The notes beneath the pieces were generated by a model. It did not search any database. It saw only the letters and a program-made list of their open reading frames with translations, and was not told the origin of the DNA. This document shows positions 1 to 64,000 of a stretch of DNA of 64,000 nucleotides, in pieces (the first letter of the stretch is position 1; each line of letters opens with the position of its first letter). Source of the stretch: Annona cherimola (lineage: Eukaryota; Streptophyta; Magnoliopsida; Magnoliales; Annonaceae); the NCBI GenBank assembly GCA_030490835.1, contig CM059975.1, forward strand, positions 60,193,174 to 60,257,173, given 5' to 3'. Made by a program: the position numbers and the translations under genes.

Positions 1-451
1 TCCTTTTTAAGTTAATTGTTCAAAGATTACTAACCTAAGCTCATTTATATTCATATGTCTTCTAACACATACAAACATAATCCTACTTTAGTTATTAGCT
101 ATGTTCCCATGTACCCAAGTAAAACAAGGTTGATAACCACATAACTTAATCAAGATTACATAGGGTTAATAGGTATTCCTATCCATATTAACATCTAACA
201 TAAAGAAAAACTAGAAAACTTGTGCCTTATGTATAGATCTCATTAAAATTTCACTTTTCTAAGCATGAATCTGAATATTTAATCAATCTACAAGGTTTCA
301 AGGCTTGTAAATGCATTTAGCATGATATATAAGGGTAATTTCAAGCAACACAAGTTACGACACAACTATATTATCATCTCAAGTATAAGAAAACCAAATA
401 ACATATTCTATGAGTTCAAATCCTACATAACTCCCACCACAAGGGGGATTC
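1..451 (-). repeat. Old LTR N, left part, host of element A
   Basis: This stretch matches the LTR of element M around 23517-23950 (shared blocks such as the TCCTATCCAT and TGTGCCTT segments) but is diverged. It continues at 9357 after element A. The first roughly 300 bp of the LTR would lie before the window. It holds no gene. The last five bases (447-451, GATTC) are the target site duplicated by A. Confidence 0.6.
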
Positions 452-1049
452 TGTTGGTCCCGAGTTAATGGCAAAACCCAAGAGGGGAGGGGTGAATTGG
501 GTTCTTATAAAATTCTTTGGTAAATTAAAAACTTAACCCCTTGAAAGTTTAATCCCCTTGATTGATGAAATGAAATGGAAAGCAATATAATGTAGATGGC
601 AGAAATATAAATCAAGCACACAAGATTTTTATAGTGGTACGGGCAACCTCCCTACTCCACTCTTCCAAGCTCACACTCCTTGTGACTTGGGTTCCACTAT
701 TGTATTCTTCAAATACAATTAGAGTCACTGCTCTCTTCTAGATTCCAGCTCTAGGGGGCTTCAACAAATCTCAGCACAAGTAGGTGATGAGTTCCACTCC
801 AATCACACACTACTTTGCTTACACTTGATCTTAGTTCCTCAAACTAAATCAAGTTCAATACAATCAAATGAAATAACAAAAGAATCTACACGTTACAGTT
901 GTATAGAAGCAATTTGGCGCAGAGAAGAACTCGTAGTATTGGCTTTGAAGATTCAGAAGTTTAGCTCTTGCAGTTTGAAGCAAAGTTCTTCTTCTTTTGA
1001 TTGGCTTGATCTCTTTGATGCTCTTGAAGATGGGAGTTAAGCACACTTA

Positions 1050-1340
1050 GGGTGTGTTTGGTTGGGAGTAAAACTTTTGATGAAAATTTTTTGAGATAGA
1101 AGTTGTCACATTGATAGAAAATGATGTGATATAATAGGAGTAATGATGAGAAGTAAAGAGAATAAAGTTAAAATAGATAGGTTAGTTGTATAGATAGTTG
1201 TGTAGAAATGATTGAAAAGTAGGGTAGTTTGTATAGGAAAATGTGAAAAAATAATTAAAAAATAGAGTAGTTATGGAGAGTGAAAAGTTTTAGATTGAAA
1301 AGTTTTGGTTGACATGTTTATATCCCAAACAAACACACCC
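1050..1340. mobile_element. Tourist-like MITE (PIF/Harbinger type)
   Basis: A 291-bp AT-rich insertion with terminal inverted repeats starting GGGTGTGTTTGGTTGGGA and ending TCCCAAACAAACACACCC, flanked by TTA at 1047-1049 and 1341-1343. The paired LTR at 8313-8340 has the empty site with a single TTA. TTA duplications and this end sequence are typical of Tourist/Harbinger MITEs. It has no coding capacity. It arrived after element A inserted, because only one of the two LTRs has it. Confidence 0.93.
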
Positions 1341-1468
1341 TTAGTGATTTCCAGCTGCTTCCCTCATCCACAATGACTGTCTTTTATAATTTTGAAGGGA
1401 ATCCGAACGTTTGAAGGTAGGTGGCACGCATTAAATGCGCCAACGTTCAAATAATTTCCGACCGTTGC

Positions 1469-2260
1469 GACCCAAGTCGCAGGCGGAGTCGACTTCGGGT
1501 GCGACTTCGCCCAAGTCGCAGATGGAGTCGACTTCGGGTGCGACTTCGCCTTTCCATAGCGTCTTCAAGTTCCAAGTTGGGTCGACTTGGGCATCGACTT
1601 GACCCAAGTCGCAGGTGGAGTCGACTTCGGTGTGCGACTTCACTTCGTCAGTTATCTTGATGAACTTGAAAACTTGGAAAGCTTTAGTTTGGTTGGATTC
1701 CTTCATGCCTTTTGTTGTTCGCTTGCATTTTTCATTTCCTTTTGAATCATTGTCTTCATTTTAGCTTGCTTTCATTAGCTCCATGTTTTGCAAGCCTTTG
1801 AACCCATGAGTCTTGAATCATATAATCTTGTACAACTTCTTGGTTGAGTTTATGCATCTTGCTTGGACTTGGATTTGTCTTCATATGTTTTAGTTTGAGT
1901 ATCTAGGTTGCCTTGATCTTCATCTTCATACAAGCTTGTCCTAAAATTAGTTAATCTCAGCTTGTCTTCTGAAATATCTCCTCTACCCGATCGAAGTCGA
2001 TGCCGGAGTCGACTTCGTCTGCGACTTCACCTCAAGTCGCAAGTGGAGTCGACTTGGGGTGCGACTTCGGTACTTCGGGGTCTTGACTTCAACTCGGGAA
2101 GGTTTTGTCATGTTGAAGTCGATGCTGGAGTCGACTTGGTCTGCGACTTCGCCCCAAATCGCATGCGAAGTTGACCTCGTTTGCGACTTCGGCAGTTCAG
2201 CTTCCCATTTTCAACTCTGGAAGGATTTGGCACATTGAAGTCGATGCCGGAGTCGACTTG
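1469..2260. repeat. U3 dyad arrays in A's left LTR
   Basis: Two clusters (about 1469-1650 and 1996-2260) of 36-39-bp units of the form AAGTCGCA, GGAGTCGACT, TGCGACTT. Each unit is an imperfect palindrome centred on GTCGAC. The left cluster has one more unit than the same place in the right LTR, so unit number has changed since insertion. Confidence 0.85.
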
Positions 2261-2396
2261 GCCTTCCATGCTCTATTGTCTTCAAATGTATATCCCTTAA
2301 ACACTTCCACAAACATGTTAGTAGCCAAGACTTACTCAAATTGATTTGTTAATCATCAAAACATAGATTTAGCTTATTTTCCACATATTTCCAACA

Positions 2397-2731
2397 ATCT
2401 CCCCCTTTTTGATGATTGACAAAACCGATTTGAGTGTATACCTTTCAATTGCTTAAAAACATGCTAAGTTTGCATTTTTGAAATGTTATCATACTTATGC
2501 TTATGTAAACTTTCAAGTTGAAAACATTCAACAAACATTCAATTTAAACACAATCATAAGAACTTGTACTCTTAGCCTATTTAGACTTAAATCATCCTAT
2601 TTAGACTTAAATCATTTGAACTCAAATCCTACTCTTCTCCCCCTTTTTGTCAATATATCAAACAGTTAGAGGGTAAAGAAAGAGACAGGTGGGTTTGCTC
2701 CCCCTAAACAGGTGCTCCCCCTCAGTTTGTG
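2397..2731 (-). promoter_or_regulatory. Element A 3' untranslated region and polypurine tract
   Basis: Directly next to the LTR, the minus strand reads AAAAAGGGGGAGAT (2397-2410), the polypurine tract that primes plus-strand DNA synthesis. Further purine tracts (minus-strand GGGGGAG blocks near 2635-2645 and 2698-2720) lie between it and the pol stop at 2732. No reading frame of interest is present. Confidence 0.85.
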
Positions 2732-5700
2732 CTAAGTTAATTCAATCATCCCCATGTCATTTCTAATATTATAAAATGCATCTTTTGCTAGAGGCTTTGT
2801 GAATATATCAGCAACTTGATCTTCTGTTCTTACATATACCAAATATATGTCATGATTTTCTACATATTCTCTAATAAAATGGTGTCTAAGATCTATATGT
2901 TTGGTCCTAGAATGCAATACTGGATTTTTGGTTATACATATGGCACTAGTATTATCACATCTAATGGGTATATCTTTAAAATCCATGCCATAGTCCCTAA
3001 GTTGCTGTTTCATCCAAAGTAATTGGGCACAACAGCTCCCGGAGGTAATGTATTCGGCTTCCGCCGTAGATAGAGCAACACTAGTTTGTTTTCTTGAAAA
3101 CCATGAAACCAACATGTTCCCAAGAAATTGACATATTCCACTAGTGCTTTTTCTATCTACTTTGTAACCGGCAAAATCCGCATCCGAGTAGCCGATTAGA
3201 TCAAAATTAGAGCCCTTTGGATACCAAAGTCCTATGTTGGTAGTGTCCACTAAATATCTGAAAATTCTTTTCACAGCTACCAAGTGTGATTCTTTTGGAC
3301 ATGACTGAAATCTAGAGCACATACACACACTAAACAATATATCAGGCCTAGAAGCAGTTAAATATAATAAAGAACCTATCATGCTTCTATACAATTTTAA
3401 ATCAACTATTTTTCCTTTCTCATCTTTGTCGATTTTGATTGTTGAGCTCATAGGCGTGTTTGCTCCTTTGCTATTCTCCATGCCAAACTTCTTCAGCATT
3501 TCTTTGATATACTTGGACTGGTTAATGAAGATTCCTTCATTTAGTTGCTTGATTTACAGTCCATGGAAGAAATTCAGCTCTCCCATCATGCTCATCTCAA
3601 ATTCTTTCTGCATAAGCTCAAAAAATTCTTGATAAAGAGTCTCATTAGTAGCACCGAAAATAATATCATCAACATAAATTTGAATAATCAATATATCTTT
3701 TTCTTTGTATTTGATAAACAAAGTGGTGTCTACCTTTCCCTTTTGAAAGTCATGATCAATCAGAAATTTGCTTAATCTATCATACCAAGCCCTTGGAGCT
3801 TGTTTTAATCCATATAATGCTTTAGTTAATTTGTATATAAATTGAGATTGATCTTTTTCCTCAAATCCAGGTGGTTGTTCAACATACACCTCTTCTTTTA
3901 TATATCCATTCAAAAATGCACTTTTAACATCCATTTGAAACAATTTAAAGTTCATGTGAGATGCAAAAGCTAGTAAGATGCGAATTGCTTCCAATCTAGC
4001 AACCGGGGCATAGGATTCCTCAAAATCTATTCCTTCTTCTTGTGAGTATCCTTTTGCCACAAGTCTAGCTTTGTTTCTCACTACAAGTCCACTTTCATCT
4101 AATTTGTTCCTAAAGACCCACTTGGTGTCAATAACAGTACAATCGTTTGGTCTAGGAACAAGGTGCCAAACTTGGTTTCTTTCAAATTGATTTAGCTCTT
4201 CTTGCATTGCTATAATCCAGTTTTCATCATCAAGAGCTTGATCAATATTGGATGGTTCAATTTTGGATACAAAAGCATATTGTCCACAAATATTTTGCTT
4301 TGACCTTCTAATTTTTACACCTTCATATACATTCCCTATAACTTGTTCAATTGGATGGGCATGTTTGAATTTTAAATCAGTTGGAGGTTTGTAAGAATTA
4401 TTACCTTCACTTACCCTTTCCTCCATGGAATCTTCTTGCTTTTCCACATGCAGTTTTTTAAGACTACTTGCTATATCATTTGCATCACTTAAATCATCTT
4501 TTCTTTTGAAGCATGGGTTAGTTTCATCAAAAACAACATGTATGGACTCTTCTACAGCTTGGTTTCGTTTATTGAATACTCTATATGCTTTGCTATTTGA
4601 TGAGTAACTAAGGAATATTGCCTCATCACTTTTAGCATCTAGTTTTCCCAAGTTGTTTTTTCCATTGTTCAAAACATAGCATGTGCATCCAAACGCATGA
4701 AAATAAGAGATATTTGGCTTTCTTCCTTTCCATAGCTCATATGGGGCTTTTTGAAGATTGCTTTGATGGTAACTCGATTCAAAACATGACAAGTTGTACT
4801 CACAGCTTCACCCCAAAATTTCTTGGATAATTTGCTCTCATTTAGCATTGTTCTAGCCATCTCCTGTATAGTTCTATTTTTCCTTTCAACCACTCCATTT
4901 TGTTGTGGAGTCCTTGGTGCAGAAAATGTGTGATGAATTCCTTTTTCATTGCATAATTCTATGAATCGTTTATTTTCAAATTCACCACCGTGGTCACTTC
5001 TTATAGTCATAATAGTACTTTATTTTTCATTTTGCACCAAATTTACAAAAGTTGCAAACATAGAAAAGGCTCCATCTTTGCTAGTTAAGAGAATTATCCA
5101 TGTGAATCTTGAAAAATCATCAACAATTACAAACACATATTTCTTTCCACCAATGGTTAAAATGTCGGATGGCCCATATAGATCCATGTGTAGCAATTCA
5201 AGTGGCCTAGTGGTGGAAATTTCCTTTTTGGTAGAGAAAGGCATTTTAGGTTGTTTCGATAATTGACATGCCTTCCAAATTTTGTCTTTGTCATATTTCA
5301 ACTTTGGCAAACCTTCTACTAAACTCTTCTTCCATAGGGTCTTTATATTTCCCATGTTTATATGCCCAAGCCTTTTATGCCAAACCCATGGATCATTATC
5401 AATGGCCATTAGACATTGACCATCTAGTTCATCAAGTGAAACCAAATATACATTTCCATGTCTTTTTTCGCTAAACATGATATGTTCTCCATCAAATACA
5501 TTACATATAGATGATTCAAACACAACCTTGTATCCTTTGTCACATAATTAACTTATGCTCATTAGATTGTGCTTGAGTCCTTCAACAAACAAAACATCTT
5601 CCATGCATGCATTTGAAATACTATATATGTTTCCTTTACCTTTGATTTTACCTTTCTCATTATTACCAAAGGCAACCGTTCCATCGTTGCAAGGCTTAAG

Positions 5701-5805
5701 TTTATGAAATAAACTTCTTTCTCCGGTCATATGCCTTGAACAACCGCTATCCATGAACCACACGTTGTTTGCCTTTGCCTTGAAACATATCTGAAAAATA
5801 AACAA
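2732..5805 (-). pseudogene. pol: Element A pol (protease-integrase-RT-RNase H), broken
   Basis: Read from right to left, the frame gives the protease motif MDSGCSRHMTGE; the integrase zinc-binding part (HKRLGHIN); the integrase core (LLHMDLYGP, then [10 protein letters not shown] and the [13 protein letters not shown] stretch); reverse transcriptase ([32 protein letters not shown] in [10 protein letters not shown]); and RNase H ([27 protein letters not shown]) ending MIELT. The gene is interrupted by nonsense codons at 5548-5550, 5020-5022 and 3554-3556, each matching CAA in element B, and by a 1-bp deletion near 4745 that shifts frame in integrase. The RNase H tryptophan codon that is a stop in B is intact here. 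Confidence 0.93.
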
Positions 5806-5812
5806 GTAGATC

Positions 5813-7683
5813 TTATCTCTTTGGTACCCATTTTATGGGTCCATTTGGGTTAGTAATATGATTCAATTTTTGTTGCTCTAACTTAGAAAGCCCAAATCTT
5901 GTGTTTCTTGGAACCCAAACTAGTTTTGCACCATGGTTGTACAGTTTCTTAAAGTTACATTTGTAGGCTTTATGACCCATTTTATTGCAGAAATTGCAAG
6001 CCATTGGTAATCTAGGAGTAGGCCTCCAAATATGTAATGGTTCAAACGTTGGCCTTCTAGTCCACATAACATTTTTCCCTTTTGGCTTGTATATAGGTGC
6101 ATTTTTGGTTTGATTGTTCCCAAGTATTGGCACATTCGATTTGCCACTTTCTTTTTGCTCAAATGTATAATATCCAAGACCTCTTTTATTTATTTGAGCG
6201 GTCATGTTCAGAAACATTTTTACATTTTCTCCTGGATTAGAGAACTTAGCTAATGATTCATTTAAGGATTCGTTCTCCTTTTTCAGTTTCTCTACTTCTT
6301 TCACAAGCAATTCATTTTCATCTTTCAATTTTGATGATCTTTCAGCTAGTTTTCCATTTACAATAATGACGGAGTTACATTTTTGTCTCTTCAATGACAA
6401 CTTGTTTCCTAGCTTTTTGATTTCCTCATATAATGAATCATATGCAAGTTGTAGTTCTTCTAATTCAGCACATTTGAGGCATTCTTGAAAAGAAGAATAA
6501 CTAGATTGAGAATGACAAAGTTTGGAAGTTACCTCTTCATTGCTTGTGCACTTTGTCGAGATGGTTTGTTCTTCCAAAACTTCTGTTGTGTTCAAAAAAA
6601 ATAGATTTTCTTCTTGTTCGATCCGTGCCATGCAGCATATTCTAGCATAATTTGCCACCTCAAATTCATCGGTTGAGGAGCTGCTTGTTGATGAAGTTTC
6701 TTCATTGACGTACATGCCTCTTCCCTTTGGCCTTTGGTATTTTCTGTTTTCATGTCTTTCCCTCCTTTATTGTTGATCTTTTGATTTCTCTTCCGGCGTA
6801 GGACATTGAGCTTGCATATGTCCCATCCCGCCGCATCTATAGCACTTTGTTGGCTCCTTCTTCTTCTCTCTTCGTGGTCTTTCTTTGAAGTCTTTGAAGT
6901 TCTTTTCTTTTCTCACAAACTTTCAAAATTTGCGAGTGAGTAGTGCTATATCTTCATCATCGTTGTGAGATGAGGAGGTAGATTCTTCTGAGTTGTGGGT
7001 GGCCTTTAGTGCAATAGCTTCTTCCCTTTGTGATTATCTTCATTTCTTTTCTTAATTAGCTCATGTGACATTAGTGAGCTAATAAGGTCTTCTAGTTTCA
7101 ATGTGTTCAAGTCCTTTGCTTATTCTATTACAGTAATTTTCGGAGTCCATGATTCGGGTAGCGCCCTTAGAATCTTCATGATCTGCTCTGATTCAGAAAT
7201 TGCTTTTCCAAGACCTTTCAAAGCATTAGTAATTTTAGAGAATCTAGCAAATATTTCTGAAATATTTTCTGTATCTAGCATTCTAAAGCTTTCCAACTCT
7301 CCAATCAAAATATTTCTCCTTGTCCCTTGGACTTGAGAAGTTCCTTCATATATAGATGTTAAAGTATCCCATATTTCTTTTGCGGTTAAACAAGAGGATA
7401 CTCTATCATATTTGGAAGTCGTAAGAGCAAAAAATAAAGAATTCATAGCCTTAGCATTGCTCTTAACAGTATTCACTTCCTCATCGGTCCACTTGGAAGC
7501 TCTTTCATCAATAGGCAAAATCACACCATCTTGGATTGCAATCCAAGAGTCCATATCTGTAGCCATGATGAGTTGTTTCATACGAAGCTTCCAATAGCCG
7601 AAATTGTTCCCATCAAACAATGGTGGCCTAGTAAAAGATTGGCCTTCGGCAAATGCGGGAACGGAAGTCGATTGGGATGCCAT
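5813..7683 (-). pseudogene. gag: Element A gag, broken
   Basis: Starts MASQSTSVPAFAEGQS, the start shared with B and C. The first 187 codons are open to a TAA at 7120-7122 (GAA in B). Further damage includes a 1-bp loss near 7020 and a changed region near 6750-6780. The final 300 codons are open (6715-5813) and contain a coiled coil and the knuckle CNFCNKMGHKAYKC with its histidine intact, ending GPIKWVPKR. The pol frame follows in +1. Confidence 0.92.
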
Positions 7684-7717
7684 ATCAAAAGATCTGTTTG
7701 ATATAACTCAAAGACCT

Positions 7718-7729
7718 GCTCTGATACCA
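7718..7729 (-). promoter_or_regulatory. Primer binding site, initiator Met-tRNA
   Basis: The minus strand reads TGGTATCAGAGC two bases inside the 5' LTR. This is the usual plant copia/gypsy primer site complementary to the 3' end of initiator methionine tRNA. It fixes the direction of element A. Confidence 0.93.
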
Positions 7730-7731
7730 CT

Positions 7732-9351
7732 TGTTGGTCCTGAGTTAATGGCAAAACCCAAGAGGGGATGGGTGAATTGGGTTCTTATAAAATTCTTTGG
7801 TAAATTAAAAACTCAACCCCTTGAAAGTTTAATCCCCTTGATTGATGAAATGAAATGGAAAGCAACATAATGTAGAGAGCAGAAATATAAATCAAGCACA
7901 CAAGATTTTTATAGTGGTTCGGGCAACCTCCCTACTCCACTCTTCCAAGCTCACACTCCTTGTGACTTGGGTTCCACTATTGTATTCTTCAAATACAATT
8001 AGAGTCACTGCTCTCTTCTAGATTCCAGCTCTAGGGGGCTTCAACAAATCTCAGCACAAGTAGGTGATGAGTTCCACTCCAATCACACACTACTTTGCTT
8101 ACACTTGATCTTAGTTCCTCAAACTAAATCAAGTTCAATACAATCAAATGAAATAACAAAAGAATCTACACGTTACAGTTGTGTAGAAGCAATTTGGCGC
8201 AGAGAAGAACTCGTAGTATTGGCTTTGAAGATTCAGAAGTTGAGCTCTTGCAGTTTGAAGCAAAGTTCTTCTTTTGATTGGCTTGATCTCTTTGATGCTC
8301 TTGAAGATGGGAGTTAAGCACACTTAGTGATTTCCAGCTGCTTCCCTCGTCCACAATGATTGCCTTTTATAATTTTGGAGGGAATCCGAACGTTTGAAGG
8401 TAGGTGGCGCTCATTAAATGCTCCAACGTTCGAATAATTTTCGACCGTTGCGACCCAAGTCGCAGGCGGAGTCGACTTCGGGTGCGACTTCGCCTTTCCG
8501 TAGCGTCTTCAAGTTCCAGGTTGGGTCGACTTGGGCATCGACTTGACCCAAGTCGCAGGTGGAGTCGACTTCGGTGTGCGACTTCACTTCGTCAGTTATC
8601 TTGATGAACTTGAAAACTTGGAATGCTTTAGTTTGCTTGGATTCCTTCATGCCTTTTGTTGTTCTCTTGCATTTTTCATTTCCTTTTGAATCATTGTCTT
8701 CATTTTAGCTTGCTTTCATTAGCTCCATGTTTTGCAAGCCTTTGAACCCATGAGTCTTGAATCATATAATCTTGTACAACTTCTTGGTTGAGTTTATGCA
8801 TCTTGCTTGAACTTGGATTTGTCTTCATATGTTTTAGTTTGAGTATCTAGGTTGCCTTGATCTTCATCTTCATACAAGCTTGTCTTAAATTAGTTAATCT
8901 CAGCTTGTCTTCTGAAATATCTCCTCTACCCGATCGAAGTCGATGCCGGAGTCGACTTCGTCCGCGACTTCACCTCAAGTCGCAAGTGGAGTTGACTTGG
9001 GGTGCGACTTCAGTACTTCGGGGTCTTGACTTCAACTCTGGAAGGTTTTGTCATGTTGAAGTCGATGCTGGAGTCGACTTGGTCTGCAACTTCGCCCCAA
9101 GTCGCATGAGAAGTCGACCTTGTTTGCGACTTCGGTAGTTCAGCTTCCCATTTTCAACTCTGGAAGGATTTGGCGCATTGAAGTCGATGCCGGAGTCGAC
9201 TTGGGGATCGACTTGGCCTTCCATGCTCTATTTTCTTCAAATGTATATCCCTTAAACTCTTCCATAAATATGTTAGTAGCCAAGACTTACTCAAATTGAT
9301 TTGTTAATCATCAAAACATAGATTTAGCTTATTTTCCACATATTTCCAACA
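7732..9351 (-). repeat. Element A 5' LTR (1620 bp)
   Basis: Begins TGTTGGTCC and ends CCAACA, followed by the GATTC duplication. It contains dyad arrays (about 8452-8590 and 8935-9230), the GCATTAAATGC-type palindrome degenerated to GCTCATTAAATGCTC near 8410, and a minus-strand TATA-like TTATAAAAG near 8365. It lacks the MITE found in the partner LTR. Confidence 0.93.
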
Positions 9352-9356
9352 GATTC

Positions 9357-10087
9357 AACCCATAAACATGACTTCAATTCTCATTAAAATCAAGTTTACA
9401 ATAAGCAAAGAGAAAAATAAAAATGAAGAGAGAGATGAGAAGAGGAGATGAAACTCAATAGATTCGCAGTAATCAGCTTGTTCTCCACTTGCTCTTCTCT
9501 CCTTCCTTGAAGCTCTTGGTTTTTCTCCCAAAAACACAGCTGCCACGAGCCCTCTCTCCTCCTTTCTTTGAACCCTAAGTGTTCTATGTATACCCCTCTT
9601 TACATAGCACAATACACGTGATAAAATTCACTTGTGTGAGGGTCAATGCCGCGGCGCTGACTCTTTGGACACTTGCCAACTTAGGGTTTCTTGGACTTTC
9701 TCAATGGCGGTGATCTGGTGCCTAGGCGCCGAAAATTGAGGTCGAGCGCCAATCTGTCTGACTCTAAGATGATGCCTTGCTTTGTATTGCTTGTTTTCTT
9801 CTTCATCCCATCATACTCCCAAGTATTAGTTACCTTCCTTTGCCTACAAAAGCAATAAAAAAAATATAAACGTACTCCTAAATGATGAGACGAAATTACA
9901 AAAATTCTAAAATCATAGAATTTGCCTTGAATTATACTAAAAATGCATGAAATCTAAATGCGGTGCATAAAATACAAAATGGATGAAAATTAAGCCAAAA
10001 TAATGCAAATTCACCAAATTCTCTTGAATTAACATTGAAAACTAGTCTAAAATGAGCAGTGATAACTCACATTTTGTCAAGTTGTCA
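9357..10087 (-). repeat. Old LTR N, right part
   Basis: Continues the repeat interrupted by A. It matches M's LTR through to the end, including a worn GGTGCCTAGGCGCC unit near 9718 and a decayed terminal palindrome (TGATAACTCA ... GTTGTCA) at 10060-10087. Short open frames here (for example 9355-9612) look accidental. Confidence 0.6.
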
Positions 10088-10521
10088 GTTGGCATTTGAA
10101 AATTTTTGTAAGTTTCTTGAATGAAATTTGAAATGTTTGTCTCATACATACATTATTTAGATGTTAAAAATGAATGGAGTCTCTTTACATGTTCTACTTG
10201 AACATTTGACATTATGTAGATGTTAAAAATGAATGGAGTCGCTTTAAATGTTCTACTTGAACATTTGCATGAATGTTTTGGATGAGAACTAAAACATGTA
10301 ATTGATATGGATTGAATTATATAAACTTATCAAAATAATTTGAATGTTCTTGAATGTTAAATATGTTGATTGAATTGAAATTTATCAAGATATCTATAAT
10401 TATCAATTGATTGAAAGACAAATAAACATATTGAACTTGAATTCATAACTAAAACTTTGCTTATCTCAAAAGAGAGGTATAATCTAAAAATGGTTTTGTC
10501 AATCATCAAAAATAAGGAGAT
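10088..10521 (+). repeat. 3' internal remnant of copia element J
   Basis: Just before LTR J the sequence GGTTTTGTCAATCATCAAAA followed by AATAAGGAGATT matches the end of the internal region of element B read in sense (polypurine tract AAAAAGGGGGAGATT), but is decayed. A 59-bp direct tandem duplication lies at 10151-10268. The rest is AT-rich with no gene. Confidence 0.5.
10151..10268. repeat. 59-bp tandem duplication
   Basis: Two copies, 10151-10209 and 10210-10268, start CATTATTTAGATGTTAAAAA and CATTATGTAGATGTTAAAAA and differ at a few positions. It is a local duplication inside old repeat DNA. Confidence 0.85.
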
Positions 10522-11934
10522 TATGAACTCAACTAGCACAAAAAGCAAATCAATATCCAACTTTTGATGACTAACAACCGATGTAAGAGATTGTAGGCTA
10601 CTAACGAATTTAGGTTATATTTAGAACTTAGAATTTGGAAATTTCAAGATCAAGTTACTGAAGTTGCAAAGTCAAGTCGACTTCAAGATCAACTTGGGCG
10701 AAGGTAATAGCCAAGTCAATTCACTTGCGACTTGAAGACCATCAGGGCACTAAAAATTTCTCTGACTTCAAAATGTCAATTGAAGTTATGTCCCAAGTTG
10801 ACTCTATTTGTGACTTGGGTGAAATCAAACTTGAAGTCGACCTAGAACATGTGACTTGGAAGAACAAGTAAAAATTTGAAGATTTTATCTCGAATATGGA
10901 ATATAAAGTCATATCTTAAGTCGACTTCACATGCAAATTGGACAAAATTCAACATGAAGTCAACCTTGAAATAAGACTTGTGAGTATTTAATGAATAAGG
11001 TTAAATTTTTAAGAAGTAGAAGACCCAGTATATTATGAAGTCACATCTTAAGTTGACTTCATATGCAACTTGGGTAAAGTCTCGAGTCCCAAGTCAACTC
11101 CACACGGACCTTGAAGACAAAGGCTTGTTAGAAATTTCTCAAAGAGCATTTAGTGTACTAAAATTGATACTGAAGTTTGCTACATCTGCGACTTGAGTGA
11201 AGTCACAAGTCGAGTCAACTCTAGATGAGACTTCGATTGTAATAGTCATAATTTTTTGAATGTTGGCGCATTAAATGTGCCCCAACTTCCACTGAATGTT
11301 GAAAATTCTTTTCAAGATATTTACGAGACATCAAGTGAAGTAATTGGAGTAACCTAAGGCATACATTGAGCTTCAACCTTCCCATTTATAAGCATTTAAG
11401 GCCTCATTCATTATATTTCAAAGCAAGTCTCTCAAGTTTATTAAAAAAAATTTCAAGTCCACATTATTCAAAGCTTGCTGCTACGTCTCATTGTTCTACA
11501 CACATTTGTAGCATGTAGTTTCCTTTAATTTCAAATTCCTATAGCATTTGGCTACTTGGCTTAGTGTTGGATGCTAAGGCCAAGGTGAGCAACAAGTAAT
11601 GTTCAATTGGAGTGGTACTAGCTGGCTACTTGTGTGATTGTTGTAAAATCCTTATAGAGATAGAACATAGAAGAGAGTGAGGCTCTAGTTGTATTGTTGA
11701 AGACATGGTAGAACCCATGACCCAAGGAGTGTGTGCTTGAAAGGATGGAGTAGAGGTGTTGCCCAAACCACTATAATTCTTGTGTTCTCATGTGTGTGTT
11801 CTGATTCTCTTGCTCTCTTTCTCATCTTTATTCGTTTCATTCAATGAGACTTGATTAAACTGGAGTTGAGTTTTAATTAACTAAAAAAATTTTTAAGAAC
11901 CCAATTCACCTTCTCCTCTTAGGTTAATCCAACA
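10522..11934 (+). repeat. Degenerate copia LTR J, plus strand
   Basis: A worn member of the A/B/C/D LTR family. It has degenerate AAGTCGACTT dyads from 10668 to 11240, a GGCGCATTAAATGTGCC core near 11268, then the U5 end with GAACCCAATTCACC and final AATCCAACA at 11934. Because polypurine-like internal DNA precedes it, it is probably the 3' LTR of a lost element. Confidence 0.7.
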
Positions 11935-11949
11935 ACACATGATCAACCT

Positions 11950-12447
11950 TAATGATTAATTTTTAATATGGATAAAACTATATCTATTAATCCTATGTGA
12001 TCATAGTTATGCTATATACAAATCAACTTTATATCATTTATTCATATGGGAATATAGTAAGTGAATGAAGTCTAGTTAGATTTATACATATTGGAAGATA
12101 TATATGAATATTATTGACCTTAGATCATTAAATCTCTGCACAAATCATCAAGACGGAATCATTATAGTGTAGTCTTAAGCCAAGGGATTTGTAACTCTCA
12201 ACTATTTAATTATCTCTTTAAAGAAATTCACTCATTCTACTCTACTCAATGGTTGTTAGTTTAATTTATTTTTACTTAGCACCTTTATATGATAAAATTC
12301 ATTTCAATTAATTCATAAGTGGAAAATGGATTTTTGGTTGTGTTACATTGACTCTCTCTTCTCTTGAGATTAACATTCTACTTACCTTATATTACTTGAT
12401 ACGACATATATACTTGCATAAAAGTGAGCAAGACATGTAGCCGCTCA
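11950..12447 (+). repeat. LTR fragment O related to N and M
   Basis: Reverse complement of the 23213-23950 part of M's LTR, with blocks such as TTAATATGGATA and TACTTGCATAAAAGTGAGCAA. It ends CCGCTCA, corresponding to M's GCTCGTCA end. The left side is truncated against LTR J. The following TTTGGC (12455) may be a worn Tat/Athila-type primer site, but this is weak. Confidence 0.55.
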
Positions 12448-12479
12448 TCCCTAGTTTGGCATCTGATTGAGATGTAACT

Positions 12480-13930
12480 ATTATCAGCTTAACCCTGAAT
12501 TTTTGGGCTTAACCTTGAATTCGGTTATTTTAAAAAATTTTGGGCTAGTTCAAAAACTTAACCCTGAATTTGTTTAGTTTCCTTGAATGAAACAAATAGA
12601 GCTAATAAGAGAGAGAGAGAGAGGGCACGTGCAAAGGAAATAAAAAATAATCACCCAATGACACATAGAGAATTATAGTGGTTTGGGAAATAATTCTACT
12701 CCACTCTTCCAAATATATATATATTCTTTTTTTTATCTTGGATCCCACTATCGTATCAATAATATAACTAGAGTCTCAACTCTTTTATATATATTAGCTT
12801 TAAGGGGCCGTTGTAATAAATTCATAAGAAGTTTGTGAGTGTCACTCCAACCAAATACTACTTGTTGCTCCCCTTGGCCAGAGTCTCTAATACCAAGCCA
12901 AGTAATCAAATACAATAAAAAAGTTATAAATAAAATAAATCTACATAGTATAAAGATGTGTAAATAGTGAGGCGCAGCAGCAAGCTCTAAGAGTTGAAGA
13001 AGATAAATAGACTTGAAGTTTTTGTAATAAACTTTGAGAGACTTGCTTGAAAATCAATTAATGAGATCTCCAAAGCTTGTAGATGGGAAGGTTGAAGCTC
13101 ATTCAATTATCTAGTTCACCCCTTCAATGTGACTCCATGTCCTTTAAATAAATGTGAAGAAAACTTGAATGTTGTGTGGTAAGTGGAGTACATTTAATGC
13201 GTTAGCCTTCAAAAAATTACATTTAATGTGTCAACGTTCAAAAAATTTGTGGCCGTTATAACCCAAGTTGCACTTGGAGTTGAATTGGCTTAGGAATTTA
13301 CCTAAGCCATATACTATAGTCGATTTAGCTAGCAACTTTAGTACATCAAATTTTTCTAATGAGTTTTCCTTCAAGCCTTAATCTTCAACTTTTATGTGGA
13401 GTTGACATGGGACTTTACCTAAGTCGCAAATGAAGTTGACTTGGCCTTTAACTTCACTATGTTTTGGAGTTGTAAAAATTTAAATCTTTCTTTTTTAAGC
13501 CTTCCTCTTTCCAAGTCTCAGTACTTTGTCGACTTCGCATTAGACTTGACCCAAGTTGCAAATGGAGTCAACTTGAGATGTAACTTTGTATCATGTACTT
13601 GTGAGATTTTCTTCTTATCTTCACCTAAGGCTCCAAGTCCCATGATCTAGGTCAATTTTTGACCCGACTTCACCCAAATTACATGTGGAGTGACTTAAGG
13701 TTGACTTCAAACCTAAAAATGCAATCAAATTTTTTTAGAGGTTAATGAGCTCCAAGTCGCAATCAAATTCGATTTAGTAATGACTTCACCTAAGTCATAT
13801 GCTGAGTTGACTTGGGACGCGACTTCGGTTATAAAATCTCATGCTAAACCTTCTATCTTCAAAATCACATTTCAAGTTGATAGTCTAGTCAACTTGGGTT
13901 CTGACTTGACCCAAGTCGATCTTAGAGTCA
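12480..13930 (-). repeat. Degenerate copia LTR K, minus strand
   Basis: It follows the B LTR order in the same direction: a CTACTCCACTCTTCCAA block near 12700, a CACTCCAACCAAATACTAC block near 12845, worn AAGTTGAC and AAGTCGAC dyads from 13260 to 13930, and ACATTTAATGCGT near 13188. The first tens of bases hold a short internal repeat of CTTAACCCTGAATTT. The true start is uncertain and the end is truncated. Confidence 0.65.
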
Positions 13931-13935
13931 ATTTG

Positions 13936-14440
13936 TGTGAAATCCAGGATTTTAAGCTTAATGAATATAGTTGAAATTGTTTAAGGAGGAAATTGAAAGT
14001 TTTAAGAAATGAAGATGATTAAATTATATGTCTTTGATTAAGATGAATGGGATTAAGGTAGCCAATTAAGCAAGGTGATTAAGTTAATCACTTTTGCTTA
14101 AGTGTCTACAAGAGGACAAAAACCACTATAAGACAAAAGTAGAGTAGAGAATGGTGAGGTGGCATACTAATTAATGCCCCATTTTCATTTTGATTTTTGA
14201 TTAATTATTTGATTAATTCATATCTTATGATACATAAGTTGGATCGGATGAAATTTGAATGAAAAGCCTAAGTTGACATGCTCTACATGATGAATGGAGT
14301 GGATTACGAAAAATATGATTGGAAATGTGTTAAACAATTAGAGATTTCATGAGATTTTATGAATTAAATTGAATGGCTAATATCTTAGTCTATGGTTATC
14401 ATATTGAGATGAAAATTTTTATGAAAGGGTAAATCTATAC
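13936..14440 (+). repeat. 5' fragment of a gypsy-type LTR
   Basis: Starts TGTGAAATCC and is similar to the first roughly 500 bp of LTR I, including the closing block TGAGATGAAAATTTTTATGAAAGGGTAAA against TGAGATGAAATTTGTCATAAACGGGTAAA in I. It stops abruptly where element L's pol remnant begins, so it is truncated. Confidence 0.5.
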
Positions 14441-14910
14441 AGAGTCTTAAGCTTCCATCTTTCTTCCTTATGAATAATACTGGAGCTCCCTAAGGTGATA
14501 TGTTGGGTCTAATAAAACTTTTATCTAGAAGCTCTTGTATTTGAGTTCTTAACTCAGTCATTTCAGCTGAAGCCATTTGATATGAAGTCTTAGATATCGG
14601 GTATGTCCAGTATAACCTCAATCACCATGTCCATTTCTCTTTCCGGAGGTAAATTTGTTAATTCCTTTAAAAAAATCTAGAAACTCCTTGACCACCAGGA
14701 TTTAATCTATTTCCACTTTCTTTCCTTCCTTCCTTTTACATTGACTGATACCAAATAAGCTTGGCATTGTTGGCGGACCATCTTTGCCCCTTCATGGATG
14801 TTATCAGTATAGTAGAATTCTCATGCTGTCTTAGTCTGCCAATAACTATGTCTCCATCTTAAGCTGCTTCGAATTACTCCTTTTTATTTTTGCAATCAAT
14901 GGTGGATCCC
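14441..14910 (-). pseudogene. pol: Element L pol fragment (protease end to RT start)
   Basis: On the minus strand, near 14450-14600, the translation reads [20 protein letters not shown], then SP-stop-GAPVLFIRKKDGS. This is the start of a Ty3/gypsy reverse transcriptase with its conserved SPWGAPVLF tryptophan changed to TAG. Toward 14910 the frame gives IDCKNKKE, which continues the WLS motif of the protease at 20016 across the insertion of LTR I. The remainder of RT, RNase H and integrase is missing; the left edge is truncated. Confidence 0.8.
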
Positions 14911-15947
14911 TATGATACCCAAACCCAAGTAGGAAAATTAGACATGTAAATGTGACTTATTTATTATTTGGTTGAATTATTGGTTTTACGGCTATCAATT
15001 AAGAGAGGTAATTAAATTAATCACCATAGCTCAATAAGGGTCAATGTGACTAAAGAGACCCAATGAGAGTTAGAAAATGTAGATATGTTGTGAATAATTT
15101 TCTCATATATTATTATTTAATTAATAGAGATTATGATGATAATTATGGATTTAAGGTATTAAATGTTAGAAAATTCATAACTTGACGCCTATAAGGCAGA
15201 AGAAGATGAAATTTGAAAAGTAAGCAATAACGATGTACTCAATCTTATGAATGGATTATATTATGAAAATTTTGATGAGATTAGGGTGATAATTATTTAT
15301 TTTCATCTAAATCCAAAAGATAATTTCAAATGGCCATAACTTATGCTAGAAAGGTCAATTTGAGATGAAATTTGTCATAAACGGGTAAAACGATATGGGT
15401 AACTTATGGATGGGTTTGATTAAGCTAATTATTATTAAAAAGTTCTTAATCACAAAAGGATGAAATCCATTGACTTTTATTCTCAAAAAGTAGCCTAGCA
15501 TTAATGGAAAAGTCAACCCATTAATGAGGTGATTAAAGGATCCAAATGAGGTGGCTTAAGGAGGATTTTTTGGAGGATTTTTGCGTTTTTAAAAATTAAA
15601 AGAAATCCATGAAATATCAAGGGTGTTTAATGTCATGGGTATAAGCTAGATGTGGTAGCCATAAATGGCTCAAAGAGGTGGCATACATCTAAATGGGCTA
15701 CATGACTAGGGTGGATAAATGACATTAATATGGGGCAGATGTTGATGGCATAAAATGCCAAAATCAATGCCACATGGGGCGTGATCAAGGTGGACAGCAA
15801 CATATGCTGATTTGAGCAGATTTTTGATATTTTAAAAATCTGTTAAATGTGTATTTTACTTGGGTAAAAAAGTGACAACACATTAGAGGATAAGTATACA
15901 TTAAATTACCCTCAAAATGAGTTAGATAAGGTAAGATAAAAATCTCT

Positions 15948-15986
15948 TTATATAAAAGGGAGAGAGAGAGAGAGAGAGAGAGAGAC
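15948..15986 (+). promoter_or_regulatory. TATA box and GA tract in LTR I
   Basis: TTTATATAAAAGGG is followed directly by an uninterrupted (GA)n run of about 26 bp. The layout fits the core promoter and transcription start of an LTR; activity is inferred only. Confidence 0.45.
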
Positions 15987-17711
15987 CAAGGGACATTCAC
16001 TTGGGGAAAATTGAGAGAGAGAGAAAAAAAAAAGTCCAGCAGCTTGGACGTCCAAGGCAGAGGAGGAAAGGAAGAAAAAGAAGAAGGAAAAAGGAGGAAA
16101 AGGGAAGCAACTAAGCTAGGAAAGACTTGAGCAAAGTCTCGTAAACTGAAGTAAGTATGAATCAAGTTTTGATTCATTTAATTCTAAGTTTTCTAACTTC
16201 ATTTATGGGTCTTAAATTTGATCCATAATAAACCCTAAATGATGAGTTATGGAGCCCTTAATTAGGATACTAAATGAGGAATGAATGAAAGGAATTGAAT
16301 CAAGGGTTCAAGGAAGCTATACATGATGTTAGGGTTGATTTCAACCCATATACCAGCTGGAATTTTTTCTTAAATTCCAATTAATGTTGCTGTTTTAAGC
16401 ATGTTTTATGTTTGAGTTATGATTAATGATTCCATGATTTATATATGTTGGATTGAGAATGATTTAAGTACCTTAGAAAGGTAAAACCTAAAGTGGACAA
16501 CATGATGAAAATTCCACTCTTTTGAGATGGATTTGGGATATGAATTAAACCAATTGATAAATGGATGGTTTAAAGGGTAAAATATCCTAAATTTAGGGCA
16601 CATGGGACATCCAACAAGGGCTGAAATGAAAAGGCAAAAATCTGATTTTTTGGAACCTAAGATATGGACATCCAAGGGTGGCCAAAATGTGCATGAAAAG
16701 TTGCTGTTTTAGGAAACTAAGTTTATAGACTTTAAATGCATGAAAATATCCTTAATATGGGATAATAAAAGTATGATTAAGGGCTGAAATTAAAGGTTTA
16801 AAAATCTGTTATGGAACATATGTTAAGAAGGACGTTGAAAGTGGGAAAGAACGGTAACAAAGTTGTTGTTTTTGGAACCCTACAATTAAATTATAATCTT
16901 ATTAAAATACCCTAAATTACGTGCTAATTAAGTGTTTTAATTATGCCATAATGGAGGATAAGTTTTTGTTTTGGAAAAGATTGAAAAACACATATTATAT
17001 GTGTAGTTAAAAGGGTGCACATAAAGGGTATGTATGGCAAGGTTGAGAAATACCTAGGTATGGTTTGCTAAAAGGCAAAAATGAATGGAAATGTGATTAA
17101 ATGGCAAAGTAAGGTGCTATTTTGTTAATAATTTGAAATCTCAAAATTTGAGATTAATATATAAGGCTTAAACTATCAAGTATGTGCCTAAAGTGAGCAC
17201 CGATATGAGAACTGAGAAAAATAAATGATAAATTTTGAATGGGAAGCAATGGGCTTCTATATGATAAGAAAATGAAAGATCATTATATGTTTAAAATTTT
17301 ACCCTACATAAGGATATTAAAAATGAAAGGAATGAATAGATAATATGTTGTATAAGCTACGTTGCTATGTATGAATACTCGACTTGGCATACAAGTGGGT
17401 TATGTATGTTAATGAAAAGCATGAGGGTTGGAAAACTAAGTTATATGCAAGCATATAAATTTTTATGTATGAATGCAGTGTCATTCTTATGTAGATGTTT
17501 AAATTGTTTCTAAGATTGTTTAAGGATGGTCATTCCTTATTTCAACATGTTATTGAAACGTTATTTTAACTATGACAAATGATTTGTTAACGATTTATCA
17601 AAAGGGTTGAGAAACTATGGTTCACATGTTGTTTATGAAAATCATGCTAGCATGTCCAAGTTCATGGTGCACAGGATATTAGGTTCACTTTAAAGGTGTA
17701 AGCAGACCGAT

Positions 17712-19209
17712 TGTGAAACCCTGACCGTATACGCGTCATTTCGAGATTTGTAACCCGAAATTCTTTTGTAATTATTTTTATGATAAATGAAAATTCATGA
17801 ATTATATTAATGGATATGTGTATTAGAGGTTTAAATAATTTAACCCACATGAATAGTACACGTGAATACTAAATGTGAATAGTAACTGAGGATTAAGACA
17901 CGGATTAAGAGTTAATCACTTGGATTAACCAATCACAAAAAGAAAAAATAGAGATTTAATCACTACAGGACGAAATAGCAATTCTTTTGGATATTTTAAT
18001 CCAAATTTGGATTTTTGTGGAAAAATAAAGAAAAATTCATAATTTGCAATCCGGGCGTCGGATTTCGTTAAATTTTTTTATGGATGGTTAAAAATTCATG
18101 ATGGACATGATGAATGGGTTAAGATGTGATGAAAATCACAAATCAATGGTCAAGATGATTCGTCAAATGAAGATAAAAAAGTAACCCAACTTTACATTAA
18201 TTAACTTTCGACGTTTTATTTAAAATAAATAATTAAAAAATAAAAAAATTAAATGCAAATGCAGCTGCAGCAGAGGGTGGTTGGGAGGTTTGACCAAGAT
18301 CAATGGTCCATGATCATCATCATCTTTAATCAACGGCTAGGATTTATTTAGCTTAAATTAAATAATTTTAAAAATAAATAAAAAATAGGGAAGCATAGGG
18401 GGGCTGGAGCAGGCCTAGGGTGGCTGCAAAAAGCTCCATGTATTTTTCAAAATTATAAAGAAATACCAATTTATAATTAAATACCTCAAAGCTAGGGGGT
18501 AAATTCCAAATTCTTGAAAAATCAAACCCTATAAATAGGGCAGCAGGGGGGACATCCAAGGCACAATGAATCCTAACTCCACTTGAGCCATTCCAAGTTC
18601 CCAAACTTTTTCACACGTCGAAGGAAGAAAAGGAGGAAGTTAGAGAGAGAAAGGGTGAAAAAAGTGGGATATCTCCATTTCGGGTAAGTGATTTCTACCC
18701 AAATTTATTTTGGATGTCAACTAGGGTAAAACCATGCTTAGATAATGCCTAATCATGAGAAAATAAGTATAGATATAATTCTTAATTGGAATTATGCCAA
18801 AACATCAAAAATTTGGAGCGAAGATAGAGCATTCGGGAAAATAGCATATGATATGTGAAAATAATGCTCTAAAATTTATAAATAATGATTTCAAATGTAT
18901 GAATATGATAAATATGATGTTGGAATGATGATATATTAATTTCATAATTTTTGGAATTAAGGATTATGCTTAAGTGAATTTATGTTGATTTTTAATATAT
19001 GGAGAAAGTGAATTTTTTTAGCCAAGTAAATGATGATAAATTCAAAATTTATAAAATTTTCCATGATATAATAAGCATAAGCTATGTCATGGTATTTTTT
19101 ATTTTTGGAAAAAATGTCAATTTTTGGAACCCATGAACAGTAACCACATTTCTGTAACAGTAACTTCGGATGAGGCACCCTCCCTAAGATGGGACTTCAG
19201 GGCGCCACA
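17712..19209 (+). mobile_element. Solo LTR H (gypsy type), shortened
   Basis: Starts TGTGAAACCCTGACC and ends AGGGCGCCACA, with a perfect CCGAT duplication at 17707-17711 and 19210-19214. Its 1498 bp resemble the first part of LTRs E and G (3.2-3.5 kb) but the second half is largely absent, so it is a deleted or short variant. It sits inside LTR I. Confidence 0.85.
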
Positions 19210-20015
19210 CCGATTGTCCCCATTTAGTGTGACCAACTCGCAAAGATAGGCCAAAGGTTGGTGGCACCCTCCCTAAGATGGGAAAAGACGAAGATGGATA
19301 GTGGTCTAGCTAGCATACCGTCCTATGATGTTCATGTTTCATGATAATGCATTGCATTATTTATGATATACCTATGATGGGTATAATGGTTCATGTTTTT
19401 CATGATACACCCACAAGTGGGTATAATGATGTTTTCCTAGAAGCTATTTAAATGAAAAATTTTGCCTGCAAAATGAATTGCCTAAAAAATTATGCAACTT
19501 GCTTACTGAGTTATACTCACAATTTGTTTTCAAAATCCTAAGACAGGTGAAAGGACAAAGGCAATGAGAAGCACAGGTTAAATGAAGATTGACATCTCTA
19601 TGAATCTTTGTGCATGTTTTATGTATGGAAAGATGTGCTATGAATTAAATGATTGCTGCTTGTTGCAGTTGATGTGATTTACACTGTGGCGTATGATGAA
19701 GTGATGAAATTTTTTTAAGGACAATTGATGAATGTATAGCAAATGATGAATATATGTTTCGCTATGCTATGAAGGATATAGGATTTATGATATATAATGA
19801 ATATATCAGGACTTTATAATCGTCTGGATAGGCAAATTAATGTGAAATTGAACATGAATGATGTGATTAACTCCTATGGAGTAAATTGTAAATGATTAAT
19901 TATCAAATAAATCCCGTCGTGTGATAGGGCAACAATCCTGACCACATTTAATAATCAATAACGGTCCCGGAGTAAGGCTTAGGATTTATCGCTCGGTTTG
20001 GGGCACCACACTCCC

Positions 20016-20280
20016 CATTAACTTAGCCAATCTATTTCCAAAATCACATCAAACTCCATCATTGGTAACTGGATTAGGTCAGCTTCTAATATCATGGACC
20101 CTATCCTAACCGGACACACCTTACATACTTGGCTAGTACTAGCTAACCTGTACACAGGGGATTCTACATGTTTTATATTATTTGTTTCCTCTACGGGCAA
20201 TGAATACGTGGTTATATATTGGCAGGCTATAAATGAGTGGGTAGGATAGAATCAAACAAAGCTACTGCAGAATTTCTTAA
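20016..20280 (-). pseudogene. pol: Element L protease fragment
   Basis: The minus-strand frame reads ALFDSILPTHSFI and then ADLIQLPMMEFDVILEIDWLS, the Ty3/gypsy retropepsin pattern (usually FDSGATHSF ... DVILGMDWLS). The catalytic glycine of DSG is isoleucine here, and a TAA follows WLS. The gene is split at this point by LTR I and resumes at 14910. Confidence 0.8.
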
Positions 20281-20318
20281 AATATGACCATACTTGTAAC
20301 CACCTTTTCTTCTTACTT

Positions 20319-21710
20319 CTATGACTCTGTACGAGTCAATGTATGCACGTGCACCAGGTTAGTAGAAGTAGCCTGTCGCTTATCAGTCATAGTTAGCCTT
20401 GGCCGGGCTGGTCTTTCTCGCCCTTGTGCTATTTGTGCCTTATTTGGACAATTTAAGAAAATATGCCCTACTTGGTCACAAAAAAAACACATGATAACCT
20501 TTGCTTCTCCTGTTCCACACTCCTTGTCTATGTGATCCATCTGCCCACACTTGAAGCATTTGTTTGATCCTTTCAAACATTCTCCCAGGTGGTACTTTTG
20601 GCACTTTTTACACAGTGGGGAGCTTTTCATCTTGGAAGTACCTTTTTCCTTTTCCATTCCCCCTTTCTTACTCTTTTCCCTTCCCATTTCTGCTTTCTTG
20701 ACACCCGGGCTGAAAATTTTCTGCCCTTGCCTCAACTCTTGAGTTCTCAATGCCTCCACTTCTAATGCCCTTACCCTTTTGAGACTCGATGCATAATCCT
20801 TAATCAGCGAAGGTGTAAGGCTCTCCCTTAGATATGACCTCAATCCTTGTTGAAATCTTTGTGCCTTATTTTCTGGCACATTAACGTCCATGGCATGTAT
20901 CTCACTAAGGCATTGAGCTTGGTGCCATATTCCATGACTGACATCCTTCCTTGATATAGTCGTTTAAACTCAATCACCTTCTGACTTTGGAGTCCCACTG
21001 GAAGGTATTCCTTATTGAACTCCTCAACAAAGGTCTGCCAAGTCACTTCTTCCAGGTGAGGCTAGTGATCAACATAATCTCCCACCACTCATGGGCGTCT
21101 TTAGCTAGCAAATGAGTGGCACATAAGACCTTTTGTCTATCATTGCATGGAGATATCCTAAATAACTTTTTGATCTCTGTCATCCACCGTTCAGCTTACA
21201 TAGGGTCGAATTCGCCTAGGAACTTGGGAGGACATTGAGCTAAAAAAACATTAATGGCTCTCCTATCTGCTTGCAATATATGATTTTCATCTCCCACTGG
21301 TGTCTATGTGGGGGTAGGATTAGCCGTTTGTGTGGGTCCTTTTCTCTCATTACCACCCACTGCACTTGTTGGGTCTTTTCCCATAAGCCTTGGATTATAT
21401 CCACAGTCCAGGTTGTCCATTTTCGAGTAGCCTGCTGCATCGCCTCCTTTACAGCCGCAGCTACCCTTTCCTCAATCATCCTTGCCTGTCTCATTTCATT
21501 TTTATTTTCAACATTTGGTTCTGGGCTTATGTTTTCTCGTCATTGACAAGTCCTTGGGTTTTACCCTCTTGGTCCTGGTCTAGGTCGTTTAATCCCATTA
21601 CTTTTTTCTTTAGCTTCACACTGACTTGGAATTTCATCCTCCGCTATTGTCTTTCCTTTGTTCTGCCTAATTCTTGCCCATGTGTTAGCCACGGTGCTTT
21701 TGCTATATTC
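20319..21710 (-). pseudogene. gag: Element L gag (chromovirus-like), broken
   Basis: Several frames together give a Ty3/gypsy gag. An N-terminal part (NTWARIRQNKGKTIAEDE) is at about 21690-21560. The middle has EERVAAAVKEAMQQ (about 21470) and the capsid-like part TFVEEFNKEYLP, then FKRLYQGRMSVMEY (about 21040-20960). At the C terminus are three zinc knuckles, CKKCQKYHLGEC, CFKCGQMDHIDKEC and CFFCDQVGHIFLNC (20530-20400). Stop codons and frame changes interrupt it at least near 21545, 21240 and 20890. The knuckle series and capsid motif fit the Tekay/Del chromovirus group; that placement is inference. Confidence 0.82.
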
Positions 21711-22063
21711 AAAAACACGCTAACATAGCTTTCATTTATGATTAGGGTTAAATCATATCATGCATAAACCATCATCATTCAATTAATTCATCATAACTAT
21801 ATCATTTATCATAATGCAATACTAGTCATGTCATTCTTAATCATTTATCAATAAAAACATTCATAACCATTCATGACCTTTCTTTTCACAAATTTATGAT
21901 TTCCAAACATAGCAGCTTCATATATACATCACAAACATTCATACATAAACATTCACATAATTCACGAATTTAAACATTCCATCTTATAACAAAAGTTTCG
22001 CCACATCACCATATAATACACATATACACATCATAAAACGAAGAAAGTTTTCGCTATAGTCAT
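21711..22063. other. AT-rich stretch without a gene
   Basis: Repeated CATTCAT and CATCATTC-type words and no sustained frame. By position it would be the leader upstream of element L's gag, but no methionine-tRNA primer site was found here. Confidence 0.4.
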
Positions 22064-22240
22064 CTATCTTCCTCCCCTTAGATAACGCCTACGACTAAGT
22101 GGCACCTGTGTAGGCTCATCGGTAATAGTGCTGGTATCTGACCAGTCGAGAAGGTTCTCGTTATCACTATCATCATCACTTTCTTCTTCGAGTTTGATGA
22201 ACTCCTCTATAAGGTCATCGTCATCATTTTTACTTCCCAT
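22064..22240 (-). CDS. Short acidic reading frame, unknown
   Basis: A 58-codon frame from ATG at 22240: MGSKNDDDDLIEEF, an acidic run rich in D and E, then LLDWSDTSTITDEP and a basic end SRRRYLRGGR before the stop. I do not recognise the family. It lies upstream of element L's gag on the same strand, so it could be a leader frame or a remnant of the element. It may also be chance. Confidence 0.25.
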   Translation of the reverse strand: MGSKNDDDDLIEEFIKLEEESDDDSDNENLLDWSDTSTITDEPTQVPLSRRRYLRGGR

Positions 22241-22250
22241 ATCTATGGAC

Positions 22251-22915
22251 TGTTGAGTCACATTTATGTTATGAATTTTGATTATTAATAGAGAAGAATT
22301 TGAGTGTTTAACATATTTTAAATCATATTTTGATTGATTTAGCTTTACAAAGCATAAAACACTCACGATTAACTGATTTGTGTAAAGCAGAAGGAATATG
22401 TACAATTTTGGTATACAACATAGACAAATTGATAAACATCGATGAAAGTGGGAGTAAATTGCAAATTCAAGACTCAAATCTGAAGCAAAACTACATTTCT
22501 AGCAAGGCACTATTCATACGCAGTTACTGTTCATGCATTACTATTTGCGCACTATTACTGTTCATGCGCAAATTACTATTCATTCCAAGTTACTGTTCAC
22601 GCCCCTCACTTCTATATAGACACTTGTGAAGAACATCTTAATGCATCTGAGAACATCCTGAGAGCTTAAGATGAGGTCTGGAGAGTGAGAGAAGGCGTAG
22701 AGTACGAGACAAGAGGAGAGGCGGCGAGTTGCTTGAGGTGCTCGAGACACCATTGGGCTTCCAATCAATAAACTTTCCTTTTCTTCTTCTATTTTGGTTT
22801 AGTTGTCTTTTTTGTGATGGACTTTAAATATAATATTATTTTGTATTTGATTTTTATTATAAACATGCTAGGCTAAACCCTTAATCTAAGGTTTAGGATG
22901 TAACATACGTATAAT
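22251..22915 (+). repeat. LTR-like block with TATA box and AATAAA
   Basis: Bounded by TGTTGAGTCA and GATGTAACA. It carries repeated TACTGTTCATGC-like words (22500-22605), a TATA box CTATATAGA (22612-22620) and AATAAA (22767-22772), spaced as in an LTR read on the plus strand. No matching target duplication or primer site was found, so its identity is uncertain; it might instead be the minus-strand 5' LTR of element L. Confidence 0.3.
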
Positions 22916-23212
22916 ATGGTGGATATTGTGGTTTGATTTATTTATGACTGATATTATGTGTTAATTTAATATCTTGTGATTTAATGCTTGCTTCGTGTGA
23001 AGGCCTACACTTTGGCAACGATTTTCACATATTAGGTGATGGAACCGAAAGGTAGAAGTCTAAAACGAAAATCAAGATATTAAACCTGGAAATCTAAGAC
23101 CATGAGAATAGGCATGATGATCTTGAGGAATTCCATGAACTTCCATAGAACTTAATAGATTCGAATTGACTTAATCCCATGAGAATAGGTGGTTAAGAAG
23201 ATTAGAGTACGC
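22916..23212 (+). repeat. Unclassified repeat, left flank of M
   Basis: Contains the block CCATGAGAATAGG twice (23100 and 23179). It continues after M at 26474, and the last five bases (TACGC) are M's target site. No gene is seen. It resembles LTR-type DNA, but the lineage cannot be told. Confidence 0.35.
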
Positions 23213-24860
23213 TGACGAGCTGCGTACATGTCTATTAAATTGCTCGCTATTTACGCAAGTATATGTGTCGTGTCAAGTAATAAAGAATGAGTAAAGTATC
23301 GTTCCCACGAGGATTTGTTAACCGAAATTATTATTTAGCTTAACTGCTTTTGAAGGTTATGAAATTTTAGTTTTGTGAATTAACTAAGCTAACGATTGTG
23401 AAACAGAAATCAGAGTAGAGATCACGAGACTACTAGATACTCAAAGCGAGTTTACTAATTAGGGATGATAGATGGATAGATCGGAATCCTTGAATCTAAA
23501 CTATATTGCTCTGGTTCCTGTTAAGCGGATTGCATATGAATTTACTAGCCCAAGTTCATATATCTTCATATATGTTTTTCAACAATATATAAAGCTAATT
23601 ACACCCTATTTAAGTGTTATGTTCCCATGCCATTAAATAAAGTGAAATTGATAAGTTTATAACTTGTATAATGACTACACAGGGTTTAATGGTATATTCC
23701 TATCCATTAAACAACTCTCCTTACACAAAGGTTGAAACCTGTGCCTTGCACGTGGATCTGGCAAATATCTCCCTTTTCCAAGGGTAAATAGAGCAATAAA
23801 ATTATCTTATAAGGTAGCTAATCTTGTAAAAGCATTAAACTCACACATGCAAAGGTAAATTATATGCAATCATATATATAAGCTTAAATATTCATTCCTA
23901 AATATTCTAAGAACCACGAAACAATACAGTTTATAATTCAATTCATCCTAGCTATCCATCTAATGGAGGTTTAGCTCAAAGACATGATCTTAATATCCAA
24001 TTCATCCAAATAAAAAGTATCCATAAGGAAGAGAAAGAAAATTGGAAAGAATAAGAAAAACTGTTTTCTGGCAGTTTCCACCAACGGGACTTGAATTCCT
24101 TCTTCAATATGAGCTTTAATCTTGATTCCCACTTTCTCTTGCACTATAGTTCGTTCTCCCCGCTCTCTTCCTTCTTCCTTTCGCGCACCTTACGCACTGG
24201 AATATTCGTACACGGCTACGTATTGGCGCCTAGGCGCCAACTCTCTGTGTGCGGAGCAGTTTAGACACATTCTGGAACCCTAGAGATTTTTGCACTGGCG
24301 CCTAGGCGCCAATTCCCTGAAAGTGGTTTCTAACTTGTTGTCTCAGCCATGTTTTCACTTGAGTTGCATGTTGATGAAGCGGCGCCTGGGCGCCCCTGGG
24401 TGGCGCCTAGGCGCCAACTCTCTAGACTTCATCACCAAATTTGTGGCTTCTGACTTGGATTTCATGTAGAGAAGTGGCGCCTGGGTGCCCCTGGGTGGTG
24501 CCTAGGCACCAAATCTCTGGACTGCTCCTTCATGTTAGCTGTGTGTGCTGCAAATGGTCAAGGCGTGTAGGGTGGCGCCTAGGCACCAAGTCCCTTCCTT
24601 TAGATGCCTCAGCTTGCCTTCAATTCATCCGCTCTGCTGCCGTACGTTCTGTCCTTCCTACAAAAAAAATGGAAAACTGAATAAATAAACTAAAAATGCC
24701 TAATTAATGCTAAAATTGCCTAAAAACTAATTAATGCTCGTAAAATGCAAAGCGGATGAAAATTAAGCTAAAAGAGTGCAAACTAAGCCTAATCTCTTGA
24801 ACTAACACACAAATTAAGTCTGAAATGGGCCATGATAACTCGTAAAAATACGAGTTATCA
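23213..24860 (-). repeat. Element M 3' LTR (1648 bp)
   Basis: Complete LTR beginning, on the minus strand, with the 28-bp terminal palindrome (24833-24860: 12-base arms TGATAACTCGTA and TACGAGTTATCA around AAAA). It has a string of GGCGCCTAGGCGCC palindromes at 24223-24590. LTRs N and O are older relatives. Confidence 0.8.
24223..24590. repeat. GGCGCCTAGGCGCC palindrome array
   Basis: Perfect palindromes at 24223-24240 (18 bp, TTGGCGCCTAGGCGCCAA), 24297-24310 and 24401-24416, with variants at 24381-24394, 24476-24515 and 24572-24587. Spacing is irregular at about 70-100 bp. Between units the text CAACTCTCT or CAAATCTCT often follows, so units arose by local duplication. Confidence 0.85.
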
Positions 24861-24875
24861 TACCCCCAAACTTAA
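24861..24875 (-). promoter_or_regulatory. Element M polypurine tract
   Basis: The minus strand reads TAAGTTTGGGGGTA directly before the LTR start TGATAACTCG. A second G-rich run is at 25916-25927. Position and composition fit plus-strand priming. Confidence 0.6.
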
Positions 24876-26051
24876 ATGTTGCTAGTCCTCGAGCAACACA
24901 TGCAAACAAAATGAATAAATGATTGAATGAATGTATGAATGAATGAATGTATGCAGAATAAAAATCAACTCCTTTTTCTTCCGGTTGTGCATTGATCAAT
25001 CCACTTAGCCATTCCACAAGGTCGTGATTAATTCAACCTGAAAAATCCATCATTATACAAACAAGGCATAAATTTTCCTTTCTAAACCAAGTTACAAGTG
25101 GGTGTCAAAATTCCATAGTGCAAAGTTATATTTCAACACATCAATCTTTCATTCGATCAGAAAACTGGTTAGGAACTCAATGAACTCAAGCAAACCAAGT
25201 ATTAACCTAAATACACTAGTTACGGCAAATGATATCAAGTCATTGAATTCAATTTCTAACAACTGCATATTCTTTTTCCCCCCATACTTATTGCAAAAAT
25301 TCTCCTCACCATATTTCAGGATATCTGGAGATCTGTTTTTTTTGGGCTCCCCTCACCATATTTTAGGGTATCTAGGGAGAATTTTCATTTTCATTTTTTA
25401 AAGCGTTGTTACTGTGATTTTTCTTTGCTTTTTTAAGCGAACCTTGTCATTTGTCGATGCCAAGTCCCGGTTACTTAGATTAGGTCAACCACCCCCTTTT
25501 TATCTTTTTCTAATGCTTTATTAGGGGTACTAAACATGTTTGAGTAATTCCTGTGAAATAATACCATTTCCGAACTCATTGAAGTACTTGTTTAGCATTT
25601 ATTTAGTTCAGTATTCATCATCTCGGTTTGAAAGATATGCCTGTTATTGAATTAAAACTATGTATTCTGAAATTCCCTTTTATAATTCTTTTACATGTTA
25701 ATTTCAACCTGCTTTATACTTGGTTTCAATCTGAATTGCCCATTCTTTCATGAATTCAATTTCAAGTCAGAATTAATCACAACCTTGCATATTTTCACAA
25801 TCAGATGAATTGAAACAAAAGACAACTTTCATTAGCTGGAATTTGAAATGCATGCAACATAAACTAAAGCATGAAAATTAAAATGCAAAACTAACCTATG
25901 GTTGAGAATTAAACACCCCCCCCAAACTTGAGAGATGCATTGTCCTCAATGCATGATCCTAATATGAACTAAAAATGAAAATACAATGAGAAGTAAAAAT
26001 AAAAGGAAAGAAAAATAAAAAGAAAGACAAAAAGAAAGGACTGAGACTCTC
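24876..26051 (-). other. Element M 3' untranslated region
   Basis: AT-rich DNA with a GAAT tetranucleotide tract (24908-24952) and paired blocks ending ATATTTCAGGATATCTGG and ATATTTTAGGGTATCTAG near 25310-25375. No credible frame. Confidence 0.5.
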
Positions 26052-26183
26052 TCAAGAATCGGACTCTGTCTCGTCCTCATCATCCTCGTCATCGGGCTGG
26101 GGCTGTGATGATTGCCCAAAATAAGCTCGGACCTCTGGCGGTGTCGGCGGAAAAGGTGGGAGGGTGGAGATATCGATCTAACG
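26052..26183 (-). pseudogene. C-terminal tail of an element M internal gene
   Basis: The minus-strand frame runs PPFPPTPPEVRAYFGQSSQP and then an acidic end (DDEDDEDETESDS) to a TGA at 26052-26054; it is cut off upstream by a TAG and by the deletion junction near 26203. Proline-rich then acidic tails end a late open frame in some plant gypsy elements, but the family cannot be fixed from so short a piece. Confidence 0.4.
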
Positions 26184-26202
26184 GTCCCCTGCGATCCGCC
26201 AA

Positions 26203-26473
26203 CTCCCTGCCTCTGGATGCCTCAGCTTGCTTTCAACTCGTCCGCTTTGCTGCAGTACATCCTATCCTTCCTACAAAAAAAATGGAAAATTGAATAAATA
26301 AACTAAAAATGCCTAATTAATGCTAAAATTGCCTAAAAACTAATTAATGCTCCTAAAATGCAAAGCGGATGAAAATTAAGCTAAAAGAGTGCAAACTAAG
26401 CCTAATCTCTTGAACTAACACACAAATTAAGTCTGAAATGGGCCATGATAACTTGTAAAAATATAAGTTATCA
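26203..26473 (-). repeat. Element M 5' LTR remnant
   Basis: Near-identical to 24590-24860, including the block TAAACTAAAAATGCCTAATT and a terminal palindrome with one mismatch (26446-26473). It joins the internal gene tail abruptly near 26203, so roughly 1.4 kb of LTR and the internal domain were lost together. Confidence 0.8.
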
Positions 26474-27058
26474 TACGCCTTGTAAGTTTTGAGAGAAGGT
26501 ACAAGGAAAATTTAAGGATAGTTCTCCTTTAATACATAATATCTGGATTAAATAAACACTCCATGTGTCCGTTACAAAAGACATATCTGAAATCCTTGAT
26601 CCTAGGTACTCTCAATCTTGTGATTTCTAATCCCTATTCTACATTTTACAGATCAACTTTTCTTTTTCATATTCTTTCTTCTCCTTATCTTATTTGGTTA
26701 GTAAGTGTTTAGATCCAACGTCTTAAGTCCTAAATTTCCAGTGGATCGATATTTATATACTATAATCTATGACTCGTGCACTTACGGTGAGATTGCGAAC
26801 ATAGACCTACCATCACTTTTACCACCCTTAGTATATGTTCATCGAGGCCTGGTGAGGGAGGCTCTTCCATTAAATGCTCACCTTGAGCACGATACTGCTC
26901 CCGTACTCTCTCAACTTCCCTTTCCTTTTGATTTATGCTCTCCCAACTCATTCCATGTCGGAACTGGATTTAGCCATTAGCAAACAGATACCATGGCCGC
27001 AATTTGAGGGTGTAGGAGTGGGTATCTGATCCCAAAAGGCCTAAAGCTCTCTAGCATT
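26474..27058 (-). pseudogene. Unclassified retroelement remnant, left of B
   Basis: The part nearest M continues the repeat of 22916-23212. From about 26760 to 27058 the minus strand has gag-like text (WDQIPTPTP, then SWESINQKEREVERVREQYR at about 26950-26890) that continues across B into 42545-42720. Frames are interrupted. No lineage can be assigned. GCATT at 27054-27058 is B's target site. Confidence 0.35.
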
Positions 27059-28668
27059 TGTTGGTCCCGAGTTAATGGCAATTACCCAAGAGGGGAGGGG
27101 TGAATTGGGTATTTAAAAATTTATAACTTAAACAGAAACTTTACCCCGGATTAATCTATTCCCCTTTATGAAGAAACAAAATGGAAAGCAATATAATGTA
27201 GAGAGCAGAAATATAAATCAAGCACACAAGATTTTTATAGTGGTTCGGGAAACCTCCCTACTCCACTCTTCCAAGCTCACACTCCTTGTGACTTGGGTTC
27301 CACTATTGTATTCTTCAAATACAATTAGAGCCACTACTCTCTTCTAGATTCCAGCTCTAGGGGGCTTCAACACAACACAGCACAAGTAGGTGATGAGTTC
27401 CACTTCAATCACACACTACTTTGCTTACACTTGATCTTAGTTCCTCAAACTAAGTCAAGTTCAATACAACAAAATGAAATAACAAAAGGAGTCTACACTT
27501 TACAGATGTGTAGAAGCAATTTGGCGCAGAGAAGAACTCGTAATGTAGACTTTGAAGATTCAGAAATGTAGCTCTTGCAATTTGAAGCAAAGTTCTTCCT
27601 TTTTGAATGGCTTGATCTCTTTAGAGCTCTTGAATATAGGAGTTAAGCACACTTAATGATTCTCAACTACTTCCCTCGTCCACAATGAATGCCCTTTATA
27701 ATTGTGGAGGGAATCCGAACGTTAGAAGGTAGGTGGCGCGCATTAAATGCGCCAACGTTCGAATAATTTCCGACCGTTGCGACCCAAGTCGCAGGCGGAG
27801 TCAACTTCGGATGCGACTTCACCCAAGTCGCAGATGGAGTCGACTTCGGGTGCGACTTCGCCTTCTGTTCGCAACTTCAAGTTCCAGGTCGGGTCGTCTT
27901 GGGCATGGACTTGACCCAAGTCGCAGGTGGAGTCGACTTCGGGTGCGACTTCACCTCGGCAGGAAGCTTGATGATCTTGAAAACTTGGAATGCTTTGTTT
28001 CTTGATTTCCTTTTGAATCATTGTCTTTTTTTTAGCTTGCTTGGCTTCTTTCTTTGATCATTTTTATTCTGGAATGGTTTCACATATGAATCTTGAAGAA
28101 CTTGTGTCTTGCATGGTAGATTCATGCTCCTTGCTTGCTTTTGATTCATATTGATCTTGGAACATGCTTGAAGCTTTTGTCTTGGACTTGAGAAATCCCA
28201 AGTTGATCTTCAAAAATGAACTTGAATCTGTATCTTTGATCTTTGAGAGCGTCATGTCGAACTTGGGGTCGACTTCGTCTGCGACTTCGCCCAAGTCGCA
28301 ACTGGAGTCGACTTCGACTGCGACTTCGGTATACTTCTCTCCCAAATTCAACTCTGGAATGATTTTAGCATCTGAAGTCGATGCTGGAGTCGACTTCGTT
28401 TGCGACTTGGCTTCCGAAGTCGCAAGTGGAGTCGACTTGGCCTGCGACTTCACTTGTTCTTCTCCCATTTTCAACTCTGGACAGATTTGGCTTCTTGAAG
28501 TCGATCTTGGGGTCGACTTGGAGAACGACTTGGCCTTCCATGCTTTATTTTCTTCAAATGTATGTGCCTTAAACATTTCCACAAACGTGTTAGTAGCCAA
28601 GACTTACTCAAATTGATTTGTTAATCATCAAAACATAGATTTAGCTAGTTTGCCACATATTTCCAACA
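27059..28668 (-). repeat. Element B LTR 1 (outer left)
   Basis: TGTTGGTCC to TTTCCAACA. Reading the minus strand, U3 starts at 28668. Dyad arrays lie at 28256-28530 and 27781-27957, then the promoter palindrome GCGCATTAAATGCGC (27738-27752) between AACGTTCG (27754-27761) and CGAACGTT (27716-27723), and a TATA box TTATAAAGG near 27693-27702. U5 fills the rest. It has private changes against LTRs 2 and 3, for example GGAGTCAACT for GGAGTCGACT near 27797. Confidence 0.93.
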
Positions 28669-28994
28669 ATCTCCCCCTTTTTGATGATTGACAAAACCGA
28701 TTTGAGTGTATACCTTTCAATAACGTAAAAATAATATGCTTAGCCAACTTTCAACATTTAATAAACATATGCAAACTTTTAAGTTGAAAACATTCAAACT
28801 CTTCTCCCCAACCATATCCTACTCTTCTCCCCCTTTGACTCATTTGGACTCAAATCCTACTCTTCTCCCCCTTTGGACTCATTTGGACTCAAATCCTACT
28901 CTTCTCCCCCTTTTTGTCAATATATCAAAAAGTTAGAGGGTAAAGAGATAGGTGGGTTTGCTCCCCCTAAACAGGTGCTCCCCCTAAGTTTATG
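28669..28994 (-). promoter_or_regulatory. Element B copy 1 3' UTR with several polypurine tracts
   Basis: Main polypurine tract AAAAAGGGGGAGAT (minus) at 28669-28682 next to the LTR. Toward pol, three further minus-strand AAAGGGGGAGAAGAGTAGGA tracts (28822-28910) form a 38-39-bp tandem repeat, and GGGGGAG tracts lie at 28960-28985. Confidence 0.85.
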
Positions 28995-31900
28995 CTAAGT
29001 TAATTCAATCATTCCCATGTCATTTCTAATCTTATAAAATGCTTCTTTTGCTAGGGGCTTTGTAAATATGTCTGCAACTTGATCTTCTGTTCTTACATAT
29101 ACCAAACATATGTCATGATTTTCTACATGTTCTCTAATAAAATGGTGTCTAAGGTCTATATGTTTGGTCCTAGAATGCAAGACTGGATTCTTGGTTAGAC
29201 ATATGGCACTAGTATTATCGCATCTGATGGGTATATCCTTAAAATCCATGCCATAGTCCCTAAGTTGTTGTTTCATCCAAAGTAATTGGGCACAACAGCT
29301 CCCGGCGGCAATGTATTCGTCTTCCGCCGTAGATAGAGCAACACTAGTTTGTTTTCTTGAAAATCATGAAACCAACATGCTTCCAAGAAATTGACATGTT
29401 CCACTAGTGCTTTTTCTATCTACTTTGTAACCGGCAAAATCCGCATCCGAGTAGCCGATTAGATCAAAATTAGAGCCCTTTGGATACCAAAGTCCTAAAT
29501 TGGTAGTGTCTACTAGGTAGCTGAAAATTCTTTTCACAGCTACCAAGTGTGATTCTTTTGGGCATGATTGAAATCTAGAGCACATACACACACTAAACAA
29601 TATATCAGGCCTAGAAGCAGTTAAATACAATAAAGAACCTATCATGCTTCTATACAATTTCAAATCAACTGCTTTTCCCTTCTCATCTTTGTCCATTTTG
29701 ATTGTAGAGCTCATAGGCGTGCTTGCTCCTTTGCTGTTCTCCATGCCAAACTTCTTTAGCATTTCTTTGATATACTTGGACTGGTTAATGAAGATTCCTT
29801 CATTTAGTTGCTTGATTTGTAGTCCAAGGAAGAAATTTAGCTCTCCCATCATGCTCATCTCAAATTCTTTCTGCATTAGCTCAGAAAATTCTTGGCAAAG
29901 AGTTTCATTAGTAGCACCAAAAATGATATCATCAACATAAATTTGAATGATCAAAATATCATTTTCTTTATATTTGATAAACAAAGTGGTGTCTACCTTT
30001 CCTTTTTGAAAATCGTGATCAATCAGAAATTTGCTTAGTCTATCATACCAAGCTCTTGGAGCTTGTTTTAATCCATATAGTGCTTTGGTTAACTTGTATA
30101 CAAATTTAGATTGATCTTTTTCCTCAAATCCAGGTGGTTGTTCAACATACACCTCTTCATTTATATAACCATTCAGAAATGCACTTTTAACATCCATTTG
30201 AAACAATTTAAAGTTCATGTGAGATGCAAAAGCTAGTAAGATGCGAATTGCCTCTAATCTAGCAACCGGGGCATAGGATTCCTCAAAGTCAATTCCTTCT
30301 TCTTTTGAGTATCCTTTTGCCACAAGTCTAGCTTTGTTTCTCACTACAAGTCCACTTTCATCTAATTTGTTCCTAAAGACCCACTTGGTGCCAATAACAA
30401 TACAATCTTTTGGTCTCGGAACAAGGTGCCAAACTTGGTTTCTTTCAAATTGATTTAGCTCTTCTTGCATTGCTATAATCCAGTTTTCATCATCAAGAAC
30501 TTGATCAATAATGGATGGTTCAATTTTAGATACGAAGGCATATTGTCCACAAACATTTTGCTTTGACCTTCTAGTTTTCACACCTTCATATACATTCCCT
30601 ATAACTTGTTCAATTGGATGGGCATGTTTGAATTTTAAATCAGTTGGAGGTTTGTAGGAATTATTACCTTCACTTACCCTTTCCTCCATGAAATCTTCTT
30701 GCTTTTCCACATACAGTTTTTCAAGATTGCTTGCTATATCATCTGCATCACTTAAATCATCTTTTCTTTTGAAACATGGGTTAGTTTCATCAAAAACAAC
30801 ATGTATGGACTCTTCTACCACTTGGTTTCGTTTATTGAATACTCTATATGCTTTGCTATTTGATGAGTACCCAAGGAATATTGCCTCATCACTTTTGGCA
30901 TCTAATTTTCCCAAGTTGGTTTTTTCATTGTTCAAAACATAACATGTGCATCCAAAAGCATGAAAATAAGAGATATTTGGTTTCCTTCCTTTCCATAGCT
31001 CATATGGGGTCTTTTTGAAGATTGCTTTGATGGTAACTCGATTCAAAACATGACAAGTTGTACTCACAGCTTCACCCCAAAATTTCTTGGATAATTTGCT
31101 CTCATTTAGCATTGTTCTAGCCATCTCTTGTATAGTTCTGTTTTTCCTTTCAACTACTCCATTTTGTTGTGGAGTTCTTGGTGCAGAAAATGTGTGATGA
31201 ATTCCTTTTTCATTACATAACTCTATGAATCGTTTGTTTTCAAATTCACCACCATGATCACTTCTTATAGTCATAATAGTACTTTGTTTTTCATTTTGCA
31301 CCAAATTTACAAAAGTTGAAAACATAGAGAAAGCTTCATCTTTGCTAGCTAAGAGAATTATCCATGTGAATCTTGAAAAATCATCAACAATCACAAATAC
31401 ATATATCTTTCCACCAATGGTTAAAATATCGGATGGCCCATATAGATCCATGTGTAGCAATTCAAGTGGCATAGTGGTGGAGATTTCCTTTTTGGTAGAG
31501 AAAGGCATCTTAGGTTATTTTGATAATTGACATGCCTTGCAAATTTTATCCTTGTCATATTTCAACTTAGGCAAGCCTTCTACCAAACTCTTCTTCCATA
31601 GGGTCTTTATATTTCCCATGTTTATATGTCCAAGCCTTTTGTGCCAAACCCATGGATCATTATCAATGGCCATTAGACATTGACCATCTAGTTCATCAAG
31701 TGAAACCAAATATACATTTCCATGTCTTTTTCCACTAAACATGATATGTTCTCCATCAAATACATTACATATAGATGATTCAAACACAACCTTATATCCT
31801 TTGTCACATAATTGACTAATGCTCATTAGATTGTGCTTGAGTCCTTCAACAAATAAAACATCTTCCATGCATGCATTAGAAATACTATAGATGTTTCCTT

Positions 31901-32090
31901 TACCTTTAATTTTACCTTTCTCATTATTTCCAAAGGCAACTGTTCCATCGTTGCAAGGCTTAAGTTTATGGAATAAACTTCTTTCTCCGGTCATATGCCT
32001 TGAACAACCGCTATCCATGAACCTTACATTGTTTGCCTTTGCCTTAAAACATATTTGAAAAATAAACAAGTAAATATTATCTCTTTGGTA
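28995..32090 (-). pseudogene. pol: Element B copy 1 pol, two nonsense codons
   Basis: One frame from the gag overlap to MIELT. Protease motif MDSGCSRHMTGE; integrase zinc region HKRLGHIN ... CKACQLSK; catalytic region [17 protein letters not shown] and [12 protein letters not shown]; reverse transcriptase [24 protein letters not shown] and IYVDDIIF; RNase [28 protein letters not shown]. Stops are TAA at 31515-31517 (CAA in A, within SKQPK) and TGA at 29364-29366 (TGG in A, within SWFSRK). STAEAEY of A is STAEDEY here. Apart from these changes the frame is open, so the element was probably active not long ago. Confidence 0.93.
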
Positions 32091-32139
32091 CCCATTTTAT
32101 GGGTCCATTTGGGTTAGTAATATAATTCAATTTTTTCTG

Positions 32140-33948
32140 CTATAACTTAGAAAGCCCAAATCTTATATTTCTTGGAACCCAAACTAATTTTGCACCATGG
32201 TCATATAATTTCTTAAAGTTACACTTATAGGCTTTACGACCCATTTTATTGCAGAAATTGCAAGCCATAGGTAATCTTGGAGTAGGCCTCCAATTATGCA
32301 ATGGTTCAAACGTTGGCCTTCTAGTCCACATAATGTTTTTCCTTTGTGGCTTGTATATAGGTGCAGTTTTAGTTTGATATTTTCCACGTATTGACACATT
32401 TGATTTGCCACTTTCTTTTTGCTCAAATGTATAATATCCAAGGCCTCTTTTATTTGTTTGAGCAGTCATGTTCAGAAACATCTTCATATTTTCTCCGGGA
32501 TTAGAGAACTTTGCTAATGATTCATTTAAGGATTCGTTCTCCTTTTTCAATTTCTCTATTTCTTTCAATATTGATTCATTTTCCTCTTTCAGTTTTGTTG
32601 TTCTTTCAGCTAGTTTGTCATTTTCAATAATAACGAAGTTACATTGTTGTCTCTTTAATGACAACTTGTTTCCTAGCTTTTTGATTTCCTCATATAATGA
32701 ATCATAAGCAATTTGTAGTTCTTCTAATTCAGCACATTTGAGGCATTCTTGAAGAGAAGAATAACTTGATTGAGAATAGCAAGGTTTGGAAGTTACCTCT
32801 TCATTGCTTGTGCATTTTGTTGAGATGGTTTGTTCTTCCAAAACTTCAGTTGTGTTCAAACATAACAAGTCTTCTTCTTGTTCGATCCGTGCCATGCAGC
32901 AAATTCTTGCACAATTTGCCGCCTCAAATTCGTCGGTTGAGGAGCTGCTTGTTGATGAAGTCTCTTCATTGACGTACATGCCTCTTCCCTTTGGCCTTTG
33001 GTATTTTCTGCCTTTATGTCCTTCCTTCCTTTCTTGATACTCTTTTGATTTCTCTTCCGGCGTAGGACATTGAGCTTGCATGTGTCCTATCCCGCCGCAT
33101 TTGTAGCACTTCGTTGGCTCCTTCTTCTTCTCTCTTCGTGTTCTTTCTTTGAAGTCCTTGAAGTTCCTTTCTTTTCTCACAAATTTTCGGAATTTGCGAG
33201 TGAGAAGTGCAATATCTTCATTATCATTTTGAGAAGAGGAGGTAGACTCTTCTGAGTTGTGTGCCGCCTTTAATGCAATGGCTTTCTTCCCTTTGTGATT
33301 GTCTTCGTTTCTTCTCTTAATTAGCTCATGTGACATTAATGAGCTAATTAGATCTTCTAGCTTTAGTGTATTTAGGTCTTTGGCTTCTTCAATTGCCGTA
33401 ATCTTTGGAGTCCAAGATTCCGGTAGAGCTCTTAGTATCTTCATGACCTGTTCGGATTCAGAGATAGCCTTTCCAAGTCCTTTCAAAGCGTTAGTAATCT
33501 TAGAAAATCTAGCAAACATCTCAGAAATATTTTCTGTTTCTAACATTCTAAAGCTTTCCAATTCTCCTATCAAAATATTTCTCCTAGTCCCTTGGACTTG
33601 AGAGGTTCCTTCATAAATGGATGTTAGAGTATCCCATATTTCTTTAGCGGTTTGACAAGATGATACTCTATCATATTCGGAAGCTGTAAGAGCACAAAAT
33701 AGTGAGTTCATAGCTTTAGCATTGCTCTTTACAGTTCTTACTTCCTCTTCGGTCCACTTGGAAGCTCTTTCATCTATAGGCAATGTTACACCATCTTGGA
33801 TTGCAATCCAAGAGTCCATGTCGGTAGCCATGATGAGTTGCTTCATTCGAAGCTTCCAATAGCCGAAATTGTTCCCATCAAACAATGGTGGCCTAGTAAA
33901 TGATTGGCCCTCGGCAAAAGCGGGAACGGAAGTAGATTGGGATGCCAT
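32140..33948 (-). pseudogene. gag: Element B copy 1 gag, ends 21 codons early
   Basis: The same protein as copy 2 (39015-40886) up to residue 601-602, where TTAGAGCA-type sequence is changed so that the codon after LSKL is a stop (GCTATAACTT here, GCTCTAACTT in copy 2, plus strand). It loses only the last 21 residues, downstream of both knuckles. Whether the shortened gag would still reach the pol overlap is doubtful, since the overlap lies after the new stop. Confidence 0.9.
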
Positions 33949-33982
33949 ATGATTAGATCTCTTTGGTTTAACTCAAAGACCT

Positions 33983-33994
33983 GCTCTGATACCA
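33983..33994 (-). promoter_or_regulatory. Primer binding site, B copy 1
   Basis: Minus-strand TGGTATCAGAGC two bases from LTR 2, complementary to initiator methionine tRNA. Confidence 0.93.
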
Positions 33995-33996
33995 CT

Positions 33997-35606
33997 TGTT
34001 GGTCCCGAGTTAATGGCAATTACCCAAGAGGGGAGGGGTGAATTGGGTATTTAAAAATTTATAACTTAAACAGAAACTTTACCCCGGATTAATCTATTCC
34101 CCTTTATGAAGAAACAAAATGGAAAGCAATATAATGTAGAGAGCAGAAATATAAATCAAGCACACAAGATTTTTATAGTGGTTCGGGCAACCTCCCTACT
34201 CCACTCTTCCAAGCTCACACTCCTTGTGACTTGGGTTCCACTATTGTATTCTTCAAATACAATTAGAGCCACTGCTCTCTTCTAGATTCCAGCTCTAGGG
34301 GGCTTCAACACAACATAGCACAAGTAGGTGATGAGTTCCACTTCAATCACACACTACTTTGCTTACACTTGATCTTAGTTCCTCAAACTAAATCAAGTTC
34401 AATACAACAAAATGAAATAACAAAAGGAGTCTACACTTTACAGATGTGTAGAAGCAATTTGGCGCACAGAAGAACTCGTAATGTAGACTTTGAAGATTCA
34501 GAAATGTAGCTCTTGCAATTTGAAGCAAAGTTCTTCCTCTTTGAATGGCTTGATCTCTTTAGAGCTCTTGAATATAGGAGTTAAGCACACTTAATGATTC
34601 TCAGCTACTTCCCTCGTCCACAATGAATGCCCTTTATAATTGTGGAGGGAATCCGAACGTTAGAAGGTAGGTGGCACGCATTAAATGCGCCAACGTTCGA
34701 ATAATTTCCGACCGTTGCGACCCAAGTCGCAGGCGGAGTCGACTTCGGATGCGACTTCGCCCAAGTCGCAGATGGAGTCGACTTCGGGTGCGACTTCGCC
34801 TTCTCTTCGCAACTTCAAGTTCCAGGTCGGGTCGACTTGGGCATGGACTTGACCCAAGTCGCAGGTGGAGTCGACTTCGGGTGCGACTTCACCTCGGCAG
34901 GAAGCTTGATGATCTTGAAAACTTGGAATGCTTTGTTTCTTGATTTCCTTTTGAATCATTGTCTTTTTTTTAGCTTGCTTGGCTTCTTTCTTTGATCATT
35001 TTTATTCTGGAATGGTTTCACATATGAATCTTGAAGAACTTGTGTCTTGCATGGTAGATTCATGCTCCTTGCTTGCTTTTGATTCATATTGATCTTGGAA
35101 CATGCTTGAAGCTTTTGTCTTGGACTTGAGAAATCCCAAGTTGATCTTCAAAAATGAACTTGAATCTGTATCTTTGATCTTTGAGAGCGTCAAGTCGAAC
35201 TTGGGGTCGACTTCGTCTGCGACTTCGCCCAAGTCGCAACTGGAGTCGACTTCGACTGCGACTTCGGTATACTTCTCTCCCAAATTCAACTCTGGAGTGA
35301 TTTTAGCATCTGAAGTCGATGCTGGAGTCGACTTCGTTTGCGACTTGGCTTCCGAAGTCGCAAGTGGAGTCGACTTGGCCTGCGACTTCACTTGTTCTTC
35401 TCCCATTTTCAACTCTGGACAGATTTGGCTTCTTGAAGTCGATCTTGGGGTCGACTTGGAGAACGACTTGGCCTTCCATGCTTTATTTTCTTCAAATGTA
35501 TGTGCCTTAAACATTTCCACAAACGTGTTAGTAGCCAAGACTTACTCAAATTGATTTGTTAATCATCAAAACATAGATTTAGCTAGTTTGCCACATATTT
35601 CCAACA
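33997..35606 (-). repeat. Element B LTR 2 (central, shared)
   Basis: The central LTR serves as 5' LTR for copy 1 and 3' LTR for copy 2. Dyad arrays at 34719-34895 and 35194-35468. On both sides it abuts internal sequence (primer site left, polypurine tract right), so it has no target duplication of its own. By eye it is closer to LTR 3 than to LTR 1. Confidence 0.93.
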
Positions 35607-35932
35607 ATCTCCCCCTTTTTGATGATTGACAAAACCGATTTGAGTGTATACCTTTCAATAACGTAAAAATAACATGCTTAGCCAACTTTCAACATTTAAT
35701 AAACATATGCAAACTTTTAAGTTGAAAACATTCAAACTCTTCTCCCCAACCATATCCTACTCTTCTCCCCCTTTGACTCATTTGGACTCAAATCCTACTC
35801 TTCTCCCCCTTTGGACTCATTTGGACTCAAATCCTACTCTTCTCCCCCTTTTTGTCAATATATCAAAAAGTTAGAGGGTAAAGAGATAGGTAGGTTTGCT
35901 CCCCCTAAACAGGTGCTCCCCCTAAGTTTATG
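35607..35932 (-). promoter_or_regulatory. Element B copy 2 3' UTR with several polypurine tracts
   Basis: Same as copy 1: polypurine tract at 35607-35620 and the three AAAGGGGGAGAAGAGTAGGA tracts at 35760-35848. It differs by isolated bases (for example near 35675 and 35891). Confidence 0.85.
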
Positions 35933-38900
35933 CTAAGTTAATTCAATCATTCCCATGTCATTTCTAATCTTATAAAATGCTTCTTTTGCTAGGGGCTTTG
36001 TAAATATGTCTGCAACTTGATCTTCTGTTCTTACATATACCAAACATATGTCATGATTTTCTACATGTTCTCTAATAAAATGGTGTCTAAGGTCTATATG
36101 TTTGGTCCTAGAATGCAAGACTGGATTCTTGGTTAGACATATGGCACTAGTATTATCGCATCTGATGGGTATATCCTTAAAATCCATGCCATAGTCCCTA
36201 AGTTGTTGTTTCATCCAAAGTAATTGGGCACAACAGCTCCCGGCGGCAATGTATTCGTCTTCCGCCGTAGATAGAGCAACACTAGTTTGTTTTCTTGAAA
36301 ATCATGAAACCAACATGCTTCCAAGAAATTGACATGTTCCACTAGTGCTTTTTCTATCTACTTTGTAACCGGCAAAATCCGCATCCGAGTAGCCGATTAG
36401 ATCAAAATTAGAGCCCTTTGGATACCAAAGTCCTAAATTGGTAGTGTCTACTAGGTAGCTGAAAATTCTTTTCACAGCTACCAAGTGTGATTCTTTTGGG
36501 CATGATTGAAATCTAGAGCACATACACACACTAAACAATATATCAGGCCTAGAAGCAGTTAAATACAATAAAGAACCTATCATGCTTCTATACAATTTCA
36601 AATCAACTGCTTTTCCCTTCTCATCTTTGTCCATTTTGATTGTAGAGCTCATAGGCGTGCTTGCTCCTTTGCTGTTCTCCATGCCAAACTTCTTTAGCAT
36701 TTCTTTGATATACTTGGACTGGTTAATGAAGATTCCTTCATTTAGTTGCTTGATTTGTAGTCCAAGGAAGAAATTTAGCTCTCCCATCATGCTCATCTCA
36801 AATTCTTTCTGCATTAGCTCAGAAAATTCTTGGCAAAGAGTTTCATTAGTAGCACCAAAAATGATATCATCAACATAAATTTGAATGATCAAAATATCAT
36901 TTTCTTTATATTTGATAAACAAAGTGGTGTCTACCTTTCCTTTTTGAAAATCGTGATCAATCAGAAATTTGCTTAGTCTATCATACCAAGCTCTTGGAGC
37001 TTGTTTTAATCCATATAGTGCTTTGGTTAACTTGTATACAAATTTAGATTGATCTTTTTCCTCAAATCCAGGTGGTTGTTCAACATACACCTCTTCATTT
37101 ATATAACCATTCAGAAATGCACTTTTAACATCCATTTGAAACAATTTAAAGTTCATGTGAGATGCAAAAGCTAGTAAGATGCGAATTGCCTCTAATCTAG
37201 CAACCGGGGCATAGGATTCCTCAAAGTCAATTCCTTCTTCTTTTGAGTATCCTTTTGCCACAAGTCTAGCTTTGTTTCTCACTACAAGTCCACTTTCATC
37301 TAATTTGTTCCTAAAGACCCACTTGGTGCCAATAACAATACAATCTTTTGGTCTCGGAACAAGGTGCCAAACTTGGTTTCTTTCAAATTGATTTAGCTCT
37401 TCTTGCATTGCTATAATCCAGTTTTCATCATCAAGAACTTGATCAATAATGGATGGTTCAATTTTAGATACGAAGGCATATTGTCCACAAACATTTTGCT
37501 TTGACCTTCTAGTTTTCACACCTTCATATACATTCCCTATAACTTGTTCAATTGGATGGGCATGTTTGAATTTTAAATCAGTTGGAGGTTTGTAGGAATT
37601 ATTACCTTCACTTACCCTTTCCTCCATGAAATCTTCTTGCTTTTCCACATACAGTTTTTCAAGATTGCTTGCTATATCATCTGCATCACTTAAATCATCT
37701 TTTCTTTTGAAACATGGGTTAGTTTCATCAAAAACAACATGTATGGACTCTTCTACCACTTGGTTTCGTTTATTGAATACTCTATATGCTTTGCTATTTG
37801 ATGAGTACCCAAGGAATATTGCCTCATCACTTTTGGCATCTAATTTTCCCAAGTTGGTTTTTTCATTGTTCAAAACATAACATGTGCATCCAAAAGCATG
37901 AAAATAAGAGATATTTGGTTTCCTTCCTTTCCATAGCTCATATGGGGTCTTTTTGAAGATTGCTTTGATGGTAACTCGATTCAAAACATGACAAGTTGTA
38001 CTCACAGCTTCACCCCAAAATTTCTTGGATAATTTGCTCTCATTTAGCATTGTTCTAGCCATCTCTTGTATAGTTCTGTTTTTCCTTTCAACTACTCCAT
38101 TTTGTTGTGGAGTTCTTGGTGCAGAAAATGTGTGATGAATTCCTTTTTCATTACATAACTCTATGAATCGTTTGTTTTCAAATTCACCACCATGATCACT
38201 TCTTATAGTCATAATAGTACTTTGTTTTTCATTTTGCACCAAATTTACAAAAGTTGAAAACATAGAGAAAGCTTCATCTTTGCTAGCTAAGAGAATTATC
38301 CATGTGAATCTTGAAAAATCATCAACAATCACAAATACATATATCTTTCCACCAATGGTTAAAATATCGGATGGCCCATATAGATCCATGTGTAGCAATT
38401 CAAGTGGCATAGTGGTGGAGATTTCCTTTTTGGTAGAGAAAGGCATCTTAGGTTATTTTGATAATTGACATGCCTTGCAAATTTTATCCTTGTCATATTT
38501 CAACTTAGGCAAGCCTTCTACCAAACTCTTCTTCCATAGGGTCTTTATATTTCCCATGTTTATATGTCCAAGCCTTTTGTGCCAAACCCATGGATCATTA
38601 TCAATGGCCATTAGACATTGACCATCTAGTTCATCAAGTGAAACCAAATATACATTTCCATGTCTTTTTCCACTAAACATGATATGTTCTCCATCAAATA
38701 CATTACATATAGATGATTCAAACACAACCTTATATCCTTTGTCACATAATTGACTAATGCTCATTAGATTGTGCTTGAGTCCTTCAACAAATAAAACATC
38801 TTCCATGCATGCATTAGAAATACTATAGATGTTTCCTTTACCTTTAATTTTACCTTTCTCATTATTTCCAAAGGCAACTGTTCCATCGTTGCAAGGCTTA

Positions 38901-39028
38901 AGTTTATGGAATAAACTTCTTTCTCCGGTCATATGCCTTGAACAACCGCTATCCATGAACCTTACATTGTTTGCCTTTGCCTTAAAACATATTTGAAAAA
39001 TAAACAAGTAAATATTATCTCTTTGGTA
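35933..39028 (-). pseudogene. pol: Element B copy 2 pol, same two nonsense codons
   Basis: Domain order and motifs as in copy 1. Stops at 38453-38455 (TAA) and 36302-36304 (TGA) correspond exactly to those of copy 1. The pol frame runs back to about 39028, overlapping the end of gag (stop at 39015) in the +1 frame. The catalytic residues of protease, integrase and reverse transcriptase look unchanged; the RNase H change A to D in STAEDEY is shared with copy 1. Confidence 0.93.
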
Positions 39029-40886
39029 CCCATTTTATGGGTCCATTTGGGTTAGTAATATAATTCAATTTTTTCTGCTCTAACTTAGAAAGCCCAAATC
39101 TTATATTTCTTGGAACCCAAACTAATTTTGCACCATGGTCATATAATTTCTTAAAGTTACACTTATAGGCTTTACGACCCATTTTATTGCAGAAATTGCA
39201 AGCCATAGGTAATCTTGGAGTAGGCCTCCAATTATGCAATGGTTCAAACGTTGGCCTTCTAGTCCACATAATGTTTTTCCTTTGTGGCTTGTATATAGGT
39301 GCAGTTTTAGTTTGATATTTTCCACGTATTGACACATTTGATTTGCCACTTTCTTTTTGCTCAAATGTATAATATCCAAGGCCTCTTTTATTTGTTTGAG
39401 CAGTCATGTTCAGAAACATCTTCATATTTTCTCCGGGATTAGAGAACTTTGCTAATGATTCATTTAAGGATTCGTTCTCCTTTTTCAATTTCTCTATTTC
39501 TTTCAATATTGATTCATTTTCCTCTTTCAGTTTTGTTGTTCTTTCAGCTAGTTTGTCATTTTCAATAATAACGAAGTTACATTGTTGTCTCTTTAATGAC
39601 AACTTGTTTCCTAGCTTTTTGATTTCCTCATATAATGAATCATAAGCAATTTGTAGTTCTTCTAATTCAGCACATTTGAGGCATTCTTGAAGAGAAGAAT
39701 AACTTGATTGAGAATAGCAAGGTTTGGAAGTTACCTCTTCATTGCTTGTGCATTTTGTTGAGATGGTTTGTTCTTCCAAAACTTCAGTTGTGTTCAAACA
39801 TAACAAGTCTTCTTCTTGTTCGATCCGTGCCATGCAGCAAATTCTTGCACAATTTGCCGCCTCAAATTCGTCGGTTGAGGAGCTGCTTGTTGATGAAGTC
39901 TCTTCATTGACGTACATGCCTCTTCCCTTTGGCCTTTGGTATTTTCTGCCTTTATGTCCTTCCTTCCTTTCTTGATACTCTTTTGATTTCTCTTCCGGCG
40001 TAGGACATTGAGCTTGCATGTGTCCTATCCCGCCGCATTTGTAGCACTTCGTTGGCTCCTTCTTCTTCTCTCTTCGTGTTCTTTCTTTGAAGTCCTTGAA
40101 GTTCCTTTCTTTTCTCACAAATTTTCGGAATTTGCGAGTGAGAAGTGCAATATCTTCATTATCATTTTGAGAAGAGGAGGTAGACTCTTCTGAGTTGTGT
40201 GCCGCCTTTAATGCAATGGCTTTCTTCCCTTTGTGATTGTCTTCGTTTCTTCTCTTAATTAGCTCATGTGACATTAATGAGCTAATTAGATCTTCTAGCT
40301 TTAGTGTATTTAGGTCTTTGGCTTCTTCAATTGCCGTAATCTTTGGAGTCCAAGATTCCGGTAGAGCTCTTAGTATCTTCATGACCTGTTCGGATTCAGA
40401 GATAGCCTTTCCAAGTCCTTTCAAAGCGTTAGTAATCTTAGAAAATCTAGCAAACATCTCAGAAATATTTTCTGTTTCTAACATTCTAAAGCTTTCCAAT
40501 TCTCCTATCAAAATATTTCTCCTAGTCCCTTGGACTTGAGAGGTTCCTTCATAAATGGATGTTAGAGTATCCCATATTTCTTTAGCGGTTTGACAAGATG
40601 ATACTCTATCATATTCGGAAGCTGTAAGAGCACAAAATAGTGAGTTCATAGCTTTAGCATTGCTCTTTACAGTTCTTACTTCCTCTTCGGTCCACTTGGA
40701 AGCTCTTTCATCTATAGGCAATGTTACACCATCTTGGATTGCAATCCAAGAGTCCATGTCGGTAGCCATGATGAGTTGCTTCATTCGAAGCTTCCAATAG
40801 CCGAAATTGTTCCCATCAAACAATGGTGGCCTAGTAAATGATTGGCCCTCGGCAAAAGCGGGAACGGAAGTAGATTGGGATGCCAT
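39015..40886 (-). CDS. gag: Element B copy 2 gag, full length (623 aa)
   Basis: The best-preserved gene in the window. It encodes the nucleocapsid/capsid protein of a copia retrotransposon. The start MASQSTSVPAFAEG is shared with A and C. Residues 20-210 carry the copia gag (UBN2-type) pattern: PPLFDGNNFGYWKLRM, then KEIWDTLTSIYEG and ILRALPESW. Zinc knuckle CYKCGGIGHMQAQC is at 281-294, a serine-rich acidic linker at 329-345, and a coiled coil at about 404-478 with regular leucines. A second knuckle, CNFCNKMGRKAYKC (563-576), has arginine where element A has the histidine. It ends GPIKWVPKR. The long coiled-coil gag is typical of SIRE-like elements. Expression today is unknown. Confidence 0.92.
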   Translation of the reverse strand: MASQSTSVPAFAEGQSFTRPPLFDGNNFGYWKLRMKQLIMATDMDSWIAIQDGVTLPIDERASKWTEEEVRTVKSNAKAMNSLFCALTASEYDRVSSCQTAKEIWDTLTSIYEGTSQVQGTRRNILIGELESFRMLETENISEMFARFSKITNALKGLGKAISESEQVMKILRALPESWTPKITAIEEAKDLNTLKLEDLISSLMSHELIKRRNEDNHKGKKAIALKAAHNSEESTSSSQNDNEDIALLTRKFRKFVRKERNFKDFKERTRREKKKEPTKCYKCGGIGHMQAQCPTPEEKSKEYQERKEGHKGRKYQRPKGRGMYVNEETSSTSSSSTDEFEAANCARICCMARIEQEEDLLCLNTTEVLEEQTISTKCTSNEEVTSKPCYSQSSYSSLQECLKCAELEELQIAYDSLYEEIKKLGNKLSLKRQQCNFVIIENDKLAERTTKLKEENESILKEIEKLKKENESLNESLAKFSNPGENMKMFLNMTAQTNKRGLGYYTFEQKESGKSNVSIRGKYQTKTAPIYKPQRKNIMWTRRPTFEPLHNWRPTPRLPMACNFCNKMGRKAYKCNFKKLYDHGAKLVWVPRNIRFGLSKLEQKKLNYITNPNGPIKWVPKR

Positions 40887-40920
40887 ATGATTAGATCTCT
40901 TTGGTTTAACTCAAAGACCT

Positions 40921-40932
40921 GCTCTGATACCA
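40921..40932 (-). promoter_or_regulatory. Primer binding site, B copy 2
   Basis: Minus-strand TGGTATCAGAGC two bases inside LTR 3. Confidence 0.93.
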
Positions 40933-40934
40933 CT

Positions 40935-42544
40935 TGTTGGTCCCGAGTTAATGGCAATTACCCAAGAGGGGAGGGGTGAATTGGGTATTTAAAAATTTAT
41001 AACTTAAACAGAAACTTTACCCCGGATTAATCTATTCCCCTTTATGAAGAAACAAAATGGAAAGCAATATAATGTAGAGAGCAGAAATATAAATCAAGCA
41101 CACAAGATTTTTATAGTGGTTCGGGCAACCTCCCTACTCCACTCTTCCAAGCTCACACTCCTTGTGACTTGGGTTCCACTATTGTATTCTTCAAATACAA
41201 TTAGAGCCACTGCTCTCTTCTAGATTCCAGCTCTAGGGGGCTTCAACACAACATAGCACAAGTAGGTGATGAGTTCCACTTCAATCACACACTACTTTGC
41301 TTACACTTGATCTTAGTTCCTCAAACTAAATCAAGTTCAATACAACAAAATGAAATAACAAAAGGAGTCTACACTTTACAGATGTGTAGAAGCAATTTGG
41401 CGCACAGAAGAACTCGTAATGTAGACTTTGAAGATTCAGAAATGTAGCTCTTGCAATTTGAAGCAAAGTTCTTCCTCTTTGAATGACTTGATCTCTTTAG
41501 AGCTCTTGAATATAGGAGTTAAGCACACTTAATGATTCTCAGCTACTTCCCTCGTCCACAATGAATGCCCTTTATAATTGTGGAGGGAATCCGAACGTTA
41601 GAAGGTAGGTGGCACGCATTAAATGCGCCAACGTTCGAATAATTTCCGACCGTTGCGACCCAAGTCGCAGGCGGAGTCGACTTCGGATGCGACTTCGCCC
41701 AAGTCGCAGATGGAGTCGACTTCGGGTGCGACTTCGCCTTCTCTTCGCAACTTCAAGTTCCAGGTCGGGTCGACTTGGGCATGAACTTGACCCAAGTCGC
41801 AGGTGGAGTCGACTTCGGGTGCGACTTCACCTCGGCAGGAAGCTTGATGATCTTGAAAACTTGGAATGCTTTGTTTCTTGATTTCCTTTTGAATCATTGT
41901 CTTCTTTTTAGCTTGCTTGGCTTCTTTCTTTGATCATTTTTATTCTGGAATGGTTTCACATATGAATCTTGGAGAACTTGTGTCTTGCATGGTAGATTCA
42001 TGCTCCTTGCTTGCTTTTGATTCATATTGATCTTGGAACATGCTTGAAGCTTTTGTCTTGGACTTGAGAAATCCCAAGTTGATCTTCAAAAATGAACTTG
42101 AATCTGTATCTTTGATCTTTGAGAGCGTCAAGTCGAACTTGGGGTCGACTTCGTCTGCGACTTCGCCCAAGTCGCAACTGGAGTCGACTTCGACTGCGAC
42201 TTCGGTATACTTCTCTCCCAAATTCAACTCTGGAGTGATTTTAGCATCTGAAGTCGATGCTGGAGTTGACTTCGTTTGCGACTTGGCTTCCGAAGTCGCA
42301 AGTGGAGTCGACTTGGCCTGCGACTTCACTTGTTCTTCTCCCATTTTCAACTCTGGACAGATTTGGCTTCTTGAAGTCGATCTTGGGGTCGACTTGGAGA
42401 ACGACTTGGCCTTCCATGCTTTATTTTCTTCAAATGTATGTGCCTTAAACATTTTCACAAACGTGTTAGTAGCCAAGACTTACTCAAATTGATTTGTTAA
42501 TCATTAAAACATAGATTTAGCTAGTTTGCCACGTATTTCCAACA
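40935..42544 (-). repeat. Element B LTR 3 (outer right, 5' LTR of the whole array)
   Basis: Followed by the GCATT duplication. Same layout as LTR 1, with arrays at 41657-41833 and 42132-42406. Private changes include GGAGTTGACT near 42266 and CATTTTCACAAACG near 42451. Confidence 0.93.
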
Positions 42545-42729
42545 GCATTAACCTGATCTGTAGGCACAGACAGAAATGGGCGTGGCTTAGGCTGAGGAGT
42601 TAGGATGACTTCAGTTCTAGGAGCCCTGCTGGTGGACTCTCCTGGATTATACCCATTTTGCATGTGGTGGATCTCAATTGTTCTTGGTATCACACAGACC
42701 GAGATGGTTGCAGACTAGGGCCCACCTCT
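42545..42729 (-). pseudogene. Unclassified retroelement remnant, right of B
   Basis: The minus-strand frame from about 42663 reads MQNGYNPGESTSRAPRTEVI, then TPQPKPRPFLSVPTDQVNA and continues across B into 27058 (RE, stop, AFWDQIPTPTP). It looks like the start of a gag-type protein; the family is not recognised. Confidence 0.35.
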
Positions 42730-42909
42730 ACTTATGGTTGAGTCACTATGGGAAGGTCAGAGGCCAGCGACACCCTCCATGAAATAGGAGCAGGATCATG
42801 GACGACCGCGCGAGCTAGCGGTGCTGTCACATTGATGGTTTCTTTCCTATAAAAGGATGATCACTTGGTACGTGTCACCTACTAGAGGCTTGGAGACACA
42901 TATGCATAT
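42730..42909 (+). repeat. LTR-like repeat P, left part (host of F)
   Basis: Shares GATCACTTGGTACGTGTCAC and a GCGAGCTAGCG block with LTRs E and G in the same orientation as G. It ends at F's target site CATAT (42905-42909) and resumes at 60684. Confidence 0.45.
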
Positions 42910-45900
42910 TGTGATACCCAGACCAAAGTAAAACTTATATATATGCATTTGGCATTTAAATAAGAATCATGTATGATTTATTTGAATTATGAATGATTTT
43001 CTTTGCAATTTTGATGATTTAATTGCAATTAGGGCAAATGGTTATGAATGTTGATTATAAGCGATATGGGTCAATATAATTAAAGTGGCCTAATGAGGAT
43101 TGAAAAGTATTAGTATGTCATCAATAATTAATTTAATTTTCATGATGTGATTAATGAAAATTAAGAGGCCAATTATAGAGTTAAGTTGGGAAATGTTAGA
43201 AAATTCATAACTGGATGCCTGTAAGGCGGATTAAGATAAAAATTGAAAGAGAAGCACATAATTTCGTGCTTAATTTTATGGAAAGGTTGTATTATGAATA
43301 TTTTGATGGGATTAGGGTAATAATTGATCATTTCTGTCCAAAATCCAAAGATGATTTCCAATGATCATAACTTGAGACAGAAAAGTCGGATTGAGACGAA
43401 ATTTGAAATGGACGGATAAAATTATGAGATCGAAGCTATGAAAGGATTGGATTAAGAAAAGTGTGGTGGAATCATGCTTGCATAAAAAAGGTGTGCACCA
43501 TCGACTTTTGTGCACCATAAAGTAGCTTGCATTTAAGTTAAAGTTAAAGTGATTAATTAAATAATTAATGGCACAAATGAGTATCAAAAGGGGGTAATTA
43601 CACATGAATTTTATGAATTTTCTAAAATAACAAAATCCATGATAATATCAAGGGATTAATGATATGATTTAAGGAGCTAAGGGGTTAGCTCAAAGGAGCT
43701 TGAAGAGGTGGCATCCCATGGACGATCAAAGGGCTGTTTACATGAAATTTTTCATTCTTAAAAAATGAAAAATATGCATTTAAATGACCTAGGCAGCTAG
43801 GGTGATATATGGACGTGATATGGGTTAATTTTTGTGGCAAGAAAATGTCATAAGGTCAATGACAAGAGGACATCTCCATGTGGACAGCAACATGTAGCTA
43901 TGGAGAGGTGCACGTTCAAGCTGGTGTTTGGAATTTTTTATGATTCTCTTTAAATGCCGAATGGACAGATAAGTAAGCTAATTATCTAGGGTAATTAAAT
44001 ACCCATAAATTAAAGCTGAAATAGGTGTGAAAAAATTACAAAAGGCTGCTGCAACTGACGTCCCATGTGGGACAGATTTGTGTTGATCAATGCCATGGAT
44101 TTTTGATGGATTTTATTAAGATAATTATCTAATTTACTTGGAGCATATTGTGCCATGTCATTAAAGGGGATAAGAATGCCTTAATTACCCTCTAAATGTG
44201 GTGGCAAGTGGGCCCAAAAATCTGGAAAATCAGGGGCTTACATAAGGGTGGATGACCATGTGATATGGGTTGTTTTGAGAGAGAAAAATTCTAAGGAGAG
44301 AAACCCCCAAGCAAGGCAGCAGAAAGAACGAACCAAGTCCAGCAAGAAAAAGGGGAAAAAGAGGAGAAAAAGAGAAGGAAAAGGGGGAAGAAAGAAAGGG
44401 ATTCAAGCTAGAGAAGTTGAGTTCAAGTGTGATTCAATACAAGTAAGTATACTTCATGATTTGAGTTCTTTAATCCTAAGTTTCTTACCTCAAATTATGG
44501 GTCATGAATTTGATTCATAATGAACCCTTAAAGGATGATTAATGATGCCCTTGATTAGGGTATTGAATGAAGATTGAATGACAAGAATGAAATTAAGGGT
44601 TCAAGAGGAAGAAAATGGAGATCAGGGTTGAATATGAGTTGATAAACCTAGCTGAAATTTGCTTAAACCCACATGTGATGTTGATGTTTTAATTTATTAT
44701 CATTATTATACTATGAATCATGATTTAATAAATTATATATGTTGATTTGGGTATAAGACATGAACCCTAGAAAGCATGAAACTTAGGGTTACGTATATGA
44801 CTGGATTTTCATGATTTTATGATATGTATGAAGTATGAATTATGCTAATGATTTATGGGTGTTATGGAGGGTAAAATACCCCATGTTTAAGGTACTTTGA
44901 GTGTCCAAAAGGGTTTGAAATGATTATCCCTAAATCGGATTTTATGAACATATGTTTGGACACGTCAAAATGGGTCAAATGGATACCCAATATGTGTAAA
45001 GATATTACTGTTATGGAAGAAAACGAATTATAGATTTTAAATATGTGATAATATCCTAAATTTGGGTTAAGAAAAGCATGATTAATTGCTAAAATTAGTG
45101 GATTATAAATCTGTTAAGATTTAAGTATTGAAAGAGGAGTTGAAAGGATGGAAAATGGGTCCAAATGTTGCTCTTTTGGGAACCCAATGATGAATGGATT
45201 AAAATTTCAAAATTAAACCCTAAATTATATGTTAATTAAGGGTTTTAATCATGCTGAATAAGGATACAAGTTGCGAACTTGAGAAATTTTAAGAAAACCT
45301 AAGTTATGTGTTGTATGATGGGTGTATGTGGAAGGCTAAGTATGGATAAGTAGTAAATAGTTTATATGAACTGCTAAAATGCAAAAATGCATGAATATGT
45401 GATGAAATTTATGTTTAAGTTGTTGTTTTGATGATTAAGGATAATCTTAAAATTTGAGATTTAATTATGAAGCCTAAGACGTCAAATATGTACTTAAAAT
45501 GAGCACCGACGTAGGAACTATGAAAGATAGATGAAAAATGATAAATGGGAGGGATGAACCCCAATGTGATGATAAATGAATGGCTATTAATTGTATGAAT
45601 GTATATCCTACATACGAGTTTAGAACATGCCATAGAATGAAAGAAATGATGAATGATGAACCACTAACTCAGATTACATAGTTATGTGGTTATCAAAAGA
45701 CTTGAGTAAGTCAATATATATATATATGACCATTGACAAGGTTGAATATGGATATGCATTTCAAAGAAAGATTGATTTAAAGTTAATTAGTTGTAGACCA
45801 TATGAGTTTAAACCCATATGACACGTATATGTGAATTGAAAAAGAAACAAGGCATGCAAACACAACATGTAATGAAAATGTATAACGTAATTATGTTTAC

Positions 45901-47234
45901 TTGTCTAGAAAAAGGCAAGGAAGGAATGGAAGGTGCAAAAGGATCGCCACAAGTAAGCAAGCAAGACTTTTGAAAATGACATTTTATTCTCAAATGTTAA
46001 AATGCTTTGAAGTTGTTTTACTTGAATGTTTCTAAATTTGTTTAAGGATGACCATTCCTTCATCTCTTTATTATGCTTGGAAATGATTGGTTAAAATCTT
46101 CCCTATTTTCAAATGGCATGCCAGCACGGATTTAAATGATGTTTTCATGAAACGATGTTCAAATGGATTGTGCGAAGAATTTTCTACATGAGAATGACAA
46201 GTTACCATGTGTAAGAGGTATATAATGCCGGAGTGACTAAAGTTCATGCATGGAATGGAAATCAAGCAGGCTAGTCAAGGCAGAAATCAGGACAAGGAGT
46301 CCGCCCTTGACATTGCCAAGTCGAAAAGTCCGGCGCCAAGGATGGAAAGGATCATGTTATGAAAGGATGTTCCCCGAGCTAGCGTACCCTCACATGAAGG
46401 ATTACGTCATGAATGGAAATGATGCATTTGCACATCCAATGTTTATGAAATGCTCAAAAATTGGGATTTACGAATGGTTTATACGAATGATTTACATGAA
46501 TGATTTTCATGAATGGTTTATGAAAAGGTTTCTATTCAATTCGTAGTTGATCACTTGCTAAGTGTCTCCTATCGAATGGAGAGAAATGCATTTAAACGAG
46601 AATGAAAAATGCTTGTTTATTGAGTTTCGACTCACGTTTTGTTTTTTCCCCTTAGACAGGTGTAGGAAAAATTCAAGTGATGAAAGGCATGTTCTCGCTA
46701 AGAAAGGAAAAAGGAATTTCCAAAGGTTTGTAATCCTTTGTATGTGGAAGCATGAATGAATGCCCTAAGGGATATGGTACTGTTAGTACATATGTTTAGG
46801 ATACCTTGCATAAGTATTATATGATTGAGAAGGTAAAAGATTTAAAATGCCTTGTATAGATATGATATGACTAAGATAAGGAATGCCTTAAATGATAAGT
46901 ACTTGTATGCTAAGAACTGATGGATAAATGTATGTATGGAATGAAAAGGACATGATTAGGTCAAGATGACCTTTAACGTAGAAGTGCAAGTTGAGATGTT
47001 ATGGATGAAATGCGCACTTGATATGTGCAATTGATTACAAGCGTATTGTTGCTTGTAAGATGAATGAAGTGAAATGCAAAGAAATGAAATGATGATGGAT
47101 AAAAGAAATGAAAAAAATTTTGGTCGAGATCTAATTAAGAACCGGCCGCGTGATCAGGGTAACAATCCTGATTCACATTTACCAATCGATAAGATCTTGG
47201 AGTAAGGTTATGACGCTCGGGCTGGGGCGCCACA
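42910..47234 (+). repeat. Element F left LTR (4325 bp)
   Basis: TGTGATACCCAGACC to GGGGCGCCACA. No frame of interest; short open stretches (for example 46250-46546) recur in LTRs of this family but have no recognisable motif. It has a single copy of the GTAAGCAAGCAAGACTTTTG unit (45952), which is multiplied in LTR G. Confidence 0.88.
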
Positions 47235-48040
47235 GATTTTGGTATCAGAGCAAGGATTGGTAAACGGACGTGAAAATAGAAAATGAGAGGAAAATGAAGG
47301 ATGATGAAAGGAAAGTTATAATATCACAGAGTGTGATATCTTAGCAAGGATTGATGAATGGATGTAGATTTGGAATGTTATGGATTAAGAAGAAGGGAAT
47401 TTGTTTGGAATTCATTCCAATCCTAAAGCATTGAAAGATAGATATGGGAGAAGTCCCCTCCATATCAATTAAATGAAGAGGAGTAAAAAATTATGGATAG
47501 TAATGATAAACTCATGAAAAAAAGGGGGATAGAAATGATAATGAGGACCATGCACTAGTCCATAGAGAATGGAAATGCATTAGAATGATTTAGCACTGGT
47601 ACACTCACTAAGGAGTTACACTGGTACGACCTAGAGGAAGGCACTATCAAGAAAGAAAATGATGGATGAAATTAGCAAAAGTATCTTTTGACTTTTGAAT
47701 GAAAAAGACTGATATACTTTTGAATGATAAGTGGAGGTATAATATTTTGATGCAAAGATGTTCTTTGCTATAGAATTAAATTTATTTACATATGTATGTC
47801 ATGTGTATATGGAAAGAAAGCGGTTAATACTAACTTCTTTATTAGATATAGTTAATGATGTATGTTATGGATTATTTTATGATAAGATGAGAAATGTTAT
47901 TGGAGTTGCATAGTGAAAGCGTAGTGAGCCATTGGAAGTATTGGAAAAAGATGATAAGATTTGCTATTTCATATGAGCCTGACCCCGATATTTAAAATAT
48001 AATAGGTTTCGGGACGAAACCTATTATAAGGGGGGAGGAT
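47235..48040 (+). other. Element F internal domain (806 bp)
   Basis: Primer site TGGTATCAGAGC at 47240-47251, five bases after the LTR. It ends with TTTCGGGACGAAACCTATTA and AAGGGGGGAGGAT (48028-48040), the polypurine tract. Between these are only short fragments such as a frame reading TGTLTKELHWYDLEEGTIKK near 47600-47650, possibly worn gag. No zinc knuckle, protease or polymerase motif is present. Confidence 0.85.
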
Positions 48041-49616
48041 TGTGATACCCAGACCTAAGTAAGGCTTATATATATGCATTTGGCATATAAATATGAATCA
48101 TGTATGATTTAGCTGAATTATGAATGATTTTCTTTGCAATTTTGATGATTTAATTGCAATTAGGGTAAATGGTTATGAATATTGATTATAAGCCGATATG
48201 GGTCAATATAATTAAAGTGGCCTAATGAGGATTGAAAAGTATTAGTATGCCATGAATAATCAATTTAATTTCCATGATGTGATTAATGAAAATTAAGAGG
48301 TCAATTATAGAGTTAAGTTGGGAAATGTTAGAAAATTCATAACTTGACGCCTATAAGGCGGATTAAGATAAAAATTGAAAGAGAAGTACATAATTTCATG
48401 GTTAATCTTATGGAAAGGTTGTATTCTGAATATTTTGATGGGTTTAGGGTAATAATTGATCATTTTCGTCCAAAATCCAAAGATGATTTCAAATGATCAT
48501 AACTCGACATAGAAAAGTCGGATTGAGACGAAATTTGAAATGGACAGCTAAAATTATGAAATCGATGCTATGAAAGATTGGATTAAGCTAAGTATGGTTG
48601 AATCATTCTTGCACAAAAAAAGGTGTGCACCATTGACTTTTGTGCACCATAAAGTAGCTTACATTTAAGTTAAAGTTAAAGTGATTAATTAAATAATTAA
48701 TTGCACAAATGAGGTGTCAAAAGGGGGTAATTACACATGAATTTTATGAATTTACTAAAATGAAAAAATCTATGATAATATCAAGGGATTAATGATATGA
48801 TTTAAGGAGCTAAGGGGTTAGATCAAAGGAGCTTGAAGAGGTGGCATCTCATGGACTATCAAAGGGCTATTTACATTAAATTTTTTATTCTTAAAAAATG
48901 CAAAATATTCATTTAAATGACCTAGGAATCTAGGGTGAGATATGGACTTGATATGGGTTAATGTTTGTGGCAATAAAATGACTTAAGGTCAATGACAAGT
49001 GGACATCTCAATGTCAACAACAACATGTAGCTATGGAGAGGTGCACATTCAAGCTGCTGTTTGGAATTTTTTATGATTCTTTTTAAATGCCGAATGGACA
49101 ACTAAGTAAGCTAATTAGCTACGGTAATTAAATACCCATAAATTAAAGCTAAAATAGGTGTGGAAAATTTGCAAAATGCTGCAACTGATGTCCTATGTGT
49201 GGACAGATTTGTGCTCATCAATGGTTTAGATTTTTGATGGATTTTATTAAGATAATTATCTAATTTACTTGGAGCATATTGTGCCATGTGATTAAAGGGG
49301 ATAAGCATGCCTTAATTACCCTCTAAATGAGGTGGCAAGTGGGCCCAAAAATCTAGAAAATCAGGGACTTACATAAGGGTGGACGACCATGTGATATGGG
49401 TTGTTTTGAGAGAGAAAAATTCTAAGGAGAGAAACCCCCAAGCAAGGCAGCAGCAAGAACGACCTAAGTCCAGCAAGAAAAGAGGGAAAAAAGAGGAGAA
49501 AAATATAAGGAAAAGGGGGAAGAAAGAAAGGGATTCAAGCTAGAGAAGTTGAGTTCAAGTGTGATTCAATACAAGTAAGTATACATCATGATTTGAGTTC
49601 TTTAATCCTAAGTTTC
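48041..49616 (+). repeat. Element F right LTR, segment 1
   Basis: TGTGATACCCAGACC start, matching 42910-44480 closely, cut at GTTTC by LTR E. Confidence 0.88.
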
Positions 49617-51716
49617 TGTGGCACCCCGAACCGAGGCGTCCACTGGCCTTACTCCGGGATCTTGTCGATTGGTAAGTGTGAATCAGGATTGTTGCCCTGA
49701 TCACGCGGCGGGTACTTAATTCGATCTCGTCAAAATTTTTTTTCTTTTTCTTTCATCACATAAAGACACATACTTATCATCAAATCTCAATTATCATTGA
49801 TAACATTCATACTTGTTTTTCTACAATACAGGTTATTTTAACTTGAACATTTTATATATACATAATTTGAAAACTCCTTCTCATATGTTCATGTCATACC
49901 ATATATGGATCAGCGTATCATAAAATTCTCTTCATACCTTCTTTTCTTTTCCTTCCTGACCTGTGTTGTACCTGTCTATGGTTTGAAAAGCAAAACATGA
50001 GTCGAAACTCAGTAAGCAAGTATTTTTCATTTAAATGCATTTCTCCCGTTCAATAGTAGACACTTATCAAGTGACCTACAATCAATCAGTGGAAACCTTT
50101 TCATAAAACCTTTTATAAAACATATGCTTGCAAACTTATAAAAATGTTTTCATAAAACTTCCTTTTCCCAAGGACATTCTCATGTCCTTAAAACATTTTC
50201 CATAAAACCTTTTCAAAACAAGCATATGCAACATACATGATGTTTCTGTTCGTCTGGCAGGTGACACTTACCAAGTGATCACTCTTTCCTACTTAGGAGA
50301 GAAACCATTTCATTTGATAACTCGCGAGCTAAGCAGTTATCCGTGTTCATCTCCCATTTCAGGGAGGGCACCGCCGGCATTTCGCCTTTTTAAGCGACTT
50401 GGCCTATGTAGAGGGGGCCCATCTTGCAACCGCGTTCGGTCTGCATATCCTCTACAGTAGACCTAGTACATAGCTCATGTGCACATTCTTCACGTTCATA
50501 TGCTAGCATGCTTTTTATAAAACCATACAGACCTTAGTCTGTGTCTTTTTCCTTTTCAAAATCTGATGCTAGCATAACCTTTCAAAATAGTACAGACCTC
50601 GGCCTGTATTTCTATCTCTATCTTGATAACTCGGCATTGCCCAAGTTAATAAGTTAATAAAAATATTTTGTAAGGATGACCAACCTTGAATAATTTTAAA
50701 AACATTTAAATGGCACACTCTTAAAACATTTGAAATATTTGAGAAATAATAAATTTGAAACATTGCTAAAAAATGTTTATAAATCATTTTTGATCGGTAA
50801 AACAATTTTGAAAAACATTTTAATATTTGGAAACCAAAGACTTTGGAAACATTTTTCTTCTCGTTTCTAGATTTTTCATAAACGAAGGATATAGTAATGC
50901 ATAATTCATTTTTATATATATATATCATATTCTTTGTCCACATAACACTTAAGTTTCTTCTATACGAAGATACGCTTGTATGATCCTTTGGTCATTTAAA
51001 AGAAATCTTCATTTAAATCGGTTATTGGTTGGCCTTCCTTAAATCCATTTCAAAACATTTTAATAAATCATTTTAAATTCATTCGATAAAACAAAATACT
51101 ATTTTGGAAATCAAAACTTTTCCTTTTCCATTATAATGCAACCATTTCCATCTTTCTCTTCATTTATAAGGATTTGCTTATGATAAAGCAATTCCCACAT
51201 ACTTCAACATTTCTTCTTACTTCCATATGAATTTGCTTATAATAAAGCAAATTTAACATATTCCATAGTTGCACTATATAAAAATCATTTTCAAAAGTTT
51301 GCTTGCTTACCTTTGCTTTGCTTTAATCCGACTCCTTTATCCTTTCCTTTCCTTTTCCTATACAAGTGAAAAGGATATACATACTTTATCATGCATATTT
51401 TATATTTATTTATGACCTTATTTTCCACCATAAATTTTTTTATAGAGGTTATCCTTAAAAATGCGTGATCATCATTTTCTTATATGGATTTTTATCTATA
51501 AATCCTTAAAAAATTCAATCCATATATCCTCATAAAATATAAAAATAAATCTAAAAGTTTCTCCAAAATCACGCTGTTACTGTAGCAAATCACTGTAGCA
51601 GATTACTGTTCATCCGAGGTTACTGTTCACAGAGACATGGTTACAGTTCATGGGTTCCAAAATTTGATATTTTTTCCAAAAATAAAAAATATCATGACAT
51701 ACCTCATGCCTATTAT

Positions 51717-53324
51717 TGTTGGAAACAATGTTCCAAACAAAACAAATTGACCAAAGCATAAGTTTTGATGATTAAACAAAGACTAATTTGAGTATATAAA
51801 GTGTACTAATGAGTTTGCCAAGTGTTTAAGGAAAACAAAGAAGTCAAGTCGATTACCAAGTCGACTTGAACTTCGACTTGGGGTGAAGTCGATACCTAAG
51901 TCGACTTCACAAGCGACTTCAAATGGCAAAAGGTGGATAGCATTGAAAATAGAAAACAAGCAAATGAAATCGCAGGCCAAGTCGACTCCAGGTGCGACTT
52001 AGGAAACCAAGTCGCAGACGAAGTCGACTCCAGCATCGACTTCAGGCATCCAGAGTTGAAAAGTGGAAACGAACATGACGAAGTCGCAGGCGAAGTCGAC
52101 TCCAGGTGCGACTTGGGCGAAGTCGCAGACGAGGTCGACTCCAACTTCGACTTGAGGAGTTCAGACTTGAAGATTGAAGTTTCAAGCTTATTTCAAGAAT
52201 CCATTTGGAATTTATCAAATCCAAATATGATGCAAAGTTCATTCTCAAAAAGCAACTAAAGTTTCTTGAAGATCAAAAGCTAAGATTCATATTCAAAGTT
52301 CAAATCAAGTCTATCAAGTCCAAAGCTAATCTTCAAGCTTATTCCAAATGAAGCAATACCCAAGTCATGAAGACCAATTTTACAAAGTTCAAGACAGTTC
52401 AAGAGGATCAAGGTGTTTTTGCAAAAGACCAAGCCAAGTCGCAACCCAAGTCGACTCCAGGATCGACTTGAGTTGAAGACTGAAGGCCAAGTTGACCCAG
52501 ACTCGGACTTGGAACTCTGAAGAACTGGAGTCGCACAAGAGGTCGACTCCAGGTGCGACTTGGAAGCCAAGTCGCAGGCCAAGTCGACTCCACATGCGAC
52601 TTGGGTCACAACGGTCGGAATTTATTCGAACGTTGGCGCATTAAATGCGCGCCACCTACCCTCTAACGTTCGGATTCCCTCCAAAATTATAAATAGCATT
52701 CAAGATGGACGAGGGAAGTAGCTGAAATTATTAAGTGTGCTTAACTACTACATTCAAGAGCTCAAAAGAGATCAAGCCACTCAAAGAAGAAGAACTCTAT
52801 TTCAAACTGCAAGAGCTTCATTTCAGAATCTTCAAAGTCAACTCTTCAAGTTCTTCTCTGCGCCTAATTGTTGCTACACATCTGTAAAGTGTAGATTTCT
52901 TTGTTGTTTCATTTATTTGTGATTGAACTTGATCTAGTTTGAGGAACTAGGATCAAGTGTATGCTAAGTAAGTGTGATTGGAGTGAGACTCATCACCTAC
53001 TTGAGCAGTGTGTTATACGCCCCCTAGAGCTAGAATCTAGAAGAGAGCAGTGGCTCTAATTGTATTGAGAGAATACAATAGTGGAACCCAAGTCACAAGG
53101 AGTGTGAGCTTGGAAGAGTGGAGTAGGGAGGTTGCCCGAACCACTATAAAAATCTTGTGTGTTTGATTTATTTATCTGCTCTCTACATTATATTGCTTTC
53201 CAATTCGTTTCTTCATTAAGGGGACTGGATTAATCCGGGGTTAAGTTTTTGTTTAAGTTATAAATTTTTAAATACCCAATTCACCCCTCCCCTCTTGGGT
53301 TTTGCCATTAACTCGGGACCAACA
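51717..53324 (+). mobile_element. Solo LTR D of the A/B/C copia family
   Basis: Perfect ATTAT duplication (51712-51716 and 53325-53329). It runs TGTTGGAAAC to GGGACCAACA, 1608 bp, on the plus strand. Dyad arrays are at 51846-52610. The promoter block has inverted arms CGAACGTT (52627-52634) and AACGTTCG (52665-52672) around GCGCATTAAATGCGC (52636-52650), then TATAAATAG (52688-52696). Both LTR ends are present without internal DNA, so the element was lost by LTR-LTR recombination. Confidence 0.92.
51846..52610. repeat. U3 dyad array in LTR D
   Basis: About a dozen AAGTCGCA/TGCGACTT half-sites with AGTCGACT centres, in units of roughly 36-39 bp with spacer DNA at 52150-52430. Because many unit lengths are multiples of three, accidental frames stay open on both strands here. 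Confidence 0.85.
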
Positions 53325-54735
53325 ATTATAGCATAGGACATTTCATACATTTTGAATTTATCATCATTTACTTGGCCAAAAAAATCATTTTCTCCATATA
53401 CTAAAAATCAACATAAATTCACTTAAGCATAATCCTTAATTCCAAAAATCATGAAATTAATATATCATTATTCCAACATCATATTTATCATAATAATACA
53501 TCCCAAATCATCATTTATCAATTTTGGAGCATTATTTTCATATATCATATGCTATCTTCCCAAATACCCTATCTTCGCTCCAAATTTTTGATATTTTGGC
53601 ATAATTCCATTTAAACATTATATATATACTTATTTTCTCATGCTTGGGCATTATCTAAGCATGGTTTTACCCTACTTAACATCCAAAATAAGTTTGGGAA
53701 GAATCCCCTTACCTGAAGTAAAAAAACTCCCCTTCTACTTGACCCTTCTCTCTCAAATCTTCTCTCCTTCTTTCTTTCAAGGCCAAAACGTGTTTTGGAT
53801 GGCTTGGGAACTTGGAATGGCTCAAGTGGAGCTGGTATTGTGCCTTTGGACGTTCACCCCATGCCCCTATTTATACTTTTTTGATTTTTCATTAAATTGC
53901 AATTTACCCCCTTGCTTGAGGTGTAAATTTGCAAATGTGTTTCTTTCTAATTTCCAAAAGGTGCCTTGAGCCAAGAGCAGCCACCCTAGGCCTGCTACAG
54001 CAGCCCTATTGCAGCCCTATTTTTATCCTATTTTTTTAATTTTAAAATTAATTATTTTTAAGCAACTTAATCTCAACCCTTGATTAATGATAAAATTGAT
54101 TTGTGACCATTGGATCATGACCCCAAAAGTCAGAAACCCCCTTGCACGTCCCTGCCATGCTGCATCTGCATTTAATTTTATTTTTTTTAATTATTTACTT
54201 TATTAAAAAGTCAAAGTATATTTAATAAAAAGTTAAGTTACTTTTTCAACATCTATTTGACACTTCATCTTGGCCATTAATTTGTGAGTTTCATCACATC
54301 TTATACCATCCATCATGTTCATCATGTATTTTTAACCATCCATAAAAAATTTCATCTAATTCTGACACCCGGATTGCAATTTATGAATTTTTTTCTATTT
54401 TTCCACAAAAATCCAAATTTGGATTAGAATATCCAAAAGAATTGCTATTTTGTCTTGTAGTGATTAATTCTCCTTTTGACTTTTTGTGATTAGGTTAATC
54501 AAGTGATTAACTCTTAATCTCATATCTTAATCCACAATTACTATGCACGTTTACTATTCACGTGCACTATTCACGTGCGTCACATTCTTAATTGCATTAT
54601 TTTAACCTCTAGTACACATTTGTAAAATATAACATATTTCATAAATTTTATTTATCATAAAATCAGTACAGGGATCTAGGGTTTACAACCCTAGGTTTAC
54701 ATGTGTTATTCTAGGATTGCGGGTTTCACAGTTTC

Positions 54736-56523
54736 CTACCTCAAATTATGAGTCATGAATTTGATTCATAATTAACCCTTAAAGGATGATTCATGATGCC
54801 CTTGATTAGGGTATTGAATGAAGATTGAATGACAAGAACGAAATCAAGGGTTCAAGAGGAAGAAAATGGAGATTAGGGTTGATAAACCTAGCTGAAATTT
54901 GCTTAAACCCACATGTGATGTTGCTATTTTAATTTTTTATCATGGTTAGATTATTAATCATGATTTAATGGATTATATATGTTGATTTGGGTATAAGACA
55001 TAAACCCTAGAAAGCATGGAACTTAGGGTTACGTATATGACCGGATTTTCATGATTTTATGATATGTATGAAGTATGAATTATGCTAACGATTTATGGAT
55101 TTTATGGAGGGTAAAATACCCCATGTTTAAGGTACTTTGAGTGTCCAAAAGAGTTTGAAAAGATTAGCCCTAAATCAGATTTTATGGACATATATTTGGA
55201 CACGTCAAAATGGGTCAAATGGATACCCAATATGTGTAAAGATATTACTGTTATGGAAGCAAACGAATTATAAATTTTAAATATGTGATAATACCCTAAA
55301 TTTAGATTAAGAAAAGCATGATTAATTACTGAAATTTATGGATTATAAATCTGTTAAGATTTAAGTATTGAAAGAGGCATTAAAAGGATGGAAAATGGGT
55401 CCTAATGTTGCTCTTTTGGGAACCCAATGATGAATGGATTAAAATTTCAAAATTAAACCCTAAATTATATGTTAATTAAGGGGTTTAATCATCCTGAATA
55501 AGGACACAAGTTGCGGACTTGAGAAATTTTAAGAAAACCTAAGTTATGTGTTGTAAGATGGGTATATGTGGAAGGCTAAGTATGGATAAGTGGTAAATGG
55601 TTTATATGAACTGCTAAAATGCAAAAATGCATGAATATGTGATGAAATACATTTTTAAGTTGCAATTTTTATGATTAAGGATACTCTAAAATTTTGAGAT
55701 TTAATTATGAAGCCTAAGACGTCGAATATGTGCTTAAAATGAGCACCGACGTAGGAACTATGAAAGATAGATGAAAAATGATAAATGGGAGGGATGAACC
55801 CCCATGTGATGATAAGTGAACGGCTATTAATTGTATGAATGTATACCCTACATATAGGTTTAGAACATGATATGGAATGAAAGAAATGATGAATGATGAA
55901 CCACTAACTAAGATTACATTATTATGTGGTTATCAAAAGACTTATGAGTAAGTCAATATATATATATGTGTGTGTATGACCATTGACAAGGGTGAAGATG
56001 GATATGCATTCCAAAGAAAAATGCTTTAAAGTTAATGTGTTATAGACCATATGGGTTAAACCCATATGACACGTATATGTGAATTGAAAAAGAAACAAGC
56101 CATGCAAGCACAACATGTGATGAAAATGTATAAGGTAATTATGTTTACTTGTCTAGGAAAAGGCAAGGAAGGAATGGAAAGTGCAAAAGGATCGCCACAG
56201 GTAAGAAAGCAAGATTTTTGAAAATGACATTTTATTCTGAAATGTTAAAATGCTTTGAAGTTGTTTCACTTGAATGTTTCTAAATTTGTTTAAGGATGGC
56301 CATTTCTTCATTTCTTTATTACGCATTGAAATGATTGGTTAAAATCTTCCCTATTTTCAAATGGCATGCCAACACGGATTTAAATGATGTTTTCTTGAAA
56401 CGATGTTCAAATGGATGGTGCAAAGAATTCTCTACATGAGAATGACAAATTACCATGTGTAAGAGGTATATAATGCCGGGGTGACTAAAGTTCATCCATG
56501 GAATGAAAATCAAGTAGGCTAGT
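54736..56523 (+). repeat. Element F right LTR, segment 2
   Basis: Resumes after the GTTTC copy and matches 44487-46269 of the left LTR, ending at CTAGT where LTR G inserted. Confidence 0.88.
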
Positions 56524-58196
56524 TGTGAAATCCCAATCTTAGACACACATATGAAACCCTAGGGTTGTAAACCCTTGGTAATATGTTAATAAAATATATA
56601 TTCATGAGTATGGAAAATATGTGGGAATAAAGGTTAAAATAATTATTTATGAAATTCGGATGAATAGTGCACGTGAATAGTAAAACGTGAATAGTAAACG
56701 TGGGATTAAAGAATATGTTAAGTTAATCAATTTGGATTAACTTAATCACAAAAAGACAAAAAAGGAAGCTTCCCACAAAAGGACAAAATAGCCACTTTTT
56801 GATTTATTTAGTATTTTCGGATTTTAGTGGATTTTTGAGAGAAAATAAAGAAAAATTCATATCTTGCAATCCGGACATCGGATCAAGATGAAATTTTTTA
56901 TGGGTGGCCAAGATATGATGATGGATATGATGAATGGTCCAAGATTGATCAAGGATCATGAATTAAGGGTCAAGATTAAATGTCATTTGAAAAGGGAAAA
57001 AGTAACTTTACTTTTTCATTAATGCATTTGACTTTGATTAATTTTAATTAAATAAAATTAATGCAAATCCTGCAATTGCTGCTGGAGCATGGACTTTTGG
57101 GGCATGATCCAATGGCCCATGATCATCCTTATCAAAGATCAATGGCTAGAATTAATTTAGCCTAAATTAATTAATTTTAAAAATAAAAAAATAGGTAAAA
57201 ATAGGGCTGCAATAGGGCTGCTGGAGCAGGCCTAGGGGGGGCTGCACAATGCTCCATGCACCTTTTAAAATTAGAAAAAAACACATTTGCAAATTTACAC
57301 GTCAAGCAAGAGGGGGTAAATTGCAAATATGTGAAAAATCAAAAAGTATAAATAGGGGGCAGGGGTGGACGTCCAAAGGCACTCCAAGCTTGAGCAATTC
57401 AAGCATTCCCACCCCCAAAACACGTTTTGGCCATAGAGAGAGAAGGAGAGAAGGAAGGAAAGAGAAAATGGGAAGGAAATGAGAAGTTCTCCACTTGAGG
57501 TAAGTAATTTCTTCCCAAATTTATTTTGGATGTTAAGTAGGGTAAAATCATGCTTAGATAATGCCTAAGCATGAGAAAATAAGTAAAGTTATAATGCTTA
57601 ATTGGAATCATACCGAAACATCGAAAATTTGGAGCAAAGATAGAGCATTCGGGGGAATCATGTATGATATGTGGAAATAATGCTCCAAATTTGATAAATG
57701 ATGATTTGGGATGCATGATTATGATAAATATGATGTTGGAATGATGATATATTAATTTCATGATTTTTGAAATTAAGGATTATGCTTAAGTGAATTTATG
57801 ATGATTTTTAGTACATGGAGAAAATGATTTATTTAACCAAGTAAATGATGATAAATTCAAAATATACGAAATTAACAGTAACGTGAACAGTGATGATGAA
57901 CAGTAATCTGCTACAGCGACATGAACAGTGAACAGCGTATTTTGGGAAAAAATTGAGATTTATTTTTATATTTTATGAGGATATATGGATGAAATTTTCA
58001 AAGGATTTATGGATAAAAATCCATATAAATGAGTAATGACTAAGTATCTTTATACTATTAACCTCTATGGAAATGAGGTAATGGATAATTATAAAGCATG
58101 CATGGGAAGTACACTAAGACATGATATGATATAAATAAAATATCATTTTTCCTTGTATAGGAAAAGGAAAGGAAATGGTGGAAGACACAGACTGAG

Positions 58197-58475
58197 GAGG
58201 TAAGCAAGCACAACTTTGAAAATGTGATTTTATTGCTTCACTGTAAGCAAGCAATCCTTTTGAAAATGATGATTTGTAAGCAAGCTTTTTAAAATGTGAT
58301 TTTATTGTTTCATTGTAAGCAAGCAAACTTTTTTAAAATATGATTTTATTACTTCATTGTAAGCAAGTAATCCTTTTGAAAATGATGATTTGTAAGCAAG
58401 CAAAGCTTTTGAAAATGTGATTTTATTGATTTATTGTAAGCAAGCAAACCCTTTTGAAAATATGATTTTATTCCC
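58197..58475. repeat. Minisatellite in LTR G
   Basis: About six GTAAGCAAGCAA units, each followed by CTTTTGAAAATG-type text, alternating between a long form (with TGATTTTATT) and a short form (with ATGATTTG). LTRs E and F carry one unit at the same place. Confidence 0.85.
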
Positions 58476-59067
58476 AAGTATTTATGAAATGTGTTTAAGG
58501 ATGGCCATTCCTATAATGTTTTCAAATGATAAATGTTTATGAGTTTTTATGAAAAGTCATGCCGGCATATTGATATCATGTGATGTTCATGGACATGTGC
58601 ACATGTATGATGTATAAGGAAGAGGCTTTGGTGGAGGTAGAAAGTGGATCAGAGGGTCCCCCTTCACTATTGCCGAGTCGTATGGGCTGTGTGCTGACGG
58701 CGTCCTCCCCAGAGGTGGAGGCAAAGGAATGTTATGTGTGAATGAATGCATTGCATTTTTATACATGAATTGAAAATGAAAGCATGGATTTGAAATGATA
58801 TTTTTTTAAGGGATGATGCAAATAATTCTCTACATGAGAATGACAAGTCACCTGGTGTAAGAGGTATATAATGCCGGGAAAATCAAAAGTCATGCATGTA
58901 GGAACCATGTAGGCGTCAAGAGGAAGAGAGGTTCCTCTTGATGAGGCCAAGTCGGAGACAGCCGGCGTATTGGACCATGTTATGTGAGATGTTCCCTGAG
59001 CTAGCGTACCCGCACACGAAGGTTTATGTCAGGAATGGAAAGGAAGCATTTGCACATCCAATATTTA

Positions 59068-59262
59068 TGAAAAGGTTTCTATTCCATTGATAGTTGATCA
59101 CTTGCTAAGTGTCTCCTATCGAATGGAGAGAAATGCATTTACGAATGATTTACATGAATGGTTTATGAAAGGTTTCGAAATATGGTTTACGAAAAGGTTT
59201 CTATTCTGTTGGTAGTTGATCACTTGGTAAGTGTCTTCTATCAAATGGAGAGGAATGCATTT
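59068..59262. repeat. Direct duplication in LTR G
   Basis: The block AAAAGGTTTCTATTC ... GTTGATCACTTG ... GGAGAGAAATGCATTT occurs at about 59070-59140 and again at about 59192-59262; LTR F has it once. Confidence 0.8.
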
Positions 59263-59696
59263 AAAATGAAAAATGCTTGCTTATTGAGTTTCGACTCATG
59301 TTTTGTTTTCCCAACCTCAGACAGGTGTAGGGAAAGACAAGAAATGAAGGGCACGAGTTGCTAAAAGAAAAGAAGAATCTACAAAGGTTAGTAGATTTTT
59401 GTATGAACAGATTCCCTAATGGGATATGATGAGAAAGGACATAGATTGTATGAAATTATGAAGTTATGAATAATATGAGAAGTTGATGATTTATGATGTT
59501 ATGGATAAGTCCATCATGAATGATGATGAGTATACGTTTATATGATGAAAGAAAAATAAATGAAAAAAAAATTGGACGAGATCCAATTAAGAACCCGCCG
59601 CATGATCAGGGCAACAATCCTGATTCACACTTACCAATCGACAAGATCTTGGAGTAAAGACTATGTGGACGCCTCGGTTCGGGGCGCCACACTAGT

Positions 59697-60678
59697 CAAG
59701 GCAGAAAGCAGGACAAGGAGTCCGCCCTTGACGTTACCAAGTCAGATGGTCCAGCACCAAGGATGGAAACGATCATGTTATGAAAGGATGTTCCCCGAGC
59801 TAGCATACCCTCACATGAAGGATTATATCATGAATGAAAATGATGCATTTGCACATCCAATGTTTATGAAATGCCCAAAAATTGAGATTTACGAATGGCT
59901 TACATGAATGGTCTACATGAATGATTTTCATGAATGGTTTATAAAAGGTTTCCATGAATGGTTTAAGAAAAGGTTTCTATTCCATTCGTAGTTGATCACT
60001 TGCTAGGTGTCTCCTATCGAATGGAGAGAAATGCATTTAAACAAGAATGAAATATGTTTGCTTATTGAGTTTCGACTCACATTTTGTTTTTCCTCCTTAG
60101 ACAGGTGCATGAAAAATTCAAGTGATGAAAGGCATGTTCTCGCTGAGAAAGGAAAAAGGAATTTCCAAAGGTTTATAATCCTTTGTATGTGGAAGCATGA
60201 ACGAATGCCCTAAGGGATATGGTACTATTAGTACATATGTTCAGGATACCTTGCATAGGTATTATATGATTGAGAAGGTAAAAGATTTAAAAGGCCTTGT
60301 ATAGATATGATATGATTAAGATAAGGAATGCCTTAAATGATAAGTACTTGTATGCTAAGAACTAATGGATGTATGTATGTATGGAATGAAAAGGACATGA
60401 TTAGGTCAAGAGGACCTTTAACGTAGAAGTGCAAGTTGAGATGTTATGGATGAAATGAGCACTTGATATGTGTAATTGATTACAAGCATATTATTGCTTG
60501 TAAGATGAATGAAGTGAAATGCAAAGAAATGAAATGTGATGGATAAAATAAATGAATTTTTTTTTGGACAAGATCCAATTAAGAACCCGTCGCGTGATCA
60601 GGGCAACAATTCTGATTCATATTTACCAATCGATAAGATCTTAGAGTAAGGTTGTGACGCTCGGGCTGGGGCGCCACA
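59697..60678 (+). repeat. Element F right LTR, segment 3
   Basis: Resumes after CTAGT and matches 46273-47234 to the GGGGCGCCACA end, followed by the CATAT duplication. Confidence 0.88.
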
Positions 60679-60683
60679 CATAT

Positions 60684-61593
60684 GTTCTGTTTTAAAAGCC
60701 TCAAAATGGGAACATGAGAATATTTTAAGAAATGACGATGTCCACAGAATACAATATTGACATGATAATATCCTAGGACATGAGAATTTTCGCATAGATA
60801 AAAGGTTTATGTACATATACACTGCTTTTTAAAAGTCCAGAATTTAGGATTTAAAGAGGTTTACATGAAAACATTTTATGACATATAATTATTCTCATGA
60901 ATAAAGGTTTATTTAGAAATATTTTAGGACATACAATTGTCCTCATGATTAAAGGTTTATATGAAAACATTTTAGGAGATACGGTTATTCTCATGATTAA
61001 AGGTTTATATAAAAATATTTTAGGATATACAAATGTTGTCATGAAAAAAGAAGGGTTTTATGAAAGGTTTTCATAAGGGTTTATAAGGAGAGGTTTTATG
61101 AAAAGTTTATACGAAGGTTTACATGAAAGGTTTCTTCCCATTGATAGTTGATCACTTGATAAGTGTCTCTTACCGAACGACGAGAAATGCACTTACATGA
61201 ACATGAAAAATGTTTACTTACTGAGTTTATCACTCACGTTTTGTTTTTCTAACCCTAGACAAGTTCAAGAAAGCTCAAAAGGAGAAAGGACCTAATAAAT
61301 TAAAGGGAAGAATGAATTGTATTCTTTAATGTGTTAACAAATTGTTAGCTATCATGTAAAAATTGATATGTTTAGAGAATGATTGAATGCTTGTGTTGAT
61401 TATGAAGATATTAGGTTGTGAATGTTCATGATGTATGTAAATAAGTTGATATGTTACAAGTATATAATTACTTGTGAAATGAACGGGGAAAATGATATGT
61501 ATAGTTAACTTCAAGTATATATTGCTTGAAAATAATAAAGGAAACAGAATAAAAAGAAAAAAAAAATTCTGCTAAACAAAATAGATTCAAAAA
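60684..61593 (+). repeat. LTR-like repeat P, right part
   Basis: Continues the DNA interrupted by F. After a tandem repeat (60857-61048) it follows the F/G LTR text (GTTGATCACTTGATAAGTGTC, then CACTCACGTTTTGTTTTTC), then AT-rich DNA up to LTR C. No gene. Confidence 0.55.
60857..61048. repeat. 48-bp tandem repeat, about four units
   Basis: Units of the form AAAGGTTTATATGAAAACAT, then TTTAGGACATAC and TCTCATGATT, starting near 60857, 60905, 60952 and 61000. The period, 48 bp, is a multiple of three and produces an accidental repetitive frame on the minus strand. Confidence 0.8.
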
Positions 61594-63310
61594 TATTGGA
61601 AACAAGTGTTGAAATCAAAGGTAAAATACCCAAAGCATATGTTTTAATAATTAATAACTCAATTTGAGTAAGTTTTGGCTACTAATATGTTCGTGAAATG
61701 GTTTAAGGTTGTGAAAATGAAAAATATAAAGCATGACAGGTCAAGTCGATTCCCAAGTCGACTTAGGCATTGACTTAAGCCAAGTCGATCCCCAAGTCGA
61801 CTCCAGCATCGACTTCAAGGGCGGTTTTTTGTCCAGCGTTGAAATTGGGGACCAAGAGCTGCCGAAGTCGCAAATGAAGTCGATTCCGCATGCGACTTGG
61901 GTGAAGTCGCAGACCAAGTAGACTCCAGTATCGACTTCAGACTGACAGCACAGAATTTGAAGAACAAAGTCGCAAACCAAGTCGACTTGACATTCGACTT
62001 GAGTGAAGTTGAAGACCAAGTCGACTCAAACGTTCAACTTGGATCAAATGAAGAACAAATCAACTCCAAAACAAGCAAAGTTGCATGAATTCATCATTTT
62101 GGATCAAGAACACGCATTTGAACATTTTCATGAGTTCCAAGATTCAAGTATTCAATATTTCAAGTCATGGAGCTAAAGGATTTCAAGCAAAAATGAATAT
62201 ACTGAGTTTCAAATAATATAAATCAAGGGAAGAACATTTAATTTGAAGAAATTTAAATGACCAAAGCCATCTCCAAGAAATTCAAGTTCAACTAGCAAGC
62301 TAAAGAAGTGAAGTCGCACCTGAAGTCGACTCCACATGCGACTTGGGTCAAGTTCGAGACCAAGTCGACCTGAGGAGGAACTTAAGCAGCCTGCTTACAT
62401 CTGAAGTCACACTCGAAGTCAACTCCAGCCTACGACTTGGGTGAAGTCGCACCCGAAGTCGACTCCACCTGTGACTTGGGTCGTAACATTCGAAAATTTG
62501 AACGCTGGCGCATTTATTATGCGTCAACTAAGTCTCTAACGTTCAAATCTCTCCTTCCATTATATATAGACACTCAAGTGAATGTGAAAGCATATAGAAA
62601 AGAGCAGAAACAGAAGATACTAAGTTCAAAATTCCTTTTTCCTAGCCTTGAGTGATCTATACACTTTTGAAGGAAGAACGAGTTTCAAACTTGCTGCTTG
62701 CTTCAACGCCTATCGATTTGTTTCCTCTACGAATTCTTCCTCGAGCTGTAACTTTCCTACACAAACTGTAAAGTGTAGATCTTTCTCTTTTTGAATTTGT
62801 TATTTGGTTTTGATGCTTGGTTTGATATTGGTGTTTCAAACTAAGTGATAGCAAAGTACCGTTGTGACTGGAGTGGGGACTCGTCACCTACTTGTACTAA
62901 GAGTTTTATATGCCCCTTAGAGGTAGAATCTAGAAAGAGGAGAATCTCTAGTTTTATATGCCCCCAGAGCTAGAATCTAGACAAGAGCGGAGGTTCTAGT
63001 TGTATATACCCCAAAGAGCTGGAATCTAGAAGAGAGCGGAGGCTCTAGTTGTATTCATAGAATACATAGTGGAACCCAAGTCACAAGGAGTGTGAGCTTG
63101 GAAAAGTGGAGTAAGGAAGGTTACCCGAACCACTATAAGATCTTGTCTATTGATTTTTATTTCTGCTTTCATTATCTTATTGCTTTCCATTTGTTTCATT
63201 AAAGGGGATTAAATTAATCCGGGGTAAAGTTTCTGTTTAAAGCGAAAAAAATTTTAATACCCAATTCACCCCTACCCTCTTGGGTAATTGTCGTTAACTC
63301 AGGACCAACA
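61594..63310 (+). repeat. Element C 5' LTR (copia, 1717 bp)
   Basis: Aligns with LTR D from TATTGGAAAC (TG changed to TA) to CAGGACCAACA. Dyad arrays at 61740-62480; a worn promoter palindrome GGCGCATTTATTATGCG near 62507; TATA box TATATATAGA at 62561-62570. The flank is A-rich, so the target duplication cannot be judged without the other end. Confidence 0.85.
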
Positions 63311-63312
63311 AG

Positions 63313-63324
63313 TGGTATCAGAGC
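63313..63324 (+). promoter_or_regulatory. Primer binding site, element C
   Basis: TGGTATCAGAGC two bases after the LTR. Confidence 0.93.
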
Positions 63325-63359
63325 AGGTCTTTGAGTTTAAACTAAAGAGATCTTTTGAT

Positions 63360-64000
63360 ATGGCATCCCAATCAACTTCCACCCCTGCTTTTGCCGAGCG
63401 TCAGTCTTTTACTAGACCACCTCTATTTGATGGGACCAACTTCTGCTATTGGAAGTTAAGAATGAAACAATTAATTATGGCTACAGATATTGATTCTTGG
63501 ATTGCTATCCAAGACGGCGTTGTATTACCTACTGATGAAAGAGCCTCCACATCATCCGAGGAGGAAGTTAGAGTTGCTAAAAGCAACGTGAAAGCCATGA
63601 ACTCCCTCTTTTGTGTATTACCGGCATCGAAATATGGTAGAGTGTCATCATGCTAAACCGCCAAAGAAATATGAGATACATTGATATCTATATATGAGGG
63701 AACTTCTCAAGTCCAAGGGACAAGGAGAAATATTTTGATTAAAGAATTGGAAAGCTTTAAAATGTTAGAAACAGAAAATATTTCTGAAATGTTTGCTAGA
63801 TTTTCCAAGATTACTAACGCCTTGAAAGGGCTAGGAAAAGCAATTTCCGAATCTGAACAGGTAATGAAAATTTTAAGGGCGCTACCCGAATCAAGGACTC
63901 CAAAGATCATAGCTATTGAGAAAGCAAAAGACCTCAATACACTATGGCTTGAAGACCTTATAAGCTCACTCATGTCACATGAGTTGATAAAAGAAGAAAT
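63360..64000 (+). pseudogene. gag: Element C gag, broken, partial
   Basis: ATG at 63360 gives MASQSTSTPAFAERQSFTRP, 98 codons open to TAA at 63654-63656 (CAA in B). A second stop, TGA at 63672-63674, replaces TGG of KEIWDT. Beyond it the text remains recognisable (YEGTSQVQGTRRNILI, then ISEMFARFSKITNALKGLG) to the window edge. Confidence 0.9.

What the first reader, a model, noticed from the sequence alone, without database searches (positions are those of the whole stretch)
27059..42544. Head-to-tail tandem retrotransposon sharing a central LTR
Three LTRs of identical length (1610 bp) and two internal domains of identical length (5328 bp) sit between one GCATT duplication, period exactly 6938 bp. 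The internals differ at few sites, while LTR 1 differs from LTR 3 more clearly. This separates two dates: the insertion (LTR 1 against LTR 3) and a later duplication (internal 1 against internal 2). Unequal recombination between LTRs of allelic or sister copies is the simplest route. Both internals share the same two nonsense codons, so retrotransposition of the second copy is unlikely.
Basis: partly seen in the sequence, partly recalled or inferred. Interest (0 to 1): 0.75.

Follow-up and report, generated by a model that had tools for sequence, protein, structure and literature searches.

The report
Tandem retrotransposon with hybrid middle LTR
A plant jumping gene was doubled head to tail after it had landed, most likely by misaligned recombination between its two end repeats; this kind of structure is already known, but here the middle repeat still shows which parent end repeat each half came from.

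Summary
The element lies on the minus strand and is a Ty1-copia element with Sirevirus hallmarks. Internals differ at 3/5328 sites, outer LTRs at 22/1610. The central LTR has no private base; its left half groups with LTR3 and its right half with LTR1, as one LTR-LTR crossover predicts, with the switch at 34835-34846. Three of 22 sites do not fit and are read as later outer-LTR mutations. So the tandem most likely formed after insertion. A second array in the same genome (C2, TSD ATTTC, four internals) shows a compatible pattern. Tandem LTR retrotransposons are a known, common kind in plants, but PMC11899658 left their mode of origin open. An assembly join of two haplotypes would look the same; my search for another haplotype did not complete.

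The parts
27054..27058 (.). target-site duplication GCATT, left
27059..28668 (-). LTR1 (3' LTR of the array in element sense)
28669..33996 (-). internal domain 1, 5328 bp
28671..28678 (-). terminal polypurine octamer AGGGGGAG followed by AT and LTR1; five more octamers begin at 28827, 28865, 28904, 28961, 28978
29364..31514 (-). pol piece with integrase core and reverse transcriptase (716 aa stop-to-stop frame, ends at a stop shared with internal 2)
31515..32096 (-). pol piece with Pol_BBD and GAG-pre-integrase (193 aa stop-to-stop frame, ends at a stop shared with internal 2)
32140..33972 (-). gag frame, 610 aa, cut by a stop found in internal 1 but not internal 2; pol lies in the +1 frame relative to gag
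   Evidence: frame relation worked out from the coordinates
33983..33991 (-). primer binding site TATCAGAGC (spacer AGTGG at 33992-33996)
33997..35606 (-). LTR2, shared central LTR; chimera: left part LTR3-type, right part LTR1-type
34835..34846 (.). inferred crossover interval inside LTR2 (LTR offsets 839-850), within a tandem-repeat module at 34723-34894
35607..40934 (-). internal domain 2, 5328 bp, 3 differences from internal 1
36302..38452 (-). pol piece of internal 2 with integrase core and reverse transcriptase
38453..39034 (-). pol piece of internal 2 with Pol_BBD and GAG-pre-integrase
39015..40910 (-). gag frame of internal 2, 631 aa, overlaps the pol frame
40921..40929 (-). primer binding site of internal 2
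40935..42544 (-). LTR3 (5' LTR of the array in element sense)
42545..42549 (.). target-site duplication GCATT, right

Best explanation
One Sirevirus-type copia element inserted on the minus strand and made the GCATT duplication. Its two LTRs then accumulated mutations. Much later the right LTR of one copy of the locus paired with the left LTR of another copy (sister chromatid or homologue), and a crossover at LTR offset about 839-850 produced LTR-internal-LTR-internal-LTR; the reciprocal product would be a solo LTR. Shown: structure, single target-site duplication pair, near-identical internals, chimeric central LTR in the predicted order. Inferred: that the partner was a sister or homologue and that the event was one reciprocal exchange.
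For: Outer LTRs differ at 22/1610 but internals at 3/5328, Fisher p 1e-11. LTR2 has 0 of 22 private sites; under a star tree that has probability 1e-4. LTR2 is LTR3-like on the left and LTR1-like on the right with 3 of 22 exceptions, permutation P 0.005 in the predicted direction; the reverse order leaves 8 exceptions at best. Polarised with 21-29 relative LTR alignments per site from 10-11 loci, LTR2 shares states rare in relatives with LTR3 at 320 (1 of 29), 471 (0 of 29), 680 (1 of 26) and, more weakly, 809 (7 of 26), and with LTR1 at 970 (2 of 23). Trees with 15 relative LTRs: left half LTR2+LTR3 99%, right half LTR2+LTR1 86% ultrafast bootstrap. The shared stops occur in 0 of 15 and 1 of 15 relative alignments. 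A second array of the family, C2:92545108-92569592 with TSD ATTTC, has four internals (first one truncated) with the same internal deletion; its three longer internals differ at 1-2 of 4585, its outer right LTR from the inner ones at 7-8 of 1666. The 7 sites at which that outer LTR departs from all three inner ones lie in the right half, and at 1619 and 1664 the inner LTRs share derived states.
Against: Three of the 22 LTR sites (552, 1197, 1301) do not fit one switch and must be later mutations of the outer LTRs or conversion; 1.4 such mutations are expected from the internal rate, P of 3 or more 0.16. At 552, 8 of 28 relative alignments carry LTR3's base, so its polarity is soft; at 1301 relatives are mixed, though 0 of 22 carry LTR1's base. 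Polarity depends on the alignment in places: against the window's own related copy, the multiple alignment gave LTR1's base at 543 and 1301, which the BLAST tally did not bear out for 543. Shared-derived support on the right rests on one site (970). The split point of the trees was chosen from the same data. A false join of two haplotypes would give the same sequence, and the search for an alternative haplotype contig did not complete.
Confidence: 0.78

Rival explanations
1. Assembly artefact: the two haplotypes of a single element were joined end to end at the LTR.
For: It predicts the same chimeric LTR and the 3 internal differences as heterozygosity; no reads or second haplotype could be examined (genome search did not complete).
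Against: No N in the window; the join would have to lie within a 1.6-kb LTR whose two versions differ at 22 sites; the self-comparison of the window listed no copy (120 bp or longer) of the immediate flanks inside the array; a second array with four internals of the same family exists in the assembly, which two haplotypes alone would not give. The rice case TLI1 was confirmed with spanning long reads (PMC11899658).
Confidence: 0.1
2. The element inserted as a ready-made tandem (read-through transcript of a one-LTR circle, or template switching during reverse transcription).
For: PMC11899658 keeps insertion as a tandem open for rice; one TSD pair flanks the array.
Against: All LTRs and internals would then be equally old: 22/1610 against 3/5328 and the zero private sites of LTR2 contradict it unless 5.3 kb of internal was homogenised afterwards; LTR2 would not share derived states with different neighbours in its two halves.
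Confidence: 0.04
3. A one-LTR circle, excised from this element or a sister copy, re-integrated by homologous recombination into the resident element.
For: It gives the same anatomy and chimera if the circle came from the same locus.
Against: It needs two steps where one crossover suffices; a circle from one of the other family copies examined is excluded, since their aligned internal pieces are at most 96.6% identical.
Confidence: 0.06
4. Nested insertion of a second family member into the first.
For: The family does this: at C1:52536342-52552681 an element sits in another in the same orientation with its own CTATG duplication.
Against: Here LTR2 adjoins the exact PBS and PPT ends of the two internals and has no duplication of its own; the internals share the same two stops.
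Confidence: 0.01

Closest known systems
Tandem LTR-retrotransposons sharing internal LTRs (rice TLI1, TLI2; IDENTAM survey, PMC11899658; abstract, text parts 1-3 of 6, the Discussion and search passages seen)
   Same: Alternating LTRs and internals, begin and end with an LTR, one TSD pair, no inner TSD.
   Different: For the locus it studied, that paper could not decide between insertion as a tandem and later recombination; here the internal/LTR discordance and the chimeric central LTR favour later recombination. Most rice tandems there are gypsy; this one is copia of the Sirevirus kind.
[quoted passage not shown] passages seen)
   Same: Same arrangement; 10 such elements among 2,263 structures in A. 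thaliana.
   Different: The passages seen give no central-LTR chimera test.
Tandemly arrayed TRIM and Cassandra elements (PMC4717578, PMC7215508; passages seen)
   Same: L3I2 and longer arrays; for TRIMs, TSDs around the array.
   Different: Those are short elements without coding domains.
Sirevirus genus of Ty1-copia elements (PMC2829016; passages seen)
   Same: PPT octamer, repeated PPTs, AT/TG attachment site, PBS spacer AGTGG, inverted repeat round the PPT, pol in +1 frame; C-rich LTR end compatible.
   Different: The repeated palindrome of the LTR is AGTCGACT-like and lacks the CGG-CCG core.

Membership tests
Tandem LTR-retrotransposon sharing an internal LTR | Alternating LTRs and internals, starting and ending with an LTR | tested here: met
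Tandem LTR-retrotransposon sharing an internal LTR | One TSD pair around the whole array, none inside | tested here: met
   GCATT
Tandem LTR-retrotransposon sharing an internal LTR | Structure carried by single long reads | not testable with these tools
   no reads held
Product of LTR-LTR unequal crossover | Central LTR is right-LTR type on its left and left-LTR type on its right | tested here: met
   3 of 22 sites are exceptions
Product of LTR-LTR unequal crossover | Internals younger than the outer LTR pair | tested here: met
   3/5328 against 22/1610
Product of LTR-LTR unequal crossover | Single-copy or solo-LTR alleles in other individuals | not testable with these tools
   one genome only; own-genome flank searches not answered (and repeats)
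Ty1-copia | gag, integrase before reverse transcriptase (RVT_2) | tested here: met
Sirevirus | PPT octamer AGGGGGAG 10 bp before the 3' LTR, then AT/TG | tested here: met
   against PMC2829016
Sirevirus | Several identical PPT octamers clustered near the 3' LTR | tested here: met
   6 in each internal, within 320 bp of the LTR
Sirevirus | PBS TATCAGAGC with long spacer ATTGG or AGTGG | tested here: met
Sirevirus | Inverted repeat flanking the PPT/3' LTR junction | tested here: met
   29-nt arms with one gap, 0 of 500 single-base shuffles reach the score
Sirevirus | C-rich integrase signal near the LTR 3' end | tested here: inconclusive
   two C4 runs at 33 and 38 bp from the end; the motif alignment of the paper was not seen
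Sirevirus | Palindromic repeated LTR motif with CGG-CCG core | tested here: inconclusive
   palindromic AGTCGACT repeats without that core; Tnd-1 in the paper's table also lacks it
Sirevirus | Reverse transcriptase tree placement | not tested
   no named Sirevirus reference set was compared

The most novel reading that the evidence does not exclude
This Sirevirus family may be prone to post-insertion tandem amplification because the GTCGAC-rich tandem-repeat module in its LTR acts as a recombination hot spot: of the 13 insertions examined that have a PPT-side LTR match, 2 are tandem arrays, and the one mapped crossover falls in that module.
Probability: 0.1. Interest if true: 0.55.

Novelty: new member of a known kind. 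Interest (0 to 1): 0.36.

Why it matters
Tandem LTR retrotransposons are common in plants, and PMC11899658 (2025) left open whether they insert as tandems or arise later by recombination. This locus shows that the question can be put to a single assembly with two checks: are the internals younger than the outer LTR pair, and is the central LTR a left/right chimera? Two arrays of one family point the same way (later recombination), although the second array's chimera evidence is thinner. Such arrays also show DNA gain by the mechanism usually cited for DNA loss (solo LTRs).

Tried and rejected
Insertion as a ready tandem was rejected on the age discordance and the chimera. Nested insertion was rejected on the junctions and the absence of an inner TSD; a true nested same-orientation pair was seen at C1:52536342 for contrast. 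Retrotransposition of a second copy was rejected because both internals share stops that 0 of 15 and 1 of 15 relative alignments carry. The crossover interval inside the repeat module as a sign of a hot spot: the module rows cover about 27% of the LTR, so one breakpoint proves nothing. The C2 array's breakpoint can only be placed between LTR sites 90 and 848, so it does not help. tRNA and Rfam scans of the window listed nothing; of 8 open frames sent to Pfam (chosen) one had a match, a zinc knuckle at 20322-20963. The protein search scored 7986 candidates (a capped set) and listed 120; those named with an organism are plant proteins; it added only the classification. Paper searches with the terms 'central LTR' and 'chimeric LTR' beside tandem and retrotransposon terms found 0 papers; other wordings may exist.

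Full report
What is there. The window lies at G000:C5:60193174-60257173 of a 791.8-Mb assembly in 1370 contigs. Three LTRs (27059-28668, 33997-35606, 40935-42544; 1610 bp each) and two internals (28669-33996, 35607-40934; 5328 bp each) alternate with period 6938; GCATT flanks the whole array once on each side, and LTR2 meets the PBS end of internal 1 and the PPT end of internal 2 with no duplication of its own. The window holds no N.

Identity. The element is on the minus strand. Open-frame pieces, searched apart, match copia-type gag with a zinc knuckle, Pol_BBD, GAG-pre-integrase, integrase core and RVT_2. The PPT octamer AGGGGGAG with AT before the 3' LTR, six octamers per internal and PBS TATCAGAGC with spacer AGTGG, the inverted repeat round the PPT, and pol in the +1 frame relative to gag (worked out from the coordinates) match the Sirevirus description in PMC2829016 (passages). 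The C-rich LTR end is compatible but its motif could not be compared, and the LTR palindrome lacks the CGG-CCG core. Reverse-transcriptase tree placement was not tested. That the host is a plant is inferred from this and from the organism names.

State of the genes. Both internals share stops at 31515/38453 and 29364/36302; internal 1 has one more at 32140-32142 that internal 2 lacks. Among relative alignments a stop occurs at the first shared position in 0 of 15, at the second in 1 of 15, at the third in 0 of 11. So the shared stops mark both internals as copies of one damaged element.

Two ages. LTR1-LTR3 22/1610, LTR1-LTR2 14, LTR2-LTR3 8, internals 3/5328; Fisher p 1e-11 for outer LTRs against internals. 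With recalled plant rates of 7e-9 and 1.3e-8 per site and year, the insertion is about 0.5-1.0 million years old and the internal split about 20-40 thousand years, with wide limits (4-118 thousand). If the exchange was between homologues, the 3 differences may be older heterozygosity, so the duplication may be younger still.

The hybrid LTR. A crossover between the right LTR of one copy and the left LTR of another must leave a central LTR that is right-type on its left and left-type on its right. LTR2 has no private base. It is LTR3-like at 14 and LTR1-like at 8 of the 22 sites; one switch between offsets 839 and 850 explains 19 of 22, permutation P 0.005, while the opposite order leaves 8 exceptions at best. 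Relatives give 21-29 alignments per site, from 10-11 loci, so they are not all independent. LTR2 shares states rare among them with LTR3 at 320 (1 of 29), 471 (0 of 29), 680 (1 of 26) and, more weakly, 809 (7 of 26), and with LTR1 at 970 (2 of 23). In trees with 15 relative LTRs, LTR2 joins LTR3 in the left half (99%) and LTR1 in the right half (86% ultrafast bootstrap). The split point for these trees was chosen from the same data, so they are not an independent test.

What does not fit. The three exceptions (552, 1197, 1301) are states of one outer LTR alone; 1.4 later LTR mutations are expected, P of 3 or more 0.16. At 552, 8 of 28 relative alignments carry LTR3's base; at 1301 relatives are mixed, with LTR1's base in 0 of 22. 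Against the window's own related copy, the multiple alignment gave LTR1's base at 543 and 1301; the BLAST tally, with that copy included at 543, did not bear this out for 543.

A second array. C2:92545108-92569592, with ATTTC on both sides, holds a 164-bp left LTR fragment, four internals (the first truncated) and four full-length LTRs, period 6251; the internals share one deletion. Inner LTRs differ by 1-2 of 1666, the outer right LTR from them by 7-8; the three longer internals differ by 1-2 of 4585. The 7 sites at which the outer LTR departs from all three inner ones are at 848 or beyond (chance about 0.007), and inner LTRs share derived states at 1619 and 1664. The truncated first internal has 4 private sites in its comparable part, so it split off somewhat earlier than the rest. 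This fits repeated unequal exchange, but the breakpoint is only placed between 90 and 848.

How common. One search scored only the best 40 of 10,856 candidates. Thirteen insertions there have a match reaching 1640-1642 of the query, that is, the PPT-side internal next to the LTR. For these 13 the other side of the LTR was examined: the window, seven single or nested insertions and the C2 array (matches of 150 bp or more), and four by short flanks. Two of 13 are tandem arrays. Three further LTR hits without the PPT-side match, also, were not.

What is known. [quoted passage not shown] PMC11899658, abstract, text parts 1-3 of 6 and Discussion). PMC11899658 states that both insertion as a tandem and later recombination remain possible. 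The present locus is a new member of this known kind, with clear evidence for later recombination.

Doubt that remains. A false join of two haplotypes would leave the same letters. The flank searches for another haplotype contig did not complete, and no reads are held.

Noticed in passing
window 452-9351: Another, single member of the same family in the same orientation, about 89% identical over the long alignments, with LTRs at 452-2396 (with an insert near 1050-1335) and 7732-9351; it served as an outgroup.
   Followed up: partly
window about 51640-53325 and 61620-64000: Further LTR-like pieces of the same or a related family in the opposite orientation.
   Followed up: no
window 42908-47237 and 48039-60681: Three segments of 42908-47237 recur in order at 91-93% identity at 48039-49617, 54730-56523 and 59692-60681, as if a second copy had been split by two insertions.
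   Followed up: no
window 24586-24866 and 26199-26479: A 281-bp direct repeat, 93.6% identical, just left of the array.
   Followed up: no
window 20322-20963: A 214-aa open frame on the minus strand with a zinc-knuckle match, perhaps a gag remnant of another element.
   Followed up: no
G000:C1:52536342-52552681: Element nested in another of the same family in the same orientation with its own CTATG duplication: resembles a tandem but is a nested insertion.
   Followed up: partly
G000:C2:92545108-92569592: Array of four internals; its first unit has lost most of the left LTR and part of the internal by one deletion.
   Followed up: partly
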